Source of the DNA: an uncultured cyanobacterium
Lineage (GTDB): Bacteria; Cyanobacteriota; Cyanobacteriia; Cyanobacteriales; Nostocaceae
Assembly (NCBI GenBank): GCA_903848645.1
Contig: CAINGU010000098.1
Coordinates: 1-64,000, forward strand
Length of the DNA: 64,000 nucleotides
Direction of reading: 5' to 3'
Below the pieces are notes generated by a model, which searched no databases, was not told the DNA's origin, and saw nothing but the letters and a program-made list of their open reading frames with translations. Within the stretch, counting starts at the first letter, position 1, and each line of letters starts with the position of its first letter. A program made the position numbers and the translations under genes. This document shows positions 1 through 64,000 of this stretch, piece after piece.

Positions 1-642
1 AATAGAAGCATTCGATGTACTGATGGTATTGCCCGAACCATTTACTGTAAGCGTGTCTCCTTTTGCGCCATTGATGGTGTTTCCATCACCGATGATCGTT
101 TCTGTAAGATTAGCTCCTATATTGAATGTATTTCCAGAAGCGGTAATTTTATCGTTATTGGTTAAGTTAATCGTATTGCCGGTACCAATAATCGTATCTG
201 TTGCCCCAGCAGCAACCTTAAAGATATCTCCAGACGCAGTTATTATATCATTATTTGCTATGTTGATCGTCGCGCCAGAGTTGCTTACAGTAGCCGTTTG
301 GTTTGCAGCGAATGTATAGGTGGTTGGAGGCATAACATTAATGTTTAGATCGTAATAAGCTAGACTAGTCTTATTATTAGGATCCCAGAAACTATTGTCA
401 TGCTTGGAAATTTGAAAAATAAAATCACCTGGATTTCCCGAATAATTAGTATCAGGAGTGATAATCAATTGATATTTTCCAGTTGTTCTATCAATTTCAT
501 TGACCTTTACTGTTGTATGGGCTGGTTGTTTAATGATATCGAGTATCGTATAGGCATCTCGCATAGCAAAATCGCCCCACTGAATAAACGGGCCGATATT
601 GTAGACGTAGGAAGTATTTCCGGCAATGGTGATGGTATTCAT
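1..642 (-). CDS. 5' part of a repeat-rich, probable surface or extracellular protein (runs off the window)
   Basis: An open frame runs from an ATG at 642 to the window edge (214 codons, no stop), preceded by an AAGGA ribosome site. The first 110 or so residues look like a beta-sandwich or cadherin-like module (PDTNYSGNPGDFIF). Then a repeat of about 37 residues begins, with recurring elements such as NNDIITASGDIF, NNDKITASGNTF, GTGNTINL and GDGNTING. Regular short Asn/Gly/Thr-rich strands of this kind suggest a parallel beta-helix. There is no signal peptide, as is common for cyanobacterial type I-secreted proteins, but that export route is inference. No family can be named and the C-terminus is missing. 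The 840 gene is divergent. Confidence 0.7.
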   Translation of the reverse strand, partial: MNTITIAGNTSYVYNIGPFIQWGDFAMRDAYTILDIIKQPAHTTVKVNEIDRTTGKYQLIITPDTNYSGNPGDFIFQISKHDNSFWDPNNKTSLAYYDLNINVMPPTTYTFAANQTATVSNSGATINIANNDIITASGDIFKVAAGATDTIIGTGNTINLTNNDKITASGNTFNIGANLTETIIGDGNTINGAKGDTLTVNGSGNTISTSNASI

Positions 643-839
643 GTTGTTTTTCCTTGAGTAAGGTTTATACAATATTTGGTTATCAATATACAAAAAGACT
701 CTGGCGTGCGTCTAGACATAAATGGTGAGGAGTTGTATAAAAAAAGGTAAGAAAAAGTGAGGTGTTGGATAACTGGTTTGTCAAAAAATGCTATATTTCC
801 TCAATAATCAGTGCAAACTACGTTTAAAGGTCTTATTAC

Positions 840-3281
840 ATGAATATTGATGATGCGGTAAGCCTTGCTCGCACTATAATTGAGAACCATAATCAAAAAC
901 CCCTCAATGATTTACAGATGATTGTATTGAGAGGTGCTTTACAGCGTGATAGTTATAGTGTCATAGCTGAATCACGTAACTTTAGCGAAGGATATTGTAA
1001 ACAAGTCGCTACTAAGTTGTGGGAAATACTATCTTCAGCTTTGGGGATACAAATTACTAAAAAGAATGTCATCACCGTTATAGAAGAACAATTAAAAAAA
1101 CAACAGCAAAATATCCCTATTCTAGATATAGATATAGATATAAATAATAATCAACCACCTGATTTTGTCGGACGTAATGAAGATATTACTAATATCAATA
1201 ACCTAGTCAGGAAAGGTAAAAAAATCATTGTTATTCATGCAGCAGGAGGAGTAGGTAAAACAACTTTAGCCAAAAAATATCTATATAATCAAGGGTTTTA
1301 TTGTGTTTTACCACTAGAAATGGCTAAAGAACAAGAGAACATTATTAGCGTTGAGAGCGTAGTTGAAGAATGGCTTAGACAATACTTTCAAGAAGAACCA
1401 GGAAAAGAATTTGGTATTACACTCACAAGATTAAAACAACAATTGCAAAATCGCAAAGTTGGGATATTCATTGATAACTTAGAACCTGCACTAGATGAAA
1501 AAGGTAGGTTCATTAACAATCATATTAATTATGCAGCATTATTGAGAGCTTTAGCTGATTCAACTGTGAAGTCAGTTACCCTAATTACTACTAGAGAACG
1601 TTTGTGTGATGACAATGTTAATAATATTTATCATTATCCTTTAGATGTGTTGACTATGGAAGCATGGGAAGAATTTTTTGCATCTCACAAAATCAAGATT
1701 GATATTCCCTCATTAGCAGAAATGCACAAAATTTATGGAGGTAATGCAAAAGCTATAGATATCCTGCTTGGGGTAATACAAACAGATTATGAAGGGGATA
1801 TGGCTGTTTATTGGAAAAACAATTTTACCAAGGTAGAAACAGAATTAAAAAATTTGGTTGAAAGTCAATTTAACCGATTGCAAAGTTGTAAGCTAGAATC
1901 TAATAAATTAGCTTATAAATTATTGTGTCGTTTAGGATGTTATCGCTATCAGGATGTACCACAACTTTCTCAAGACGCACTAATAGCTTTACTGTGGGAT
2001 ATTCCTGATCATCAAGAGCATATTGATGTAATTCAATCTTTACGAAATCGGCGTTTGTTTGAATTTAAAAATGGATATTACTGGTTACATCCAATGATTA
2101 GAGAAGAGAGTATAAAAAGGTTAAAAGAAAGTGGAGAATGGGAAGAAGTTAACCGAAAAGCAGCTAAATTTTGGCAGAGTAGTGTTAAAACAATTGAAAC
2201 TGTAGAGGATGCAAAAAAAGCTTTTGAAGCTTATCATCATTATGTTTCTATTAATGACTTGGAACAAGCTGGATATATAATTGTAGAACCTAGAGATAGC
2301 TCATGGGGAATTGACGAATATCTTGGCCGTTCATTTTATAGATTGGGATTATTAATGCCAGTTATATCTGCAATAAATCTAGTTGAAGAATACATAAATT
2401 CCGAAAAATTATTAGCAAATTTATATAATATTGCAGGAGACTTATACCATTTATTAGGAAATGTAAATGAAGCAATTAATTACCTTAATAAATCACTTGA
2501 ATTTGTAAATAATTCGCCAGTGAGGTTAGAAAATAATAAAGCAGATATAAATTTTCAGGATGATATTGAATTACTCGAAGATAAAGCAAAATTTAATTTA
2601 TGTCTTTGTAATATAGATATTTTGAATATGCAAGAAGCACTGGATAATTTAGAAAGCTTTCAAATATCGTTAGAATACAGAATAAAAATAAAAGGTGAAA
2701 CTATATATCTAAGGGCGTGGAGGGTGATAATATGGGTTTATTTAGCTTTTTTATATTCTTGGGTTAATTCAGAAGAAAAATTAGCTCTTGCTGAATCTCT
2801 TGCAGCAAGGGTATCTCATAGTTTAGATAATAATATTAAATTAACTTCATGGGGTAACGGATATGCCTTAATTATTCTAGGTCTAACTTACAAAAATTTA
2901 GAAAAGATTGAAAAATCCACTAGAATGTATTATAAAGCGATAGAATTTGCTAAAAAAAGTAAATATACTCAGGTTGGAGCTAAGGCTTTAACTGGTTTAG
3001 CAGAACTTTATCGAATACAGAATAATTTTGAAGAAGCACTTTCCAAACATTCAGAATCAATAAAAATATTAGATAAAATCGGTACTAAATGTGATTTAGC
3101 AGAAGCATACTTCCAACAAGGCTTAACATATCAGAAAATGGGTGAATTTGAAAACAGTCAGGTCAATTTTGATAAAGCAATAGAATTATTTACAGAAATG
3201 GAAGCACCCAAGCAAGTTGAGAAAGTTGAAAAAAGGAAAATTCAAAATTTACTCCTGAATACTTCACAAGCGATCGCTTGA
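840..3281 (+). CDS. STAND/NB-ARC ATPase with vMAP-type N-terminal HTH and C-terminal TPRs
   Basis: An 813-residue protein. Residues 1-85 match the small helical domain seen at the N-terminus of many cyanobacterial STAND proteins (vWA-MoxR-associated protein N-terminal HTH), with the features SYSVIAES and LWEILSSALG. The NTPase follows: FVGR at about 109, Walker A GGVGKT at 136-141, a Walker B-like strand (VGIFIDNL) near 205, and a sensor-like TTRE near 250. The usual GLPLA motif is replaced by GGNAKA. A winged-helix-like region leads into about 400 residues of helical TPR-like repeats (for example AEAYFQQGLTYQKMGEFENS). Family members are signal-sensing switches, some of them antiphage; the trigger here is unknown. 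No effector domain such as TIR, CHAT or protease is visible, so the N-terminal HTH may recruit a partner. Confidence 0.88.
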   Translation: MNIDDAVSLARTIIENHNQKPLNDLQMIVLRGALQRDSYSVIAESRNFSEGYCKQVATKLWEILSSALGIQITKKNVITVIEEQLKKQQQNIPILDIDIDINNNQPPDFVGRNEDITNINNLVRKGKKIIVIHAAGGVGKTTLAKKYLYNQGFYCVLPLEMAKEQENIISVESVVEEWLRQYFQEEPGKEFGITLTRLKQQLQNRKVGIFIDNLEPALDEKGRFINNHINYAALLRALADSTVKSVTLITTRERLCDDNVNNIYHYPLDVLTMEAWEEFFASHKIKIDIPSLAEMHKIYGGNAKAIDILLGVIQTDYEGDMAVYWKNNFTKVETELKNLVESQFNRLQSCKLESNKLAYKLLCRLGCYRYQDVPQLSQDALIALLWDIPDHQEHIDVIQSLRNRRLFEFKNGYYWLHPMIREESIKRLKESGEWEEVNRKAAKFWQSSVKTIETVEDAKKAFEAYHHYVSINDLEQAGYIIVEPRDSSWGIDEYLGRSFYRLGLLMPVISAINLVEEYINSEKLLANLYNIAGDLYHLLGNVNEAINYLNKSLEFVNNSPVRLENNKADINFQDDIELLEDKAKFNLCLCNIDILNMQEALDNLESFQISLEYRIKIKGETIYLRAWRVIIWVYLAFLYSWVNSEEKLALAESLAARVSHSLDNNIKLTSWGNGYALIILGLTYKNLEKIEKSTRMYYKAIEFAKKSKYTQVGAKALTGLAELYRIQNNFEEALSKHSESIKILDKIGTKCDLAEAYFQQGLTYQKMGEFENSQVNFDKAIELFTEMEAPKQVEKVEKRKIQNLLLNTSQAIA

Positions 3282-3335
3282 TCTTGAGGAATGATGGTAA
3301 AATGACCTTAACCAACTCTGTAAGGAGTTTTCTGT

Positions 3336-3560
3336 ATGACCAACGTTACTTACGATGAACTCTTTGGAGCAGTATTAACTCTGCCTCCTCTATATAGAGC
3401 AATGCTTGCTGAACATCTCCTCAAAAGCCTTGATGAAATTAATCCTGAAGTTGAAGCTGGTTGGGAAAAAAAAATTACGAATCGGATAAAAGCGATTGAT
3501 GAAGGTAAAGTTACGTTAGTCTCATCTGATGAAGTATTGCAAAGACTAAGGAATCGGTGA
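3336..3560 (+). CDS. Putative addiction-module antitoxin (Unstab_antitox family)
   Basis: A 74-residue protein with the shape of the PF09720/TIGR02574 antitoxin family: an N-terminal helix pair with LPPLYRAMLAEHLLKSL, then EVEAGWEKKITNRIKAIDEGKV, and a short C-terminal tail that would hold the toxin. AAGGAG lies 7-12 bases before the ATG. The stop overlaps the start of the downstream toxin remnant (TGATG), the usual coupling in these modules. It lies 55 bp after the STAND ATPase on the same strand. Because the toxin frame is cut short, this antitoxin is now an orphan; it could still act on a toxin elsewhere in the genome. Confidence 0.85.
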   Translation: MTNVTYDELFGAVLTLPPLYRAMLAEHLLKSLDEINPEVEAGWEKKITNRIKAIDEGKVTLVSSDEVLQRLRNR

Positions 3561-3634
3561 TGTTTCTTGAATTCGATCCTCATGCACAAATAGAACTTGA
3601 ATTTGAGTTTGTTATAGTTGATTTCTGGCTTTAA
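3560..3634 (+). pseudogene. Truncated RelE/ParE-type toxin remnant
   Basis: Starting at the ATG that overlaps the antitoxin stop is a 24-codon frame, MFLEFDPHAQIELE followed by FEFVIVDFWL and a stop. The first 14 residues match the typical start of toxins paired with this antitoxin family. After that the similarity stops, and the frame runs into the 3' end of the convergent DUF58 gene. About 70 further residues would be expected. I read this as a deletion remnant. A coincidental short ORF is possible but less likely given the TGATG coupling. Confidence 0.6.
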
Positions 3635-4931
3635 GTTGTAAATATCTATCCACCAATTGTTCAGAAATTTGATTTGCTGGTGCGTCAAGAACTAATACAC
3701 CTTTTTGTTTTAATTGAGCAAAAGCCAGTTGTCTTTGTGCTAATAAATCTATTGCAACTGCGCGAATATAAGATTGTGTAGCATCTTCAGTAAAAGTATG
3801 TGCTAAATTATCAACTTGAGGATCTCGGAGGGTGACGCAAAAGGGTAAATAGCGGGGTGCGAGTCTGGTAAGGGCTGCGAGAAGTTCAGAGGAAGCGGTG
3901 ATATCAACTAAGTCCGTAATGATGACTACTAACGCCCTGCGGGTTTGTTGTTTGACGACATGGGTAACTGCACCTAAATAATCAGATTCGAGTAATTCTG
4001 GTTGAATGGGGGTGAGTTTATCAATAAGTTGATTGAGGTGATTTTGTCCGCGTTCTGGGGGTATCCACGTATGTAATTTGTTGTCAAATATACCAACGCC
4101 AACGCGATCGCCTCTGTGTAATCCTGCTAATGCTAGGGATAATGTGGTATTTAAACCCCAGTCAAATCGTTGTAAACCTTGGACTTTTGCTGTCATCAAT
4201 CTGCCACGATCTAATAATATTAATAATGTTTGTTCTTGTTCTGGTTCTAAAACTCTGACTAGGGGACCTGTGTTTCCGTAACTACGTCTAGCGGTAGCTT
4301 TCCAATCAATAAAGCGTAAATCATCACCGCTGCGATAGTTCCGCAATTCTGCAAATTCTGTACCTATACCCATTTGCCGAACTTTGCGAATAGAACCAGA
4401 TGATTGTAATGTCAGACGAATAGAGAGCGATCGCAATCCCACTAAATCAGGATATACTTTCACCTGTGTATTCTGGGGAATTTGCCAATCATGCCACACT
4501 AACCCCCAGATTCCTAACTGTCGCACTTGGATATTTCCCCAAGAAAACTCTCCTCGTTGATTTGGGTAAACAGTGTAAGTTAATTCTTGGCTTTGATTAG
4601 CATTAATATTAGCTGTAACTGTAGTTGTAGAAACAGTAAATTCTGATGGGTAGTAATCGCGGATTTTAATAACTGCATCAGTTTTTCCAGCTTGAACTTT
4701 GAATATGACTGGATTATCTCTACCAATAGATAAACGTGAAGGTAATTCGCGGGTAATTTCTACGCGCTTTGCTTTCATTCCCCAACCGTCAACTATCATT
4801 AAAGTCAAAACGGTAATATCAAATAAAAAAGTGATGATTATGGTTTGATAAATTCCCAAAATCATAGATAGAATTGGGGTGATAAATATTCCCGCAATTA
4901 ATAAAAAATAAATTTTTTTCGATGGAATCAT
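3612..4931 (-). CDS. DUF58 domain membrane protein of a MoxR operon
   Basis: About 439 residues from the ATG at 4931 (IPSKKIYFLLIAGIF). A longer frame opens at 4973, but its first 14 codons lie in a low-complexity intergenic repeat (GCAAAGAGGCAAAGG), so 4931 is preferred. Two hydrophobic segments occupy residues 5-50, followed by a beta-rich region. The DUF58 signature GTEFAELRNYRSGDDLR with FIDWKATAR lies about two fifths of the way in, followed by a vWA-like fold (LLILLDRGRLM). It is the last gene of a four-gene minus-strand operon with MoxR, DUF4350 and DUF4129. Such sets are thought to assemble or quality-control envelope protein complexes; no substrate can be named here. Confidence 0.9.
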   Translation of the reverse strand: MIPSKKIYFLLIAGIFITPILSMILGIYQTIIITFLFDITVLTLMIVDGWGMKAKRVEITRELPSRLSIGRDNPVIFKVQAGKTDAVIKIRDYYPSEFTVSTTTVTANINANQSQELTYTVYPNQRGEFSWGNIQVRQLGIWGLVWHDWQIPQNTQVKVYPDLVGLRSLSIRLTLQSSGSIRKVRQMGIGTEFAELRNYRSGDDLRFIDWKATARRSYGNTGPLVRVLEPEQEQTLLILLDRGRLMTAKVQGLQRFDWGLNTTLSLALAGLHRGDRVGVGIFDNKLHTWIPPERGQNHLNQLIDKLTPIQPELLESDYLGAVTHVVKQQTRRALVVIITDLVDITASSELLAALTRLAPRYLPFCVTLRDPQVDNLAHTFTEDATQSYIRAVAIDLLAQRQLAFAQLKQKGVLVLDAPANQISEQLVDRYLQLKARNQL

Positions 4932-4990
4932 GATTTTTGTTTCGCGCAAAGAGGCAAAGGAGCAAAGACGCAAAGAAGAAATGGATTCTA

Positions 4991-5944
4991 TTATCTAGGA
5001 ACAGGAACTTGATTAATTACCGCTGCAACTACCGCATCAATTTGTAAACCATCTAGCATTGCTTCCGGTTTCAATAATAAGCGGTGACGCAATAAGGGTG
5101 AAGCCACTGATTTTACATCATCTGGGGTGACAAAACTCCTGCCTGATAACCAAGCAGCAGCTTGAGAAGTTTGCAACCAAGCACCCGCAGCGCGAGGAGA
5201 TGCACCTAAAGCTAAATCAGGATATTGACGAGATTTTCTGACGATTTCTAATAAATAATCAACTATTGTTTCTGATACTTGAACCTGTTTTACAGATTGT
5301 CTGGCTTGCAAAATCTCAGCTACTGTAGTGATAGGTTTTAAATTGGCAATATCTGAACGTTTAGCAGCAAAACCAGATTGACGATTTAATAACATTTGTT
5401 TTTCGGCTGCTTGTTCTGGGTAATCAACAATTAACTTAAACAAAAACCGATCTAATTGTGCTTCTGGTAAGGGATAAGTTCCTTCAAATTCTAGGGGGTT
5501 TTGTGTGGCAATTACCCAAAATAAATCAGGTAAAGGTAAACTTTCCCCATCTAAGGTAACTTGCATTTCTTCCATTGCTTCCAAGAGTGCAGCTTGGGTT
5601 TTTGGAGGAGTGCGGTTAATTTCATCTGCTAAAAGAATTTCTGTAAATACGGGACCTTTTTTTAATGTAAAATCGCGGGTATTTAAGTCAAAGATATTTG
5701 TCCCAGTAATATCTGACGGGAGAACATCTGGTGTTAGTTGAATGCGACGAAAATCGGATTGAATTAATTGTGCCAATACTTTCACTAAAAGAGTTTTTCC
5801 TGTGCCGGGAACTCCTTCTAAAATAATATGTCCACCTGCTAACAAGGCGATTAATGTCTGTTTAATCAGAGAAGATTGTCCGACAACTATTTGATTAATT
5901 GCTTTTCCCAGATTAATTAAGACGGAATTATTAGTTTCACTCAT
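4991..5944 (-). CDS. MoxR-family AAA+ ATPase
   Basis: A 317-residue AAA_3 ATPase of the usual MoxR length. Walker A is GVPGTGKT at residues 44-51, Walker B is LLADEINR at about 107, followed by PPKTQAALLEAMEE and the sensor 1 region WVIATQNP. The C-terminal lid has SPRAAGAWLQ and FVTPDDVK. MoxR ATPases act with vWA-containing DUF58 partners to remodel target complexes, and the DUF58 gene lies immediately downstream, 59 bp away. The substrate is unknown. Confidence 0.95.
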   Translation of the reverse strand: MSETNNSVLINLGKAINQIVVGQSSLIKQTLIALLAGGHIILEGVPGTGKTLLVKVLAQLIQSDFRRIQLTPDVLPSDITGTNIFDLNTRDFTLKKGPVFTEILLADEINRTPPKTQAALLEAMEEMQVTLDGESLPLPDLFWVIATQNPLEFEGTYPLPEAQLDRFLFKLIVDYPEQAAEKQMLLNRQSGFAAKRSDIANLKPITTVAEILQARQSVKQVQVSETIVDYLLEIVRKSRQYPDLALGASPRAAGAWLQTSQAAAWLSGRSFVTPDDVKSVASPLLRHRLLLKPEAMLDGLQIDAVVAAVINQVPVPR

Positions 5945-5997
5945 ATTGATAAATCACTCACACACAAAAAAAGAAATAGAAAGAGATTTTGAGAAAT

Positions 5998-7086
5998 TTA
6001 ATTTTTAGTTTCTCGTAAATTACGCCATTTCCTCAACCAGTTTATCAGTTCTCGTTCAGTTATTCGGCGTTTTTGTAATGGTAGTTGTAATACTGTATTA
6101 AGTATTTCTGTATTATTTCCTGTTTGTTCTTCCCAGATTTTGAGTAAAGTCTGATTGTCTAGGGGAATTTGACTTAAACCCAAAGTTTGCTGAAGTTGGA
6201 TTTGTTCTGCTTTTCCCAGCATTTCGACAACAAAATCACTAGATTCTGCTTTTTGGAGAACTCCCGCTAAAGCTTGAATATAAGCTTGACTGTTATCTAT
6301 AGCGATTATCTCCAAGGTTGCTGGTTTACCAAAACGGCGATTTTCCGCCCAAACCAATACCAATAATAGGACAATTAACTGGATAAGAGCCGGTAATAGG
6401 GGAGTTTTTGCAAAGTAATTAAATAAACTGTCTTCTCCCGCTTCTTTTTTGGCATCTTTGTCTTTATAGCCATGTATATATTCGTCCACAAATACTTTCT
6501 GACTATTTTTGGTGACTAAATCTGCTAATAATTTAAAATTGCCTTCATGATTTTGATAGGCATTAGCAGCTAAATATGGTGTTGTCACTAAAATTACTTT
6601 TCCCTTACCGTATTCTTTCTGCCAAATCACTGCTCCAAATGCGTCTTTTAGTATGAATTGTTCTTCTTTTAACGCATCATGTCGGCGACGGGTATCAATC
6701 TTTACTTTTCCAAAGGTTGATTGCTGCTGGGTACTAAATGCTGCTGCTGTGACTGGTTGTTTAATTCCCAAAATTACTAAGTTATTACCTTTTTTTACCC
6801 ATTCTTCTTGTTGTGGATCTGTTTCTATGTTTTTAAGGGTGCTGTGAATTTGTAATAAGGTAACAGGGTCTTTTGTGATTGGTAAATCACTAAATGGTTT
6901 TTGCCAACGCTGAATACTGATATTTTTATCTTGCATAAAAGCATACCACACACCATAACCATTGGGGGCGCGATTATAAGTAGAACCACTAGTTATTTGG
7001 GTGCTGGAGGCTGCTATAGTGGTCAGTAAGATAATCACGGCTAAGACTATCGCACCTAACCAAGCAAGGCGCTGATTGCGTTTCAT
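5998..7086 (-). CDS. DUF4350 domain membrane protein
   Basis: A 362-residue protein with an N-terminal transmembrane segment (residues 8-25, LAWLGAIVLAVIILL), then a soluble domain beginning SGSTYNRAPNGYGVWYAF, where DUF4350 proteins start. The domain looks like a GATase-like alpha/beta fold (VTLLQIHST, NNLVILGI, GKGKVILVTTPYLAAN). A second membrane segment lies near residues 232-248 (LIQLIVLLLVLVWAENRRFG), followed by a cytoplasmic helical tail. It lies between DUF4129 and MoxR in the operon, a standard arrangement. Its biochemical role is unknown. Confidence 0.85.
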   Translation of the reverse strand: MKRNQRLAWLGAIVLAVIILLTTIAASSTQITSGSTYNRAPNGYGVWYAFMQDKNISIQRWQKPFSDLPITKDPVTLLQIHSTLKNIETDPQQEEWVKKGNNLVILGIKQPVTAAAFSTQQQSTFGKVKIDTRRRHDALKEEQFILKDAFGAVIWQKEYGKGKVILVTTPYLAANAYQNHEGNFKLLADLVTKNSQKVFVDEYIHGYKDKDAKKEAGEDSLFNYFAKTPLLPALIQLIVLLLVLVWAENRRFGKPATLEIIAIDNSQAYIQALAGVLQKAESSDFVVEMLGKAEQIQLQQTLGLSQIPLDNQTLLKIWEEQTGNNTEILNTVLQLPLQKRRITERELINWLRKWRNLRETKN

Positions 7087-7190
7087 GATTTATCCGTATT
7101 AATATGGAAATTATTGATATTTTTGATCATTGTAATGGCAATATTTGCTGAGATAGGATTGAATGAGGGACAAAACTTACAAAAAATCAT

Positions 7191-7820
7191 TCAGTATAGA
7201 AAGAGACTTTTACTCCTGACTCCTAACTCCTGAATGCTGTTATAAGCTTGCCAACATTGTTGATAATTTTCTGCTAACATCTCATCATTACCAAAGCACA
7301 ATTGCTCATGGGTGTTAATCAATGTTTGATATGGTTGGATGAGAGTGACGGAGGATTTGAGTAATTGTAGATATTCTCCATCTGTACGGCTGGGTTCTTG
7401 CAGAGCGATCGCTTGTTCATGTAATTGCTGTAACATTGCTAAATAGAGACAACGGCAAGCTTCTGTGTAATTATACTGTCGGTTAAATCCCTGAGCTTGG
7501 GTTAATAATAGGGAAATAGATGTTTCCCTAGAATCAGCTTTGGTTCTAGAACTCGTAGAATTACTAATTGCATTTAGCCAAGCATAGATATATGGATTAA
7601 ATTCTCGCCATAATCGCCAACCTATCCACACCACGAATACACCCAAAACTAACCAAAACAGGATTTTTAATAACTCACCTAACCAGGGACTGATTGACCA
7701 ACCAGGGGGTAATTCTGGTAAAGTTTTTTGAAACCGGGAAAATTGGTATTCTACCCATTCTCCTACTTGTTGTTGGAATAAAGAAAACTGCCAAGCCCAA
7801 TTTGTTTTTTCATTCATCAT
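7191..7820 (-). CDS. DUF4129 domain membrane protein, first gene of the MoxR operon
   Basis: A 209-residue protein with one membrane segment (about 50-68, ILFWLVLGVFVVWIGWRLW) and a C-terminal helical DUF4129-like domain (YTEACRCLYLAMLQQLHEQ, then DGEYLQLL and YQTLINTHEQLCFG). The start is one of two adjacent ATGs at 7820/7817. It heads the operon 7820 to 3612 and diverges from the NADAR gene 90 bp away, so that gap should hold both promoters. The last five or so residues run into a degenerate TGACTCC repeat, so the C-terminus may have been altered by repeat insertion. Confidence 0.8.
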   Translation of the reverse strand: MMNEKTNWAWQFSLFQQQVGEWVEYQFSRFQKTLPELPPGWSISPWLGELLKILFWLVLGVFVVWIGWRLWREFNPYIYAWLNAISNSTSSRTKADSRETSISLLLTQAQGFNRQYNYTEACRCLYLAMLQQLHEQAIALQEPSRTDGEYLQLLKSSVTLIQPYQTLINTHEQLCFGNDEMLAENYQQCWQAYNSIQELGVRSKSLFLY

Positions 7821-7909
7821 CTGTAGACATATAACAGAATGGCTGAATCTATCATTTATTTGTATTATTACTGCTAAAGCTAATGTTAGTATAAAAGAGA
7901 AATTTGCAA

Positions 7910-8389
7910 ATGACTATTTACTTTTATAAGGTTTCCCAGCCCTATGGCTGTTTTTCTAACTTTTCTCCCCACGGGATTGACATCGCAGGTACTTACTGGC
8001 CAACGGTTGAGCATTATTATCAAGGACAAAAGTTTGTCGGTAGTCCAGATGCCCCAATTATACCTTTAATCCACGCTGCTACCACTCCTGAACAAGCGGC
8101 TGCGTTAGGGCGTTGTCAAACTCGCCGTCTTCGTCTAGATTGGGAATTAGTCAAAACTCAAGTGATGCGGGTTGCTGTTCTGAAAAAGTTTATGACTCAT
8201 CCTGAAATCAGAGAAGTATTATTAATTACGGGTGATGAAATACTAGTAGAAGAGTCACCTACAGATTATTTCTGGGGCTGTGGTGCAGATCGCACAGGAG
8301 AAAATCACTTAGGTAAAATCCTCATGAGTGTGCGTGCCGAAATACGCGCCTTATTTCCTTTAGCAGTATCTTTATCAATAGAAGAATAA
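7910..8389 (+). CDS. NADAR family protein (YbiA-like)
   Basis: About 159 residues. The ATG at 7910 is preferred over a TTG two codons earlier. NADAR signatures are clear: GCFSNFSPHGI near the N-terminus, WPTVEHYYQGQKF, AAALGR, and DYFWGCGADRTGENHLGKIL near the C-terminus. Family members (E. coli YbiA, RibX-type) are N-glycosidases acting on damaged riboflavin intermediates, and some reverse ADP-ribosylation of DNA. Which substrate applies here cannot be told from sequence. It is monocistronic and divergent from the MoxR operon. Confidence 0.92.
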   Translation: MTIYFYKVSQPYGCFSNFSPHGIDIAGTYWPTVEHYYQGQKFVGSPDAPIIPLIHAATTPEQAAALGRCQTRRLRLDWELVKTQVMRVAVLKKFMTHPEIREVLLITGDEILVEESPTDYFWGCGADRTGENHLGKILMSVRAEIRALFPLAVSLSIEE

Positions 8390-8776
8390 AGATAGATAGA
8401 ACTCATATTTGATCAAGCCTCTACTTTACGCTTAAAAAACGACTTACCCATCTAATACAACACGGCGTAAATAAAACAACCATTCTCAATCACCAAAAGG
8501 CTTACGCCATATTACTTTTGACTTTTGACTTTTGACTTTTGACTTCCGCCTTGCGGTACTAGCTTCCCTGTTCCCTGCTGTCTGAAAATGTACTTTAGTA
8601 ATATTACTGAATTTAGATAAGAAATATATCTACATAATCAATATGCTAAACTTAGTATAAAATTATTATAAGTTTTATTGAAGATAAAAATCCTAAATTT
8701 ACAAATTTATAGGATATAAACTTTTATTAGGGGCTATTTAGTAAAAATTTATATTTGCGATGGGTGAAGATAAGCA
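8390..8776. other. Intergenic region with TTTTGAC tandem repeat
   Basis: A 387-bp gap without a credible gene. It holds 4.6 copies of ACTTTTG (8514-8545), a CCGCCTTGCGG mini-palindrome, and then about 190 bp of very AT-rich DNA directly before the phytochrome kinase, which should contain its promoter. I could not assign specific promoter boxes. Confidence 0.5.
8514..8545. repeat. STRR heptamer array, ACTTTTG x 4.6
   Basis: Four full copies and a partial copy of the heptamer ACTTTTG in tandem, typical of the short tandemly repeated repetitive sequences of filamentous cyanobacteria. It is intergenic. Confidence 0.9.
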
Positions 8777-11500
8777 ATGACATTTACCGATAAACCAAAC
8801 GGGTTGCAGCAAAATTTAGACCAAGACAGTTTACTGCACCGAATGATCAAACAGATCAGGCGATCGCTCGATCTTCAAGAAATATTAACCACTACGGTTA
8901 ATGAAGTCCGTGCATTCTTGAATACAGATCGGGTGAAAGTGTATAAGTTTGATCCTGATGGTAGTGGTGAAGTCATCGCTGAATCTATCCATAAACAACG
9001 GCTACCATCCTTATTCGGCTTACACTTCCCAGCCAGTGATATTCCCCTAGAATCCAGGGAAATGTTCTTGTCTGCACGACAGCGTTCAATTGTTGATGTA
9101 GCTGGGGGCAAAATTGGATTGTCACCACTTAAATCCACAGAAACGGGTAAAAGCTTACTATCCCAAAATATTAACTATCGCCAAGTTGATCCATGTCACA
9201 TCCAATATTTACAGGCTATGGGTGTGCAGTCTTCCTTAGTAGTGCCAATTTTAAACTATGACCTAACTGAAGCAGAGACACAGCCAAAACTATGGGGATT
9301 GTTAGTATCACACCACAGTCAACCCAGGACGATTTTCAAGCGAGAACTCAAATTAGTCCAGCAAATTGCCGATCAAGTAGCGATTGGTATCTCTCAAAGC
9401 AATCTACTCGGTGAAAGCCGCAACCAGCAAAAGCGAGAAGCCATAATTAACCGGATTAGCACTCTCCTGCATCAACTACCCACCATGCAGATGCAAGTAG
9501 CAGTAGAAGAAACCATAGCTGCTTTTAACGGCATTGGGGGCAGGCTATATATTGAATCTACCCAAGAACTATATAAATGGGGGCAACAACCTCAAATCTC
9601 CGACGAATCAGAAAATACCGTCATTGAACAGCATCCCGTCTGGAAGCAATGGATAGCAAAATCCAAACCAGGACAAATTCAGGCAATTTCCGACCTTTAT
9701 CAAGAACCATCTTGGCAAGTATTAGCTTCTGCCTTTAAAGCCACGTCAATTCGAGGTATGATGATCATACCCTTCCATTATCGAGAAACCTTCTTGGGTG
9801 TATTCAGCATTTTTCGTCCAGAATTTGACACAGAAATTCTTTGGGCTGGCAAGCGGGAACAAAATAAGTATCAAAATTTACCCAGGCTTTCCTTTGAATT
9901 ATGGCAAGAAACCAAAAAAGGACAAGCGCCAGAATGGAAACGAGAAGATATATCCCTAGGGACAGGCTTATGTCATAACTTCTCCATCGCTATTCAACAA
10001 CAGCAAACATACCAACAACTACACATTTTCAATAACCAGCTAGAACAAAGAGTTAAAGAAAAAACTGCTGAACTACAAAAATCATTATCTCTGACTAAAG
10101 CACTTAAACAAGTCACAGATCAGATGCGGGGGACCTTAGACCTAAATATCACCCTGCAAACCATTGTCAGGGAAGTGCGTTCTCTCCTCAATTCTGACCG
10201 AGTGCTAATTTATAAATTTCTGAATCAACTTGAAGGAAATGTAATTGTTGAAGATATTAACAGTGATTGGTCGTCAATTTTAGGCACTGAACTACCATCA
10301 GAATGCTTTCCTGAAGAATCTGCCAATCTTTACTTGCAGGGTAGAACCAGAACCATCAATGATGTATCAACAGACGGATTGACTCCTTGTCATCAAGAAT
10401 TTTTACAAAGTTTACAAATCCAAGCTAACCTCATCGTCCCCATCAAAATTGATACCCAACTATGGGGATTGCTAATTGCCCACCATTGTGCAGCACCGAG
10501 AACTTGGCAAGCAACCGAAATTGAATTACTGCAACAGTTAGCAGACCAAGCTGCCGTTGCTATTCAACAAGCACAACTTTATGAACAAAGCTGTATTGCC
10601 GAAGCCAAAGCCACAGCCAAAGCCACACAATTAGAACAAACTCTCCATCAACTCCAAGAAACCCAGACAAAATTAATTCACAGTGAAAAAATGTCTGGTT
10701 TAGGACAGTTAGTAGCAGGTATAGCCCACGAAATCAACAATCCCGTTAACTTTATCTACGGTAACTTAAGTCATGCTAATGACTACACCGAACAACTCCT
10801 AGACATTCTCCAACTCTATCAATCTCATTATCCTCAACCTGACAGTAAAATAAATGCTGCGCTGGAATCCATAGACTTTGACTTTGTGGTACAAGACTTA
10901 CCAAAAATCATGGCATCCATGCAAGTTGGCACAAATCGCATTCGCTCAATCGTCTTATCACTACGCAATTTTTCCCGCCTTGATGAAGCAGAAAACAAAA
11001 GTGTTGACTTACATGAAGGCATTGATAACACCTTACTAATTCTCCAACATCGCCTTAAACCTCATGGCGGTTTTCCTGGTATTAAAATCATCAAAGACTA
11101 TGGTAAATTACCGAAAATAGAATGCTATGCCGGACAAATGAATCAAGTATTCATGAATGTTATCAGTAATGCCATTGATGTCCTCACCCATGAGTTAATA
11201 CAAGATATCTCCCACTCACCCACTATTCGCATTTCTAGCCGAGTTTCTACAAGTAATACTCATATACTAATTAGTATTGCCGATAATGGACTAGGAATGA
11301 GTCAAGAAGTAAAACAGCGGATTTTTGACCCATTTTTTACAACCAAACCAGTTGGTAAAGGTACAGGACTAGGACTAGCAATTAGCTATCAGATAGTAGT
11401 TGAAAAGCATGGTGGACTAATGGAGTGTATCTCAGAACCAGGAAAAGGAACAGAATTTTGGATTGAGATTCCTCTGAAATTCAGTACAGTTGAGGCATAG
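8777..11500 (+). CDS. Knotless phytochrome (GAF-PHY) plus cyanobacteriochrome-type GAF, histidine kinase
   Basis: A 907-residue photoreceptor kinase without an N-terminal PAS, so a Cph2-like (knotless) phytochrome. GAF1 (about 20-210) has the phytochrome motif FPASDIP near 83-89 and the bilin Cys C140 in DPCHIQYL. The next 190 residues are PHY-like, with the tongue motif PRLSF at 369-373 followed by the WQE triplet. GAF2 (about 440-600) is cyanobacteriochrome-like: candidate bilin Cys C538 in TPCH, and a second Cys, C510, in SECF, where the DXCF motif sits in blue-absorbing types. The kinase has H651 in GIAHEINNP, an N box in NVISNAIDVL, and G boxes DNGLGM and GTGLGLAIS. Cytoplasmic. No cognate regulator is adjacent. 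Photocycle colours cannot be read from sequence. Confidence 0.9.
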   Translation: MTFTDKPNGLQQNLDQDSLLHRMIKQIRRSLDLQEILTTTVNEVRAFLNTDRVKVYKFDPDGSGEVIAESIHKQRLPSLFGLHFPASDIPLESREMFLSARQRSIVDVAGGKIGLSPLKSTETGKSLLSQNINYRQVDPCHIQYLQAMGVQSSLVVPILNYDLTEAETQPKLWGLLVSHHSQPRTIFKRELKLVQQIADQVAIGISQSNLLGESRNQQKREAIINRISTLLHQLPTMQMQVAVEETIAAFNGIGGRLYIESTQELYKWGQQPQISDESENTVIEQHPVWKQWIAKSKPGQIQAISDLYQEPSWQVLASAFKATSIRGMMIIPFHYRETFLGVFSIFRPEFDTEILWAGKREQNKYQNLPRLSFELWQETKKGQAPEWKREDISLGTGLCHNFSIAIQQQQTYQQLHIFNNQLEQRVKEKTAELQKSLSLTKALKQVTDQMRGTLDLNITLQTIVREVRSLLNSDRVLIYKFLNQLEGNVIVEDINSDWSSILGTELPSECFPEESANLYLQGRTRTINDVSTDGLTPCHQEFLQSLQIQANLIVPIKIDTQLWGLLIAHHCAAPRTWQATEIELLQQLADQAAVAIQQAQLYEQSCIAEAKATAKATQLEQTLHQLQETQTKLIHSEKMSGLGQLVAGIAHEINNPVNFIYGNLSHANDYTEQLLDILQLYQSHYPQPDSKINAALESIDFDFVVQDLPKIMASMQVGTNRIRSIVLSLRNFSRLDEAENKSVDLHEGIDNTLLILQHRLKPHGGFPGIKIIKDYGKLPKIECYAGQMNQVFMNVISNAIDVLTHELIQDISHSPTIRISSRVSTSNTHILISIADNGLGMSQEVKQRIFDPFFTTKPVGKGTGLGLAISYQIVVEKHGGLMECISEPGKGTEFWIEIPLKFSTVEA

Positions 11501-12238
11501 GGTTAATTAGCAGAATTTGGGATTTTTTCTATTTGTTTCAAAACTTAAAAAATGCTGAGTCATTACTCAATTGCATCAAAATAAAATTACTGGAAAAAAG
11601 TAGTTGATCATCCTTGAAAAATATGGAGTTTGACCAAATTTTTGTTTTGGAATTAGTAAAGTTTAATTGCAAGAATAGCCAATCCAATTTAAAGTTGTTA
11701 CTCTAATACTAGAAGCAGATAGAGCTTCCCTGGCAGATACAACAGCTAGAGAGAAACAAGAAGAGAAGAAACCTAAGTTAAGTAAGAGGTAAAATCGCTG
11801 TTTAATTTACATCTGTCTCGTCAACAAACTACAACACCCAACGCGAAAGCTGATATTTCCTCAAATGAATGAAAATCAGGGGGCGCTGTAACTGGTTTCC
11901 ATCACTTGTTTATCAAGGTGGTGAAAGGTAGTACATCCCTGGCTAGAATAAACAAGAAGAGGGAATCAACAAGCTAGTAGATGTCTGGGTGTTGTTGTTT
12001 GTAATATTTTCCTAAAATTGAATAGCAAGACTGCTCTATTAAGGCTAAAAAATCGCTATATGGTAGATTGGGTTGTGGAGCGTGAACGTATCCCTGCGGG
12101 ACACTGCGTGAACGCAAAGCAATGGAACAAACCCAACATTATTTTTAATTTTCATACTTCCTATTTTATATTCCCTCTGTTCAAAGTGATATAACCTGGT
12201 TAACAATGGAGTGAATGTATCTTTAGGAATATAAATTT
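11501..12238. other. Long intergenic region, no credible gene
   Basis: 738 bp with frequent stops in all frames. A 27-codon open stretch (about 11710-11790, LEADRASLADTTAREKQEEK) looks like the charged tail of a lost gene but cannot be assigned. A palindromic repeat lies at about 12070-12145. The rest is AT-rich. Confidence 0.5.
12068..12145. repeat. Nested palindromic repeat
   Basis: The outer arms TTGGGTT and AACCCAA enclose an inner repeat containing GCGTGAACG twice around TCCCTGCGGGA. Both components resemble dispersed intergenic repeats of Nostocales. The inner one looks inserted into the outer one. Confidence 0.55.
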
Positions 12239-12487
12239 ATGCCTAGAACTCCAAACGAATATGCTGTCTTTCTGCTTTTAGACAGTGGACATCGGGAAGA
12301 AGTGCGTTTTCCTACTATTCAAGAATTTCAAAAGTGGTACAGTGGTGAGCTTGTGCCAAAATCCGCTTCTAATGATTTTATTAGCGTACCGATTAAGAAT
12401 ATTCAGGGAGAATATATGGTGGTACGCCCGTCTAAGATTGCAGGGATTCGGGTAGAACCTGTTTTTAATTCCAGTATTGAAAGATAA
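12239..12487 (+). CDS. Conserved-looking small protein, function unknown
   Basis: An 82-residue protein with no recognised motif. It starts at an ATG with AGGA upstream. The sequence is a mix of strands and helices (EYAVFLLLDSGHREEVRF, then FQKWYSGEL and YMVVRPSKIAGIRVEPV), consistent with a small soluble alpha/beta domain. No signal peptide, membrane segment or metal-binding cluster is seen. The stop lies 3 bp before the mltA start, so the two are almost surely cotranscribed and perhaps translationally coupled. A role linked to cell-wall turnover is only a guess from context. Confidence 0.72.
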   Translation: MPRTPNEYAVFLLLDSGHREEVRFPTIQEFQKWYSGELVPKSASNDFISVPIKNIQGEYMVVRPSKIAGIRVEPVFNSSIER

Positions 12488-12490
12488 AAA

Positions 12491-13714
12491 ATGAGAAAAA
12501 ACCTGACTTTGCTGGCCTTCAGCCTGGGAATTGCCTTGATAAATCCACTTTCGGCAGTTGTAGCTCAAGTTCCGACTTCGCAGCCAATAACAGTACCAGT
12601 TACCCCTCAACTATCACCAGAGGTATTACCACCTCTTCAACCCATCAACTTGGACACTGTTTGTACTCCTCAAAATTGCTTAGGTTGGGATGAACAACTT
12701 TGGGGTAAAGAGGGGGATAAACAAGAACTGTTAACTTCCATAGATAACAGTTTGCGCTATTTGGCAACTAATAGAGCGATCGCTATTTATCAAAGTTACC
12801 CAATTAAGGAAATTACCCTAGATCGGGTGCGTCGGAGTTTAGTCCGCTTTCGGCAACTGGCTGTTAGTTCTCAGTCAGCAGCAGAACTACAAGCTGCTGT
12901 CCGTCGGGAATTTGCCTTTTACCAGTCTGTAGGCAACGATGGTAAGGGGACTGTTAAGTTCACAGCTTATTATGAGCCTGTGTATACTGCCAGCAGAGTC
13001 AGAACTTCTGTATACAAATATCCTCTCTATCGTCTCCCCAAGGACTTTCAAAAATGGCCAAAACCCCATCCGAAACGGGTTGATTTGGAAGGCAAAAATG
13101 GATTACTAGGGGATAAAAGCAAATTACGAGGCTTAGAAATTGTCTGGTTTAGTAATCGCTTAGACCCATACATGGTTCAGATCCAAGGTTCTGCCCAAAT
13201 TAAATTAACTAATGGCCAAAGAACATCTGTTGGTTATGCGGGGGGAACTGATTATCCTTGGACTAGTATCGGCAAAGAACTAGCAAAAGATGGCAAACTG
13301 CCCCTTAGCGGCTTAACTATGCCCAAGTTAATTAGTTATTTCCGCCAACATCCCAGAGAGTTAAGTAATTATTTACCACGTTGGGAAAGGTTTGTTTTCT
13401 TTGAAGAAACTAACGGTACAGCAGCTACAGGTAGTCTTCTTGTCCCTGTAACCGCAGAACGTTCCATTGCTACAGATAAATCTCTGATGCCACCGGGCGC
13501 ACTGGCACTAATTATCAATTCATTTCCCTATCCTAGTAATCGTGGCAAACTGGAATCTCGTCTAGTTAACCGTTTTGTCTTAGATCAGGATACAGGCAGT
13601 GCGATTAAAGGACCAGGAAGAGTGGATTATTTCATGGGATCTGGTCAACTAGCAGGCGATCGCGCTGGTATTTCCGGCGGTAATGGTTCACTATTCTATT
13701 TATTACTGAAATAA
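12491..13714 (+). CDS. mltA: Membrane-bound lytic murein transglycosylase A
   Basis: A 407-residue protein with a signal peptide (RKNLTLLAFSLGIALINPLS, then AVVAQ). MltA signatures follow: FTAYYEPVYTAS, LYRLP, LEIVWFSNRLDPYMVQIQGS, and VGYAGGTDYPWTSIGKEL. The 3D domain at the C-terminus has three aspartates (VLDQDTGSAIKGPGRVDYFMG, with the catalytic-type Asp near the end of this segment). The enzyme cleaves the MurNAc-GlcNAc bond of peptidoglycan, forming 1,6-anhydro ends, in the periplasm. The usual lipobox Cys is not obvious after the signal peptide, so it may be soluble or membrane-anchored by the uncleaved leader. Cotranscribed with the 82-residue protein. Confidence 0.93.
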   Translation: MRKNLTLLAFSLGIALINPLSAVVAQVPTSQPITVPVTPQLSPEVLPPLQPINLDTVCTPQNCLGWDEQLWGKEGDKQELLTSIDNSLRYLATNRAIAIYQSYPIKEITLDRVRRSLVRFRQLAVSSQSAAELQAAVRREFAFYQSVGNDGKGTVKFTAYYEPVYTASRVRTSVYKYPLYRLPKDFQKWPKPHPKRVDLEGKNGLLGDKSKLRGLEIVWFSNRLDPYMVQIQGSAQIKLTNGQRTSVGYAGGTDYPWTSIGKELAKDGKLPLSGLTMPKLISYFRQHPRELSNYLPRWERFVFFEETNGTAATGSLLVPVTAERSIATDKSLMPPGALALIINSFPYPSNRGKLESRLVNRFVLDQDTGSAIKGPGRVDYFMGSGQLAGDRAGISGGNGSLFYLLLK

Positions 13715-13779
13715 TAGGAGTTAGGAGTCAGGAGTCAGGAGAAAGAAAGAAGAAAATTTCTCCCCAGCGCCCCTACTAC

Positions 13780-14652
13780 CTAATACGGTGGATAACCAAA
13801 TTCATCATCATCTGCATATACATAAGAATTGGTCACACCAGACGTTTCTACCTTAGAAGCTTCTGGTTTAATTACTTCCTTACCAAATTCTTTGTATTCT
13901 TCAAAAGTCTTACAAATAATTGCTGACTCAGGGGAATCTGAGGCAATCATATAATCTGTTAAAGTTGAGATTGTGGGATGTTTATAATCTACAGTTGAAG
14001 CTACCAAAGCTGTATTAGGTTCTATACCTCTTTCTTCAGCTTCAATCATGGGGCAATAAATTCCATGGGCATGGAATAAAGGACCTTTGGGAGTTAGAGG
14101 TTTCTTTTGAAAACCAGCATAAGCTTTTTCTAATTCTCCAGCAAAACCGCCAGTAATTCTCCCTTGTTGATATTCAGCATAATTTTTCCCGAAACTAGCA
14201 CAGGCTGAACCACTTAAAGTTAATTGCAGAGGTGATTGGTGTAAAAACTTTTTATCTTCACCGACTAAAAAGATCAGATGCCGAGTAAAGGTTTTAAATT
14301 TAAGTTTATCTGCCAAAAAAGCATCGTAATTATCCTTAAAAGTTCCTAATCTAATTCCTGTTTCTCGGTCTTTTACAGACAAAGGCCCACGACGGACTAT
14401 AACTAATCTAGGCGTAGTAGTCAGAAATACTGTATCTACTTCTCCAGAACTAAATGTATGCTCTATCTCTTGCCAATTATCATCCGGTTGAAAGCCAACA
14501 GCTTGAGCATTATCCTGCTTAATTGCTAAACCATAGCTTTGTAAACCATCCTCACCATAGCGAGGATTGATCATTTGACACCAAGGGAGGACTTGGGACG
14601 GTGGGGCGTTAAATTTTTCGTCTTCAAAGTCGAACTTAGCAGATGCTTTCAT
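13780..14652 (-). CDS. DUF5895-like cyanobacterial protein, function unknown
   Basis: A 290-residue soluble protein. It resembles the cyanobacterial DUF5895 family: LPWCQMINPRYG near the N-terminus, VDTVFLTTTPRLVIVRRGPL, HLIFLVGEDKKFLHQSPLQLTLSG in the centre, and ACASFGKNY. The C-terminal tail is acidic and Tyr-rich (YADDDEFGYPPY). No catalytic motif, membrane segment or signal peptide is seen. It stands alone between the mltA pair (convergent) and the cyclase operon. Paralogues are often numerous in Nostocales and some lie near phage-like or plasmid genes, but nothing mobile is visible here. The family assignment is from memory of the pattern, so moderate. Confidence 0.65.
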   Translation of the reverse strand: MKASAKFDFEDEKFNAPPSQVLPWCQMINPRYGEDGLQSYGLAIKQDNAQAVGFQPDDNWQEIEHTFSSGEVDTVFLTTTPRLVIVRRGPLSVKDRETGIRLGTFKDNYDAFLADKLKFKTFTRHLIFLVGEDKKFLHQSPLQLTLSGSACASFGKNYAEYQQGRITGGFAGELEKAYAGFQKKPLTPKGPLFHAHGIYCPMIEAEERGIEPNTALVASTVDYKHPTISTLTDYMIASDSPESAIICKTFEEYKEFGKEVIKPEASKVETSGVTNSYVYADDDEFGYPPY

Positions 14653-14854
14653 GATTTTAGAATATCAGCGTGTTTAATTTTATAAGTTTATCTTTTGTAC
14701 CATATTTTGTACCATCTATTTCAGATATCAGGCACTTTCTAAATTAGATTGTAACAATTTCTGTTTAGCTGTTGTTGATTTTAGTATAAGCATTAGTAAT
14801 CAGATATAATTGCTACATGATATATCAAGAGCCATGATTCAAAAAGCAGCTTGC

Positions 14855-16552
14855 CTAAGTATTACATAAATCAAAATAAATTTCTGCCACGTGATCACCC
14901 GGATTTAATTGCAGACAATCCCCAAATAATGCTGCTGCTTGAGAAAATTTTTTTTGATTGTAAAGGGATAAGGCTGTTTCAAATATTGGTAGTGTGGCTA
15001 ACTTCCCTGCTTTAATTTCTGGTAGATCAACATCAAAAACTTCATAAACTGTAACAGTTTGGGTTTTTCCCTTGACTTTTACAGTATCAATAATACGAAT
15101 AGCATAATCATTTGGTTTTTTTAAATAGGAATAAGTTTGCTCAGTAATTAATAAGGATACGCCATAATTTTTAGTGAGAGTTTCCACACGAGAAGCTACA
15201 TTAACTGCATCACTAATTACCGTACTATCAATGCGATTTTTTCCACCGACTGTTCCCAACATTAAAGAACCTGTATTAATCCCAATACCAATTTGAATGG
15301 GAGTATAACCTGTTTGTATACGATATTGATTATATTGATTTAGATTTTGCAACATACTAATACCTGCTTTCACTGCATTATCAGCTTCACCGCTAAATAA
15401 GGCCATAATTGCATCACCAATATATTTATCAATAAATCCATGATTTTCAATAATTGCTGGTTCCATGCAACTTAGATAAGAATTAATAAACTTAAAATTT
15501 TCCTCTGGAGTCATGCTTTCAGAAAGGGTAGTAAAATTCCGAATATCGGAAAATAGCACTGACATTTCTAACTGCACCTGATCTCCTAATTGGACATCAA
15601 TAATGCTGGATTTATTTAAAATTTCCAAAAATTGATGAGGGACAAACCGCTCATAAGCTTTGTTTATTTGAAAAAGTTCTTTCGTGAACTCCTGTCGGTC
15701 AGTTTCAGCTTGTTTGCGAGCGGTAATATCTTCTGCAAAACCTTGATAGTAAAGAATTTTTTGATCATCATCATACACCGCACAGGCATTTTCACTAATC
15801 CAAATAGTGCTACCATCTTGACGATAAATTCGAGACTCAAACCCATATAATTCGCCTTGTTTTTGTAATAGTTCTAGAAATTCAAGACGGCGTTGTGGCT
15901 CAACATATAGTTGATATTGACTATCACTCATATCTGACATTAAGTCTTCAGGAGAATTATAACCATATAGCTTGGCTAAAGCAAAATTAGCACTCAGATA
16001 AATTCCTTCATTGGAAATTTGGAAGATGCCAATAATAGCATTTTCAAAAATTGCTCTAAACTTGCGTTCGCTAGTAGTAACTAATTCTAAAGATTTTGCT
16101 AATTCTTGATTCAAAAGCTGGAGTTCAATATTTTTTTCTGCCAATTTTTTGGCTTGAGAATAACTATTTATGGCTTCTTTTACAGTCAAAATTAAGTCTT
16201 CCGAGTGCCAGGGTTTAGTAATATAACGATATAGTTGAGCATATTTAATAGCATTACCTACTGCTCCTATATCAGCTTGTCCTGTCAGCATTATTTTGAG
16301 AGATTTTGGCAAAATAACATGAATTTCTCTTAATAGTTCATCACCTTTTATATCAGGCATAATATAGTCACAAATAATTAAGATAATTTCATATTTATCC
16401 TCTTGTAACTCTTCAATTAACTCTAATGCTTCCTTTCCACCTTGAGCAATTTCCACCAAATAGTTATTACCAATAGCCTCTTGTAATTCCACTTTGAGGC
16501 TTTTGATTACAACCATCTCATCATCAACACAAAGAATTACTTGTTTATTCAT
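14855..16552 (-). CDS. Receiver-PAS-class III adenylate/guanylate cyclase
   Basis: About 565 residues from the ATG at 16552, which overlaps the upstream stop as ATGA. A longer frame from 16603 has a non-native leader. The receiver domain has CVDDEMVV and the phosphoacceptor in IICDYIMPDIKGDE. Then comes a PAS domain with PAC (YGYNSPEDLMSD; ITARKQAETDRQ) and a class III cyclase domain starting VLFSDIRNFTTLSE. Metal Asp residues are seen in FSDIR and GDAIMALF. DKYIGD and SDAVNVASRVE supply the Lys/Asp pair usual for ATP, so cAMP is more likely than cGMP; the Asn/Arg transition-state pair is in NVASRVE. Third gene of a tightly overlapping kinase-receiver-cyclase operon, so phosphorelay control of cyclic nucleotide synthesis is inferred. 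Confidence 0.93.
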   Translation of the reverse strand: MNKQVILCVDDEMVVIKSLKVELQEAIGNNYLVEIAQGGKEALELIEELQEDKYEIILIICDYIMPDIKGDELLREIHVILPKSLKIMLTGQADIGAVGNAIKYAQLYRYITKPWHSEDLILTVKEAINSYSQAKKLAEKNIELQLLNQELAKSLELVTTSERKFRAIFENAIIGIFQISNEGIYLSANFALAKLYGYNSPEDLMSDMSDSQYQLYVEPQRRLEFLELLQKQGELYGFESRIYRQDGSTIWISENACAVYDDDQKILYYQGFAEDITARKQAETDRQEFTKELFQINKAYERFVPHQFLEILNKSSIIDVQLGDQVQLEMSVLFSDIRNFTTLSESMTPEENFKFINSYLSCMEPAIIENHGFIDKYIGDAIMALFSGEADNAVKAGISMLQNLNQYNQYRIQTGYTPIQIGIGINTGSLMLGTVGGKNRIDSTVISDAVNVASRVETLTKNYGVSLLITEQTYSYLKKPNDYAIRIIDTVKVKGKTQTVTVYEVFDVDLPEIKAGKLATLPIFETALSLYNQKKFSQAAALFGDCLQLNPGDHVAEIYFDLCNT

Positions 16553-16944
16553 AGTTGATCTAAACCAGATTGAATAACTTCTAATAAATCGGCTTCTGAC
16601 CAAGGTTTAAATAAACAAGAATGCAGGTTAGCTTGTTCTTTTGCTCGTTGAATTGCTGATTCATCAGCTTGTCCTGTCAATAGAACTTTAATAATACTGG
16701 GAAATTGTTGATGAACCCGCACGAAAAATTCATCTCCTTTCATTCCCGGCATTAACCAATCTGAGACAATGACAATAATTTTATTACCTTCTTCATTGAG
16801 TTCTGCAAGTAATTCTAAAGCCTCATCAGCATCTTGTGCCATTTCATATTCATAGGTATTTCCAAATGCTTCTTTTAGCTGGGTGTTAAGGCTTCTTAAT
16901 ACAATCTCTTCATCATCAACACACAAGATTACTAATTTAGACAT
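16549..16944 (-). CDS. Single-domain response regulator (receiver)
   Basis: A 131-residue CheY-like protein: CVDDEEIVL acidic pair, phosphoacceptor Asp in IVIVSDWLMPGMKGDEF, Thr in VLLTGQADES, and Lys in CLFKPWSEADL. It has no output domain. Its start lies inside the 3' end of the kinase gene (8-bp overlap) and its stop overlaps the cyclase start, so it may shuttle phosphate between H398 of the kinase and the cyclase receiver. Confidence 0.93.
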   Translation of the reverse strand: MSKLVILCVDDEEIVLRSLNTQLKEAFGNTYEYEMAQDADEALELLAELNEEGNKIIVIVSDWLMPGMKGDEFFVRVHQQFPSIIKVLLTGQADESAIQRAKEQANLHSCLFKPWSEADLLEVIQSGLDQL

Positions 16945-19051
16945 TTTGGTTTTCCTTAATTGGTTGTATTGGTAGAATAATCTGAAATGTAGTTTCTCCA
17001 GGTTGACTTTCTACGGTAATTTTTCCTGAATGTTTATTTAATATCTGTTTGACAATATCTAATCCTAACCCACTACCTTCTCCTGGTGGTTTAGTTGTAA
17101 AAAATGGCTCAAATATTCTTGATATAATCTCAGGTGGTATTCCTTGTCCAGTATCAGTAAACCTAATTTTTATATGATGATCAATACCACTAACTTCAAT
17201 CGTTAAATTCCCGCGATAATCCATTGCTTGTAAGGCATTATGGATAAGATTTGTCCAGACTTGATTTAACTCATCAGGATAACATAGAATTGGTGGTATT
17301 TCTTCGTATTTTGTAATTAGCTCTACACCCTGTTTCAGTTGATTTTGATAAAGTGTTAATACGGTTTCAATGCCATCAGTTAAATTAGCTAAAGTCATTT
17401 CAGTAGACTGTTGATGACGAGCATAAGTTTTTAAAGCAAAGACAACTTTTGATGCTCGATCTATAGCTGTATTAATAGTTGTTGTTCCTCTTTTTAATTC
17501 AGAAAGTTTATAGGCTATTTCTAAAATTTCTAAGCCATTAGATTTGTTTAATAAAGGTATAAAAGCTTCAATATGATCACAAACTCCCATCGTTATGAAG
17601 CGATCAGCAACAATATCTATCTCGGCAATTTCTAAGGTTTCTAACTGTAACTTTAAGGCTCGCTTTAATTGCCGTTCTTCTCTGGTAGAATATCGAGATT
17701 CTTGTTGCAGTGACCGTTGCAATAAATCAGAAAAAATCTGTATTTCCTCAAAGGAAATAGATTGAAATAGGATAGGTAATTTTTCTAAGATTTGCTCTAA
17801 AAACTTGGCAATATTTCCCGCAGAAGAGCGAATTGCCCCTAGAGGTGTGTTGATTTCATGGGCAATTCCAGCAACTAGTTGACCCAGTGCGGCCATTTTT
17901 TCTGATTGGATAAGTTCTGCTTGGGTAGTTTTCAATTGTTCAAGTGCGATCGCTAACTCTTGATTTTTAGCCTCAATTTGTTGATTCATTCGTAAAGCAA
18001 CATTCTTAGCTTCCTGTTCTTGAGCTAGACGTATCTGCATATTTTCTGCTTCTTTACGAAGAGTAATATCTTCGGCAGTACCAATAATACCAACTACATT
18101 TCCTTCAACATCATGGATTGGGATTTTATTAGTTTCTACCCAAGTCTCCTCTCCATCAGCAGTTAGTTGTGTTTCTACAATGTGTAACTCTGGTGTATTA
18201 GATTCCATGACTCGACGATCACATTCTCGAAACCAATCTGATTCTTTGGTTGTCCAAGGCAACTCATAATCAATCTTACCCACAATATTTTCTGGTGAAC
18301 CAACTCCTGCAATTTCAGCAAATTTATGATTACAACCCAAGTAAATTGAATAGATATCTTTCCAAAAAATCAACTGAGGAATATTATCCATAACCAATTG
18401 AAACATCTGTCGTGATCTTTGCAGTTGTTCTTGTTCTTTTTGAAATTTATTGAGAGAATCCTCTAATTGCTGAATCCGATTTTGGGATTGTTGATAAAAA
18501 CGAGCATTTTCTAGAGATATTGCTAGTTGAGTGCAGAAGATTTGAATACTTTCAAGACAATCTTCTGTAAATACATTGGTGGTTAATTGATTTTCTAGAT
18601 ATAACAATCCAACTAATTTATCTTGATTTAAGATGGGTGTACATAGCAAATTTTTTGGTTGTTCTTGAATTAAATAAGGATCATTAATCAAATTATTTGG
18701 ATTTGTTTTATCATCTAAAACAATAGTTTTTAAGTTATTCCGAACATCATTAACCAACATGATCGGTATGGCTTGATAATTCTCCAAGGGGATAGCTAAC
18801 TGGGTAAATCCTTCATCCATACTAGCGATAGCCTCAACCATCAGTTGATTGTTATTGAGTAACAATAGGACAACTTTTTTAGCCCCAGTATTTTCTATGA
18901 CTATTTGCATGAAAGTAGGGATTAATTGCTCTAGCTGAATTGCCCTAGAAAGACTCTGAGATGCTTGGATGATATTACTAAAATTAATAGTCTCTGCAAG
19001 GTTACTACTGCTATAAAAATTCACTGGAATAGTTTTTTGGTCGTTAGTCAT
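16937..19051 (-). CDS. GAF-PAS sensor histidine kinase
   Basis: A 704-residue cytoplasmic kinase. The GAF domain (about 25-185) lacks the CH bilin motif, so it is probably not a photoreceptor. A coiled coil leads to PAS-PAC (about 215-340, IPQLIFWKDIYSIYLGCNH, VVGIIGTAEDITLRKEAE). The H box is GIAHEINTPLGAI with H398. An extra helical stretch of about 130 residues lies between the H box and the N box (DELNQVWTNLIHNALQAM). G boxes are DTGQGIPPE and GEGSGLGLDIV. It is the first gene of the operon with two receivers and a cyclase. Confidence 0.92.
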   Translation of the reverse strand: MTNDQKTIPVNFYSSSNLAETINFSNIIQASQSLSRAIQLEQLIPTFMQIVIENTGAKKVVLLLLNNNQLMVEAIASMDEGFTQLAIPLENYQAIPIMLVNDVRNNLKTIVLDDKTNPNNLINDPYLIQEQPKNLLCTPILNQDKLVGLLYLENQLTTNVFTEDCLESIQIFCTQLAISLENARFYQQSQNRIQQLEDSLNKFQKEQEQLQRSRQMFQLVMDNIPQLIFWKDIYSIYLGCNHKFAEIAGVGSPENIVGKIDYELPWTTKESDWFRECDRRVMESNTPELHIVETQLTADGEETWVETNKIPIHDVEGNVVGIIGTAEDITLRKEAENMQIRLAQEQEAKNVALRMNQQIEAKNQELAIALEQLKTTQAELIQSEKMAALGQLVAGIAHEINTPLGAIRSSAGNIAKFLEQILEKLPILFQSISFEEIQIFSDLLQRSLQQESRYSTREERQLKRALKLQLETLEIAEIDIVADRFITMGVCDHIEAFIPLLNKSNGLEILEIAYKLSELKRGTTTINTAIDRASKVVFALKTYARHQQSTEMTLANLTDGIETVLTLYQNQLKQGVELITKYEEIPPILCYPDELNQVWTNLIHNALQAMDYRGNLTIEVSGIDHHIKIRFTDTGQGIPPEIISRIFEPFFTTKPPGEGSGLGLDIVKQILNKHSGKITVESQPGETTFQIILPIQPIKENQNV

Positions 19052-19183
19052 AAATGATAATATTTATGTTATGGGGTAATCTATTTACAATCAAGTATGA
19101 TCCGTATTTTTTTTGAACTCGTATTTTTATCTGACAATTTACAATCATTTCCTAATATTTTGGAAATTGTGAATAGGTGAAGT

Positions 19184-19717
19184 TTACAACTTTGGAATAT
19201 TGTTTACACAACCTGTCAAGCGGTCAATTAGTGAGATATGATCTGGAAATAATTTTTTTAAAGACATAATTTCTTCCGTTATTGGCTGTGCAGAATCACG
19301 AATATCGAAGCCAGGAGAGAGACTACAACTTGCTAAAATAAAACTATTTGGTAAAACCAATTCAGCCCCAAACCAATGATTATGAGGTGCTACTACCTGT
19401 AGAGATTCACCTTTATCTATTCCTATTCCCAATGTAACTACTTTATAGATACCTGCATCGGAAAAAATATGTATTTTTACCGCACTACCTGTGTGAAAAA
19501 ACCACATTTCATCTTGATTGAGACGGTGCAAAAATAAAACTTCACTATCTTGTAATAAGTAATAATTGCTGGAATAATAGCGCCTATCACCATTAAATCG
19601 CTCTGGAAGAGCCGCGCTGAGAGTGATTTCATTACTTGCAAAAGCTGATCCAAAAAAGCCACCAAGATCAATGTGCTTTAGAGCTAATTTATCAATCCAA
19701 TAATTGGCACTGTTCAT
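19184..19717 (-). CDS. Cupin-type protein, DUF985 family
   Basis: A 177-residue protein with DUF985/Cupin_5 features: YYLLQDSEVLFLHRLNQDEMW, then FHTGSAVKIHIF, GESLQVVAPHNHWFGAEL, and the C-terminal signature CSLSPGFDIRDS. The core is a single double-stranded beta-helix. The characteristic His and Glu residues (HRL, DEMW) are present. Some homologues bind small metabolites, but no reaction is established. It lies downstream of the PAS and GMC genes on the same strand (264-bp gap), perhaps as its own unit. Confidence 0.85.
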   Translation of the reverse strand: MNSANYWIDKLALKHIDLGGFFGSAFASNEITLSAALPERFNGDRRYYSSNYYLLQDSEVLFLHRLNQDEMWFFHTGSAVKIHIFSDAGIYKVVTLGIGIDKGESLQVVAPHNHWFGAELVLPNSFILASCSLSPGFDIRDSAQPITEEIMSLKKLFPDHISLIDRLTGCVNNIPKL

Positions 19718-19981
19718 ATTAGTTGTTCCTTCTATCTAAATCTGTCATTTATTTTACCCCAAAAATCCAGGATAAATATCAATTTTATACCGCATTTTTT
19801 ATTCATTTTTCAGAATAATTACAAATTAACATCAGTCATTTTGATTTGACTAGTCACAAATAAAAGTTGCTGAATATAGTACAAATCATTTTGGTATTCA
19901 GCAACATTATTTACTAGTAAATTCACTACAATATTGCCAGCTTGTGTAGAATCAAGATTCTAGGGACTTACAATGTGGATA

Positions 19982-20398
19982 TTAGTAGTCAATCACTTCA
20001 TTACAGTCAATAGCTTCATCAGTATCAATTTCAGGATATTTCAAAGAAAAACAGACTGTAATCCCAATAATTTCTGTGCCACCCTTAGCGCGTAATAAGC
20101 CTTTTTGTGTGACAATATCCACAGCTTTCATTTGTCCATCTGGTTGGGGAACAGCGATGGTTTCCTGAAAATTGAGTAAAGGTTTGCCACTTGCCATTAC
20201 TTCCTGATCATGAGCAACGTGTTCTTTGCGAGAATCCTGATAACCGATGAGTTGTTCTTTTGTTTGGCCAACTAATTTGGCAAAATTATCGTTTACCCAC
20301 AAAAAAACAGAGTTGCGATCTTTCACACAGAAATAAACACCATCTGTTCTATCCAAAACATCAGTTACATCCATTGGTGGGATAGTAGGTAGTTCCAT
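19982..20398 (-). CDS. Stand-alone PAS domain protein
   Basis: A 138-residue protein consisting almost entirely of one PAS domain (residues 15-120: DGVYFCVKDRNSVFLWVN, FAKLVGQTKEQLIG, then a PAC-like end GITVCFSL). There is no kinase, cyclase or DNA-binding output. The tail is acidic. It begins 18 bp after the stop of the GMC oxidoreductase gene, so they are cotranscribed. A PAS protein paired with a flavin-dependent oxidoreductase suggests redox or ligand sensing tied to that enzyme, but this is inference. No conserved Cys or His marks heme or flavin binding. Confidence 0.88.
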   Translation of the reverse strand: MELPTIPPMDVTDVLDRTDGVYFCVKDRNSVFLWVNDNFAKLVGQTKEQLIGYQDSRKEHVAHDQEVMASGKPLLNFQETIAVPQPDGQMKAVDIVTQKGLLRAKGGTEIIGITVCFSLKYPEIDTDEAIDCNEVIDY

Positions 20399-20416
20399 CT
20401 TATCAATCCTTTATTG

Positions 20417-22171
20417 TTATTGACTTAGTTTGTCAGCGAGATCCTGCGCTAAAGCCACCATTGCAGCGGTGGGATTCCATGAACCACTGCGCGGCCAAAG
20501 ACAGCCACCTGTTACATACACATTCTCGACACTACGCAACTTATAGTTAATATCTACTGGTGATGGTCCATCCGATTCATGATCATTCCCAATCCACAAA
20601 GTTGAGCCTTCATGTACTAACCCATCAACACGAATTTGCTTTTGAGATGGTCGCTTGATTTGCCATTTCCCCTTGTCCTGTTGATCATCATGCCAATATT
20701 CAACTGAGCAGCCAGAATTTTCAGGAAGCAATGCTTTTTCTAACATTACAAAAGCAGCTTCATCCATAGTATCCCAGACTTTATTGTCATTGTCGTTGGC
20801 TAAAACTTGCAAAGTGGAGTTGTCAGTTAAATCTGCTCCAGAATTTTTCCGAAACCAGTTATTTTTATTGTTATGATCTATCTCACCCAAGACAGCACAA
20901 ACAAACACCAAGTAATCTTGGGAATTTGCTAATTGTTGTGGAGAAGCTGTAGCGACGACATCAGGCATATACCGAGCAGCTAATTGTGCATTTTTATCGG
21001 GATATTTATCAGATAAAATTGACAGTTGAATATGAAATTGTCCATCTGTTTTTGGATCTTTACCAGCAACATAAATTGCCCCAATTTCCAATTCACCTAA
21101 TTTATTGCTAAAGGGATAGCATTTGCGTGGTATGCGTGCCACGATAGAACTAATGAAGTGAGCCGTAAACCGTTCCCCAACATTTTTTAATTCAGGAAAT
21201 AATTGCTGTGGAAAAGAATTATGAATTAATGTTGTAGGAGGAAGCGTTCCCATGCCTAAAATGAGCTTGGCATTACCAATACTGATGACACCGCGTGATG
21301 TTTCTAAAGCAGTGGCTTTACCATCTTGTTGGACAATCTGATTAATAACGCAGTTAGTAACTATGCGGAAAAGAGACTTGTGATCTTTGTTTTTATCTGC
21401 CAACTCAGCTTGCTTTCCAGCTAGTGTTAATAGTGGACCAGGTATGGCATATTTGCTAAAATCAGTATCCTGTGACCCTGCTGCTAGTGGTGCGGCTTCA
21501 ACGCGGTTAACGTTGGGAATGCTTGAGTAGTTTTTCTGAAGCATTTCCGTTAATGATTTTTGCATAATTCCATAAATGGGTTTATCTCCACAAGTCGGAA
21601 TATGAAAATTATGATTATTATTTGTGTGGTTATCAATGTCGTTTGCTGAAACAACATTGAGGAGCTTTTTGGCTGAGTCGAAATTTTTTTGCACCGCGTC
21701 CTTAGTTATTTCTGGCCAACCCTCCATTTCTGCACGGGATGGTTGCGGACACCAAGCACTCCACAGGGTAGAACGACCACCAAAAAAAGGCACCATCCCA
21801 TGTTGCCACTTAATGTATTCAGCATTATGAGTCTTTTCTGAAAGTGTCCAGGGGAAGGTTTCTGATAAACCACCTAATGTTTTTTGATAGGGAAGTGGTA
21901 GGTTTTGGAAATGTTCTGGCAGAAAGAAAGATCCACGTTCAAGAATGAGAATATTTTTGTGCGGATCATCTTGAATAATACGTTCTGCAAAAGCATAAGC
22001 ACAAAAACCACTACCGATAATAATATAATCAAATTGCATTTCTTCTCGGACTTTCTTCCATTCTGTTTCCGATACGAAGAAAACATGATCCATTACTTTC
22101 TGTCCAGTGGGACTTTGTGGACCAGGTGTAGGATAGCCATGATTGAAATTAGATGAAGCACTAAAAGTCAT
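20417..22171 (-). CDS. GMC-family FAD-dependent oxidoreductase
   Basis: A 584-residue protein. The Rossmann FAD motif is in FDYIIIGSGFCAYAFAERI near residue 47, followed by the acidic end ILILERG. GGRSTLW is a GMC substrate-domain feature. The C-terminal GMC block has HEGSTLWIGND, the usual catalytic His context, SPVDINYKLRSVENVYV, and GSWNPTAAMVALAQDLADKL. There is no Tat or Sec leader despite a 35-residue N-terminal extension rich in Ser and Pro, so it is likely cytoplasmic. GMC enzymes oxidise alcohols, sugars, sterols or choline; the substrate cannot be predicted. First gene of a unit with the PAS protein. Confidence 0.9.
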   Translation of the reverse strand: MTFSASSNFNHGYPTPGPQSPTGQKVMDHVFFVSETEWKKVREEMQFDYIIIGSGFCAYAFAERIIQDDPHKNILILERGSFFLPEHFQNLPLPYQKTLGGLSETFPWTLSEKTHNAEYIKWQHGMVPFFGGRSTLWSAWCPQPSRAEMEGWPEITKDAVQKNFDSAKKLLNVVSANDIDNHTNNNHNFHIPTCGDKPIYGIMQKSLTEMLQKNYSSIPNVNRVEAAPLAAGSQDTDFSKYAIPGPLLTLAGKQAELADKNKDHKSLFRIVTNCVINQIVQQDGKATALETSRGVISIGNAKLILGMGTLPPTTLIHNSFPQQLFPELKNVGERFTAHFISSIVARIPRKCYPFSNKLGELEIGAIYVAGKDPKTDGQFHIQLSILSDKYPDKNAQLAARYMPDVVATASPQQLANSQDYLVFVCAVLGEIDHNNKNNWFRKNSGADLTDNSTLQVLANDNDNKVWDTMDEAAFVMLEKALLPENSGCSVEYWHDDQQDKGKWQIKRPSQKQIRVDGLVHEGSTLWIGNDHESDGPSPVDINYKLRSVENVYVTGGCLWPRSGSWNPTAAMVALAQDLADKLSQ

Positions 22172-22317
22172 AGTCTATTTGTTTATATTTGTGATTTTGA
22201 TGGCAATTTAGTCTTATTCTTTCATATAACGATAATTTTTTGAATCAATATATTGACAATATTAGAGTTTATAGCCTGATTTTTTCTTGAAATTCTAGGG
22301 TAAATAAAAATATTAAC

Positions 22318-22340
22318 CCCCTGGCTATGTAAACCAGGAG
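22318..22340 (-). terminator. Candidate terminator hairpin after the PHP gene
   Basis: On the minus strand CTCCTGG and CCAGGGG pair around a 9-base loop and are followed by a T-rich stretch ending TTAATATTTTT. The hairpin lies 24 bp past the PHP stop. Confidence 0.5.
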
Positions 22341-22363
22341 TTTAAAAATAGGTAAAGACAGAT

Positions 22364-23050
22364 TTACAACCTTTGCAGCAAACTTACACCATGTGTATCA
22401 GTTCCACAGGTGTTAAATAAATCAAATTCCTCCGCTAACTGTTGAACTTCCTCAGTTTCCACAATACTAGGTTTCCAGGGTTTGGGATTACTGTAAGCGT
22501 AGAAGGCCTCAACACCATCAATCCCGTCCTTAGCAGCCGCAGGAATGAGGTCAAAATGCGATCGCCTGTATCGGGCTGGGTGAGCAAGTACCGCTAGTCC
22601 CCCTGCTTCGTGAATAGCTGCAATCACGTTAACTGCTTGATAGTCCTTACCTACACTAGGCATTCTTTGTAAATAAGGCTTCATGCTGGGATGTTCTGAC
22701 TCAAAAGCATAAGCCAGAATGTGGACTTCAATATCTAGCAAATTGGCATTAATTTCGACACCACTCCACAGGTATGGAGTATGGGTATCAGGATTACTCC
22801 ACTTCCAATCTTCTAACCAAGCCAGGGCAGCCTGGTAGCCACAGATACTATGATGATCAGTGATTGCTAGACCTTTTAAGCCAATGGAGATCGCTTGATT
22901 CATTAATTCACTCGGTTCTAGTTTGCCATCCGAGTGAACCGTGTGCATATGAAAATTAAATAAATTGGGACAACTTTGTGCATCAATGCGTTGGAATACT
23001 TGCTTTAGTAGTTCCTTAGAAACAGTAGTCCGGGCAAAATTTACAACCAT
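22364..23050 (-). CDS. PHP-domain metal-dependent phosphoesterase
   Basis: About 228 residues. The ATG at 23050 has GAGG four bases upstream and is preferred over the in-frame ATG at 23065. The PHP motifs are present: FHMHTVHSDG (HxH), ITDHHS, and later histidines in LAHPARYRRSHF and CGTDTHG. It resembles the TrpH/YciV-like group, which hydrolyses phosphodiesters (for example 3',5'-nucleoside bisphosphates or RNA 5' ends) with two or three metal ions. Cytoplasmic and monocistronic. The exact substrate is uncertain. Confidence 0.9.
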   Translation of the reverse strand: MVVNFARTTVSKELLKQVFQRIDAQSCPNLFNFHMHTVHSDGKLEPSELMNQAISIGLKGLAITDHHSICGYQAALAWLEDWKWSNPDTHTPYLWSGVEINANLLDIEVHILAYAFESEHPSMKPYLQRMPSVGKDYQAVNVIAAIHEAGGLAVLAHPARYRRSHFDLIPAAAKDGIDGVEAFYAYSNPKPWKPSIVETEEVQQLAEEFDLFNTCGTDTHGVSLLQRL

Positions 23051-23304
23051 AACCCCTCTACACAAAAATTACATTCTTCTCAAAACACCAACACGCCACA
23101 CTTAATAAATGAGATATAATTAATACCGCTAACTGGTAAATACAGATACTTCCTCAACTCCGCCAATGGATTTTTGCAATATGTTAAGACTACGTTAGCA
23201 AATATTAACGCTGATGGCGATGAGTATTTTTGATTACTTCCATCAAGAGAATTTGAAGTTTGTGTATAGGTTGGATCTCATCTCCCCATAACTTCCGCAA
23301 CCAG

Positions 23305-24330
23305 TCACAATAAACCGACTAATTCACCGGTCCCCTCTACTACTTCACCAATCATATCGGCGGGAATATCCTGGGATTGAAAATGAGTAATTACTTGTTC
23401 TGCTTGCTGGGGTGGAACTAATAACACAAAGCCAATACCCATGTTAAAGGTATTATACATAGCTTCAGCACCGACAGAACCAGCCGCAGCTAACCAATGG
23501 AATATAGGGGGAATACTCCAACTGTCAGGTATCATTTTAATTGATTGATTCTTACTTAAACATCTAGGTAAATTTTCTGGTAACCCCCCACCAGTAATGT
23601 GAGCCATACCATGAATTTCCCACCCTGATTGCAATGCTGCTAAAACGGATTTTACATAAATGCGTGTAGGCGTGAGGCAAGTCTCACCAATAGATGCTCC
23701 ATTTAATAACTCTGGGGTATCACTCCAAGCAAAACCACCATCACTGACAATTTTTCTAACCAAACTCAAACCATTACTATGGACACCTGCACTAGCTAAA
23801 CCTATTGCTACGTCCCCTATTTGCACCTGAGAACCATCTAGCATTTGGCTTTTTTCAACAATCCCCACACAAAAACCAGCTAAGTCATATTCACCAACTT
23901 GGTAAAAACCAGGCATTTCCGCCGTTTCTCCCCCCAGTAAAGCCGAACCCGCTAATTTACAACCCGTAGCTATTCCCGCGACTACCTGGGTTAATTGTTC
24001 TTTATCTAACTTACCTGTAGCCACATAATCCAGAAAAAATAGCGGTTCTGCACCGGATGTCAACACATCATTAACGCACATCCCCACCAAATCTATCCCC
24101 ACGGTGTCATGACGATTCAGAATTTGGGCGATTTTTAGTTTTGTACCGACACCATCTGTCCCCGAAACCAAAACTGGTTCTTTGTAACCTGTGGGGAGTT
24201 GAAAGCAACCACCAAAGCCACCCAATCCCCCCAAAACTTCTTTTCTGAAGGTGCTGTGAACCAAATTGCGAATTTGGTCTACAAAAGCTCTACCCGCTTC
24301 AACATCAACGCCTGCATCCCGATAATCCAT
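23305..24330 (-). CDS. purM: Phosphoribosylformylglycinamidine cyclo-ligase (AIR synthetase)
   Basis: A 341-residue protein of normal PurM length. It starts [13 protein letters not shown] and has [10 protein letters not shown], the ATP-binding segment [45 protein letters not shown], and [13 protein letters not shown]. It makes aminoimidazole ribotide from FGAM and ATP, step five of purine synthesis, in the cytoplasm. It is a single gene here, away from other pur genes, as usual in cyanobacteria. Confidence 0.98.
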
Positions 24331-24475
24331 GCCTAACTACACCGTTATCAATTCATAACTTTAGGTTATTATCATCACACAATTTAGGGACTAAAGACCT
24401 TTTTTTGATAATTTGTGATAAATTCAGGACTGCCAATTCAAAAAATATCCAAAAATTTCTGGTGATGTGGCGAGA

Positions 24476-24525
24476 ATTGCCCGCTAATTATAATTATAAA
24501 GGACGGGCAGGATACTCATCCTACA
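24476..24525. repeat. Dispersed palindromic repeat (GCCCGC / GGACGGGC type)
   Basis: The intergenic stretch holds TTGCCCGC, an AT spacer, GGACGGGCAGGAT and ATCCTAC. It resembles the dispersed hairpin repeat family of Nostocales. It lies between the purM start and the potC-like gene's stop. Confidence 0.4.
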
Positions 24526-24588
24526 AAATTGAATAATTTATTTTTTGGTGTTTCCTGAAGAAATCATTTGAAAATGAAGATATATTCC

Positions 24589-25392
24589 CTATTCTCTCCG
24601 TTCCCCCGCAGTCCGAATTAATTCCCCAATCAAAGCCACAATCGCAGTCATGGAAATTAACATGACACTTAAAGCATTAATATCAGGTTTGACTCCGGTT
24701 CTAATCCGGCTAAAAATTTCTATTGGTAGGGTATTTGTCCCACTTCCAGCGGTAAAACTAGCAATTAAAAAATCATCTAAACTTAATACAAAAGCTAATA
24801 AACAGCCAGAAATAATCCCCGGCATTAATTGAGGTAATAAAACTAAAATAAAGGCTTGTGTTGGGGTTGCACCTAAATCTAATGCTGCTTCTTCTAAATG
24901 CGGATTGATATTATTCATGCGAGAAGAAACTACCAACCCAACATAGGATAGACAAAATACAATATGGGCAGCAATAATAGTCCAGATACTCAAAGGAATA
25001 GCAAAAGCTGCTAAACATACTAGAGTCGAAACAGCGATCGCAATATCAGGAATTAATAAGGGTAAATAGGCAATTCCCTGGTATAATTTCTTGCCAGAAA
25101 AGTCATAACGTGCCAATCCCACAGCCATTAATGTTCCCAAGACTGCGGAAACCCCCACAGCACAAAAAGCTACCAATAAACTATTATATAAACCTGATAA
25201 AATCCGTTCATCACTAAATAATTTTCCGTACCATTCCCAGGTGAATCCTTGCCATTTAGCACTGTAAGGTGACTGATTAAAGCTATAAAAAGCCAGTACC
25301 AGGATAGGTAGGTACATAAACACAAATATGACTAGTGCAAAAACTGCCTGCCATGAAACACGCGGTTTATTTATTTGTTTGTATATATTCAT
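24589..25392 (-). CDS. potC: ABC transporter permease, spermidine/putrescine type (PotC-like)
   Basis: A 267-residue inner membrane protein with six predicted helices (for example VFALVIFVFMYLPILVLAFY and LIPDIAIAVSTLVCLAAFA). The permease EAA motif is LEEAALDLGATPTQAFILVLLP, which docks on the ATPase. NPHLEEAALDLGA and DDFLIASFTAG are typical of PotC. No PotA, PotB or PotD gene is adjacent: it is flanked by purM and a divergent glycosyltransferase. Either the partners are encoded elsewhere or it serves a mixed complex. The specific substrate is inferred from family only. Confidence 0.85.
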   Translation of the reverse strand: MNIYKQINKPRVSWQAVFALVIFVFMYLPILVLAFYSFNQSPYSAKWQGFTWEWYGKLFSDERILSGLYNSLLVAFCAVGVSAVLGTLMAVGLARYDFSGKKLYQGIAYLPLLIPDIAIAVSTLVCLAAFAIPLSIWTIIAAHIVFCLSYVGLVVSSRMNNINPHLEEAALDLGATPTQAFILVLLPQLMPGIISGCLLAFVLSLDDFLIASFTAGSGTNTLPIEIFSRIRTGVKPDINALSVMLISMTAIVALIGELIRTAGERRE

Positions 25393-25838
25393 TTCGCTTA
25401 GATATATGCAAATATCTGCTTACCGTATTATATTATACTTATTTTTTTGTTTTCAGTCAAGTGCAACGTCCACTTACTTACCAATTATTTCTTGTTAATT
25501 TCTGACTCGGTGACTCCTGAATTCTAAATTCTGACAGTTACAGCGGTTTCCGCTCTTATGAGGTACAAAGTTGAATCATGAAACTCTTGTAGTGCGGGCA
25601 TCTTGCCCGCTAGATATGTACCTAATAACACAGGGAAGTGCTGTATGTCTAATTTATTTCTTAAGTATCAGACATTTACATTACCTCAGATAGACAAAAA
25701 ATATCAAATATAAAACATAAGATTTGGTAGTAATCATGAATAAAGGTGGTTTTTGTACTTTTAGCTATTTCTATGTTAGTTATTTCATTTATTTTCAACT
25801 AACTAGAAATAGACCTCTGATATTTTAGGAGATTGATC
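25393..25838. other. Divergent intergenic region with dispersed repeat
   Basis: 446 bp between the divergent potC-like and GT4 genes. It contains a GCGGGC/GCCCGC hairpin repeat (25560-25611) and AT-rich DNA on both sides that should hold both promoters. No RNA gene is recognised. Confidence 0.5.
25560..25611 (+). repeat. Dispersed repeat, copy 1 (GCGGGC hairpin with GAGGTACAAA arm)
   Basis: It reads GAGGTACAAA, AAACTCTTGT, then GTGCGGGCATCTTGCCCGC. The same order of elements occurs in inverted orientation at 49766-49817, so this is a two-copy dispersed element in this window. Confidence 0.75.
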
Positions 25839-26912
25839 ATGAAAATTGCCCAGGTTGCTCCACTGTGGGAAAGAGTCCCACCACCAGCTTATGGTGGCAT
25901 AGAGTTGGTAGTGGGGTTATTAACTGATGAATTAGTCCGTCGAGGACATGAAGTGACATTATTTGCATCAGGAGATTCTTTAAGTTTAGCAAAGTTAGTA
26001 TCAGTTCATCCTCATGCTTTGAGGCTAGATCCTACTATTAAAGAGCCAGCTATTTATGAAATGCTGCTATTAGCTTTAGTTTATGAACAAGCGGCAAATT
26101 TTGATATCATTCATTCTCATGTAGGACTAGGAACACTAGTTTATGCCAATTTAGTCAAAACTCCTACAGTTCACACTTTACATGGAGTTTTTACTCCAGA
26201 TAATGAAAAAATCTTTAAATATGGCAAAAAACAGCCTTATATTAGTATCTCTAATTCTCAAAAAGAACCCAGATTGGGATTAAACTATGTAGATACAGTT
26301 TATAATGGCATTGATGTTAGTAGTTATGAATTTTATCCTCAACCAACAGAACCATCTTATTTAGCTTTTTTAGGCAGAATGTCTCCAGAAAAAGGACCAC
26401 ATTTAGCAATTGAAATTGCTAAAAAAACTGGTCGGAAGTTAAAAATAGCAGGTAAAGTAGATTTGGTAGACTTAGAATATTTTGAACAACAAGTTAAACC
26501 GCATATTGATGGTAAGCAAATTGAATATTTAGGTGAAGCCAATCATCTCCAAAAAAATGCCCTAATGGGCGGCGCTTATGCAACTTTATTCCCAATTACT
26601 TGGCGAGAACCTTTTGGTTTAGTTATGGTAGAATCAATGGCATCAGGTACGCCTGTAATTGCCATGCGAATGGGTTCAACAGCAGAAGTGATTGTTGATG
26701 GGAAAACAGGTTTTCTTTGTAATAATGTTGAAGAATGTATTAATTCTATTGACAAGGTAAGAAGCTTAAATCGTTACGCTTGTCGTCAATATGTGGAAGA
26801 AAATTTTAGTGTTCAGCAAATGACTAATGGTTATGAAGCAGTTTATCAAAAGCTAATTGCCGAAAAATTAGCCCAACAAAATGGTTTTTCCCGCAATGCT
26901 TTAGTAAGTTAG
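25839..26912 (+). CDS. Glycosyltransferase family 4 protein
   Basis: About 357 residues from the ATG at 25839, chosen because AGGAG lies 7 bases upstream; an in-frame TTG at 25833 is less likely. GT4/GT-B features are APLWERVPPPAYGGIELVV near the start, FDIIHSHVGLG, YLAFLGRMSPEKGPHLAIEIA marking the donor-binding domain, and the E-x7-E-like region EPFGLVMVESMASGTPVIA. It probably transfers a sugar from a nucleotide donor to a polysaccharide or lipid acceptor in the cytoplasm. No neighbouring polysaccharide genes define the product. Confidence 0.9.
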   Translation: MKIAQVAPLWERVPPPAYGGIELVVGLLTDELVRRGHEVTLFASGDSLSLAKLVSVHPHALRLDPTIKEPAIYEMLLLALVYEQAANFDIIHSHVGLGTLVYANLVKTPTVHTLHGVFTPDNEKIFKYGKKQPYISISNSQKEPRLGLNYVDTVYNGIDVSSYEFYPQPTEPSYLAFLGRMSPEKGPHLAIEIAKKTGRKLKIAGKVDLVDLEYFEQQVKPHIDGKQIEYLGEANHLQKNALMGGAYATLFPITWREPFGLVMVESMASGTPVIAMRMGSTAEVIVDGKTGFLCNNVEECINSIDKVRSLNRYACRQYVEENFSVQQMTNGYEAVYQKLIAEKLAQQNGFSRNALVS

Positions 26913-26967
26913 TAGGGGTGGGGAAACCCCACCCGGTTTCCCCACCCGGTTTCCCCACCCGGTTTCC
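26912..26967. repeat. Tandem 13-mer CCCGGTTTCCCCA with flanking palindrome
   Basis: GGTGGGGAAACCCCACC forms a palindrome directly after the GT4 stop, followed by three copies of CCCGGTTTCCCCA. It could also stop transcription, though no T run follows. Confidence 0.75.
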
Positions 26968-27071
26968 CTATCTCAAACTTTGCGCCTTTGCCTCTACCCT
27001 GCGGGATATCCTAACGGAGATTGTATCCTTTGCGCGAAACATAATTTTCTACAACTCCCTCATGTAATTGC

Positions 27072-27488
27072 TTAAACACCTTTTTGATGTTTAACTTCAA
27101 CTACTGTATGCACATTTCCACGGGGGGTAAAATCTGTTTTCACAGTGACTTCTAAAGGATCACAAGCAGTGACGAAATCATCTAAAATTTGATTAGCTGT
27201 TTCTTCATGGGAGATATAGCGATCGCGGTAGCTGTTAATATAAAGTTTGAGTGCTTTCAACTCTACTACCCGTTGATCTGGAATGTAACTAATATAAATA
27301 GTCGCAAAGTCAGGATAACCGGAAAAGGGACATTTACAAGTAAATTCCGGTAAAGTAATATTAATATCATAGCGTCGCCCAATGCGGGGGTTAGGAAAGG
27401 TAATTAATTCCCCTTCCGCAATTTCGCGTTCACCATATTTCATTTCTTGACTGGCTGGAGATACAGTTTCAGGTGCAAAGTTACTCAT
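27072..27488 (-). CDS. queF: NADPH-dependent 7-cyano-7-deazaguanine reductase
   Basis: A 138-residue protein of the short (unimodular) QueF type. The catalytic Cys is in FTCKCPFSGYPDFATI (probably C53), with the conserved Asp at D60; VVELKALKLYINSYRD is the QueF substrate and NADPH segment. It reduces preQ0 to preQ1 in queuosine synthesis. Cytoplasmic. No other queuosine gene lies nearby. Confidence 0.97.
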   Translation of the reverse strand: MSNFAPETVSPASQEMKYGEREIAEGELITFPNPRIGRRYDINITLPEFTCKCPFSGYPDFATIYISYIPDQRVVELKALKLYINSYRDRYISHEETANQILDDFVTACDPLEVTVKTDFTPRGNVHTVVEVKHQKGV

Positions 27489-27568
27489 AAGTTAGTAAAA
27501 AGAAATGCAGAGATTTACAATTATTAACTTAACAGTTTTTAACATTTATCCCCAGATTGATGAGTTAC

Positions 27569-27991
27569 TTACTCAATTTCTTTTTCCCAGTCTGGACAAT
27601 TTTCATCATCCCAACCATGAGGGTGCATACCACAGACTAACAAATTACCGCTATAAACCTGTCCGTGATAGTTGCTACAACCAATACAAGCAGCATTTTT
27701 TTCTATTGTAGCTTCTACTTTATATGGAAAACCAGGATCTATATCTTCTGAAATGTCCTCTAGTTCCCAGTAAATCTCCAAAATTGGTTCGGCTAAGTCT
27801 TGTAAAAACTGTTCGTGCAATGTACTAAAAGCATCAATATCGGCTAAAAATGTGCTTTGTACTTCTTCCGTAATTTCTTCCGTGATCTCAAAAAAAGCAT
27901 CTATCATGTCATTCATTCCCAGGAAGAACTCCTCTACCTCATCAGCCACGGTTTCGATCATGCCTATTAAGTCTTTTTGCCACTGTTCCAT
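27569..27991 (-). CDS. Acidic cyanobacterial protein with a C-terminal Cys cluster, unknown
   Basis: A 140-residue, very acidic protein. Residues 1-80 are helical and amphipathic (VEEFFLGMNDMIDAFFEITE). The C-terminal 40 residues carry CIGCSNYHG, then VCGMHPHG and ENCPDW, giving four Cys and three His that could bind zinc or an iron-sulfur cluster. No signal peptide or membrane helix is present. The same C-terminal spacing is common in hypothetical proteins of Nostocales, but I do not know a function. It is upstream of queF on the same strand (80-bp gap), so they may be cotranscribed. Confidence 0.8.
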   Translation of the reverse strand: MEQWQKDLIGMIETVADEVEEFFLGMNDMIDAFFEITEEITEEVQSTFLADIDAFSTLHEQFLQDLAEPILEIYWELEDISEDIDPGFPYKVEATIEKNAACIGCSNYHGQVYSGNLLVCGMHPHGWDDENCPDWEKEIE

Positions 27992-28138
27992 AACTTAATG
28001 CCCTTCCTGGCTAAAAACATGACGCTTAACGCCATCTGGCTGGAAATGCTAGAGTACAAGGTAATTAGAAGCATTTTGGATATAGCATCACTTTTCTAGA
28101 ATTAAATGTTACTCATACCCAAAGTGAAAAATTACTTT

Positions 28139-28543
28139 TTACGGTTCACGTTGCAACCGTTTTAACTCTTCCTGTAGTTCTAGCACTTGATCGCGTAGGT
28201 GATCTACATTATTGCGATTTTCTTTATTTTCTTTTTTCACCTCTTTTCCATTTGCTTCTTCCTCATCATCATCAAGGATATTAATCCGCCGAGGTTCAGA
28301 AGGGGCTGTTTTTTCAGGTGTTTGTCCAGATGTTGGCTGCTGTTGAGCTTGCTTCATCATATCTTCGACGAAGCGGCGAGCTTCTTCTGTGTTCATCTCG
28401 CCTTTGGCTACCATTTCATCTGCTAATTTTTGGACTTGTGATCGCAGTTCGGTTAATTTCCCCCCAGCTTTTTCGCCAGCATAAGAGGCTAACCCAACGC
28501 CGAGATAAAAAGCTTTTTGTACAATATCTCCAAAACCAGGCAT
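28139..28543 (-). CDS. Phasin-like / PHA-regulator-like small protein
   Basis: A 134-residue protein. Residues 1-65 resemble the PhaF/PhaI-type helical domain (FGDIVQKAFYLGVGLASYAGE; KLTELRSQVQKLADEMVAKG; MNTEEARRFVEDMMKQ). A Pro/Glu-rich linker follows, and a C-terminal coiled coil (HLRDQVLELQEELKRLQRE). Related proteins coat storage granules or form oligomers; in cyanobacteria they are mostly uncharacterised. It starts 27 bp downstream of the SRP RNA gene on the same strand and may share its transcript. Confidence 0.8.
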   Translation of the reverse strand: MPGFGDIVQKAFYLGVGLASYAGEKAGGKLTELRSQVQKLADEMVAKGEMNTEEARRFVEDMMKQAQQQPTSGQTPEKTAPSEPRRINILDDDEEEANGKEVKKENKENRNNVDHLRDQVLELQEELKRLQREP

Positions 28544-28569
28544 TGCTGCTGAAAGCTCCTACAAATAAG

Positions 28570-28673
28570 GCGACCCGGAGACTACGCCTACCACAAGCAT
28601 CCCTTATTGCTGCTACCTTCCGGTCCTGACAAGATTTGGGCGTTGAAGTTGCATAGATCCAGGTCTTCCACCA
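28570..28673 (-). ncRNA. ffs: Signal recognition particle RNA (4.5S type)
   Basis: On the minus strand the conserved SRP domain IV core is plain: GTCAGGACCGGAAGGTAGCAGC in outline (CAGGACCGGAAGG plus AGCAGC at about 28607-28630), with outer helices pairing GGTGGAAGACC-side sequence to the GGGTCGCC end. The length of about 104 nt fits the bacterial small SRP RNA without an Alu domain. It binds Ffh to target membrane proteins. Ends are approximate. Confidence 0.93.
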
Positions 28674-28702
28674 TCATAACACTAAAATTCAAAATTTGTG
28701 TA

Positions 28703-28969
28703 TTATTCCAAAATAATTCGCCATTCAAAAAGTTCGTAGTTGACACAATCGTTCTGTACCAAGGGATCAGCTAATACTATTGCCTGTGCTTCATCCATTG
28801 AGGTAGCCTCAAATAACATCATTCCGCCACCTTTTTGCGCCCAATAACCTGTTTTGGCTTTGTGTCCTTTAGCAATCAACTCTTGGACATAAGCTCTGTG
28901 TGCAGGTACATATTGGTCAAAGGTGGGTTTATCAACCTTACCAGTTTCAATTTTGACAAACCAAGGCAT
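28703..28969 (-). CDS. YciI-like protein
   Basis: An 88-residue protein of the YCII superfamily: FVKIETGKVDKPTFDQYVPAH, HRAYVQELIAKGHKAKTGYW, GGGMMLFEATSMDEAQAIVLADPLV. The conserved His (AHRAY) and Asp (ADPL) that form the putative active site are present. Members have a ferredoxin-like fold; a general reaction is not established. It lies just upstream of ffs on the same strand. Confidence 0.9.
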   Translation of the reverse strand: MPWFVKIETGKVDKPTFDQYVPAHRAYVQELIAKGHKAKTGYWAQKGGGMMLFEATSMDEAQAIVLADPLVQNDCVNYELFEWRIILE

Positions 28970-29125
28970 AGTTCGGATAGAATTTTAGATTAGTGATTTC
29001 TTATTTTATAGGACTTACGCATTGATAGAAAATAGCAAATATGTGGTAAGCGTTTTAGTAATTTATGATGATGCTTGATTTAACAAAAGTGAAACCCAAT
29101 CTGCGTAAACCAGTTACTATACATT

Positions 29126-30511
29126 ATGCACAAAAGTTTTAGATATCAAATACCATTGCTGCTGACATTTTGTTTATTTACTAACTTATTACCTGCGGCG
29201 GGTGCAGTTGTCTGTCCAACGGATGTTAAAGAATTAAAAATAGCTGGCTATTATGATAGGGATGGTAGTAATGGCCGTAGCGGTAGAGATGGACGCAGCG
29301 GGACAAATCAGACTATAAATGCTGATGGTTCAGCGGTTAATCTTGACTTATCTGGGAAAGATGGTGAAGATGGCGAAGATGGTGAACCGGGTTCTCGTCC
29401 TAGTTGTCGAAATCACCGGGAGGAAGGACGAGATAATATTAATGCCCCCAATGGTGGTGATGGTGGCAACGGCGGAAATGGTGGCAATGGTGGTCAGAGT
29501 GGCGATCTCACGGTCTATTATACGAATTTGGCAGATTTAAAGAAAATTGCCGTTCGCGCTGTTGGTGGCGAAGGTGGACGGGGTGGACGGGGTGCTAGAG
29601 GTGCTGCGGGTTGTTCCTGTCGTCAGCGACGTTGGGAGCGAGAAAGCTGTACGGGAAGCCCTGGGACTCCTAATCGTCAATGTACTCGAAAAGTTTATCA
29701 GTGTTACGATGGACGCGATGGCAGTGATGGTAGAAATGGCCGTGATGGTAGAAATGGGCGATTAGGAATTTTGAGTATAGTTAGTGGTAAAGATGCCTTA
29801 GTAGATGATAAACCAACTGCGGAAATAGGAATTTCTCACTTAGCAAATCAACAATTCAATCTTTCTAAAAATAAATGGCAAATCCGTCAAGGGGCAAAAT
29901 CTTTACTGGCCATTGGTTCTGTAATTGCTGATGAATATCGAGAGTTTGAACGGCGTTTAAATGGAACTTTTAAGTTAGTTTGGTTAGAAAAGCAGGCTGT
30001 TGCAAACTTTGCTAATCAATCTGTAAAACTGACTTTAAATGATAACCAACAAATAGATATTGCTTTTCCTGAAAATCTTTGGGTTGATGGTACTGCTAAA
30101 ACTACAGGAAGTTTAACGGAGTACACTGTCAATCATGCTATTCCTAAAGAAGATGTCACCAAATTAGCTGTAGGTGAATTTGCTAATTCAGGACAAAATC
30201 TCAGTTTAAGAATAGTTGATTTAGCTGCTAAATCTGATGTTATCAATACTCAGTTTCGAGTCAAATATCGAGCGCAAGATAATTTTGATGATACTTTTAA
30301 TGCTCCAACTTTGTATGAAGGAGAAATTCCCCCAGATTTGGTAAGCAGTAGTTATAATAATTTTACTCTAGCTTTAGGTAAGTTAAAAATTCCTAATCAA
30401 GCTTTAAATCCAGGGGTAAAGGTTGATATTGAAGTTGTCGCAATTCGTTCTTTAGGTGGACGTTCTGCACAACAAAAAATTAGTTGGCAAGGGGTAATTC
30501 GTAAACGGTGA
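29126..30511 (+). CDS. Secreted collagen-like Gly-rich protein
   Basis: A 461-residue protein with a signal peptide (FRYQIPLLLTFCLFTNLLPA, then AAGAVVCP). The region 45-220 carries collagen-like Gly-X-Y runs and Gly-Asn runs (GRSGRDGRSG, GKDGEDGEDGEPG, GGDGGNGGNGGNGG, GRDGRNGRLG), interrupted by a Cys/Arg-rich insert (CSCRQRRWERESC and others; about six Cys). Residues 240-461 form a non-repetitive, beta-rich domain (LAIGSVIADEYREFERRLNG; IAFPENLWVDGTAKTTG). It is probably extracellular or in the outer envelope. The C-terminal domain is not recognised. Preceded by a small intergenic gap containing repeat-like DNA; monocistronic. Confidence 0.85.
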   Translation: MHKSFRYQIPLLLTFCLFTNLLPAAGAVVCPTDVKELKIAGYYDRDGSNGRSGRDGRSGTNQTINADGSAVNLDLSGKDGEDGEDGEPGSRPSCRNHREEGRDNINAPNGGDGGNGGNGGNGGQSGDLTVYYTNLADLKKIAVRAVGGEGGRGGRGARGAAGCSCRQRRWERESCTGSPGTPNRQCTRKVYQCYDGRDGSDGRNGRDGRNGRLGILSIVSGKDALVDDKPTAEIGISHLANQQFNLSKNKWQIRQGAKSLLAIGSVIADEYREFERRLNGTFKLVWLEKQAVANFANQSVKLTLNDNQQIDIAFPENLWVDGTAKTTGSLTEYTVNHAIPKEDVTKLAVGEFANSGQNLSLRIVDLAAKSDVINTQFRVKYRAQDNFDDTFNAPTLYEGEIPPDLVSSSYNNFTLALGKLKIPNQALNPGVKVDIEVVAIRSLGGRSAQQKISWQGVIRKR

Positions 30512-30515
30512 TATG

Positions 30516-30552
<37 letters not shown>

Positions 30553-30579
30553 AACGAACCACGAAGACACGAAGGACAC

Positions 30580-30639
30580 GAAGGAAGAAGGAAGAAGGAA
30601 GAAGGAAGAAGGAAGAAGGAAGAAGGAAGAAGGAAGAAA
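30580..30639. repeat. STRR heptamer GAAGGAA x 8.6
   Basis: Eight full copies and a partial copy of GAAGGAA in tandem, next to the AGGAGTC array and before the stop of the coiled-coil gene. Confidence 0.92.
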
Positions 30640-30667
30640 ATTTATTTAGCACCTGACTCCTTGCTAA

Positions 30668-31240
30668 TTATTTTCCCATATTGCGTTTGAGTTTTGCTAA
30701 TTCGTCTTGGGTTTCCCAATTGCGAAATGTGTCTTCTAAGTCGTCAAAATTACTGTTAGAATTAGTAGCAGCATTCCAACCATGAGTTTCTAACCTTTGC
30801 TGGGTTTGTGCTTTGGTTCTAGCTGTTTGGGCTTCGGCTGCTTTTGTTTGTACTTCTTGACGACGTTGTTGAATTTTGTGAAGTAGTTGTTGGGATTGGC
30901 TAATGCGTTCTTTTAAACCTTGCATATGTCCCCACATTTGATTTCCTTCTCGCAGTAGTGCAGCTTCTCGTTCTTGGGCTGGGGTGCTTAAATCTTGTCT
31001 ACCTGCGGCTTGGGCTTTTTGAATACGAATATGCCATTTTTGGATTTCTTGGGCTGTGGAGAGAATTTCATCCTCGGATCGCTTCTCTTGCAATTGTAAC
31101 TCGGCAATTAACTTTAATGTATCTTCTTCTTGTTCCCGCAGTTGTTCTAAAAGTGCTTCTAACTCTAAATGAGGGTTATTCCGCAAGAATTCTTCTAAAC
31201 GACTTTCTAAAAACCGACTTAAATCATCAAATAAACTCAC
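30668..31240 (-). CDS. Coiled-coil protein, TIGR04376-like
   Basis: About 191 residues from a GTG at 31240, which has GGAG eight bases upstream. An ATG frame open to 31438 would translate STRR and palindromic repeat DNA, so it is rejected. The start SLFDDLSRFLESRLEEFL with NPHLELEALLEQLREQEE matches the cyanobacterial TIGR04376 family. Most of the protein is a long charged coiled coil. The C-terminus has FRNWETQDELAKLKRNMGK. No membrane segment is seen and the function is unknown. Confidence 0.82.
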   Translation of the reverse strand: MSLFDDLSRFLESRLEEFLRNNPHLELEALLEQLREQEEDTLKLIAELQLQEKRSEDEILSTAQEIQKWHIRIQKAQAAGRQDLSTPAQEREAALLREGNQMWGHMQGLKERISQSQQLLHKIQQRRQEVQTKAAEAQTARTKAQTQQRLETHGWNAATNSNSNFDDLEDTFRNWETQDELAKLKRNMGK

Positions 31241-31248
31241 TGTTAAAA

Positions 31249-31252
31249 CTCC
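31249..31252 (-). promoter_or_regulatory. Ribosome site fixing the GTG start at 31240
   Basis: GGAG on the minus strand with an 8-base spacer to GTG. It supports the non-ATG start of the coiled-coil gene. Confidence 0.6.
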
Positions 31253-31288
31253 AACTATCGGATATATGTCTATTTTATAACAGTTAAT

Positions 31289-31330
31289 AGGTGACAGGTG
31301 ACAGGTAACAGGTAACAGGTAACAGGTAAT
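31289..31330. repeat. STRR heptamer AGGTRAC x 6
   Basis: Exactly six tandem heptamers: two AGGTGAC, three AGGTAAC and one AGGTAAT. Confidence 0.92.
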
Positions 31331-31380
31331 AGAAAAATTTTCTTCTTCCTTCCTTCTTCTGACTCTCGAATCCTGACTCC

Positions 31381-31402
31381 TGGGCGGGGAAACCCCGCCC
31401 CT
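31381..31402. repeat. GGGCGGGGAAACCCCGCCC palindrome
   Basis: A strong GC-rich hairpin between two minus-strand genes (the VanY-like stop at 31420 and the coiled-coil start at 31240). It resembles the palindromes after the GT4 gene and may terminate the VanY-like transcript. Confidence 0.6.
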
Positions 31403-31419
31403 ACTGATTCGGTGACAAA

Positions 31420-32301
31420 TTAAATTGGTGTTACCCAATATTTAATCCCTTGGATAATTTTTTGTTGTAATCCAAATTTGGGTAAATCATTTTCACTCCA
31501 ACCCAAATACGTCCAATGGGGAAGATCATTAACTACAGTCTGAAACCAGCCATTTTGATTTAAAGCCCGTCTTTGGGCTGATGTTGCTACTTGTAAATCA
31601 ATTGCTAATCCCCACAAATGTTGTGATGTGCCTGGGGGTGCAACTAATCCGAGAATTTTTGTTTCTTTTCCGGTTTTTACTCGTGTCAATGTTTCGCTAT
31701 TTGCGTATTTATTCCAAAATCTTAAATTAGTGGCAAAACTGCGAAGACAATCACCTGCATAACCTGATTTAAGAGCAATTCTTTCTAAAAGTTTGGCTTT
31801 ATTTAAAGCTTCAGCGGCAGTTTTTTGTAAATAACATTCTTGAGTGCCATCTACTAAAGTTATACTGATTGTATCTTGAAAAGATTTCGTTTCTAATTCG
31901 TTGTCTAAAATAGTTTTTTGTGGTAATTTAATTCCCGATTTTTGATTAATAAATACTGTTCCATAGGAACGCAGTAACGTATATTCAAACGTATCTACTT
32001 GGGGAATTGTGGGGATTTTGTTGGCAATTGTTGCTAAAAAACGCTGTTGATCGTCTAATTGCTGATCAGGAATAAATAGTGTATTTACAGATGCTGTTGA
32101 ATTATGACAAGGCACGCCAGAGTTAGTTACGCATTCTTTGACAATTTGCGGATTTGGTGTTAACTGACTTTGGGAAATTTTGTGAGCAAAGACTAAGGTA
32201 ACACTGACAAAAATAATTATAGTAACAAATGCTGCTATTTTCAGAATTAGTTTCACGAAAATATTACTTATTTTGAAAATTTCGATTTCATCATATCGCA
32301 A
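31420..32301 (-). CDS. VanY-like D-Ala-D-Ala carboxypeptidase (peptidase M15 fold)
   Basis: A 293-residue protein with an uncleaved-type N-terminal membrane segment (residues 18-40, LILKIAAFVTIIIFVSVTLV), so anchored and facing the periplasm. The C-terminal M15 domain has LERIALKSGYAGDCLRSFAT, then the zinc motif SQHLWGLAIDL (His and Asp ligands) and the third ligand in LPHWTYLGW. The middle region contains SYGTVFINQKSG. VanY-type enzymes trim the terminal D-Ala from peptidoglycan stems. It is unlikely to be a vancomycin resistance gene here, since no vanHAX partner is visible; wall maintenance is more plausible. Confidence 0.87.
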   Translation of the reverse strand: MRYDEIEIFKISNIFVKLILKIAAFVTIIIFVSVTLVFAHKISQSQLTPNPQIVKECVTNSGVPCHNSTASVNTLFIPDQQLDDQQRFLATIANKIPTIPQVDTFEYTLLRSYGTVFINQKSGIKLPQKTILDNELETKSFQDTISITLVDGTQECYLQKTAAEALNKAKLLERIALKSGYAGDCLRSFATNLRFWNKYANSETLTRVKTGKETKILGLVAPPGTSQHLWGLAIDLQVATSAQRRALNQNGWFQTVVNDLPHWTYLGWSENDLPKFGLQQKIIQGIKYWVTPI

Positions 32302-32344
32302 AATATTTTAAAATTTAGGACATTAAGGCACAATGCAAGGATTT

Positions 32345-32377
32345 AGATCCCCGGATTCTTAGAGAAGTCGGGGATCT
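32345..32377. repeat. Palindromic repeat AGATCCCCGG...GGGGATCT
   Basis: A 33-bp hairpin repeat between divergent genes; a related hairpin is at 46212-46244. It is upstream of both flanking genes and so not a terminator for either. Confidence 0.75.
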
Positions 32378-32489
32378 TGTTTTTTGTAGCTTTAGATAAA
32401 ATTCCTGTGTATAATTTGAGAATGAAGTTTATTTTTTAGTTCATAAATATTTATATTAACCACATTCATGCTTAATCCTTTTTAGCAAA

Positions 32490-33326
32490 ATGATGAATTT
32501 AAAAAACTCCCGAATACAAACTTTAGCCATTTATGTAATACTAAGTGTGATCGCTATAATCATGCTATTTCCATTGTTATGGCTCATCAGTACATCATTA
32601 AAATCACCAACAGAAAATATCTGGCAGTCACCACCGCAACTATTACCCAGTCAACCGACATTAGAAAACTTCTCTAAAGTTTGGCAATCTTTACCCTTTG
32701 GCACATATTTATACAACAGTATTCTTGTATCTGTATTAACAGTGGGCTTGAATTTGTTGTTTTGTTCCTTAGCGGCTTATCCCTTAGCTAGACTCTCATT
32801 TGTGGGCAGAAACGGAATTTTTATTGCCATTGTGACAACAATTATGATTCCCTTCCAAATTGTCATGATTCCTTTATATATTTTGACAGTGCAATTAGGG
32901 TTGAGAAATACTTATTTAGGGGTAATTTTCCCTAGTTTAGCCTCTGCCTTTGGTATATTTTTGTTACGGCAGGCTCTCATAGGTGTGCCAAAAGAAATTG
33001 AGGAAGCTGCTCGCTTAGATGGGAGTTCTGAGTTAGGATTATGGTGGTACATAATGCTACCTGCCATTCGCCCAGCACTGATTACCCTGGCTATTTTTGT
33101 CTTTATTGGCGCTTGGAGCGACTTTTTGTGGCCTTTGATTGTCATCCAAGATGAAAGTTTATACACTTTACCCTTGGGAGTTGCTAAGTTAGCGGGGACA
33201 TTTTCTTTAGATTGGCGATTGGTCTCGGCTGGTTCAGTAATTTCTATCACTCCAGTGTTAGTATTATTTTTATTACTCCAAAAATACATTGTTCCTACGG
33301 ATACGGGTAGTGGAGTCAAGGGATAA
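32490..33326 (+). CDS. Carbohydrate-type ABC transporter permease (MalG/UgpE family)
   Basis: A 278-residue protein with six membrane helices (IYVILSVIAIIMLFPLLWLI and others) and the MalG-type EAA motif IEEAARLDGSSELGLWWYIM with LP after it. The N-terminal part has TSLKSPTENIWQSPPQLLP, typical of the sugar importer family. No second permease, binding protein or ATPase lies beside it. Its stop is 2 bp before the start of the CBS-photoreceptor kinase, so they form one transcript. The substrate is unknown. Confidence 0.92.
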   Translation: MMNLKNSRIQTLAIYVILSVIAIIMLFPLLWLISTSLKSPTENIWQSPPQLLPSQPTLENFSKVWQSLPFGTYLYNSILVSVLTVGLNLLFCSLAAYPLARLSFVGRNGIFIAIVTTIMIPFQIVMIPLYILTVQLGLRNTYLGVIFPSLASAFGIFLLRQALIGVPKEIEEAARLDGSSELGLWWYIMLPAIRPALITLAIFVFIGAWSDFLWPLIVIQDESLYTLPLGVAKLAGTFSLDWRLVSAGSVISITPVLVLFLLLQKYIVPTDTGSGVKG

Positions 33327-33328
33327 AA

Positions 33329-35941
33329 ATGCAGACAAAAAAAATCTCCAATTTAGAATTAGAACGGATAATTATTCCTGCTCCCGTGACATTGACAAGT
33401 GATACCCTTGCCATTAATGCAGTCAGATTAATGAGTCAGGTAGATAGTATTTGTCATCTCACCAAGGATGTAGTATCAGATACTCATCTCCAGAATGTGG
33501 AACAAGCCAGTTGTGTTCTTGTTCTAGATCAAGAATATTTAGTAGGTATTATTACGAAACAAGATGTCATAAACTGTATAGCAATGGGGGTAAATTTAGA
33601 GCAAGTTACCCTAGCAGAGGTAATGATTAAACATCCAGTTACCTTGAAAAAATCAGAATTTACCAATATTTTGGTGGTTCTAAATTTATTTCGTCAATAT
33701 AAAATATGTCACCTAGCAGTGGTAGATGATCAAGGTGGGTTAGTAGGAATTATCAACCGAAGTAGTGTATTAAATAGTATTGATCCACTGGAAATGTATG
33801 AAGAAAACCATTTTTTACGAGAAAAGGTTGATCAACTAGAAACTGAAAAAGCCGAGATATTACAAAATCAAAATACTGAATTAGAAAGTCAAGTTCATGA
33901 ACGGACTACGGAATTAATAGAGCAGATTAAGATAGATCACTTGCTGCTTATGCTTTCACAAAGAATTCGTAACTCTTTTGATTTAGATGTAATCTTGCAA
34001 ACTGCTGTTTCCGAAATTCAAGAATATTTGCAAATAGATCGGGTAATTATCTATGAATTTAACAGAGAATGGAGTGGTAAAGTTGTCGCTGAAGCACTAA
34101 GAACAGAAGAAGCTTCTTTGTTAGGTGTTGTTCTTCATGATCCTTGTTTTGCCCCTGATTGGGTTGACCATTATATGAATGGTCGGGTGCGAAAAATTCA
34201 TGATATTTATGATTGTCAGTTGTCTCCTTGTCATGTTGAATTATTAGCAACAAATCATATCCGTGCCAACCTAGTTGTACCAATTGTTTATCAAAATCAG
34301 TTATGGGGCTTAATCGGCGCTCATCAAGTTTCCCAACCCCGAATTTGGCAATCTTTAGAAGTTGATTTGCTAGAAAAGTTATCTATTCAATTAGCGATCG
34401 CTATTCAACAATCCCAACTTTATCAACAAGCTCAAAAAGAATTAAAAGAGCGAATTGCCGCACAAACAAAACTCAAAAAACTGAACCACAAATTAGAATT
34501 GCGAGTGATTGAACGTACGGAAGAATTACATCAAAGTCAAGAATATTTACGTCAAATTACCGAAAATATTGACAGTGTTTTCTGGATAAAAAGTATAAAA
34601 GAGGGTAAACTTCTCTATGTTTCACAAGCCTATCAGAAAATTTGGGGCTATTCATGTCGGGAACTATATCAATCATCCCAAAAATGGGTAGATTCTATTC
34701 ATCCAGAAGATATGCCGCACATTATTGCAGCTTTACCCAAGCAAATTTATGGTGGATATAATGAACAGTATCGCATAATTCGAGGTGATGGAGAAATCCG
34801 CTGGATCAATGATCGAGCTTTTCCTATCTGCGATCAAAAAGGTGATATTTACCGGATTGCGGGAATTGCTGAAGATATTACTCAACAAAAACAGATTGAG
34901 GAAAAACTGAAATTGCAAGAGCGAGCGATTGCTGCTAGTAATAATGGTATTGTGATCGTTGATGCCAGACTACCAGACAAAAATACAATTTTTGTTAACA
35001 CTGCATTTGAAAAAATCACAGGTTATTCAGCACAGGAAGTGATCGGAGGCAACTGCCGTTTTCTGCAAAGTAAGGATCGAAAACAACCAGGTTTAAAGGA
35101 AATTCGCACAGCTTTACAAGCTCAACAAAATTGCAAAGTTACCCTCCGTAATTATCGTAAAGATGGTAGTCTGTTTTGGAATGAACTGAGCATTTCTCCC
35201 ATTTTCGACGATCAAGGAAATCTTACTCATTTCATCGGGATTCAAAACGATGTAACTGCCCGCAAACAGGCAGAAGAACAAATAAAATCTTCTCTAAAAG
35301 AAAAAGAAATCTTGCTCAAAGAAGTTCATCATCGTGTCAAAAATAATCTCTTAGTAGTATCTAGTCTTTTAGATTGGCAAGCTGACTATATTACAGATCC
35401 AGCAGCTATCAAGATTTTTGAACAAAGTCAATATCGTATTCAATCAATGGCACTTATCCATGAAAAACTTTATCAATCTAAAAATATAGCTGAAATTGAT
35501 TTAAGTGAATATTTAGAAAATCTGGCTAAACAGTTAGAATATTCCTTAAATTCAGACTACCGCAAAATTACTATTAACTTTGATCTGCATCCCATTTTTT
35601 TGAATATCGAAACAGCTACTCCTTGTGGTTTAATTGTCAATGAATTAATTACTAATGTCTTTGAACACGCTTTCCCAAATCATGGTACAGGACAAATATG
35701 GTTAAGAGTAAAAGAAAATGCCCAAAAGCAAGTCACTATCACTATTGAAGATAATGGTGTAGGTTTACCCGCAGATTTGGATTTTCAGAATACAGAATCT
35801 TTAGGTTTGCAGTTAATTTGTTTATTAACTAAACAGTTAGAAGGAGAAATTACCGTCAGTCGTGATCATGGCACTAAATTTGTTTTAACTTTTTCAGAAC
35901 TACGTTATCAGAAGAGAATTGAAAATTATGACCAGCGTTAA
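33329..35941 (+). CDS. CBS - cyanobacteriochrome GAF (DXCF) - PAS - LOV - HisKA_2 histidine kinase
   Basis: An 870-residue kinase. Two CBS motifs (about 10-150; VLDQEYLVGIITKQDVINC, VVDDQGGLVGIINRSSV) are followed by a coiled coil. The GAF (about 205-360) has the DXCF motif DPCF at 271-274 (C273) and the canonical bilin Cys C301 in SPCH, so it is a likely blue/green- or blue/teal-type cyanobacteriochrome. A first PAS (about 405-520) has WIKSIKEGKLLYVS. A second (about 530-650) is a LOV domain, with C576 in GGNCRFLQ, NYRKDGSLFWNELSISP and FIGIQNDVT. The kinase is HisKA_2: EVHHRVKNNLLVVSSLLDW with H668, N box in IVNELITNVFEHAF, and EDNGVGLP. It starts 2 bp after the sugar permease stop and overlaps the next gene. 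Confidence 0.92.
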   Translation: MQTKKISNLELERIIIPAPVTLTSDTLAINAVRLMSQVDSICHLTKDVVSDTHLQNVEQASCVLVLDQEYLVGIITKQDVINCIAMGVNLEQVTLAEVMIKHPVTLKKSEFTNILVVLNLFRQYKICHLAVVDDQGGLVGIINRSSVLNSIDPLEMYEENHFLREKVDQLETEKAEILQNQNTELESQVHERTTELIEQIKIDHLLLMLSQRIRNSFDLDVILQTAVSEIQEYLQIDRVIIYEFNREWSGKVVAEALRTEEASLLGVVLHDPCFAPDWVDHYMNGRVRKIHDIYDCQLSPCHVELLATNHIRANLVVPIVYQNQLWGLIGAHQVSQPRIWQSLEVDLLEKLSIQLAIAIQQSQLYQQAQKELKERIAAQTKLKKLNHKLELRVIERTEELHQSQEYLRQITENIDSVFWIKSIKEGKLLYVSQAYQKIWGYSCRELYQSSQKWVDSIHPEDMPHIIAALPKQIYGGYNEQYRIIRGDGEIRWINDRAFPICDQKGDIYRIAGIAEDITQQKQIEEKLKLQERAIAASNNGIVIVDARLPDKNTIFVNTAFEKITGYSAQEVIGGNCRFLQSKDRKQPGLKEIRTALQAQQNCKVTLRNYRKDGSLFWNELSISPIFDDQGNLTHFIGIQNDVTARKQAEEQIKSSLKEKEILLKEVHHRVKNNLLVVSSLLDWQADYITDPAAIKIFEQSQYRIQSMALIHEKLYQSKNIAEIDLSEYLENLAKQLEYSLNSDYRKITINFDLHPIFLNIETATPCGLIVNELITNVFEHAFPNHGTGQIWLRVKENAQKQVTITIEDNGVGLPADLDFQNTESLGLQLICLLTKQLEGEITVSRDHGTKFVLTFSELRYQKRIENYDQR

Positions 35942-37697
35942 AATATTAATTGTTGAAGATGAACTTTTGATTGCTAATAATTTAGCCAGAAAACTAACTA
36001 AGTTGGGATATACAATTGTAGAAATTGTTTCTTCAGGGGAAAATGCTATTCGGATAGCTGGAGAAAAACAACCAGACTTAGTGCTAATGGATATTGTCAT
36101 TAAAGGTGACATGGATGGTATACAAGCTGCTGCTCAAATAGCTAAAAAATATGGGATTCCAGTTATTTATTTAACTGCCTATGCTGATAATGAAACTCTA
36201 AATAGAGCTAAAGACACAACTCCTTTTGGTTATATTCTTAAACCATTTAAGGATAGAGAATTACAAGTAACAATTGAAATTGCTCTGCAAAAACATCAAG
36301 CTGATTTAGAGCAAAAAAGACAATACATGGAACAACTTAAGGAGGTTGAGCAAAAATTCAGCCAAGTTCAAAAATTTGATCCTCTCACTAAGTTATTAAA
36401 TCGTCATGGTTTACAGGAGGAGTTTGATCACCAAGTAGAAGAATTTATTCATAATTTGATTCAGCCTAAAGAAGCATCTCCAAGTTATTTTCCCTATCTT
36501 CCTATTTTCTGTTTAAGTTTTGATCGTCTAGAACGACTTTATCAATCTCTTGACCCAGCAAATAGCGATTTACTAATCCTGACATTAACAGAAAGGTTAA
36601 AATCAGTAATTGCAGAAAATGGTATTGTTGCTCGAATTAATAGTAATGAGTTTGTCATTATTGCCAAAGCCATAGAATATCGTACCCAAGCAGTTGCTCT
36701 AGCTCAATCTTTGCTACAAAGTATCTCCAAGCCAATTCTAATTAATAGCCAAGAAATATTTATTACTGCTAGTATAGGCAGTGCATTTTACTATCATCCC
36801 TACCATTTAGAAACCTTATTACAACATTGTCGGATTGTTATAGCCAAAATCCAAAAAGGGGGAGGTAACGCCTATGAATTCTATAACCATAATCTAGATA
36901 ATACTACTGCAACCAAACAAATCACTTGGGAATCAGATTTGCACCATGCACTAGAACTTAATCAATTTCAGTTATACTTTCAACCCATAGTCAATATCAA
37001 AACTGGCGAAATTGTCGCTGCTGAAGCTTTAATTAGATGGTTACATCCTGAATATGGAATTATCCTCCCTAAAGATTTTATTCCCGTAGCTGAACAACAA
37101 GGTTTGATAATTGAACTTGGTAAATGGGTATTTAGAAATACCTTTAGATGTCTAGGAGAGAGGAAAAAGGCTGGACTACCAATCATAAAAATGTCTGTTA
37201 ATCTCTCTTCCCGTCAGTTATCTCATCCCGCACTATCTCAAGAACTGACTAATATATTAATTGAGCAAAAGGTCAGTGCTAAATTCATTTCTCTAGAAGT
37301 GGATGAAAGCATTTTTGAAGAAGATAGCAACTTAGCTGTCCGTCGTCTGCGCTTAATTAAAGCCTTGGGATTTGAAATAACTCTTGATAGTTTTGGTAGT
37401 GATAAATCATCATTAAACTATCTGAGTAAGTTTCCATTTGATACCGTAAAAATGGATAGCTCTCTGGCGAAAAATTTAAAACTGACACCAGCAAACGAAA
37501 CCATTGTTGCTAGTATTATTGATTTAGCCCGAAAATTAAATATGGAAATTGTTGCGAAAGGAGTAGAAAGAAAAAATGAACTCCAATTTTTCTACCAGCA
37601 TCAATGTTATCATGTCCAAGGTAATCTCTTTAGTCGCCCTATTCCGGCATCAGAATTTATAAATTTACCTAATTCCTTGGTAATTCCTAGCATTTAG
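35928..37697 (+). CDS. Receiver - degenerate GGDEF - EAL protein
   Basis: About 589 residues from the ATG at 35928, inside the 3' end of the kinase (14-bp overlap; a TTG at 35919 is also in frame). The receiver is intact (VEDELLI; LMDIVIKGDMDG; YILKPF). The GGDEF domain has lost its motif: RINSNEF at about 236-242. The EAL domain keeps EALIR (366-370), VNLSSRQL, LEVDES, VKMDSS and HVQGNLFSRP. It lacks the second metal Asp of DDFGTG (D487-S488 in LDSFGSD) and has AKGVE for AEGVE. It is either an inactive c-di-GMP binder or a weak phosphodiesterase. Translational overlap marks it as the kinase's partner. Confidence 0.93.
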   Translation: MTSVKILIVEDELLIANNLARKLTKLGYTIVEIVSSGENAIRIAGEKQPDLVLMDIVIKGDMDGIQAAAQIAKKYGIPVIYLTAYADNETLNRAKDTTPFGYILKPFKDRELQVTIEIALQKHQADLEQKRQYMEQLKEVEQKFSQVQKFDPLTKLLNRHGLQEEFDHQVEEFIHNLIQPKEASPSYFPYLPIFCLSFDRLERLYQSLDPANSDLLILTLTERLKSVIAENGIVARINSNEFVIIAKAIEYRTQAVALAQSLLQSISKPILINSQEIFITASIGSAFYYHPYHLETLLQHCRIVIAKIQKGGGNAYEFYNHNLDNTTATKQITWESDLHHALELNQFQLYFQPIVNIKTGEIVAAEALIRWLHPEYGIILPKDFIPVAEQQGLIIELGKWVFRNTFRCLGERKKAGLPIIKMSVNLSSRQLSHPALSQELTNILIEQKVSAKFISLEVDESIFEEDSNLAVRRLRLIKALGFEITLDSFGSDKSSLNYLSKFPFDTVKMDSSLAKNLKLTPANETIVASIIDLARKLNMEIVAKGVERKNELQFFYQHQCYHVQGNLFSRPIPASEFINLPNSLVIPSI

Positions 37698-37723
37698 AGG
37701 AAGATAGAAGGAGTTAAAAATAA

Positions 37724-38089
37724 ATGCAACCTGCGAGAACATTTGAAGATTTAATAGTTTGGCAAAAAGCACATCAATTTGTGCTAGGAATATATCAATT
37801 AACTGCAAATTTTCTCAAATCAGAAATATATGGACTTACTTCTCAGTTTAGACGCGCATCAGTTTCTATTCTTGCAAATATCGCTGAAGGATTTAAGAAG
37901 AAAGGAAATATAGATAAAGTAAGATTTATGAATATTACACAAGCTTCTTTAGAAGAATGTAGATACTATCTTATTCTCACAAATGATTTAGGATATGGTG
38001 ATACATCAGAATTGATGTTAAAACTGCAAGAAGTTAGTAAATTATTAGATAGTTATGCAAAAGCTATTCTCAACAATTCTACCTCCTAA
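37724..38089 (+). CDS. Four-helix bundle protein (S23/IVP family)
   Basis: A 121-residue helical protein with family features: RTFEDLIVWQKAHQFVLGIYQ, YGLTSQFRRASVSILANIAEG, RFMNITQASLEECRYYLI. Family members (TIGR02436) were first found inside 23S rRNA intervening sequences, but here the gene is free-standing, 27 bp after the EAL gene, and probably the last gene of the transcript. Function is unknown. Confidence 0.9.
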   Translation: MQPARTFEDLIVWQKAHQFVLGIYQLTANFLKSEIYGLTSQFRRASVSILANIAEGFKKKGNIDKVRFMNITQASLEECRYYLILTNDLGYGDTSELMLKLQEVSKLLDSYAKAILNNSTS

Positions 38090-38151
38090 CCTGGATTTCT
38101 TCTTCTTCTTTCTGACTCCTGACTCCTGACTCCTTATATTTAGAAAAGTAC

Positions 38152-39477
38152 ATGGCCAATTCTCGTTTACAGTTATTAGTTTTAAGCAATGGTCATGGAG
38201 AAGATATCATTGCTGTGCGGATTATCCAGGCTCTGCAACAATTACCTGTTCCACCAGATATTTTTGCTTTACCAATAGTTGGTCAAGGACGTGCTTACCA
38301 AAAAATAGATGTTCCCATGATTGGTAAAGTGCAAACTATGCCTTCTGGTGGTTTTATCTATATGGATGGCCGCGAATTAATGCGCGATGTGGGCGGTGGC
38401 TTGGTGCAGTTGACTCTTAATCAAATTCAATCTGTACGCCGTTGGGTAAGTTCACAGACAAAGTTAGGTAATCAAAAAGCTGTTTTAGCTGTGGGGGATA
38501 TTGTCCCTTTATTATTTGCAGCGTTCAGTAGTGCTAATTATGCCTTTGTAGGTACGGCTAAATCAGAATATTATGTGCGTGATGAAGCGGGATTATTACC
38601 GAGAAAATCTAAATCCGCATGGTGGGAAAATTTTTCTGGTTCAATTTACCATCCTTGGGAAAGGTGGTTAATGAGTCGTCGTCGTTGTCGCGCTGTGTTT
38701 CCCAGAGATTCTCTGACCACGGAAATTTTAAAAAAATGGCCAATTCCCGCTGTGGATGTGGGGAATCCCATGATGGATGGTTTACAGACAACTCTGAACG
38801 CACAGCAGTTTTATCGTCCTGATGCTGAACAGGAGGAAGTGATTCGTCCTTTGATTGTGACTCTGTTGCCTGGTTCTCGTGCGCCGGAAGCTTACAATAA
38901 TTGGGAAATCATCATGATTGCTGTATCCGCGCTGATGGCTGGTTTACGACAACCAGGTTCTGTATTCCACTCTGCGGGAACGATGATTTTTTTAGGAGCA
39001 ATTTCTCCTGGTTTAGATTGTAGTATTTTATCCCAAACTTTACATATTCAAGGTTGGCGACTTTGTGAAGAATCTCCTTTACCAATTTCTGACCCCGACA
39101 GCTTGACTTTTAAACAAAAAAATGCTTATTTCATCTTGACCCAACAAGCTTATAATGACTGCTTGTATTGGGGTGATGTAGCCATTGCAATGGCCGGAAC
39201 TGCAACAGAACAATTTATCGGTTTAGGAAAACCAGCGATCGCTATTCCCGGTCATGGTCCCCAATATAACCCCGGTTTTGCAGAAGCCCAAAGTCGGCTG
39301 TTAGGACTATCTCTCACCCTAGTTAACCAACCATCACAAGTTCTCCCAGCCATCCAATCTCTACTCAAAAATCCTGACTTTTTACATGAAATTGCCGAAA
39401 ATGGAATTCAGCGCATGGGACGTGCAGGCGCAGCACAACGGATTGCAGAATGTTTACAAGAAAGATTGGTTAGGTAA
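38152..39477 (+). CDS. Lipid-A-disaccharide-synthase-related protein
   Basis: A 441-residue protein of the TIGR03492 family: LQLLVLSNGHGEDIIAVRI at the start, FALPIVGQGRAYQ, MPSGGFIYMDGRELMRDVGG, RCRAVFPRDSLT, then VTLLPGSRAPEAYNNW and GTATEQFIGLGKPAIAIPGHG typical of GT-B nucleotide-sugar binding. It is distantly related to LpxB; the reaction is unproved, and cyanobacteria usually have a separate LpxB. Its final two codons and stop codon lie within the GGTAATT repeat array that begins at 39473. Confidence 0.9.
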   Translation: MANSRLQLLVLSNGHGEDIIAVRIIQALQQLPVPPDIFALPIVGQGRAYQKIDVPMIGKVQTMPSGGFIYMDGRELMRDVGGGLVQLTLNQIQSVRRWVSSQTKLGNQKAVLAVGDIVPLLFAAFSSANYAFVGTAKSEYYVRDEAGLLPRKSKSAWWENFSGSIYHPWERWLMSRRRCRAVFPRDSLTTEILKKWPIPAVDVGNPMMDGLQTTLNAQQFYRPDAEQEEVIRPLIVTLLPGSRAPEAYNNWEIIMIAVSALMAGLRQPGSVFHSAGTMIFLGAISPGLDCSILSQTLHIQGWRLCEESPLPISDPDSLTFKQKNAYFILTQQAYNDCLYWGDVAIAMAGTATEQFIGLGKPAIAIPGHGPQYNPGFAEAQSRLLGLSLTLVNQPSQVLPAIQSLLKNPDFLHEIAENGIQRMGRAGAAQRIAECLQERLVR

Positions 39478-39549
39478 TTGGTAATTGGTAATTGGTAATT
39501 GGTAATTGGTAATTGGTAATTGGTAATTGGTAATTGGTAATTGGTAATT
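39473..39549. repeat. STRR heptamer GGTAATT x 11, overlapping a stop codon
   Basis: Eleven perfect tandem copies of GGTAATT. The first copy contains the stop codon of the upstream lipid-A-synthase-related gene, so the array was inserted or expanded at that codon. Confidence 0.95.
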
Positions 39550-39560
39550 GGGAGAAATTT

Positions 39561-39636
39561 CTTTCTCTCTTCTTCTTTCTTCTTCTTTCTTCTTTCTTCT
39601 TCTTTCTTCTTCTTTCTTCTTTCTCCTGACTCCTTT
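39561..39636. repeat. Pyrimidine-rich repeat TTCTTCTTTC
   Basis: Irregular copies of TTCTTCTTTC between convergent genes, next to the GGTAATT array. Ends in a TCCTGACTCC unit. Confidence 0.8.
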
Positions 39637-39637
39637 G

Positions 39638-40360
39638 TCAAACTACCAAACCAGAACGTAAAGCGCGAACTGCGGCTTGGGTACGATCATCAGCACAGAG
39701 TTTATTTAAAATATTGCGAACATGAGTTTTTACTGTTCCCACGGTGATATATAACTTCTCAGCGATTTGTGAATTACTACAACCAGCCACAATCAACTCT
39801 AAAATTTCCAGTTCTCGTTGGGTGAGGGGATAGGTTTCTAAAACTTGTTCGTATGCTGTATCTAGGGCTTCGATTTTTACCGTTTTCGGCTTATCCGATG
39901 ATTGCTGATCACCAGGAACACCTTGACGCATTTTTCGTAATACTACATTAGCGATCGCTGGATCAATCCAAGAGTTACCACTGAAAGTTACTTGTACAGC
40001 TTCAATAAATTTATTAACACTTGTATCCTTCATATAATAAGAATCTGCTCCTGCTGCAAAAGCCGCCAAAACAACATTTTCTGTATTATTCATCGTCAAA
40101 ATCAAGATCTTTGTCTGGGATTGTCCTGTTTCCGCCTGATAACGTCTAAATTTGCGCGTCAGTTCAATTCCATCCATATCAGGTAAACCAATATCTATCA
40201 CAGCTACATCTGGTTTAGTGGTTTCTAAAAGCTTGAGTCCCAGAGTGGCATTGGCCGCCTCACCAATCACTTTAAAACCGCCATGTAACTGCAATTCAGT
40301 TTTAAGTCCCATGCGGGTTAAATCATGATCTTCAATTAACAGAATACTAATTTCACTCAT
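39638..40360 (-). CDS. NarL/FixJ-type response regulator
   Basis: A 240-residue protein. The receiver (1-125) has LIEDHDLTRMG, the phosphoacceptor in VAVIDIGLPDMDGIEL, LILTMNN and YYMKDTSV. The linker is about 50 residues (RKMRQGVPGDQQSSDK), longer than usual. The LuxR HTH is LTQRELEILELIVAGCSNSQIAEKL in two pieces, with TVGTVKTHVRNILNKL. It binds DNA as a dimer when phosphorylated. No kinase is adjacent; it is convergent with the lipid-A-synthase-related gene. Confidence 0.93.
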   Translation of the reverse strand: MSEISILLIEDHDLTRMGLKTELQLHGGFKVIGEAANATLGLKLLETTKPDVAVIDIGLPDMDGIELTRKFRRYQAETGQSQTKILILTMNNTENVVLAAFAAGADSYYMKDTSVNKFIEAVQVTFSGNSWIDPAIANVVLRKMRQGVPGDQQSSDKPKTVKIEALDTAYEQVLETYPLTQRELEILELIVAGCSNSQIAEKLYITVGTVKTHVRNILNKLCADDRTQAAVRALRSGLVV

Positions 40361-41313
40361 CTTGTTACACCCATGATAATCAGAGCTTTTACACCACTAA
40401 CACTAACTAAAACTTTTTCTTATTTTTCTTATAAATTTCATCTAATTCACCCAACCCCAGCATAGATGATCCTATAACTATTGAACATCTATCTAAAGAA
40501 GTAATAAATTGTAGATTTTGCAATTTAGATAGATATAAAAATCTAGCTAAAGGTATATAGATATTTATCCCAAAACAAATGAGATTATTGAGACGAATCA
40601 GAAAAATTACAATTAAAGCATGATCACCAAATTTGCAATAAACTCCATAGCAGTTGCCAGATCAGATAGATTTTTCATAAAACACAGCTAATTCTACGCT
40701 ATCAGACACAATAGGACTTTCCGCTCTTTTCTCTACTAATTAGCTGGATACAATTAAATATACAACCTCTCTGCTAAACTTCTTGCCTACAAAGGTAAAG
40801 GCTTTAAAACCACCTATTTATAAGAGGTAATAATACGGATTTAAGGAGTGATTTTTATTTAGCCATTACCACCATTATTTAAGTAAAAATCTCAAGCTGG
40901 TGGTACACAATGTTTCCATGCAACTCTCACTAATGGGTGAGGACAGTTGATGAATTACTAATTTACAATATTTTTAACTGGATCAAGTATTTTATTTTAC
41001 TTGAGATTAAATCTACTAATCCAGCAAAACATCATGTTCATTGTCAATGTAAAGATTTACCAAAATTCAGCAAATTTAGGCAAAAAAATTGGATTCAATA
41101 GTGCAAAAAGGCGCAAAATTCATTAAGATACTATGAGTAGAGAATAATTACTATGAGGTGATAAATCGCAAACAAATAATCTGTAAAAACCCTGAATTCA
41201 TCCGGGTCTATTCATTCTTGGAGACAGCAAACATCATTATTTGTATACTCTAGAGACTGTAAAATCACAAATGCTGAACATCAATCTGTATTGAACAGCG
41301 AAGTTAAAAACCG
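40361..41313. other. Long intergenic region, no gene or known RNA seen
   Basis: 953 bp, AT-rich, with no ORF of note in six frames. The last 300 bp before 41314 presumably carry the promoter and 5' leader of the receiver-kinase gene. No riboswitch or tRNA pattern was recognised. The size is unusual in this otherwise compact window. Confidence 0.45.
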
Positions 41314-42669
41314 ATGGAAGAGAAACTAAAAATTTTAGTTGTAGAAGATGATGAGGTAGACCGAGTGATAGTACGTCTAGCCATGACTGAAGCAGGTATG
41401 AGGATGGAACTTGATGAAGTCAAAGATGGGAATCATGGGTTCTCTGCTCTCATCAATAACCACTATGACTGCGTATTTCTCGACTATCACTTACGGAATC
41501 AAGATTGCTTAACATTAATTCACAAAATAAATTCTTCAGGAATCAAAGTTCCTTTAATCATCCTCATCAATTCAGGAAATGAAGCAATAGCTGAAGACTG
41601 TATCCAAGCAGGTGCTACCCAGTATTTTATCAAGTCTACATTATCTTCAGCAACCATAGCTCAAATGTTACGTAGTGCAATTCGTATACATCATACAAAA
41701 ATGCAGCTAGATTTAGTAAATCAACAACTTCAAGAAAGTCGTGAACAGCTAAGTTTTCAGGAGCAAGAATTAACAGCACAACAAGAACAGATTCAGTTAC
41801 AAAACCTCGAACTTTTGGCAACATCAAGGTTAAAATCATTATTTTTAGCCACTATATCCCATGAGTTAAGAACTCCAATGAATGCGATTATTGGATTTTC
41901 GCAGATTCTCTTACGTCCGAAATTTGGTCTATTGACAAATCAACAAATGGAGATGGTAGAGAAAATTTTTAGTAATGGTAAAGATCTACTGGTGAAGATC
42001 AATGAAATCATCGAATTTTCTCAGCTAGAAGCCGGGAAATTAGAACTAAATCCCAAAACATTGGATTTATCAGAAGTTGTTAATAATACGGTGACAGAAA
42101 TCCGTTCTCTAGCTGAAGCCAAAAATTTATCTTTGCTAGTTAAAACAAATTTAGAAAATAAACTAGTATTTAATGATGCAGCGCGATTACGGCAAATTTT
42201 AATTCATTTGCTGACCAATGCTGTTAAATTTACAGAATCGGGAAGTATTTGCGTAGAAATCAAAGAAAGCAATAAAAATCAAGTTACAATTACTGTACAA
42301 GATACAGGAATCGGTATTGCTTCTAGAGATTTTCAAAACATTTTTGCCGCATTTCATCAAGTTGATCAAGGCCTCAGCCGTAAATATTCGGGTATAGGTT
42401 TGGGTTTAGCTATTATTAATTCACTAGTACGGATAATGGGAGGAGAAATATCCATAGAAAGTCAATTAGGAATCGGTTCAATGTTTAAAATAGAATTACC
42501 ACGGAAAATTAAGTTAGTCGGAGATTTAGATGATGTAGTTTTTCTTCCCCATCAAAATCATTTTTATTCTGTACATACCCCTCATAAAGCATCATTGAAA
42601 AAGGAGTCAGGAGTCAGTAGCCAGGAGTCAGAATCAATCAGTCGAGGATTCACACCCGCAACTGATTGA
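41314..42669 (+). CDS. Receiver - histidine kinase hybrid (N-terminal receiver)
   Basis: A 451-residue cytoplasmic protein. The receiver (1-125) has VVEDDEVDRVI, CVFLDYHLRNQD and YFIKSTLS. A coiled coil of about 50 residues follows, then the H box ISHELRTPMNAI with H183, a HATPase with LIHLLTNAVKF, DTGIGIASRDF and GIGLGLAIINSL. Such receiver-first kinases receive phosphate from a separate kinase. The last 20 residues (from about codon 430) are encoded by an inverted-repeat element inserted across the 3' end, giving a tail of SGVSSQESESISRG type not expected from the family. Confidence 0.93.
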   Translation: MEEKLKILVVEDDEVDRVIVRLAMTEAGMRMELDEVKDGNHGFSALINNHYDCVFLDYHLRNQDCLTLIHKINSSGIKVPLIILINSGNEAIAEDCIQAGATQYFIKSTLSSATIAQMLRSAIRIHHTKMQLDLVNQQLQESREQLSFQEQELTAQQEQIQLQNLELLATSRLKSLFLATISHELRTPMNAIIGFSQILLRPKFGLLTNQQMEMVEKIFSNGKDLLVKINEIIEFSQLEAGKLELNPKTLDLSEVVNNTVTEIRSLAEAKNLSLLVKTNLENKLVFNDAARLRQILIHLLTNAVKFTESGSICVEIKESNKNQVTITVQDTGIGIASRDFQNIFAAFHQVDQGLSRKYSGIGLGLAIINSLVRIMGGEISIESQLGIGSMFKIELPRKIKLVGDLDDVVFLPHQNHFYSVHTPHKASLKKESGVSSQESESISRGFTPATD

Positions 42670-42766
42670 AGACCACCAAATCTACGATTTAGTGGGGGTG
42701 CAAAAACGCCGGTTATTCATCCGCCACTCGCACAGAATTCATTCTGACTTCTTCTTCCTGACTCCT
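42602..42766. mobile_element. MITE-like inverted-repeat element, 165 bp
   Basis: The ends AGGAGTCAGGA and (inverted) TCCTGACTCCT form terminal inverted repeats, extended inward to GTCAGAAT/ATTCTGAC. Inside are a CAATCAGT/ACTGATTG stem (42635-42668) and a hairpin CCACCAAATC-TAC-GATTTAGTGG. It has no coding capacity. The left 68 bp lies within the receiver-kinase gene and gives its stop codon. Similar repeat sequences are familiar from other Nostocales genomes. Confidence 0.7.
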
Positions 42767-42794
42767 CTATTCTCTTATAAAAAGTTGATTAATT

Positions 42795-43898
42795 ATGTCT
42801 ATTCCGAAAAAATATCGAATTTTATCTGTTGATGATTCTAAGGACAATCTCATGTTAGTGCAAACACTTTTAGAAAGCGAGGAATACAATATTGATTCAG
42901 TTACTAATGGTGAAACAGCTTTAGAAAAAGTAGCAGAATCACCTCCGGATCTAATTATTTTAGATGTAATGATGCCAGGAATAAACGGTTATGAAGTCAC
43001 ACGACGGATTCGGAATAATGCGGAAATAAACTATATTCCGATTTTGCTAATTACAGCTTTTCCTGAATCTAGTCTTGTCGAAGGTTTAGATATTGGTGCT
43101 GATGATTTTATTCGCAAACCATTTAATATAGAAGAACTATTAGCAAGAGTGCGCTCTCTTCTAAGATTAAAGCACAGTATTGACGAACAGGAAAAAATGC
43201 TGCGACAGCGAGAAGATTTTGTTTCTCGTCTTACCCATGATTTACGCACACCTATGGTAGCTGCTGATCGAATGCTGAATTTATTTTTGCAAGAAGTCTT
43301 TTGCCCGATTTCTCCAGAAATGAAACAAGCGATTAATATGATGATTCGTAGTAATCATAATCTCCTGGAAATGGTTAATACCTTACTAGAAGTTTACCGT
43401 TTTGAAGCTGGAAAAAAAACCCTCAACTATGAACAATGTAACTTAACAGCAATTGCGACTGAAGTAGTAGGGGAACTAACTCCCTTGGCACTTGAGAAAA
43501 ACTTAATTGTCAGATTAGATATTAGTACAGAAAATCATGGGGGAATTGTTAACGCTGATCGGTTAGAATTACGACGAGTATTCAATAATTTAATCGGTAA
43601 TGCCATTAAATTTACCGATACAGGTAGCATAGAAATCCGCATTTTTGAAACCTCATCTCCAACTAATCATCCTAGTGAAGTAATCATCCAAGTGCAAGAT
43701 ACAGGTTATGGCATTGCTGAGGAAGATCAAGGAACAATTTTTGAGCGATTTCGTCAAAGTAGGAATGAAAGAGCCGGTAGTGGTTTAGGACTACATCTTT
43801 CACAACGCATTGTTGAAGCACACGGTGGTAAAATAGAACTTTCCTCGGAACTTGGGAAAGGAAGCATATTCACAGTTAAACTACCTAAAATAACTTGA
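42795..43898 (+). CDS. Receiver - histidine kinase hybrid (N-terminal receiver)
   Basis: A 367-residue cytoplasmic protein. The receiver (1-125) has SVDDSKDNLMLV, the phosphoacceptor in LIILDVMMPGINGYEV, LLITAFPE and FIRKPFNI. A short linker leads to the H box LTHDLRTPMVAADR with H148, then a HATPase with RVFNNLIGNAIKFTDT, DTGYGIAEED and GSGLGLHLSQRIVE. It has the same plan as its upstream neighbour, but the two are not close duplicates. It begins 28 bp past the MITE-like element. Convergent with the 44007 receiver gene. Confidence 0.93.
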   Translation: MSIPKKYRILSVDDSKDNLMLVQTLLESEEYNIDSVTNGETALEKVAESPPDLIILDVMMPGINGYEVTRRIRNNAEINYIPILLITAFPESSLVEGLDIGADDFIRKPFNIEELLARVRSLLRLKHSIDEQEKMLRQREDFVSRLTHDLRTPMVAADRMLNLFLQEVFCPISPEMKQAINMMIRSNHNLLEMVNTLLEVYRFEAGKKTLNYEQCNLTAIATEVVGELTPLALEKNLIVRLDISTENHGGIVNADRLELRRVFNNLIGNAIKFTDTGSIEIRIFETSSPTNHPSEVIIQVQDTGYGIAEEDQGTIFERFRQSRNERAGSGLGLHLSQRIVEAHGGKIELSSELGKGSIFTVKLPKIT

Positions 43899-44006
43899 TG
43901 ACGATGAATACAGTAGAATTCACCAGTCAGCAGTATTTTTGTGAAAATTTTGTATTTCATGTACCTAGCACCAACAACGACTTGCAAACCTGTTCCCTAT
44001 TCCTGC

Positions 44007-44453
44007 CTATACTTCCAAAACCGGACATAGATCAAATTTTCTATCTAGTAACCGATGAATAATTGCTTCTAATTCTTCAATCATATAAGGTTTACTGATG
44101 TAATCATCAAAACCAGCATTGAGAATAAGTTTTTGATCTTCACTTCCAGCTAAAACCGTCATAGCCACCACAGGGATATGACAAGTTAATGAATCTCCCT
44201 TGAGAAGTTGAATCACATCTAAGCCACTCATACCAGGTAAAAAAATATTCAATAAAATTAAATCAGGTTGATACTCCTTAGCCACAAATACCGTTTTTGA
44301 ACTTTCTTTTTGACAAATAGACCGATAACCAAGTAAATCTAGGGTATAACTCATTAGCAGTAGGCTATCATCATGATTTTCTACTGCTAAAATCAAAGGC
44401 TGTTGATGTTTTTGGCGTTTTTTATCACTCATGAATGAATGTGCTAGATACAT
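44007..44453 (-). CDS. Receiver-domain protein with Asn at the phosphoacceptor site
   Basis: About 148 residues from the ATG at 44453, which has GGAG five bases upstream; a longer frame opens at 44504. The receiver fold is complete: LILAVENHDDSLLLM (acidic Glu/Asp pair), Thr in VVAMTVLAG, Lys in DDYISKPYM. The phosphoacceptor is Asn rather than Asp, in DLILLNIFLPGMSG. Such pseudo-receivers usually cannot be phosphorylated and act by constitutive binding. It ends 109 bp from the convergent receiver-kinase gene. It may be a partner for either hybrid kinase; that is inference. Confidence 0.88.
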   Translation of the reverse strand: MYLAHSFMSDKKRQKHQQPLILAVENHDDSLLLMSYTLDLLGYRSICQKESSKTVFVAKEYQPDLILLNIFLPGMSGLDVIQLLKGDSLTCHIPVVAMTVLAGSEDQKLILNAGFDDYISKPYMIEELEAIIHRLLDRKFDLCPVLEV

Positions 44454-44458
44454 CTCTT

Positions 44459-44462
44459 CTCC
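44459..44462 (-). promoter_or_regulatory. Ribosome site fixing the start at 44453
   Basis: GGAG followed by AAGAG and ATG. It decides between three in-frame ATG codons (44504, 44453, 44432). Confidence 0.55.
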
Positions 44463-44747
44463 AGAGTAGTTAATAGGGAGTAGTCGGTTTTTCACAAGCA
44501 GCACAACACGAACCCATAAGTCCTCATTGGTTGTTTATCCTCACCAATTTGAACAGGAAATAAAAATCCAGTTTTAATACTTTTAGCAGATATATTTTGA
44601 TTATATGCAAAACTGTCAATAAATTTATTTACAAAAATCAACAAATTCAGAACTCTCACTTCTCTGAAACATAGGGTTTCTTGTTGTTATTACTATAAGT
44701 ATTCTGACTAATGGCTACTGACTAAATTTTAGACTAGGGTTAACAAT

Positions 44748-44770
44748 TAAAAATTAAAAATTAAAAATTA
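44748..44770. repeat. STRR heptamer AATTAAA x 3
   Basis: About three tandem copies of AATTAAA with a partial fourth. Confidence 0.8.
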
Positions 44771-44992
44771 AGAAAGCAGATTGTATAAGCTTTTCAGGGA
44801 TTTTTAATGGTTCGTTGATTTACGCCGTTGTGTACTAGAATGTGAAGTATCTCAATGATTATTGCTCAAGCAACCAAATAATGAGTACAATAGTTGACAC
44901 AACTTCCTTTTATGTAATACATTGTACTATATGAATGGATGTAACAAAAAAAATGTGCATCATTGCCTGTCTCAGCAAAGAATAATTTGACT

Positions 44993-46195
44993 ATGGATTT
45001 TGACTATTTCAGAACTAACGAAAGTAATAACACCAATAAGAACTTTCAAAACTTGCTCTCTAGTGGCTGGCGGCCATTTCATAGAGATTTTGATTGGGAA
45101 TATTTCGGAAAAATTTTATTCCATGATACCCAGGAATTAACCCAAAAAAGCATTAATCTAGCTAGTTATTATGCAGATGCTTTGGCGAGAAAAGAGTATG
45201 CTTGGTGGGCAAATATTTTAAATTTAGCTTCAGATTATACCCGTGGTGAATTCCAAAAATATTGGAATTATATCACCCCAGATATGCTCACCCCAGAACA
45301 CCGCCACAAAGACTTTTTGACCACAGAAACACCTCTTGTCCAATTTGTCAGCCGTAATAGTATTCCTATTGATTATGTGCTGAATCTTTTGCAAGAAATT
45401 ACTGTTTTACGAGTTTTAAAATTATTAGAACGTCCTGATATTATTACTCAATATTACTCAGAAAGAGACTTTTATTTTCCAGTTGAAAAATTTGTGAACT
45501 GGGAACGATTGGATGTGGTGAATACAGTTTATGCTTACTGGTCAGAACATGATCTTTGGTTACAAATTGAAGCCTATGAAAGGGGAAGAAGGAATTATAC
45601 TTTAATGGCTAAAAATATGAAGCCATTAATTAATAAAGCAACTTATGATTTAGCTGTAATGCTGAGTGGATATCAAAGTCGTGTAGGGAGAGTTCATAGC
45701 CAGTATCCATTGCGGACATTTCCCCAAGACATTCAAGATTTTACTGACTTAGTTCAACAAACAATTTTAGATCAAAATCAATTAGCAGTTGTAGTACATG
45801 GCGCACCAGGTACAGGAAAAACAGCATGGACACAAAGTGTTGCTAAAGAAATTCTTGTCCCTTTAGGATATGTAATTTTCATTTTAGATCATGATGCCAT
45901 TACTAACTTTGTTCCCCCCACATATTTAGAAAGGATTTGTATTATCATCAATGAAGCTGATAATTTAGCTCAAGATCGAGCTTCAGAAGTAGCACAATAT
46001 AACAATAAAACTGAGCATATTTTAGCTTTATTAGATGGGACATTATACCAAAGTGTAATTGATGAGTCTGGCATTCAAATGCAACAGAAATTAGTAATCT
46101 TAATGACTTGTAATACCACAGAAAGATTAGATCCAGCGATGTTACGTAAAGGTAGAGTAGACTTAATGTGTGAGTTTATCAAGAAATTTGTCTAA
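44993..46195 (+). CDS. AAA ATPase with unusual N-terminal domain and NEAD Walker B
   Basis: About 400 residues from the ATG at 44993 (a TTG at 44963 is in frame). Residues 1-240 are helical and rich in Trp/Tyr (GWRPFHRDFDWEYFGKILF, YYADALARKEYAWWANIL), matching no family I know. The ATPase starts near 250: Walker A GAPGTGKT at 270-277, Walker B ICIIINEAD with Asn320 in place of Asp, sensor VILMTCNTTERLDP, and the C-terminal MLRKGRVDL arginine segment as in BCS1/FtsH-like AAA proteins. The protein ends just after this, so the C-terminal lid is minimal. No partner is adjacent; role unknown. Confidence 0.85.
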   Translation: MDFDYFRTNESNNTNKNFQNLLSSGWRPFHRDFDWEYFGKILFHDTQELTQKSINLASYYADALARKEYAWWANILNLASDYTRGEFQKYWNYITPDMLTPEHRHKDFLTTETPLVQFVSRNSIPIDYVLNLLQEITVLRVLKLLERPDIITQYYSERDFYFPVEKFVNWERLDVVNTVYAYWSEHDLWLQIEAYERGRRNYTLMAKNMKPLINKATYDLAVMLSGYQSRVGRVHSQYPLRTFPQDIQDFTDLVQQTILDQNQLAVVVHGAPGTGKTAWTQSVAKEILVPLGYVIFILDHDAITNFVPPTYLERICIIINEADNLAQDRASEVAQYNNKTEHILALLDGTLYQSVIDESGIQMQQKLVILMTCNTTERLDPAMLRKGRVDLMCEFIKKFV

Positions 46196-46211
46196 TACCA
46201 ATTGAATCACA

Positions 46212-46244
46212 AGATACCTGACTTCTTCAAGAAGTCGGGTATCT
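46212..46244. repeat. Palindromic hairpin repeat after the AAA ATPase
   Basis: AGATACCTGACTTCTT and AAGAAGTCGGGTATCT form a 16-bp, nearly perfect stem with a one-base loop. It starts 17 bp after the AAA stop, so it may also stop transcription, although no T run follows. A relative is at 32345-32377. Confidence 0.75.
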
Positions 46245-46274
46245 ACCATAGAACTAATTACTTGGTTCTGTCTA

Positions 46275-46360
46275 GTAGGGTGGGCAATGCCCACCAAAAC
46301 CCCCTACAGTGGGCATTGCCCACCCTACGTACATTTCAAAAATCAAATATTAGTCCTATA
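46275..46360 (+). repeat. Inverted repeat arm 1 flanking the aromatic amino acid permease
   Basis: A hairpin made of GTAGGGTGGGCAATGCCCAC and its complement (46275-46294 with 46309-46328), followed by TACATTTCAAAAATCAAATA and TTAGTCCTATA. The same elements occur in inverted order at 47948-48034, on the other side of the permease gene. Confidence 0.88.
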
Positions 46361-46371
46361 GTTTTAAAATA

Positions 46372-47685
46372 ATGAGTAAACAAGAAAAACCAGATCAACA
46401 ACCAGTAACGCGATTATTTTCTCACCTGGAATTTGATGGAAATAAATTGCAACATCAACCGGGTAGTGTTTTAGGAAATACAGCTTTAATTGCGGGAACT
46501 ACTGTTGGTGCGGGGATTCTTGGATTACCTGCGGTAACTTTACCATCAGGGATTATACCATCTACAATCTTACTCATTACCGTATGGCTTTATACTTTAA
46601 TTTCCGGTTTATTAATTGCGGAAGTGACTTTAAATTTGATGCGAGTTGAGGGTATTCCCCATTTAGGTTTATTGGCAATCATAGAAAAGATTCTTGGTAA
46701 ATTGGGAGCGAGAATTGCCGGAATTGCCTATATATTTAACCACTATGCTCTCTTAGTGGCATATATGACCGAAGGTGGGGAAGTTTTAAGCACAACAGTT
46801 AGTCAAGTTTGGAAATTAGACAATCTTTTACCTCACTGGGTAGGAACAGTCAGTTTTTTTCTATTATTTGGAAGCATGATGTATTGGGTAAAAGATCAGT
46901 TAATTGAGAAATTAAACGAAATATTTATCATTATTTTGATAACTGCTTTCCTGGGTTTATTATTATTAGGAGTAAGCCAAGTCCAAAGCACTCAATTTTT
47001 AGTGCAAAATTGGCAAGCTATTGGTAGTTCTATTGCGGTTATGTATGTAGCCATGTTCTTCCATAGTATTATTCCCCTGGTTGTCACTCAATTGGAAGGA
47101 GACATTCCCAAAATTCGACAATCTATTATTATTGGTTCTGTGATTCCGCTACTAATGTTTTTAGCTTGGAATGCCGTTATTTTAGGCTGTATGACTCCAG
47201 ATATTTTACAGCATAATATTGGGAATGAGAGGATATTTGATCCACTACAAATCCTGCGAACCGGTCGCTCTGGAGACTTGTTTGCGATGTTATTATCAAT
47301 TTTTTCTGAATTTGCAATTGTCACATCATTTATTGGTATTACCTACGGCTTGGCAGATTTTTTTAAAGATATTTCTGTGATTACCAAAAGTGAAATTTCT
47401 CGTTTACCTCTCTATTCTTTGGTATTCCTTCCACCTTTAAGTTTAGGAACATTTAACCCCACCATCTTTTTTCAGGCACTAGAATACACAGGTACATTTA
47501 GTGTTTCCATTTTAGGAGGAATTATGCCAGCCTTGATGCGTTGGAAACAAAGTCAAACACCGGAATTTGTAAATAGCAACTATCAAACCCTAGTTCCGGG
47601 GGGGAAAATAACATTAATCTTCATAATTATGGGAGCAATATATTTGATAGGTAGACAATTTTTTTCCATATATTTTCATATATAA
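46372..47685 (+). CDS. Aromatic amino acid (Trp/Tyr) permease family transporter
   Basis: A 437-residue inner membrane protein with about 11 helices. The Trp_Tyr_perm family start is clear: GSVLGNTALIAGTTVGAGIL followed by GLPAVTLPSG. FFHSIIPLVVTQLEGD and LADFFKD are further family features. It probably imports tryptophan or tyrosine with a proton; the specific substrate is not certain. The gene is bracketed by inverted repeats (46275-46360 and 47948-48034), with its ATG 11 bp from arm 1. The arm probably supplies part of the leader. Confidence 0.9.
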   Translation: MSKQEKPDQQPVTRLFSHLEFDGNKLQHQPGSVLGNTALIAGTTVGAGILGLPAVTLPSGIIPSTILLITVWLYTLISGLLIAEVTLNLMRVEGIPHLGLLAIIEKILGKLGARIAGIAYIFNHYALLVAYMTEGGEVLSTTVSQVWKLDNLLPHWVGTVSFFLLFGSMMYWVKDQLIEKLNEIFIIILITAFLGLLLLGVSQVQSTQFLVQNWQAIGSSIAVMYVAMFFHSIIPLVVTQLEGDIPKIRQSIIIGSVIPLLMFLAWNAVILGCMTPDILQHNIGNERIFDPLQILRTGRSGDLFAMLLSIFSEFAIVTSFIGITYGLADFFKDISVITKSEISRLPLYSLVFLPPLSLGTFNPTIFFQALEYTGTFSVSILGGIMPALMRWKQSQTPEFVNSNYQTLVPGGKITLIFIIMGAIYLIGRQFFSIYFHI

Positions 47686-47763
47686 ATTATAAAAAGCTAA
47701 TGGAGTTTGGTTAGTTGATCATGTACCTTATCAATATTTACAAATAATAAAAACTGAATAAAA

Positions 47764-47792
47764 CCTCTCTTATCGGGTAATGACAAGAGAGG
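47764..47792. terminator. Candidate terminator hairpin after the permease
   Basis: CCTCTCTT and AAGAGAGG (8-bp stem, 13-base loop), about 80 bp after the stop. No clear T run follows, so it may be an intrinsic terminator or a processing hairpin. Confidence 0.4.
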
Positions 47793-47947
47793 ATTTGGAG
47801 CTAAAGTCCGGTAGGGTAATCGGGCTATTTAATATTTAATATTTATAGTGCTTGAATCCAGTCCCCCCTAAGATATATAAATTGATGATTATCCTCTTTA
47901 ATTAGTATCATTTGCGAATGAATTTATAAAAAAATCCCTTGCTTGTA

Positions 47948-48034
47948 TATAGGACTAATATTTGATTTTTGAAATATACGTAGGGTGGGCAATGCCCACC
48001 GGAGGGGGATTTTGGTGGGCATTGCCCACCCTAC
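47948..48034 (-). repeat. Inverted repeat arm 2 flanking the aromatic amino acid permease
   Basis: Inverted copy of arm 1: TATAGGACTAA, TTTGATTTTTGAAATATACG, then the GTAGGGTGGGCAATGCCCACC hairpin (47980-48000 with 48014-48034). The unique arm part (about 32 bp) differs from arm 1 at one visible position. Confidence 0.88.
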
Positions 48035-48282
48035 ACTACTTAAAATCTTTCAAATATCATTTATGATTCCTATAGTACAAACAAAGGGATGTGCTATTAA
48101 AGTTCGTCAGGTGATTGGAATATTTAATTATTTAGTATTTATTGGGTGTATATTGATTCCTCCATTGGGTAGATAAAAATTTGTGAATTAAACATATTTT
48201 TGTATATTTTACCACTAGGAAAATAATTCGTAATTTGTAATTCGTAATTATTTTCCTCAATACGCACTGAACAAAACCAGTA

Positions 48283-49374
48283 TTAATCAGGTTGTGTATA
48301 GGTTGAAAAAGCTTCTGGAAAACCTAACTCCTCATATACAGCTAATGTTTCTTGATGTACACGGGTAACATTTAACCATTCTAAATTTTCCTGCGCCCGC
48401 TGTTGCCATTGCTGAAGTGTATCTGTATTACTCAAAAGTTTAATTAATGCTTCAGCTAATTTATGAATGTTCTGCGCCGGAACTAATATCCCCGCCTTCC
48501 CATGATCCAAGGCCTCTGGGATGCCGTCTACCTCAGTAGCCACAATCGCCGCCCCTGCTTCCCGCGCTTCTGAAAGCACCAAGGGGCAGGGGTCACGGTG
48601 GGAAGCTAAGACAAAAATATCACAGGCTAGTAAGTAACGTTGCGGTTCGGGCTGAAACCCTTCAAAATGAATTTGATTACTGATAGCCGTTGCTTGGGCT
48701 TGAGACTCAAATATTTGTTTATCTGGTCCATTTCCTACCAGATATAAATGGGCTGCAGGAAAATCTTGAGCAACTTCCTCAAAAGCAGCAATTAACTCAG
48801 CAATGCCTTTCCGCTTATACATTCCTGCCACAGTAATAATTGCTGGATGCTGTAAACTTGAAAGTTGATAATCTGATATTTTCCGAGTGCGAGGACTACC
48901 CAAAGTCCCATTACAAATTACCCGTAATTTCTGTTCAGGAATTCCCCGTTTTACCATCGAATTTTTGACAGCTTTGCTCACAGCAATTACTCGGTCAGCT
49001 AAACCCATCAATACACTACTACGTTGAAATTCATTATGGACAGTAGCCACTAAACTATATCTATTTATCCATCTCAACGCACTGGCTAAAACTACACCAG
49101 TCATCATGTGAGCATGAACTATATCTGGTTGAAATTCCTGGACAATTTGCCGATAAGCTACCCCAGCCTTAATCATCTTTATTGGCTGGCGATTTTGATC
49201 TATTGTGTAGTGTTTAACACCAAATTTATTTAATAATTTTTCGTATTCTCCCCCCGCTGAAATTACCGCCACATCTTCACCAGATTGGGATTGTAAACAA
49301 GCCAAATCCACAGCTACATTGACAATACCATTACCGATTTCTTGGACATGATTCAATATATGTATGATTCGCAT
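48283..49374 (-). CDS. Glycosyltransferase family 4 protein
   Basis: About 363 residues from the ATG at 49374 (MRIIHILNHVQEIGNG); an ATG seven codons earlier is in frame. GT-B features are PDIVHAHMMTGVVLASALRW, VATVHNEFQRSSVLMGLADR, IITVAGMYKRKGIAELIAAF, and the donor site DPCPLVLSEAREAGAAIVAT. It is cytoplasmic and probably adds a sugar to a cell-surface glycan or lipid. It stands alone and shares no close sequence with the GT4 at 25839. Confidence 0.9.
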   Translation of the reverse strand: MRIIHILNHVQEIGNGIVNVAVDLACLQSQSGEDVAVISAGGEYEKLLNKFGVKHYTIDQNRQPIKMIKAGVAYRQIVQEFQPDIVHAHMMTGVVLASALRWINRYSLVATVHNEFQRSSVLMGLADRVIAVSKAVKNSMVKRGIPEQKLRVICNGTLGSPRTRKISDYQLSSLQHPAIITVAGMYKRKGIAELIAAFEEVAQDFPAAHLYLVGNGPDKQIFESQAQATAISNQIHFEGFQPEPQRYLLACDIFVLASHRDPCPLVLSEAREAGAAIVATEVDGIPEALDHGKAGILVPAQNIHKLAEALIKLLSNTDTLQQWQQRAQENLEWLNVTRVHQETLAVYEELGFPEAFSTYTQPD

Positions 49375-49898
49375 AACATTAAAAACCTGTATCAATAGTT
49401 AAATTTATTTCATCAAATCAAGATAAATAATATACTAATCAGTAGTTAATTTCTAAAACTTTTGTTTCATAAGTAACTAAGAATTTCAGGTTATTCTCAT
49501 TAACTTGGTAACTACTGTATCTATATATTTTAGTCTTTTTGATAAGTTCTGTTCATCATATATATAAATATGTCATTCTGTCTGTAATTCAAGAAACAGA
49601 TATTCAACATAATTTTGAATAGTCAAATTATCCAAAATTATTTATCACTATTCACCGCTTTTTACTTTGATTCCGCATCTTTCTAGATTTTTGTCATAAT
49701 GTGAAAATCTCATTGCTAAATTGTCCTAACCCACAGCGCATTTCATCTAATTGAATTACACCTGTAGCGGGCAAGATGCCCGCACCACAAGAGTTTTATT
49801 ATTAATATTTGTACCTCAGTTACCTGCAATCTGCTGTAGCATTAATACTCATAGCTTGTAATTTTGGGGTGCGGGACAAAAACCCCCGCTCCAAAAAA
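49375..49898. other. Intergenic region with dispersed repeat copy 2
   Basis: 524 bp, AT-rich. It contains the inverted copy of the GCGGGC hairpin repeat (49766-49817) and a GC-rich hairpin just after the pdxH stop (about 49869-49893, GGAGCGGG with CCCGCACC on the minus strand), which may act as a terminator. No gene is seen. Confidence 0.5.
49766..49817 (-). repeat. Dispersed repeat, copy 2 (inverted relative to 25560)
   Basis: It reads AGCGGGCAAGATGCCCGCA, CCACAAGAGTTT, then TTTGTACCTC, the inverse of the elements at 25560-25611. Confidence 0.75.
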
Positions 49899-50543
49899 TC
49901 AAGGTGATAACCGCTTAATTTTCCAACTACCATCATCTAAACGGGTATATAATAGGCGATCATGTAAACGACTTGATCTTCCTTGCCAAAATTCAATTTC
50001 CTCGGGAATGACTCGAAAACCACCCCAATGAGGAGGACGAGGAACTTCCTGATTTTGATATGTGCGCTGGAATTCTTGCAATTGTTGTTCCAAAACTTCC
50101 CTACTGGCAATTACTTCACTTTGATTAGAAGCCCAAGCACCTAAACGACTATATGCAGGACGGATTTCAAAATAGCTATCAGATTGTGCTGAGGAAATTT
50201 TTTCTACAGTACCAACAATTCTTACTTGACGTTCTAGTTCAGCCCACCAAAACACCAAAGCCGCATGGGGATTTACTGAGATTTCTTGTCCTTTTTGACT
50301 GTTGTAATTAGTAAATAAGACAAAACCCTGTTCATCAAAATCCTTCAATAGTACCATTCTTGCCGAAGGCTTGCCATCTGTTGTACAGGTAGCCAAAGTC
50401 ATCGCATTAGGTTCAGGTAGCTGGGCTGCGAGAGACTGACTAAACCAAATTTTAAATTGGATAAAAGGATTGGGGTCAATTTCTTTTTCATTCAAATCTT
50501 GTAAAGTGTAGTCTTTGCGAAGATCCGCGATGCTTTTATCCAT
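49899..50543 (-). CDS. pdxH: Pyridoxamine 5'-phosphate oxidase
   Basis: A 214-residue FMN enzyme of standard length. Features are MDKSIADLRKDYTLQDLNE, DPNPFIQFKIWF, the FMN segment GKPSARMVLLKDFDEQGFVL with FTNYNSQKG, VRIVGTVEKI, SRLGAWASNQSE, PPHWGGFRV, and the C-terminal HDRLLY with WKIKRLSP. It oxidises pyridoxine or pyridoxamine phosphate to PLP with O2. Monocistronic, cytoplasmic. Confidence 0.98.
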   Translation of the reverse strand: MDKSIADLRKDYTLQDLNEKEIDPNPFIQFKIWFSQSLAAQLPEPNAMTLATCTTDGKPSARMVLLKDFDEQGFVLFTNYNSQKGQEISVNPHAALVFWWAELERQVRIVGTVEKISSAQSDSYFEIRPAYSRLGAWASNQSEVIASREVLEQQLQEFQRTYQNQEVPRPPHWGGFRVIPEEIEFWQGRSSRLHDRLLYTRLDDGSWKIKRLSP

Positions 50544-50701
50544 TGTTTTTATTTCCTCTCTATTAGATTAAGCTGATATAAGTATTGGGAAAAATATTTA
50601 TGATCAAAATCAGTAAATCACACCTCTTGTAAAAGTCACTTTTGCAAGAATCAGGAAAAAGTTCAAGGCAAATATTCCCCCCTGCTTATACATTAAATCA
50701 G

Positions 50702-51796
50702 ATGCGCCGTTCCGCTTCTCTGCAAACTCTGTTAATTTATGGACTCAGTGGACCAATTATTGCTCTCAATATCTGGCTACTGTCTGTATTATTTCGTTAT
50801 TTCCAGAATCCGCTAACTATCCTCAGTATCGCTGCTATTCTCGCTTTTTTGCTGAATTACCCCGTCAAGTTATTTGAAAAAGTCAGAATTACCCGCACTC
50901 AAGCAGTAATCATTGTTTTACTACTCACGTTAACTTTGTTTATTGTTCTGGGTGTTACACTTGTACCAATACTAATTGATCAAACTATTCAACTTTTGAA
51001 TAAAATTCCAGATTGGTTAGCGACTAGTCAAGCTAATTTGGATCACCTAGAGAGTTTAGCAAAGCAGCGACGATTATCTATAGATTTAAAACTGGTAACA
51101 TATCAAATTAATGCTAATATTCAGACATTAGTTCAACAAATAGCTTCAGGGGCGGTAGGATTTGCCGGAACGTTATTATCAGGATTATTGAATGTAATAT
51201 TGGTGATTGTTCTAGCTTTTTATATGCTCATATATGGCGATCGCGTTTGGTCTGGACTAGTCAATCTTCTACCATCTAATATTGGTATTCCCTTTAGCAA
51301 GTCCTTGCAGTTAAATTTCCAAAACTTTTTTCTGAGCCAATTGTTGCTAGGACTGTTTATGGTAATCACCCTCACACCCATCTTCTTATTTTTGAGAGTA
51401 CCATTTGCCCTCTTGTTTGCCATTATTATCGGTATTTCTGGGCTTATTCCCGTTGTAGGCGCGACCTTAGGCATTGGTTTAGTGACAATATTGGTATTAA
51501 TCCAAAATTGGTGGTTAGCGTTTCCAGTGGCTACAATGGCCATTATCATGCAGCAAATTAAAGATAATCTCTTAGCTCCAAAATTAATGGGTAATTTCAT
51601 TGGACTCAACCCCTTATGGATTTTTATCGCCATTTTAATGGGTTTTGAAATTGCAGGTTTATTGGGAACACTCGTTGCTGTACCCATTGCTGGGACTATT
51701 AAAGGTACTTTTGATGCCATTAAAAGTAGTAAGCATAGTGATTTTGTTTCCAATTTTCGGGTTAATTACGGCTCAGAATTTGCAGAAGATGAATAA
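50702..51796 (+). CDS. AI-2E family transporter (putative permease)
   Basis: About 364 residues from the ATG at 50702 (MRRSASLQTLLIYGLSGP), chosen as the usual start for cyanobacterial homologues; a TTG at 50642 would add 20 residues. About eight membrane helices are seen, with family features NPLTILSIAAILAFLLNYPV, LLSGLLNVILVIVLAFYML, and VPIAGTIKGTFDAI at the end. The family (UPF0118) includes exporters of varied small molecules; an AI-2 role is not implied. It is followed by scpA. Confidence 0.88.
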   Translation: MRRSASLQTLLIYGLSGPIIALNIWLLSVLFRYFQNPLTILSIAAILAFLLNYPVKLFEKVRITRTQAVIIVLLLTLTLFIVLGVTLVPILIDQTIQLLNKIPDWLATSQANLDHLESLAKQRRLSIDLKLVTYQINANIQTLVQQIASGAVGFAGTLLSGLLNVILVIVLAFYMLIYGDRVWSGLVNLLPSNIGIPFSKSLQLNFQNFFLSQLLLGLFMVITLTPIFLFLRVPFALLFAIIIGISGLIPVVGATLGIGLVTILVLIQNWWLAFPVATMAIIMQQIKDNLLAPKLMGNFIGLNPLWIFIAILMGFEIAGLLGTLVAVPIAGTIKGTFDAIKSSKHSDFVSNFRVNYGSEFAEDE

Positions 51797-51942
51797 GTTA
51801 GTTCGTTGTCAGTTGTCCATTGTCCGCTATCCGTTGTTAGTGGGAACAACTCTTTTCTTATTTATCCTTCTTTCTTCCTTCCTTCCTTTCTTCTTCCTGA
51901 CTCGGTGACTCGGTGACTCCTCGTATATTAAATTTTAAATTA

Positions 51943-52734
51943 ATGGATGCATTTGAATTATTAGAAACAATTACACAACTGATTTCGCAAGCTGAAAAAG
52001 GGGAAATTGACCCTTGGGACGTGCGAGTTATTGAAGTAATTGATCATTACTTGGAATTAATGTCCCCAGAAACAAGAACTATCAGAGGCTATGAAAGTGA
52101 CTTGTCCCAATCTGGACAGGCTTTTTTATCAGCATCAATGCTCGTATTATTTAAAGCTAATACATTGATGCAACTCTCAACAGTATATAATACTCCAGAA
52201 GAAGTTGTAGATGATACACTATTAGGAATTGAAGACGGCTTGTCATATCCAGTCCATCGCTTGCAATTAGAGCAACACTTGCGTCGTCGTCCAGCGGCTA
52301 TGCCACCACCAAAGCGTCGCGTAACTTTACAAGAGTTAATCAACCAATTGCAAATTATGGCCAGCCAGCTAAAACTGGTAGAAAAGGTTGATAAACCTAA
52401 GCGGATTAAACGCCAGTCTAGCGTCCAAACCATGCGAGAGGCTCTAGAGTTAGCCCACCAAGAAAATTTAACGGAAGTCGCGTTAGAACTAGAACAGGTG
52501 TTATATCGTGCTGCTAAAGAGCAAAATTTACAGGAACAATGTTGGAATCTAGAACAACTGGTAGATTTATGGATACAGACAAAGCAACCAGAGAAAAATA
52601 GCTCTCATCATGAATCAGAACATGGTGACATAGTTAGCGTTTTTTGGGCGTTACTATTGCTCTCGGCTCAATCCAAGGTGGAGCTATTTCAAAAAGAATT
52701 CTACCAGGAAATTCATATCCGCTTACCAACTTAA
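51943..52734 (+). CDS. scpA: Segregation and condensation protein A
   Basis: About 263 residues from the ATG at 51943 (MDAFELLETITQLISQAEKG). An earlier TTG-like frame would translate repeat DNA. The N-terminal ScpA motif with EIDPWDVRVIEVIDHYL is clear, then LSQSGQAFLSASMLVLFKAN and the C-terminal winged-helix block (GDIVSVFWALLLLSAQSKVE). It is the kleisin of the SMC-ScpAB complex that compacts chromosomes. It lies downstream of the AI-2E gene (146-bp gap with TGACTCC-type repeat). Confidence 0.93.
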   Translation: MDAFELLETITQLISQAEKGEIDPWDVRVIEVIDHYLELMSPETRTIRGYESDLSQSGQAFLSASMLVLFKANTLMQLSTVYNTPEEVVDDTLLGIEDGLSYPVHRLQLEQHLRRRPAAMPPPKRRVTLQELINQLQIMASQLKLVEKVDKPKRIKRQSSVQTMREALELAHQENLTEVALELEQVLYRAAKEQNLQEQCWNLEQLVDLWIQTKQPEKNSSHHESEHGDIVSVFWALLLLSAQSKVELFQKEFYQEIHIRLPT

Positions 52735-52817
52735 AGGCAGGGAGCAGGGAAAGAATAAATTTCTATCTATTCCCAATGACAACTGACAACTGACAACTGA
52801 CTAAGGAATAAAATTTT

Positions 52818-53987
52818 ATGAAAGCGATGATTCTTGCCGCGGGCAAAGGTACTCGTATCCGTCCTATTACGTATACAATTCCCAAACCCATGATTCCTAT
52901 ACTGCAAAAGCCAGTTATGGAATTTTTACTGGAGTTATTACGCCAACATGGTTTTGACGAAATTATGGTCAATGTTAGCCATTTAGCGGAGGAAATAGAA
53001 AGTTATTTCCGTGATGGTCAACGCTTTGGGGTGCAGATTGCCTATTCTTTTGAAGGTAAAATTGATGATGACGGTAAACTCGTCGGCGAAGCGATTGGTT
53101 CGGCTGGGGGTATGCGCCGGATTCAAGACTTCTCACCATTTTTTGATGATACTTTTGTAGTTTTGTGTGGTGATGCTTTAATTGACTTAGATTTAACTGC
53201 GGCGGTAAAGTGGCATAAATCGAAAGGGGCGATCGCTACTATCATTACCAAATCAGTTCCCAAGGAAGAAGTTTCTAGCTACGGTGTGGTGGTTACTGAT
53301 GAAGATAATCGCGTTCAAGCTTTCCAAGAAAAACCCTCAACAGAAGAAGCTCTTAGCACCAATATAAATACAGGTATTTATATTTTTGAGCCAGAGGTGT
53401 TTAAGTATATACCTTCTGGAGTAGAGTATGATATTGGTGGTCAATTATTTCCCCAACTTGTGGCAGATAATGCCCCTTTTTACGCTATTCCCATGGATTT
53501 TGAATGGGTAGATATTGGTAAAGTTCCCGATTACTGGCGGGCAATTCGTGGTGTTTTATCAGGGGAAATCAAAAATGTCCAAATCCCTGGACACGAAGTC
53601 GCTCCTGGTATTTTCACTGGATTAAATGTATCTGTAAATTGGGATAAAGTTGATATAACTGGACCTGTGTATATTGGCGGCATGACCAAAATTGAAGATG
53701 GGGCAAAAATTATTGGCCCAGCAATGATTGGTCCAAATTGCTGGATCTGTAGTGGTGCTACTGTAGATAATAGCGTAATTTTTGAATGGTCGCGTTTAGC
53801 TCCCGGTGTGCGCTTAGTAGATAAGCTGGTGTTTGGGCGTTACTGTGTAGATAAGACAGGAGCATCCATTGATGTCCAAGCTGCGGCTTTAGATTGGCTG
53901 ATTACGGATGCGCGTCAAACTCGCCCCGTCGAAACACCTTTAGAACATAAAGCGATCGCTGAATTATTAGGTACAAACTCAATTTAG
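52818..53987 (+). CDS. NDP-sugar pyrophosphorylase (mannose-1-P guanylyltransferase-like)
   Basis: A 389-residue protein. The nucleotidyltransferase signature is MILAAGKGTRIRPITYTIPK with PMIPI following. CGDALIDLDL carries the metal Asp, and VEYDIGGQLFPQLV and FEWVDIGKVPDYWRA mark the sugar site. Residues 255-360 carry left-handed beta-helix hexapeptides (GPVYIGGMTKI, IIGPAMIGPNCWI). It joins NTP and sugar-1-phosphate; GDP-mannose or a glucose nucleotide is likely but not certain. It is a probable supplier of the window's glycosyltransferases, though not linked to them. Confidence 0.9.
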   Translation: MKAMILAAGKGTRIRPITYTIPKPMIPILQKPVMEFLLELLRQHGFDEIMVNVSHLAEEIESYFRDGQRFGVQIAYSFEGKIDDDGKLVGEAIGSAGGMRRIQDFSPFFDDTFVVLCGDALIDLDLTAAVKWHKSKGAIATIITKSVPKEEVSSYGVVVTDEDNRVQAFQEKPSTEEALSTNINTGIYIFEPEVFKYIPSGVEYDIGGQLFPQLVADNAPFYAIPMDFEWVDIGKVPDYWRAIRGVLSGEIKNVQIPGHEVAPGIFTGLNVSVNWDKVDITGPVYIGGMTKIEDGAKIIGPAMIGPNCWICSGATVDNSVIFEWSRLAPGVRLVDKLVFGRYCVDKTGASIDVQAAALDWLITDARQTRPVETPLEHKAIAELLGTNSI

Positions 53988-53990
53988 GAC

Positions 53991-54025
53991 TGGGTAATGG
54001 GTAATGGGTAATGGGTAATGGGTAA
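53991..54025. repeat. STRR heptamer TGGGTAA x 5
   Basis: Five tandem TGGGTAA copies followed by an inverted, degenerate set (ATTACCA). The inverted arrays can fold into a long hairpin between the convergent pyrophosphorylase and speA genes. Confidence 0.9.
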
Positions 54026-54062
54026 TAACTTATTACCAATCACCAATTACCAATTACCAATT

Positions 54063-56078
54063 CTAACTATTCAAGTAAGTATACCGTTGTAAACTTTGCT
54101 CGTAAGTTTGTAGTAGTCGCTGAGATTCTGCTAGGGTGATATGCTGTTCTTCTAAAGCTCGTTCACAACGTTGGCGAATATTTTCTACCATATCTTCAGC
54201 ATCATACTGGACATAGCTAAGAACTTCACTCATCGTATCGCCCTTGACAACGTGTTCAATTTGGTAGCCCTTGGGGGTTAAGTTGATATGAACGGCGTTA
54301 GTGTCACCAAAGAGATTATGTAAATTGCCCATAATTTCCTGGTACGCTCCATTCAGGAACATTCCTAGATAATAGGGTTGTCCTGGCTCAAATTTATGTA
54401 GTTCTAACACTGATTTGACATCCCGCAGGTCTATAAACCGGTCTATTTTCCCATCACTGTCACAGGTTAAGTCCGCTAAAATTCCTCTGCAAGTTGGTTC
54501 TTCATCGAGACGATGTATAGGCATAATCGGAAATAGTTGATCTATAGCCCAACAATCCGGTGCTGATTGAAACACAGAAAGATTGATGTAGTAAATGGAA
54601 GCCATGATTTTTTCTAGGTCTTCCAACTCATCAGGTACGTATTCTTCCTGACGGATGAGAGTTAAAACTTTTTGACAACAAGCCCAGTAAAGACGCTCGG
54701 CTTTAGCGCGTTCATTGAGGCGCAAAATTCCTAAGTTGAAACGACTGATAGCTTCTTCTTTGAATTGAGCCGCATCGTGATAGAACTCTTGGTAATTTTC
54801 CTTATTAATGGATTGGTAAGTTTCCCAGAGATATTTAATGATTGGGGATTCTCCCTCTTGGTGGGGGGAAGGGGGATCAAGGGGGACATCGCTGGTGCTG
54901 AGAACATCAAAGATTAAAACCGATTGGTGGGAAGAAATCGCCCGGCCACTTTCACTCACTAATGTTGGTACGGGAATATGCTTTTCATCACAGGTGTCTT
55001 TTAACTCTGCCACGATGTCGTTAGCATAGTTTTGCATATTGTAGTTTTTTGATGTGTAGAAGTTGGTTTGAGAACCGTCGTAATCTACACCCAATCCGCC
55101 ACCCACGTCTAAATATTTCATATCTGCCCCCAGCATTGCCAACTCTACATAAATGCGGCTGGCTTCTTGGATGGCATCTTTAATGACATTGATAGCGGAG
55201 ATTTGAGAACCAATATGAAAGTGTAATAATTGCAAAGAACCGAGTAAGTCGGCTGCACCTAATTTTTCCACAGCTTCCATAATTTCAGGAATTGTTAAGC
55301 CAAATTTAGCGCGATCGCCTGTAGAAGTCCCCCAACGCCCCATTCCTTGGGTACTTAATTTCGCTCTGACTCCCAAAATGGGCTTAATGCCTAATTGACG
55401 ACTGGCCGCAATGGCTAAATCTACCTCTTCAATTTGCTCTAGGACGATGACTGGTGTTTGTCCTAGTCTCTGGGCTAACATCGCTGTTTCGATGTATTCC
55501 TGGTCTTTGTAGCCGTTGCAAATTAACAATGCTCCTGGTGTATCTAACAAAGCCAGAGCAATCATTAATTCTGGCTTAGAACCTGCTTCTAAACCAAATT
55601 GATGGGGTTTACCAAAGCGAACTAAATCTTCGATTAAGTGGCGTTGTTGATTGCATTTAACGGGAAACACCCCACGATAGACACCAGGATAGTTATAGCG
55701 AGCGATCGCTTTAGCAAAACAAGCATTCAATCTCTCAATCCGGTCTTCCAAAATATCGGAAAAGCGAATTAACATGGGTAGCCCCAAATTACGTTGCTGT
55801 AGAGCATTTACCAACTCGAACAAGTCTAATGACCCACCACGTTCACCCTTGGGGGAGACAGTGACATGACCTGCCGCATTAATTGAAAAATAAGGCTGTC
55901 CCCAACCTTCAATCCGGTACAGGTCTTCACTGTTCTCAATTTTCCAAGGAAGAGATTTATCTCCTGTAGTTGTACTAGGTGCTAAAAGTTTCTTTTTCTG
56001 TTTTTGGCTTTTTAATTCAGCTTTATGCCCATTAGATGGCATTTTCACAATCTCATCAGCGGTTGACTCGACACCCAT
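54063..56078 (-). CDS. speA: Biosynthetic arginine decarboxylase
   Basis: A 671-residue PLP enzyme of the SpeA type. Features are YFSINAAGHVTVSP, the PLP-Lys segment YRGVFPVKCNQQRHLIEDLV, GLEAGSKPELMIALAL, LHFHIGSQISAINVIKDAI, LDVGGGLGVDYDGS, SESGRAISSHQSVLIFDVL, and the C-terminal LNGAYQEIMGNLHNLFGDTN. It makes agmatine for polyamine synthesis. A short Pro/Ser-rich insert (LDPPSPHQEGESPI) follows the SESGRA block and matches an intergenic-type repeat in its DNA. Confidence 0.97.
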   Translation of the reverse strand: MGVESTADEIVKMPSNGHKAELKSQKQKKKLLAPSTTTGDKSLPWKIENSEDLYRIEGWGQPYFSINAAGHVTVSPKGERGGSLDLFELVNALQQRNLGLPMLIRFSDILEDRIERLNACFAKAIARYNYPGVYRGVFPVKCNQQRHLIEDLVRFGKPHQFGLEAGSKPELMIALALLDTPGALLICNGYKDQEYIETAMLAQRLGQTPVIVLEQIEEVDLAIAASRQLGIKPILGVRAKLSTQGMGRWGTSTGDRAKFGLTIPEIMEAVEKLGAADLLGSLQLLHFHIGSQISAINVIKDAIQEASRIYVELAMLGADMKYLDVGGGLGVDYDGSQTNFYTSKNYNMQNYANDIVAELKDTCDEKHIPVPTLVSESGRAISSHQSVLIFDVLSTSDVPLDPPSPHQEGESPIIKYLWETYQSINKENYQEFYHDAAQFKEEAISRFNLGILRLNERAKAERLYWACCQKVLTLIRQEEYVPDELEDLEKIMASIYYINLSVFQSAPDCWAIDQLFPIMPIHRLDEEPTCRGILADLTCDSDGKIDRFIDLRDVKSVLELHKFEPGQPYYLGMFLNGAYQEIMGNLHNLFGDTNAVHINLTPKGYQIEHVVKGDTMSEVLSYVQYDAEDMVENIRQRCERALEEQHITLAESQRLLQTYEQSLQRYTYLNS

Positions 56079-56295
56079 TTCTTCCTGACCTCTGTATTGC
56101 GCCCACGAAATAACAATTTAGCAAAATAGTCTAGTAACGGATATACAACTAGAAATAATTTCTGATTAAGAATTAGTAATTAGGTAAGCATTCGTTCCCT
56201 TATCTCTCCAATTTTTAGGGAAAATTCCCAAGACTACTAGACAAAAGACATCAATACAACTGACAATTAACCCATCAAAATTTGATTATGTTTTT

Positions 56296-56299
56296 GGAG
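56296..56299 (+). promoter_or_regulatory. Ribosome site fixing the ndk TTG start
   Basis: GGAG with a 6-base spacer to TTG at 56306; the next upstream ATG (56288) lacks such a site. Confidence 0.65.
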
Positions 56300-56305
56300 A
56301 CAGAT

Positions 56306-56755
56306 TTGGAACGCACATTTTTAGCAATTAAGCCTGACGGTGTACAACGCGGCTTGGTGGGTGAAATTATTCGCCGATTTGAAACTAAGGGCTTTACCCT
56401 AGTTGGCTTGAAGTTTATGAAAGTCAGTAAGGAATTAGCTGAACAACACTATGATGTTCACCGTGAAAGACCTTTTTTCCCTGGTCTAGTTGAATTTATC
56501 ATTTCTAGCCCAGTGGTAGCAATGGTTTGGGAAGGTGAGGGCGTTGTGGCAGCAGCCAGAAAGATTATTGGTGCAACCAACCCTTTAACATCAGAACCAG
56601 GCACAATTCGTGGTGATTTTGGCATCAATGTTGGTCGTAACCTCATTCATGGTTCTGATGCTCAAGAAACCGCCAAAACCGAAATTGCTCTGTGGTTTAA
56701 AGATGAAGAATTAGTTGCTTGGCAACCTCATTCCTCACCTTGGTTGCATGAATAA
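56306..56755 (+). CDS. ndk: Nucleoside diphosphate kinase
   Basis: A TTG start at 56306 gives exactly 149 residues starting (M)[20 protein letters not shown], the standard NDK length and N-terminus; an ATG six codons earlier lacks a good ribosome site. The active-site His is in [37 protein letters not shown] is also typical. It transfers the gamma-phosphate from NTPs to NDPs. Monocistronic. Confidence 0.96.
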
Positions 56756-56761
56756 TTAGGA

Positions 56762-56796
56762 ATTGGGGATTGGGGATTGGGGATTGGGGATTGGGA
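56762..56796. repeat. STRR heptamer ATTGGGG x 5
   Basis: About five tandem copies of ATTGGGG, 7 bp after the ndk stop. Confidence 0.9.
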
Positions 56797-56817
56797 ATAG
56801 ATAGAAATTTATTCTCT

Positions 56818-56908
56818 CCCTGCTCCCTGCTCCCTGCTCCCTGCTCCCTGCTCCCTGCTCCCTGCTCCCTGCTCCCTGCTCCCTGCTCCCTGCTCCCTGC
56901 TCCCTGCC
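56818..56908. repeat. STRR heptamer CCCTGCT x 13
   Basis: About thirteen tandem CCCTGCT copies, the longest array in the window. They lie between the convergent ndk and TerC genes; the last copies are slightly diverged (CCCTGCC, CCCTGTT). Confidence 0.95.
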
Positions 56909-56925
56909 CCCTGTTCCCGTCTAAA

Positions 56926-57654
56926 TCACTTTGATACTTCAGTTTTTTCCCGTTCTTGTTGTTCTGGGACTAATTCCACAACGGTGCGCTTAGAGAAGCC
57001 CCAGGCTAAGATGATACCAATGGCAGTCACCATGAGCCATTGTGGTGGGACTAAATCATCGTTGATGACTTTTAATAACAGACGTAAACCTACAAACGCT
57101 ACAGTGATGTAACCTGCGTCTTCTAAATTTGCATACTCATCTAACCAGCGGATAAATAATCCAGCCATGAATCGGAGGGTGACAATCCCAATGGTTGTAC
57201 CAGTGATTACCAACCATGTTTCTTGAGAAACGGCGATCGCTGTGGTCACACTATCCAAGGAAAAGGCTAAGTCTGTAAAAGCAATCACGGGTATGGCTTG
57301 CCACAGAGATTTAAAACGTGGCCCGTGATGGTGATTGGCCTCATCTTCTTGGGAGCTAAAGTGTTGGAATACTAGCCATAAGAGATAACCAGCACCCAAT
57401 AATTCAAATTGCCAAAATTTCTGTACCCAAGTAGCTGTTAACAACAGGGTAATTCTTAATACATAAGCAAATACTAAACCAATGTTGAGGGCTTGACCTT
57501 CTAGTTTTTTGTCTTCTAGTCCTTGGGCAATTGCAGCGAGGGCGATCGCATTATCAGCCGATAGCACTGCCTCTAAAAACACTAAGATTAAGAGGACTAT
57601 AGAGGCTTCAACGCTGATATGAAAGTTTAGGTAATTAAATATTTGGTCTAACAT
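56926..57654 (-). CDS. TerC family integral membrane protein
   Basis: A 242-residue protein with about seven helices. The TerC motifs are VFLEAVLSADNAIALAAIA and FTDLAFSLDSVTTAIAVS, whose Asp residues are likely ion ligands. A His-rich loop (EANHHHGPRF) lies between. Relatives export manganese or act in metal homeostasis and thylakoid biogenesis. The exact ion here is not known. It lies 18 bp after the CCCTGCT array (convergent with ndk). Confidence 0.92.
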   Translation of the reverse strand: MLDQIFNYLNFHISVEASIVLLILVFLEAVLSADNAIALAAIAQGLEDKKLEGQALNIGLVFAYVLRITLLLTATWVQKFWQFELLGAGYLLWLVFQHFSSQEDEANHHHGPRFKSLWQAIPVIAFTDLAFSLDSVTTAIAVSQETWLVITGTTIGIVTLRFMAGLFIRWLDEYANLEDAGYITVAFVGLRLLLKVINDDLVPPQWLMVTAIGIILAWGFSKRTVVELVPEQQEREKTEVSK

Positions 57655-58337
57655 TCCAATTTCTCAGACAGGGAAAATTAATAATTCACAAGAGGGGAGA
57701 TTTTTATTGTATAAAGCACAATAAATTACTACTTTTGTATATTTTAACCTACATTTAGCTAACTCCGAACCAGGAACTTCTGCCACTATCAGCACAAAGC
57801 CGAATTAAAAAATAAAAATTTGCGTATTTTCTATGTATAAACTTATCGCACAACCTTATCTGCTTGATATGTCAGAGAATAATAACATTTTGGTAATTCT
57901 TATTATTACTGACTGTTTTCCTCATCCATTCCCCAGGATTTCCACAGGTAATTTTAGACTTTTCCACAGATATTCTACGAGTTAATCAGCCATTGATGAT
58001 TTATTGGGGATTGTTAATTTTTTATTATTAACAGACTTGAGAACTGAGTTTATATAAAGTTACGTAACAAAAAAATGGTCTTAAGGCTGATTAGTTCGTA
58101 AAGATTTATTTGTGACTGCTAATTTTTAACATTTCGCAGCATTGACAAATCCATACCTTGTGAGCGCAAAATGATGAGTCTTGTGTTTTATTCAGTTCAA
58201 CACCCGAATCTATGATCTAAATCTTGGATTCTGGTTTATTTTAATTTCCCTCTCTCCCTTACCAACAGCGCATGATCTAGCGCCTAAGTAAAACTGAACA
58301 CAAGTAATTTCTCTTCATTCATCTACAGGAAAATTTT
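57655..58337. other. Divergent intergenic region
   Basis: 683 bp between the divergent TerC and DUF2811 genes, AT-rich. No ORF, RNA gene or conspicuous hairpin is recognised. The last 80 bp before 58338 should hold the promoter of the small gene, which has an AGGA ribosome site. Confidence 0.45.
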
Positions 58338-58532
58338 ATGAACGCAACAGTCCCTATCTTTACTGAAATTCCTGAAACATTACAAGAATCTATGAATAAC
58401 TACTTAGAAAACCATCCTGATTGGGATCAAAACCGAGTCTTAACAGCGGCTTTATCCCTGTTTTTGCTCCAAAATGGAGAGAGCGATCGCCGAGCCGCTC
58501 GTGTCTACTTAGAGACTTTATTCCATCAATAA
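58338..58532 (+). CDS. Small DUF2811 protein
   Basis: A 64-residue protein closely matching the cyanobacterial DUF2811 family: IFTEIPETLQESMNNYLENH, PDWDQNRVLTAALSLFLLQN, RRAARVYLETLF. It is helical and reminiscent of ribbon-helix-helix-adjacent small proteins, but function is unknown. It has AGGA upstream of the ATG. Probably monocistronic: a hairpin (58568-58590) follows. Confidence 0.9.
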   Translation: MNATVPIFTEIPETLQESMNNYLENHPDWDQNRVLTAALSLFLLQNGESDRRAARVYLETLFHQ

Positions 58533-58567
58533 TCCATAAACATACAGTGGAATAGTTAAATTAATAG

Positions 58568-58590
58568 TCCCACGCCTTGAAAGCGTGGGA
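58568..58590. terminator. Candidate bidirectional terminator
   Basis: TCCCACGC and GCGTGGGA (8-bp stem, 7-base loop) between the convergent DUF2811 and OmpR-type genes. No long T run on either side. Confidence 0.5.
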
Positions 58591-58620
58591 GTGGTGAAAG
58601 TCTACAAATGGCAATCAAGA

Positions 58621-59331
58621 CTATTGTGAGGGAAGAGTAGGGCATTCAAACTTATACCCTACACCGCGTATAGTCTGAATTAATGTTGATTGAGTAGGAT
58701 CAATTTCAATTTTCTTGCGAATTTGACCGATATGGACATCTACAACCCTTTGATCCCCGACGTATTCATAGTCCCAAACTTCTTGGATTAGTTCGGCTCG
58801 TCGCCAAACCCGGCCTGGATGACTAGCTAAAAAGTACAATAAGTCAAATTCCAGAGCCGTTAGGGGGATGGGTTCAGTATTAAGCACGACTTCCCGTCGC
58901 ACCGGATCAATCATTAGCTTGTCAAAAATTAGGCGTTGCTGTTCTGCATTACTTACAATCCGCTGCCGCCTCAAAATTGCTGCTATTCTGACTTCTAATT
59001 CTGCCAGACCAAATGGTTTGGTGAGATAGTCGTCAGCACCTTTAGAAAAACCGCGAATTTTATCGGCTTCATCTGTTCTGCTAGTCAGCAGTAGCACAAA
59101 TACGCCACTACGACTTTGCATTTCTTGACAGAGGTTAAAGCCAGTTACATCCGGTAAATTAACATCCAGAATCACCAAGTCAGGGTTAAATTGCTCAAAC
59201 ATATTCAAAGCTGTCTTACCATCTTCGGCGGACTCTACTTGATAATTTTGTTTCAGCAAAAAGCGTTGGATTAAATTCCGAACTGCGGGATCGTCATCAA
59301 CTACAAGAATCTTGGCAGCGGATATAGACAT
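58621..59331 (-). CDS. OmpR-family response regulator (NrrA/Rre37-like candidate)
   Basis: About 236 residues from the ATG at 59331 (SISAAKILVVDDDPAVRNL); an earlier ATG at 59361 is less likely. The receiver has VVDDD, the phosphoacceptor in LVILDVNLPDVTGFNL, LLTSRTDEA and LTKPFGLAE. The winged helix has LTALEFDLLYFLASHPG, VWRRAELIQEVW, and QRVVDVHIGQIRKKIE with RGVGYKFE. The overall pattern recalls NrrA/Rre37, the nitrogen-linked regulator of glycogen and sugar catabolism genes, but I cannot prove orthology by eye. No kinase is adjacent. Confidence 0.92.
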   Translation of the reverse strand: MSISAAKILVVDDDPAVRNLIQRFLLKQNYQVESAEDGKTALNMFEQFNPDLVILDVNLPDVTGFNLCQEMQSRSGVFVLLLTSRTDEADKIRGFSKGADDYLTKPFGLAELEVRIAAILRRQRIVSNAEQQRLIFDKLMIDPVRREVVLNTEPIPLTALEFDLLYFLASHPGRVWRRAELIQEVWDYEYVGDQRVVDVHIGQIRKKIEIDPTQSTLIQTIRGVGYKFECPTLPSQ

Positions 59332-59986
59332 TACTTTGTACAAAATTTCATAGATTAACAAACACTATTGCGTAAAAACGCAGTTTCTACTTTGGCAGTA
59401 AGTCAAAATTTACAGGGGACAGGGATGATTATCCTGACTATTTCAATAAACTGTAATTCCTGTTATCAATACTAAAAAGGTAAATATACTGGTAACAAGA
59501 GTTTTGATTAATTCCAGTTACCTGTTAATTTTGAAGGCAGCCAAGTATTTACCGTAAAATAGTATACTTTTTATTACGGTAAATTACCAATTTAAAACGG
59601 TTTTATTTTAAATCTCTATGCTAATTTATACCATATATGGTAGACATTATGTTCCTAAAACTGAGAACTAAAACTTATCAGCTTGTGTTGGTTTTTCTAG
59701 CTTTGTGTATAATTATTGTATTGAATGCGCGTGGCAAGTATGGCTAACACCAAGCTGCGCTATGGGAACTTACGCCTATAGACAAAACCCGCAGTAGACG
59801 CGCTTGGCGCGGCTTATCGAAGAATCTGGCTGGGTGAAAGCACTAAAGCAAAATGCTCTAATTATTGATATTGAGCAAGTTGTCTGTTTTTCGCTTTGTA
59901 CATTTGTTTCGATCAATATAAAATCTAAAGTTGTTTTTCTGTAAAATAAGAAGTGCCGCTGATTAAGGCTGAAGTAATAAACTCCC
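59332..59986. other. Divergent intergenic region with inverted repeats
   Basis: 655 bp between the OmpR-type regulator and the CPP1-like gene. It contains two TTACC-type inverted repeats (59491-59522 and 59548-59583) and a dispersed repeat around 59735-59820 (GACGCGCTTGGCGCGGC). No gene is seen. Confidence 0.5.
59491..59583. promoter_or_regulatory. Pair of TTACC/GGTAA inverted repeats, candidate operator
   Basis: GGTAAC at 59491-59496 faces GTTACC at 59517-59522. TTTACCGTAA at 59548-59557 faces its perfect complement TTACGGTAAA at 59574-59583, with GTATAC between. They lie 160-250 bp upstream of the regulator start. Which protein would bind is unknown. Confidence 0.4.
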
Positions 59987-60607
59987 ATGAGTGATCAAAA
60001 TCCCTACGAAAAACTTGGGGTATCAGAAGAATCAAGCTTTGATGAAATTCAGGATGCCCGGAATCGCCTGTTAGAACAACATGGTCATGAGGGTAATAGC
60101 CGAGAAATCATTGAAGCAGCTTATGATGCGATTCTAATGGAGCGCCTACGGATGCGCCAAGAAGGTAAAATCAAAGTGCCTGAGCGGATCCGGTTTCCAG
60201 AGATGCGAGTTCCATCTTCTCCCCAAGCGAGTCCAACTCTTAGTCCGCAGTCTCCTGCATGGCTACAACGGAGTTTGGATAACCCCACATTAACAGATGT
60301 GCTGTTACCAGGAGCTTGGTATTTGGGTTTAACTGCGATTAGTTTGTTTTACCCCGGTGGAGAACAGCTTTTACAACTGTCCTTGATAGTTGGGGTAAGT
60401 GTTGGTGTTTACTTCCTCAATCGTAAGGAAGGTAAATTTGGTCGAGCGGTTTTATTCACGCTGGTCAGTTTAATTGTTGGCTTAATTGCTGGCGGTCTGA
60501 TTGCTGGCTTGATATTACCATTGCCATTGATAACTTTGACAGCAAATCAATTTTCGACGCTGTTGACTTTTATATTGATGTGGTTAGTAAGTAGCTTTTT
60601 ACGTTAA
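59987..60607 (+). CDS. CPP1-like (DUF3353) membrane protein
   Basis: A 206-residue protein. Residues 1-60 resemble a J-domain without the HPD motif (NPYEKLGVSEESSFDEIQDA, IIEAAYDAILMERLRMRQEG), then a Pro-rich linker, and three or four membrane helices (PGAWYLGLTAISLFY; LSLIVGVSVGVYFL; FTLVSLIVGLIAGGLIAGLI). It matches the CPP1/DUF3353 family, whose plant member stabilises protochlorophyllide oxidoreductase as a chaperone-like protein. A thylakoid or plasma membrane location is inferred. Confidence 0.92.
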   Translation: MSDQNPYEKLGVSEESSFDEIQDARNRLLEQHGHEGNSREIIEAAYDAILMERLRMRQEGKIKVPERIRFPEMRVPSSPQASPTLSPQSPAWLQRSLDNPTLTDVLLPGAWYLGLTAISLFYPGGEQLLQLSLIVGVSVGVYFLNRKEGKFGRAVLFTLVSLIVGLIAGGLIAGLILPLPLITLTANQFSTLLTFILMWLVSSFLR

Positions 60608-60652
60608 TTAATGGGTAATTGGTGGATAGCCGATTACCCATTATTGTTGTCG

Positions 60653-61333
60653 CTACTGATTCAGGATAAAATCTACAGCGGTTTTTAAATCCGGAACAAT
60701 TAAATCAGGTTGATAAGATGCTAGTTGGGTGCGATCGCGGATACCAGACTCAACCGCGATGATTTTAATATTGTGTTTTTTGGCAGCAGTAATGTCCGCT
60801 TCTGTGTCTCCTACCATCCAAGTATCAGTCGCGGGAGGGAGTTCAGCTAATGCTTTAGCCATTAACAAAGGCTTATCTTCGACATCGCGGGTTTTCACAT
60901 AGTCGTTACTCAGACAATAACGGCGATTTTCTGGGAAAAACTGCTCTAAACCGTGTTGGTTAAAAGCATAGTCTAGTTCTCGCACCCTCCGCATCGTCAT
61001 CACCGCTAAATCAACACCAGCAGCTTGAACTTTGCTGAGTGCGTCTAATGCAGTCGGGATCAGGATATCATGCTGAAAATAAGGCAGGGTGTGGACTGTT
61101 TGTTTGCGGATTTGCGAAAATTGCTGCCCTTGCTGTGCATCTAAACCTGATTTTAAGGCAATTTGGAGTTCGGGAGTGTGCGATCGCTTGAGTTGCCAAA
61201 ATTCAGCTTTAGAAAGTTCTATAATTGTTTGTTCAGGATATCGGGTTTTCTCTAGACACAACTGATAAACACGGTAGTAGCGTTCCGAAACATCCATAAT
61301 TGGACCGTCAAAGTCAGTAATTAATCTCAGCAT
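60653..61333 (-). CDS. HAD-family hydrolase
   Basis: A 226-residue protein. Motif I is DFDGPIMDVSERYY (the DxD nucleophile pair), motif II is near VMTMRRVRELDYAF, motif III has the Lys in VEDKPLLMAKAL, and motif IV is MVGDTEADITAAKKHN. The cap is the helical type seen in phosphoglycolate-phosphatase-like enzymes. The substrate is unknown. It is convergent with the CPP1-like gene (45-bp gap). Confidence 0.92.
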   Translation of the reverse strand: MLRLITDFDGPIMDVSERYYRVYQLCLEKTRYPEQTIIELSKAEFWQLKRSHTPELQIALKSGLDAQQGQQFSQIRKQTVHTLPYFQHDILIPTALDALSKVQAAGVDLAVMTMRRVRELDYAFNQHGLEQFFPENRRYCLSNDYVKTRDVEDKPLLMAKALAELPPATDTWMVGDTEADITAAKKHNIKIIAVESGIRDRTQLASYQPDLIVPDLKTAVDFILNQ

Positions 61334-61644
61334 CAGCAGATAATGTTAATTTTTTTTACATTATCCCCATTTGGACGTAGTTCAAAAAAAATATTAAGTT
61401 GCTTAGGAAATTATCCTTAAAAGTCCAGAAAGTATAAATCGTCTAAAAAGTCTAAAAAGTTTATAGACTTGAGAAAGTATAGTTAAATAAATTGTCAATA
61501 ATTGAGATTAGGGGCATAAATCTAGTTATGCCCCTTGTTCAAAAAACGATTTAAGCAATACCTACTACGACTAAAGCGATCGCTAATTGATGCAAACTAC
61601 CTCTACAAAACCGGGTTAGTTAAACCAAACTTGGTATAAAGTTT
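61334..61644. other. Intergenic region with hairpin
   Basis: 311 bp with a GTCTAAAAA repeat near 61440 and a 9-bp hairpin at 61511-61534. No gene is seen. Confidence 0.45.
61511..61534 (-). terminator. Candidate terminator after the duplicated-domain gene
   Basis: GGGGCATAA pairs with TTATGCCCC around a 6-base loop, about 110 bp after the 61645 stop. The following sequence is only moderately T-rich. Confidence 0.4.
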
Positions 61645-63807
61645 TCAACTAATACCATAGTTACTAACTTTAGGATCGCCTGAACGTGGTACAATTGCCC
61701 AGTGCATTGTCCGCTCGGCAAATCCAGCCAGTGATAGTTCAAAAATCCAATTTTCTGCCACTGTTTCCCCATTTTCAGCAGTCTTACGTTCAGGTGTAGG
61801 ATATAAAATCAGTTTGGCATTTTCATTCATTAAAGAACGCAATTTTTCTGTAGCCATTGCCTTAGTCGCATCTTTAGGTAAACCATAAGCCGTGGGTTTC
61901 TTGATAATGATTGCTAAAGGACTATCACTATTAGTGTCATCTTCAAGAAAACTCTTAATTGCTAAAGATAAAGCTTCGGTAAAAGTTATTTTTCCAGATA
62001 AAGACATTTGTTTGTTAATTGCAGCATGACTGGCAATAACTTGTAATTGAGGAACTTTTAATTCCTCTTTAATCCCGCCAATGGTATTTTTTCCATAAGC
62101 TAAAGTAGAAACATTATTTCCAGCTACATCAAAAAGTTTAGCTTCATCTCCGGCATCATTCCAAATAGCAGTTTTACTAGCAAAGGAGAAACCACCAGTT
62201 TCAGGATGTACTTCATTGGTGTAAATGCGGAAACTTTTGCCGGCTTGTAAAATAGTTCCTTGTGGGAAAGTGAATACTTGCTTTAGACTACCCGCAGAAG
62301 TAATTTTCCAACCGGAGATATTAGCTGGACTGTTACCGGGGTTGCTAATCTCTAAATATTCATCGGCTTGACTGCGTTTGACTGCACCTTTATAAACTAA
62401 TTTGGAAATAGTTACATCTTTAGTAGCAGTGATGGTAAATTCTTCCGAGTCACTGATTAAAGGTTCAGGTGTTGTTTCCGGTACTGGTTGAGGTGCAGGG
62501 ATTACTTCTGGTACTGGTTGAGGTGTAGGGGTTACTTCAGCCACAGGTTGAGGTGCAGGGGTTTTAATAAATTCAGCCGTAGCAATTAACCCTTGTCCAC
62601 TACTATGAGTGAGGATAATTTGATTCAGTGGAGATTCTGGTTGTAAATCAATAATGGGGCTACCCTTATCTTGATAAAGGTTACTTACTCCAGCAAATAG
62701 AGGGTGATTTGAATTAACGGGTAAACTTTCGCTAATGGTATTATATGAACCTGAAAGCTGGAGACCAAATGCTGCTAGGAAGGTATTCCAATTATTAGCT
62801 TCTCCTAGTGCGCCTCCTTGACCTGTACCAGCGCAGAGATAAACTTTTCCACCATTCTTCACATACTCAATTAAGACTTGGTTATCAACAGGATCACCAC
62901 CGATAAAAATTGCGTCATATTGAGAAAGGGTGGCTAAATTAATAGGAATATTCAGCCCTTTAGTCCAAGTATGACCGGCTTTAGTCATGGTTTGCTCTAA
63001 AGAAGATTGATTTAAACCCCAATTATTGGAAAGGACATGAAATTTGCCTTTCTCGTCTCCGACAAAGTATTTAGCAACATTGATGGCAAATGTGTCTGCA
63101 TCAGGGGCTTTTTGGAAACCTACATCACCGAGAGTCCATTCATCTGCATTAACGACAATTTGACCATTTAAGGATTTGGGTGCGGGGGTTTTAATAAATT
63201 CCGCCGTAGCGATCGCCCCTTGTCCTATACTATTAGTTAGGATAATCTTATTCAGTGGCGAATCTGGTTGTAAATCAGTAATCGGATTAGCCGCATTTTG
63301 AAAAAGGGCTTTTACGCCAGTAAATAGAGGGTGAGTTGAATTAATGGGTAAATTGGCGTTAATGCCATTATAAACTCCCTCATATTTCAGACCAAATGCT
63401 GCTAGGAACGGATTCCAATTGTTAGCTTCTCCTTGTGATCCTCCTTGACCTGTACCAGCGCAAAGGTAAACCCTGCCACCATTCTGAATATATTCAATTA
63501 AGACTTGGTTATCAACAGGATCACCACCGATAAAAATCCCGTCATATTCAGAAAGGGTTGCTAAATTAATGGGGATATTCAGCCCTTTAGTCCAAGTATG
63601 ACCGGCTTTGGTCATGGTTTGTTCTAAGGAAGATTGAATTAAACCCCAATTCGTGGAAAGAACATGAAATTTGCCTTTACTATCTCCGACAAAGTATTTG
63701 GCAACATTGAGGGCGAATGTAGCGGCATCAGGTGACTTTTGAAAGCCGATATCACTGAGCGTCCATTCATCTGCATTAACGACTATTTTACCTGTTAAAT
63801 TACTCAT
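61645..63807 (-). CDS. Large protein with two 209-residue tandem repeats and a lamin-tail-like domain
   Basis: A 720-residue protein. Two copies of a 209-residue unit (starting near 6 and 215, GKIVVNADEWTLSDIGFQ and GQIVVNADEWTLGDVGFQ) share KFHVLSTNWGL-type segments, AGHTWTKGLNIPINLATLS, IFIGGDPVDNQVLIEYI, and VYLCAGTGQGG. The alpha/beta pattern resembles a glutamine-amidotransferase-like fold, without a catalytic triad. A Pro-rich linker (PTPQPVPEVIPAPQPVPE) follows, then a lamin-tail-like domain (YLEISNPGNSPANISGWKI, FPQGTILQAGKSFRIYT), and a C-terminal domain of unknown kind (YGLPKDATKAMATEKLRSL). No signal peptide is seen. Function is unknown; the upstream DNA is AT-rich. Confidence 0.85.
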   Translation of the reverse strand: MSNLTGKIVVNADEWTLSDIGFQKSPDAATFALNVAKYFVGDSKGKFHVLSTNWGLIQSSLEQTMTKAGHTWTKGLNIPINLATLSEYDGIFIGGDPVDNQVLIEYIQNGGRVYLCAGTGQGGSQGEANNWNPFLAAFGLKYEGVYNGINANLPINSTHPLFTGVKALFQNAANPITDLQPDSPLNKIILTNSIGQGAIATAEFIKTPAPKSLNGQIVVNADEWTLGDVGFQKAPDADTFAINVAKYFVGDEKGKFHVLSNNWGLNQSSLEQTMTKAGHTWTKGLNIPINLATLSQYDAIFIGGDPVDNQVLIEYVKNGGKVYLCAGTGQGGALGEANNWNTFLAAFGLQLSGSYNTISESLPVNSNHPLFAGVSNLYQDKGSPIIDLQPESPLNQIILTHSSGQGLIATAEFIKTPAPQPVAEVTPTPQPVPEVIPAPQPVPETTPEPLISDSEEFTITATKDVTISKLVYKGAVKRSQADEYLEISNPGNSPANISGWKITSAGSLKQVFTFPQGTILQAGKSFRIYTNEVHPETGGFSFASKTAIWNDAGDEAKLFDVAGNNVSTLAYGKNTIGGIKEELKVPQLQVIASHAAINKQMSLSGKITFTEALSLAIKSFLEDDTNSDSPLAIIIKKPTAYGLPKDATKAMATEKLRSLMNENAKLILYPTPERKTAENGETVAENWIFELSLAGFAERTMHWAIVPRSGDPKVSNYGIS

Positions 63808-64000
63808 GAGTTAAAAATTTTCTTGTGAATTGAATTTAGTGAATTAAAGGAAAAAAATTGGCATTGGCAAATGGACAAATAAAGATGATTTCTGATGAAA
63901 TTTTGAAATCAACTCTATTTGTCCACCCTGACCCAATTAAAAAGGGGAATTATTACCAGATGCTAGTAAAGAGGGGTATTGAGTATGGCTTCGTACTCTT

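Follow-up and report, generated by a model that had tools for sequence, protein, structure and literature searches.

A predicted blue/green- and blue-light two-component pair with a probably non-enzymatic GGDEF–EAL output in one genus of Nostocaceae

Most of the photosensory proteins of c-di-GMP signalling in the table of PMC8846402, in the accessible part of that source, are cyclases or phosphodiesterases and so act on the c-di-GMP level. In SesA, SesB and SesC, and in Tlr1612, all of Thermosynechococcus, a phycoviolobilin-binding GAF domain is tied to c-di-GMP enzymes (PMC8846402, PMC5871770). A two-gene arrangement is represented by CdgK–CdgS (All2875–All2874) of Anabaena sp. PCC 7120, whose genes are described as adjacent and co-transcribed, CdgK containing PAS and GAF domains and one PAS domain being reported to bind FMN (PMC9927289). 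According to the available text of PMC7148300, an active GGDEF domain needs a (G/A)G(D/E)EF motif and an active EAL domain needs EAL together with DDFGTG, with two metal-binding aspartates; FimX, whose GGDEF and EAL domains are both degenerate, is listed there among the inactive pseudo-enzymes and is required for twitching.

In the window, the whole 64,000-nucleotide stretch analysed, three plus-strand genes stand in one series: a MalG-type ABC sugar permease subunit (32490..33326; Pfam BPD_transp_1, 9.1e-16), a multisensor histidine kinase of 870 aa (33329..35941) and a 589-aa response regulator of the REC–GGDEF–EAL type (35928..37697) with both c-di-GMP domains degenerate. The coordinates bear out the spacing given in a preliminary description of this DNA, with a 2-bp gap between the permease stop (ending at 33326) and the kinase ATG (33329), and a 14-bp overlap between the kinase gene, whose stop ends at 35941, and the regulator gene, whose ATG is at 35928. 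The latter ATG is the start common to the copies in the ortholog alignment; the longest open reading frame begins at an in-frame TTG at 35919. The 2-bp gap is kept in three of the four copies of the locus (155 bp in the genome G004), and, as read from match ends, the kinase and regulator genes overlap in all four, by 14 bp in three and by 11 bp in G013. Past the regulator the same-strand array runs on with an S23/IVP-type four-helix-bundle gene (37724..38089; Pfam 1.3e-33, TIGR02436), present behind the pair in 3/4 copies, and a lipid-A-disaccharide-synthase-related (LpxB-related) gene (38152..39477; TIGR03492, 1.2e-147), so that the kinase and regulator form an island between the permease and the LpxB-related gene. 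The left edge of the conserved context is a divergent, minus-strand gene for a VanY-like D-alanyl-D-alanine carboxypeptidase (31420..32301; Pfam VanY, 1.7e-7), which holds this position next to the permease in genus-mates too. Like CdgK–CdgS, to which we compare it by published description, the locus has a multisensor kinase gene directly preceding a response regulator gene with c-di-GMP domains. However, CdgK is described as a transmembrane hybrid with HisKA, REC and Hpt domains, whereas the kinase here has HisKA_2 and a DXCF-type GAF domain, and CdgS (REC–GGDEF) is described as making c-di-GMP, whereas the regulator here is without the catalytic motifs.

The kinase has the Pfam domain order CBS–CBS–GAF–PAS–LOV–HisKA_2–HATPase, and the chromophore cysteines of the GAF and LOV domains are in place, in agreement with its earlier designation as a CBS–bilin–LOV kinase. 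Two CBS domains at about aa 18–155 (33380..33793; Pfam CBS, 3.4e-13, two stretches) precede a GAF domain at aa 218–359 (33980..34405; 1.6e-20), in which Cys273 of a DPCF motif (34139–34150) and the canonical Cys301 (34229–34231) in PCH align with the blue/green-type solved chains 2m7u, 4fof and 3vv4, which we take to be TePixJ. The Trp after DPCF also aligns with solved DXCF-bearing chains, and both cysteines are invariant in all three GAF-bearing copies. This combination of a canonical Cys with a second Cys in a DXCF motif is that of the DXCF cyanobacteriochromes (PMC11284453), to which the GAF domain is assigned by its sequence. The closest solved GAF domain is that of PPHK from Leptolyngbya sp. 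JSC-1 (PDB 6oap; 5e-43). Both proteins are bilin-type histidine kinases with two inputs (those here being predicted), but PPHK has DQYF where the kinase here has DPCF and is without the second Cys, and its second input is described in a review as phosphorylation, whereas a flavin is predicted here. SesA is of the DXCF type and carries an N-terminal CBS. In SesA/SesB/SesC and Tlr1612, sensor and enzyme are in one active polypeptide; a Tlr1612 family model scores 148 bits against aa 189–662 of the kinase and 236 bits against the regulator, with a far higher family cut-off of 1600.

The PAS domain (aa 429–514; 34613..34870; PAS_3, 2.2e-33) has no photosensor signature that we could see. The LOV domain (aa 539–644; 34943..35260; PAS_9, 3.5e-32) carries the adduct cysteine, Cys576 (35054–35056), in NCRFLQ; its CRFLQ, NYRKDG and FWN motifs align with those of its closest solved relative, 7r5n (3.1e-41), and FIGIQ likewise aligns with solved LOV domains. 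In the kinase core (35321..35896), HisKA_2 (1.8e-27) and HATPase_c (6.6e-12) both lie above the Pfam cut-offs, which places the protein among the HisKA_2 (HWE-related) kinases, and His668 (35330–35332) of HRVKN is presumably the phosphoacceptor. The titles and abstract openings searched described no such kinase, but as this search covers the subscription literature thinly, one may nevertheless have been published. The idea that the bilin–flavin combination is unique is weakened by 1931-aa kinases of one other genus (L104–L107 and L110), each of which combines in one chain a GAF domain (PCH or PCY) and a LOV-type domain (NCRILQ or NCRLLQ).

In the response regulator, the receiver (aa 6–116; 35943..36275; Pfam Response_reg, 1.3e-23) has the phosphoacceptor Asp55 (36090–36092), which is invariant, as are Thr83 and Lys105. 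The GGDEF domain (36375..36869; 5.3e-17) is predicted to be inactive: NSNEF (36639–36653), or NNNEF in G013, stands in the GGDEF position. The EAL domain (36936..37640; 5.6e-66) retains EALIR, but LDSFG stands where the DDFG pair would be, Ser488 (37389–37391) replacing the second Asp, and AKGVE where AEGVE would be, Lys544 (37557–37559) replacing the Glu; both replaced residues are acidic active-site residues. DSFG and AKGVE are common to all four copies and also to a remnant in G002. By these motifs, none of the four copies would be expected to have an active diguanylate cyclase or, with EAL kept and DDFG lost, an active c-di-GMP phosphodiesterase, and the losses uphold the earlier label of a degenerate GGDEF–EAL protein. 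The motif state would fit a c-di-GMP receptor of the FimX type, in which GGDEF and EAL are also degenerate. Solved chains named FimX are distant matches (4.7e-23 to 8.6e-18), and MorA, an active-type enzyme, matches far better (2.7e-69). An AlphaFold model of the regulator built from three sequences was poor (mean pLDDT 47).

Kinase matches at 1e-120 occur in 4 of the 217 genomes of the family, counting the genome of the window itself. In 16 genomes of the same genus, the pair is whole in three, has a GAF-less kinase in one, is reduced to remnants in six that fall in three lineages of the tree and has left no trace in six. A single scan of genome contigs turned up two loci. The gene order, present in four genomes with remnants in six more, is not confined to this strain, a restriction that the preliminary description had named as counter-evidence. 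A recent horizontal arrival in one strain was rejected, given that the pair is present in three relatives and that its dS to G013 (0.54–0.55) resembles that of the flanking genes (0.34–0.62). Within its one genus the pair has passed on by descent and has been lost repeatedly; the remnants in 6/16 genomes show that many strains can do without it. Purifying selection acts on the intact copies, with dN/dS values of 0.19 and 0.22 for the kinase, whose orthologs are 91% and 81% identical. The CBS region, proposed in the preliminary description as an adenylate input, is its least constrained part (0.40–0.49, versus 0.06–0.35 for the other domains). In G004, where the kinase was read from two contigs that both end within it, aa 215–360 (the GAF domain) are lost in frame, and dN/dS is 0.14 for LOV, 0.15 for the kinase core, 0.35 for PAS and 0.49 for CBS. 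Because the bilin domain was lost in frame while LOV and the kinase were kept, the LOV domain as sole photosensory input would seem to suffice for selection to maintain the gene in that genome.

More distant relatives also bear on the pairing. A receiver gene follows the kinase at each of 21 loci in distant relatives at which the match extends to the kinase core (the HisKA_2 end), and over 20 such regions the kinase core is 46–60% and the receiver of the next gene 52–69% identical, L119 having no kinase-core match listed. The receiver gene at these loci indicates that kinase and response regulator are a functional unit and, together with the overlap in 4/4 copies, supports the view that the kinase and the REC–GGDEF–EAL gene are one unit that stands or falls together in the genus. 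The outputs differ: the next gene encodes REC–HisKA–HATPase in 10/10 loci tested, giving pairs in other cyanobacteria with a similar core and receiver and a second kinase as output. At L111 it encodes a REC–EAL protein with intact motifs, and at L100 and L115 a receiver only. Because the HisKA_2 relatives feed REC–HisKA–HATPase and not GGDEF–EAL proteins, they lend no support to an output through c-di-GMP.

On balance we favour, with moderate confidence, a two-component pair responding to blue/green and blue light whose output has become a non-enzymatic pseudo-enzyme, probably one that reads c-di-GMP; it has the look of a true light switch, one that has disappeared from several close relatives. 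Against this reading stand the dispensability of the pair in many strains and an EAL dN/dS of 0.34 in the closest comparison, window–G014. From its two cysteines, the DXCF GAF domain should alternate between a blue-absorbing and a green-absorbing form, and the LOV domain should form a blue-light flavin–Cys adduct. Their states would set the activity of the HisKA_2 kinase, which would autophosphorylate, probably on His668, and pass the phosphate to Asp55 of the protein encoded by the next gene, a transfer suggested by the observed gene pairing. The receiver would then drive a GGDEF–EAL module whose motifs predict that it can neither make nor cut c-di-GMP. Most likely the module works as a reader, whose EAL shell would, by analogy with FimX, bind c-di-GMP or a protein partner under light control through phosphorylation. 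A more specific version, which we offer tentatively, has a kinase with two chromophores, a blue/green bilin and a blue-absorbing flavin, phosphorylating a non-enzymatic c-di-GMP reader in which the active site has turned into a binding site, Lys544 perhaps taking the place of the lost metal.

The regulator might instead have kept a weak or conditional phosphodiesterase activity, so that the pair would set the c-di-GMP level as CdgK–CdgS does. Such activity is consistent with the Pfam score of the EAL domain (222.7 bits) and with its retention of the Glu and Arg of EALIR, Asn425, Asp487, Lys508 and Gln564, residues to which we presume catalytic roles. However, Ser488 and Lys544 replace the DDFG Asp and the AEGVE Glu in every copy, and DDFGTG is described as required, and we consider residual activity improbable. 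We give similarly little credence to the regulator being a gene in decay that has no downstream function left. The remnants in three lineages and a GGDEF dN/dS that reaches 0.36 agree with decay, but all three comparisons show open frames with a dN/dS of 0.18–0.24 for the whole regulator and 0.11–0.17 for its REC domain, and the EAL substitutions are identical in all four copies.

The preliminary description had also drawn the permease into the unit, with light, adenylate status and sugar uptake joined through one operon and the permease regulated with or by the pair. The small gap on one strand agrees with this, as does the junction behind the permease, where a terminator had been named as counter-evidence: no terminator-like site was found at the gene junctions, in a scan that overall gave about as many sites as chance would (4, against 3.2 expected). 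In Anabaena PCC 7120, septal junction function has been linked to components of sugar ABC transporters, GlsC, GlsP and GlsQ (PMC6463045), GlsP being all0261 (PMC12421839, Table 1). However, whereas the kinase is found in four family genomes, the permease has matches in 203 of 217, one in each and two in G227 and G229, and is a core gene of the family that is not specific to the light pair. It occurs without a working pair in 12/15 genus-mates and has a dN/dS of 0.06–0.07, against 0.18–0.24 for the pair. Where the pair has left no trace, the LpxB-related gene takes its place 36–58 bp past the permease stop or, in G102, overlaps the permease by 1 bp, so this slot is open to any co-directional gene. 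The permease falls below the NCBIfam cut-offs for GlcU, UgpE and MalG, and no NCBIfam model is above its cut-off, so none of these names is claimed. No sugar-transporter partner (permease, ATPase or binding protein) lies directly beside it, its neighbours being the VanY-like gene and the light pair; with Pfam run on seven of the 17 open reading frames listed in 27000–43000, partners may lie farther off. On the distribution of permease versus pair we rejected the joint circuit, which now appears very unlikely; the tie to sugar uptake is probably mere neighbourhood. The permease would be a long-standing neighbour, perhaps on the same transcript as the pair but with no function in common. The 2-bp gap, which had resembled a functional link, is better explained by position.

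If the more specific, tentative version is true, light and c-di-GMP would meet in one non-enzymatic protein. A reader of c-di-GMP that is phosphorylated in response to light and has no enzymatic role would be wired differently from the photosensory cyclases and phosphodiesterases. The loci of the genus, which range from whole through GAF-less and remnant to empty, would then form a natural series on what each photosensor adds. The genus offers a ready comparison: one lineage has dropped the bilin domain only, others most or all of the pair, and the permease has stayed.

The kinase and its response regulator (RR) are a sound regulatory unit. Their arrangement was as the preliminary description had it: the permease gene (32490-33326, forward strand) is followed after a 2-bp gap by the kinase gene (33329-35941, forward; 870 aa), which overlaps the RR gene (35928-37697, forward; 589 aa) by 14 bp. 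Pfam assigned BPD_transp_1 to the permease; two CBS stretches, GAF, PAS, PAS_9 (LOV), HisKA_2 and HATPase_c to the kinase; and Response_reg, GGDEF and EAL to the RR. The tight packing extends past the RR through an S23/IVP-type four-helix-bundle gene (37724-38089) to an LpxB-related gene (TIGR03492; 38152-39477). In the window, G013 and G014 the pair is followed by the four-helix-bundle gene, which is absent from this place in G004; a match to its end is still present in G005 and G008. Between the permease and a VanY-like gene (31420-32301, reverse strand) stands a hairpin, GATCCCCG...CGGGGATC, with a T run (32346-32376), which the terminator scan misses because the inner loop exceeds the scan's length. 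Shuffled versions of the window gave zero matches to this pattern, and a second, looser copy occurs at 46213-46243.

The photosensor domains were aligned with solved structures. The GAF domain retains both chromophore cysteines (DPCF and PCH), with Trp after, in alignment with chains 2m7u, 4fof and 3vv4, which we take to be TePixJ. PPHK, which has the closest GAF of known structure, shares the canonical Cys but carries DQYF where the kinase has DPCF. Typical DXCF domains are described as blue/green (PMC11284453), and by carry-over the kinase GAF is predicted to be blue/green. The LOV domain aligns over nearly its full length with solved LOV domains, with Cys576 within NCRFLQ. No photosensor signature was seen in the PAS domain between GAF and LOV.

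The receiver of the RR retains Asp55, Thr83 and Lys105. By contrast, the GGDEF motif is found in none of the four RR copies (NNNEF in G013; NSNEF in the window, G014 and G004), and the EAL domain carries DSFG and AKGVE in all four, where solved MorA has DDFG and AEGVE; the EAL remnant in G002 carries both as well. These altered catalytic motifs bear out the earlier label 'degenerate'. Phosphodiesterase activity is stated to need both EAL and DDFGTG (PMC7148300). Because the receiver residues are kept and the catalytic motifs of the GGDEF and EAL domains altered, the RR is predicted from sequence to be phosphorylated, yet neither to make nor to cut c-di-GMP.

In Anabaena PCC 7120, CdgK and CdgS are operon neighbours joined in a phosphorelay that raises c-di-GMP and controls cell size, and one CdgK PAS reportedly binds FMN (PMC9927289). 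The logic of the window pair is alike up to the receiver, whereas the output end differs; for that end the closest functional analogy is FimX, which has degenerate domains and acts on motility (PMC7148300). The kinase would pass phosphate to the RR receiver, and the degenerate RR may read c-di-GMP. We consider the whole chain, from light sensing to c-di-GMP reading, somewhat probable, with phosphotransfer its surest step and c-di-GMP reading its least sure. Sensor types, kinase class and kinase-receiver pairing are known; the dead-enzyme output is unusual, and the loss pattern is instructive.

The permease, through which the preliminary description had suggested that sugar uptake may join light and adenylate status in one circuit, is distributed differently from the pair. 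Permease matches (E <= 1e-60) occur in 203 of 217 family genomes, one each except for two in G227 and G229, versus kinase matches in 4, including its own (E <= 1e-120); the permease's link to the light pair is probably positional. RR matches (E <= 1e-100) occur in 5 of the 217, the fifth being the G002 remnant. With the best 4 candidates scored per genome for the kinase and the best 6 for the RR, orthologs should not escape and weaker kin could. A contig scan of public genomes found two loci, in Anabaena sp. UHCC 0187 and Dolichospermum sp. UHCC 0259.

The region 3′ of the permease was fetched from the 15 listed genus-mates and four other family genomes and compared with the window. Within the genus (16 genomes), three loci carry an intact pair: the window, G013 and G014. 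The G004 kinase, assembled here from two contigs whose junction falls within it, lacks aa 215-360 in frame; GAF is thus missing, and CBS, PAS, LOV and the kinase core are kept. Six genomes hold remnants: in G002, the EAL region together with the beginning and two internal segments of the kinase (best match, 385 bits); in G005, G008 and G009, 19 of the 20 bases that run from the permease stop through base 15 of the kinase gene (40.1, 44.1 and 32.2 bits); in G010, kinase codons 8-31 (48.1 bits); and in G012, the final 28 RR codons (56.0 bits). As a control, 671 segments of 113 bases drawn from these genomes were compared with the island on the plus strand only; one reached 28 bits or more, at 32.2. 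The G009 remnant therefore does not exceed the top-scoring control, and its call rests on position and on resemblance to G005 and G008. Island traces sought in six genus-mates (G001, G003, G006, G007, G011 and G015) and in G089 and G102 outside the genus gave chance matches of at most 11 bases, and in G066 and G203 nothing but the permease matched in the fetched stretch. In trace-free genomes the LpxB-related gene begins 36-58 bp after the permease stop, and in G102, of a different genus, the two overlap by 1 bp (locus L039), so their adjacency probably predates the island.

A tree of 18 taxa was built from the permease, LpxB-related, LuxR and VanY-like genes, without G066 and G203 (genes missing) and with G014 contributing 1710 of about 3750 sites. 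Remnant-bearing genomes fall into three lineages: G002+G012, G005+G008+G009, and G010. Support is 100% for each of the first two clades and for the placement of intact G013 as sister to the second, 84 for G006+G010 and 82 for the node uniting the first two lineages; at the base of the genus it is poor (57-66). A clade without remnants comprises five genomes (G001, G003, G007, G011 and G015). On this tree the pair was lost at least three times. Its dS is similar to that of the flanking genes, which fits vertical descent. Against G014, the LOV part (34916-35278) has dS 0.50 versus 0.09 for GAF, which suggests local recombination inside the kinase gene.

Simple scripted pairwise estimates, without standard errors, gave window dN/dS against G013, G014 and G004 of 0.069, 0.061 and 0.063 for the permease and 0.236, 0.242 and 0.179 for the RR (GGDEF up to 0.36, G013; EAL up to 0.34, G014). 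For the kinase they were 0.190 (G013) and 0.222 (G014), with GAF, PAS, LOV and core at 0.06 to 0.21 and CBS at 0.40-0.46; against G004, CBS was 0.49, the linker after it 0.39, PAS 0.35, LOV 0.14 and core 0.15. By these values whole copies of the pair are maintained, CBS least, which weakens the idea of CBS as a putative adenylate sensor.

At order level, with three candidates scored per genome, kinase matches (E <= 1e-85) occurred in 33 of 243 genomes. In 21 of 29 loci compared (L013, L015, L073-L099) the match covers the kinase core up to its end, and a receiver gene lies within about 420 bp 3′ in all 21; the other eight, matched mostly in sensor domains, have none within 1.5 kb 3′ of the match. 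Twenty of the 21 regions were read more widely, and all ten RR proteins sent to Pfam had a receiver followed by HisKA and HATPase_c. Among the ten not sent, the L111 RR is REC-EAL with intact motifs, and those of L100 and L115 are a receiver alone. By this survey, kinases of this kind are widely paired with receivers, and among the outputs seen the dead GGDEF-EAL form is confined to the window's lineage. LOV-like domains at L103 and L108, 66-69% identical to the window LOV, carry NSRFLQ, with Ser at the position of the adduct Cys. Five 1931-aa kinases from another genus (L104-L107, L110) carry a LOV-type domain with NCRILQ or NCRLLQ and a pair of GAF domains, one of which has PCH or PCY, with a receiver gene next (REC-HisKA-HATPase demonstrated for L104 only), and are candidates for further dual bilin/flavin sensors.
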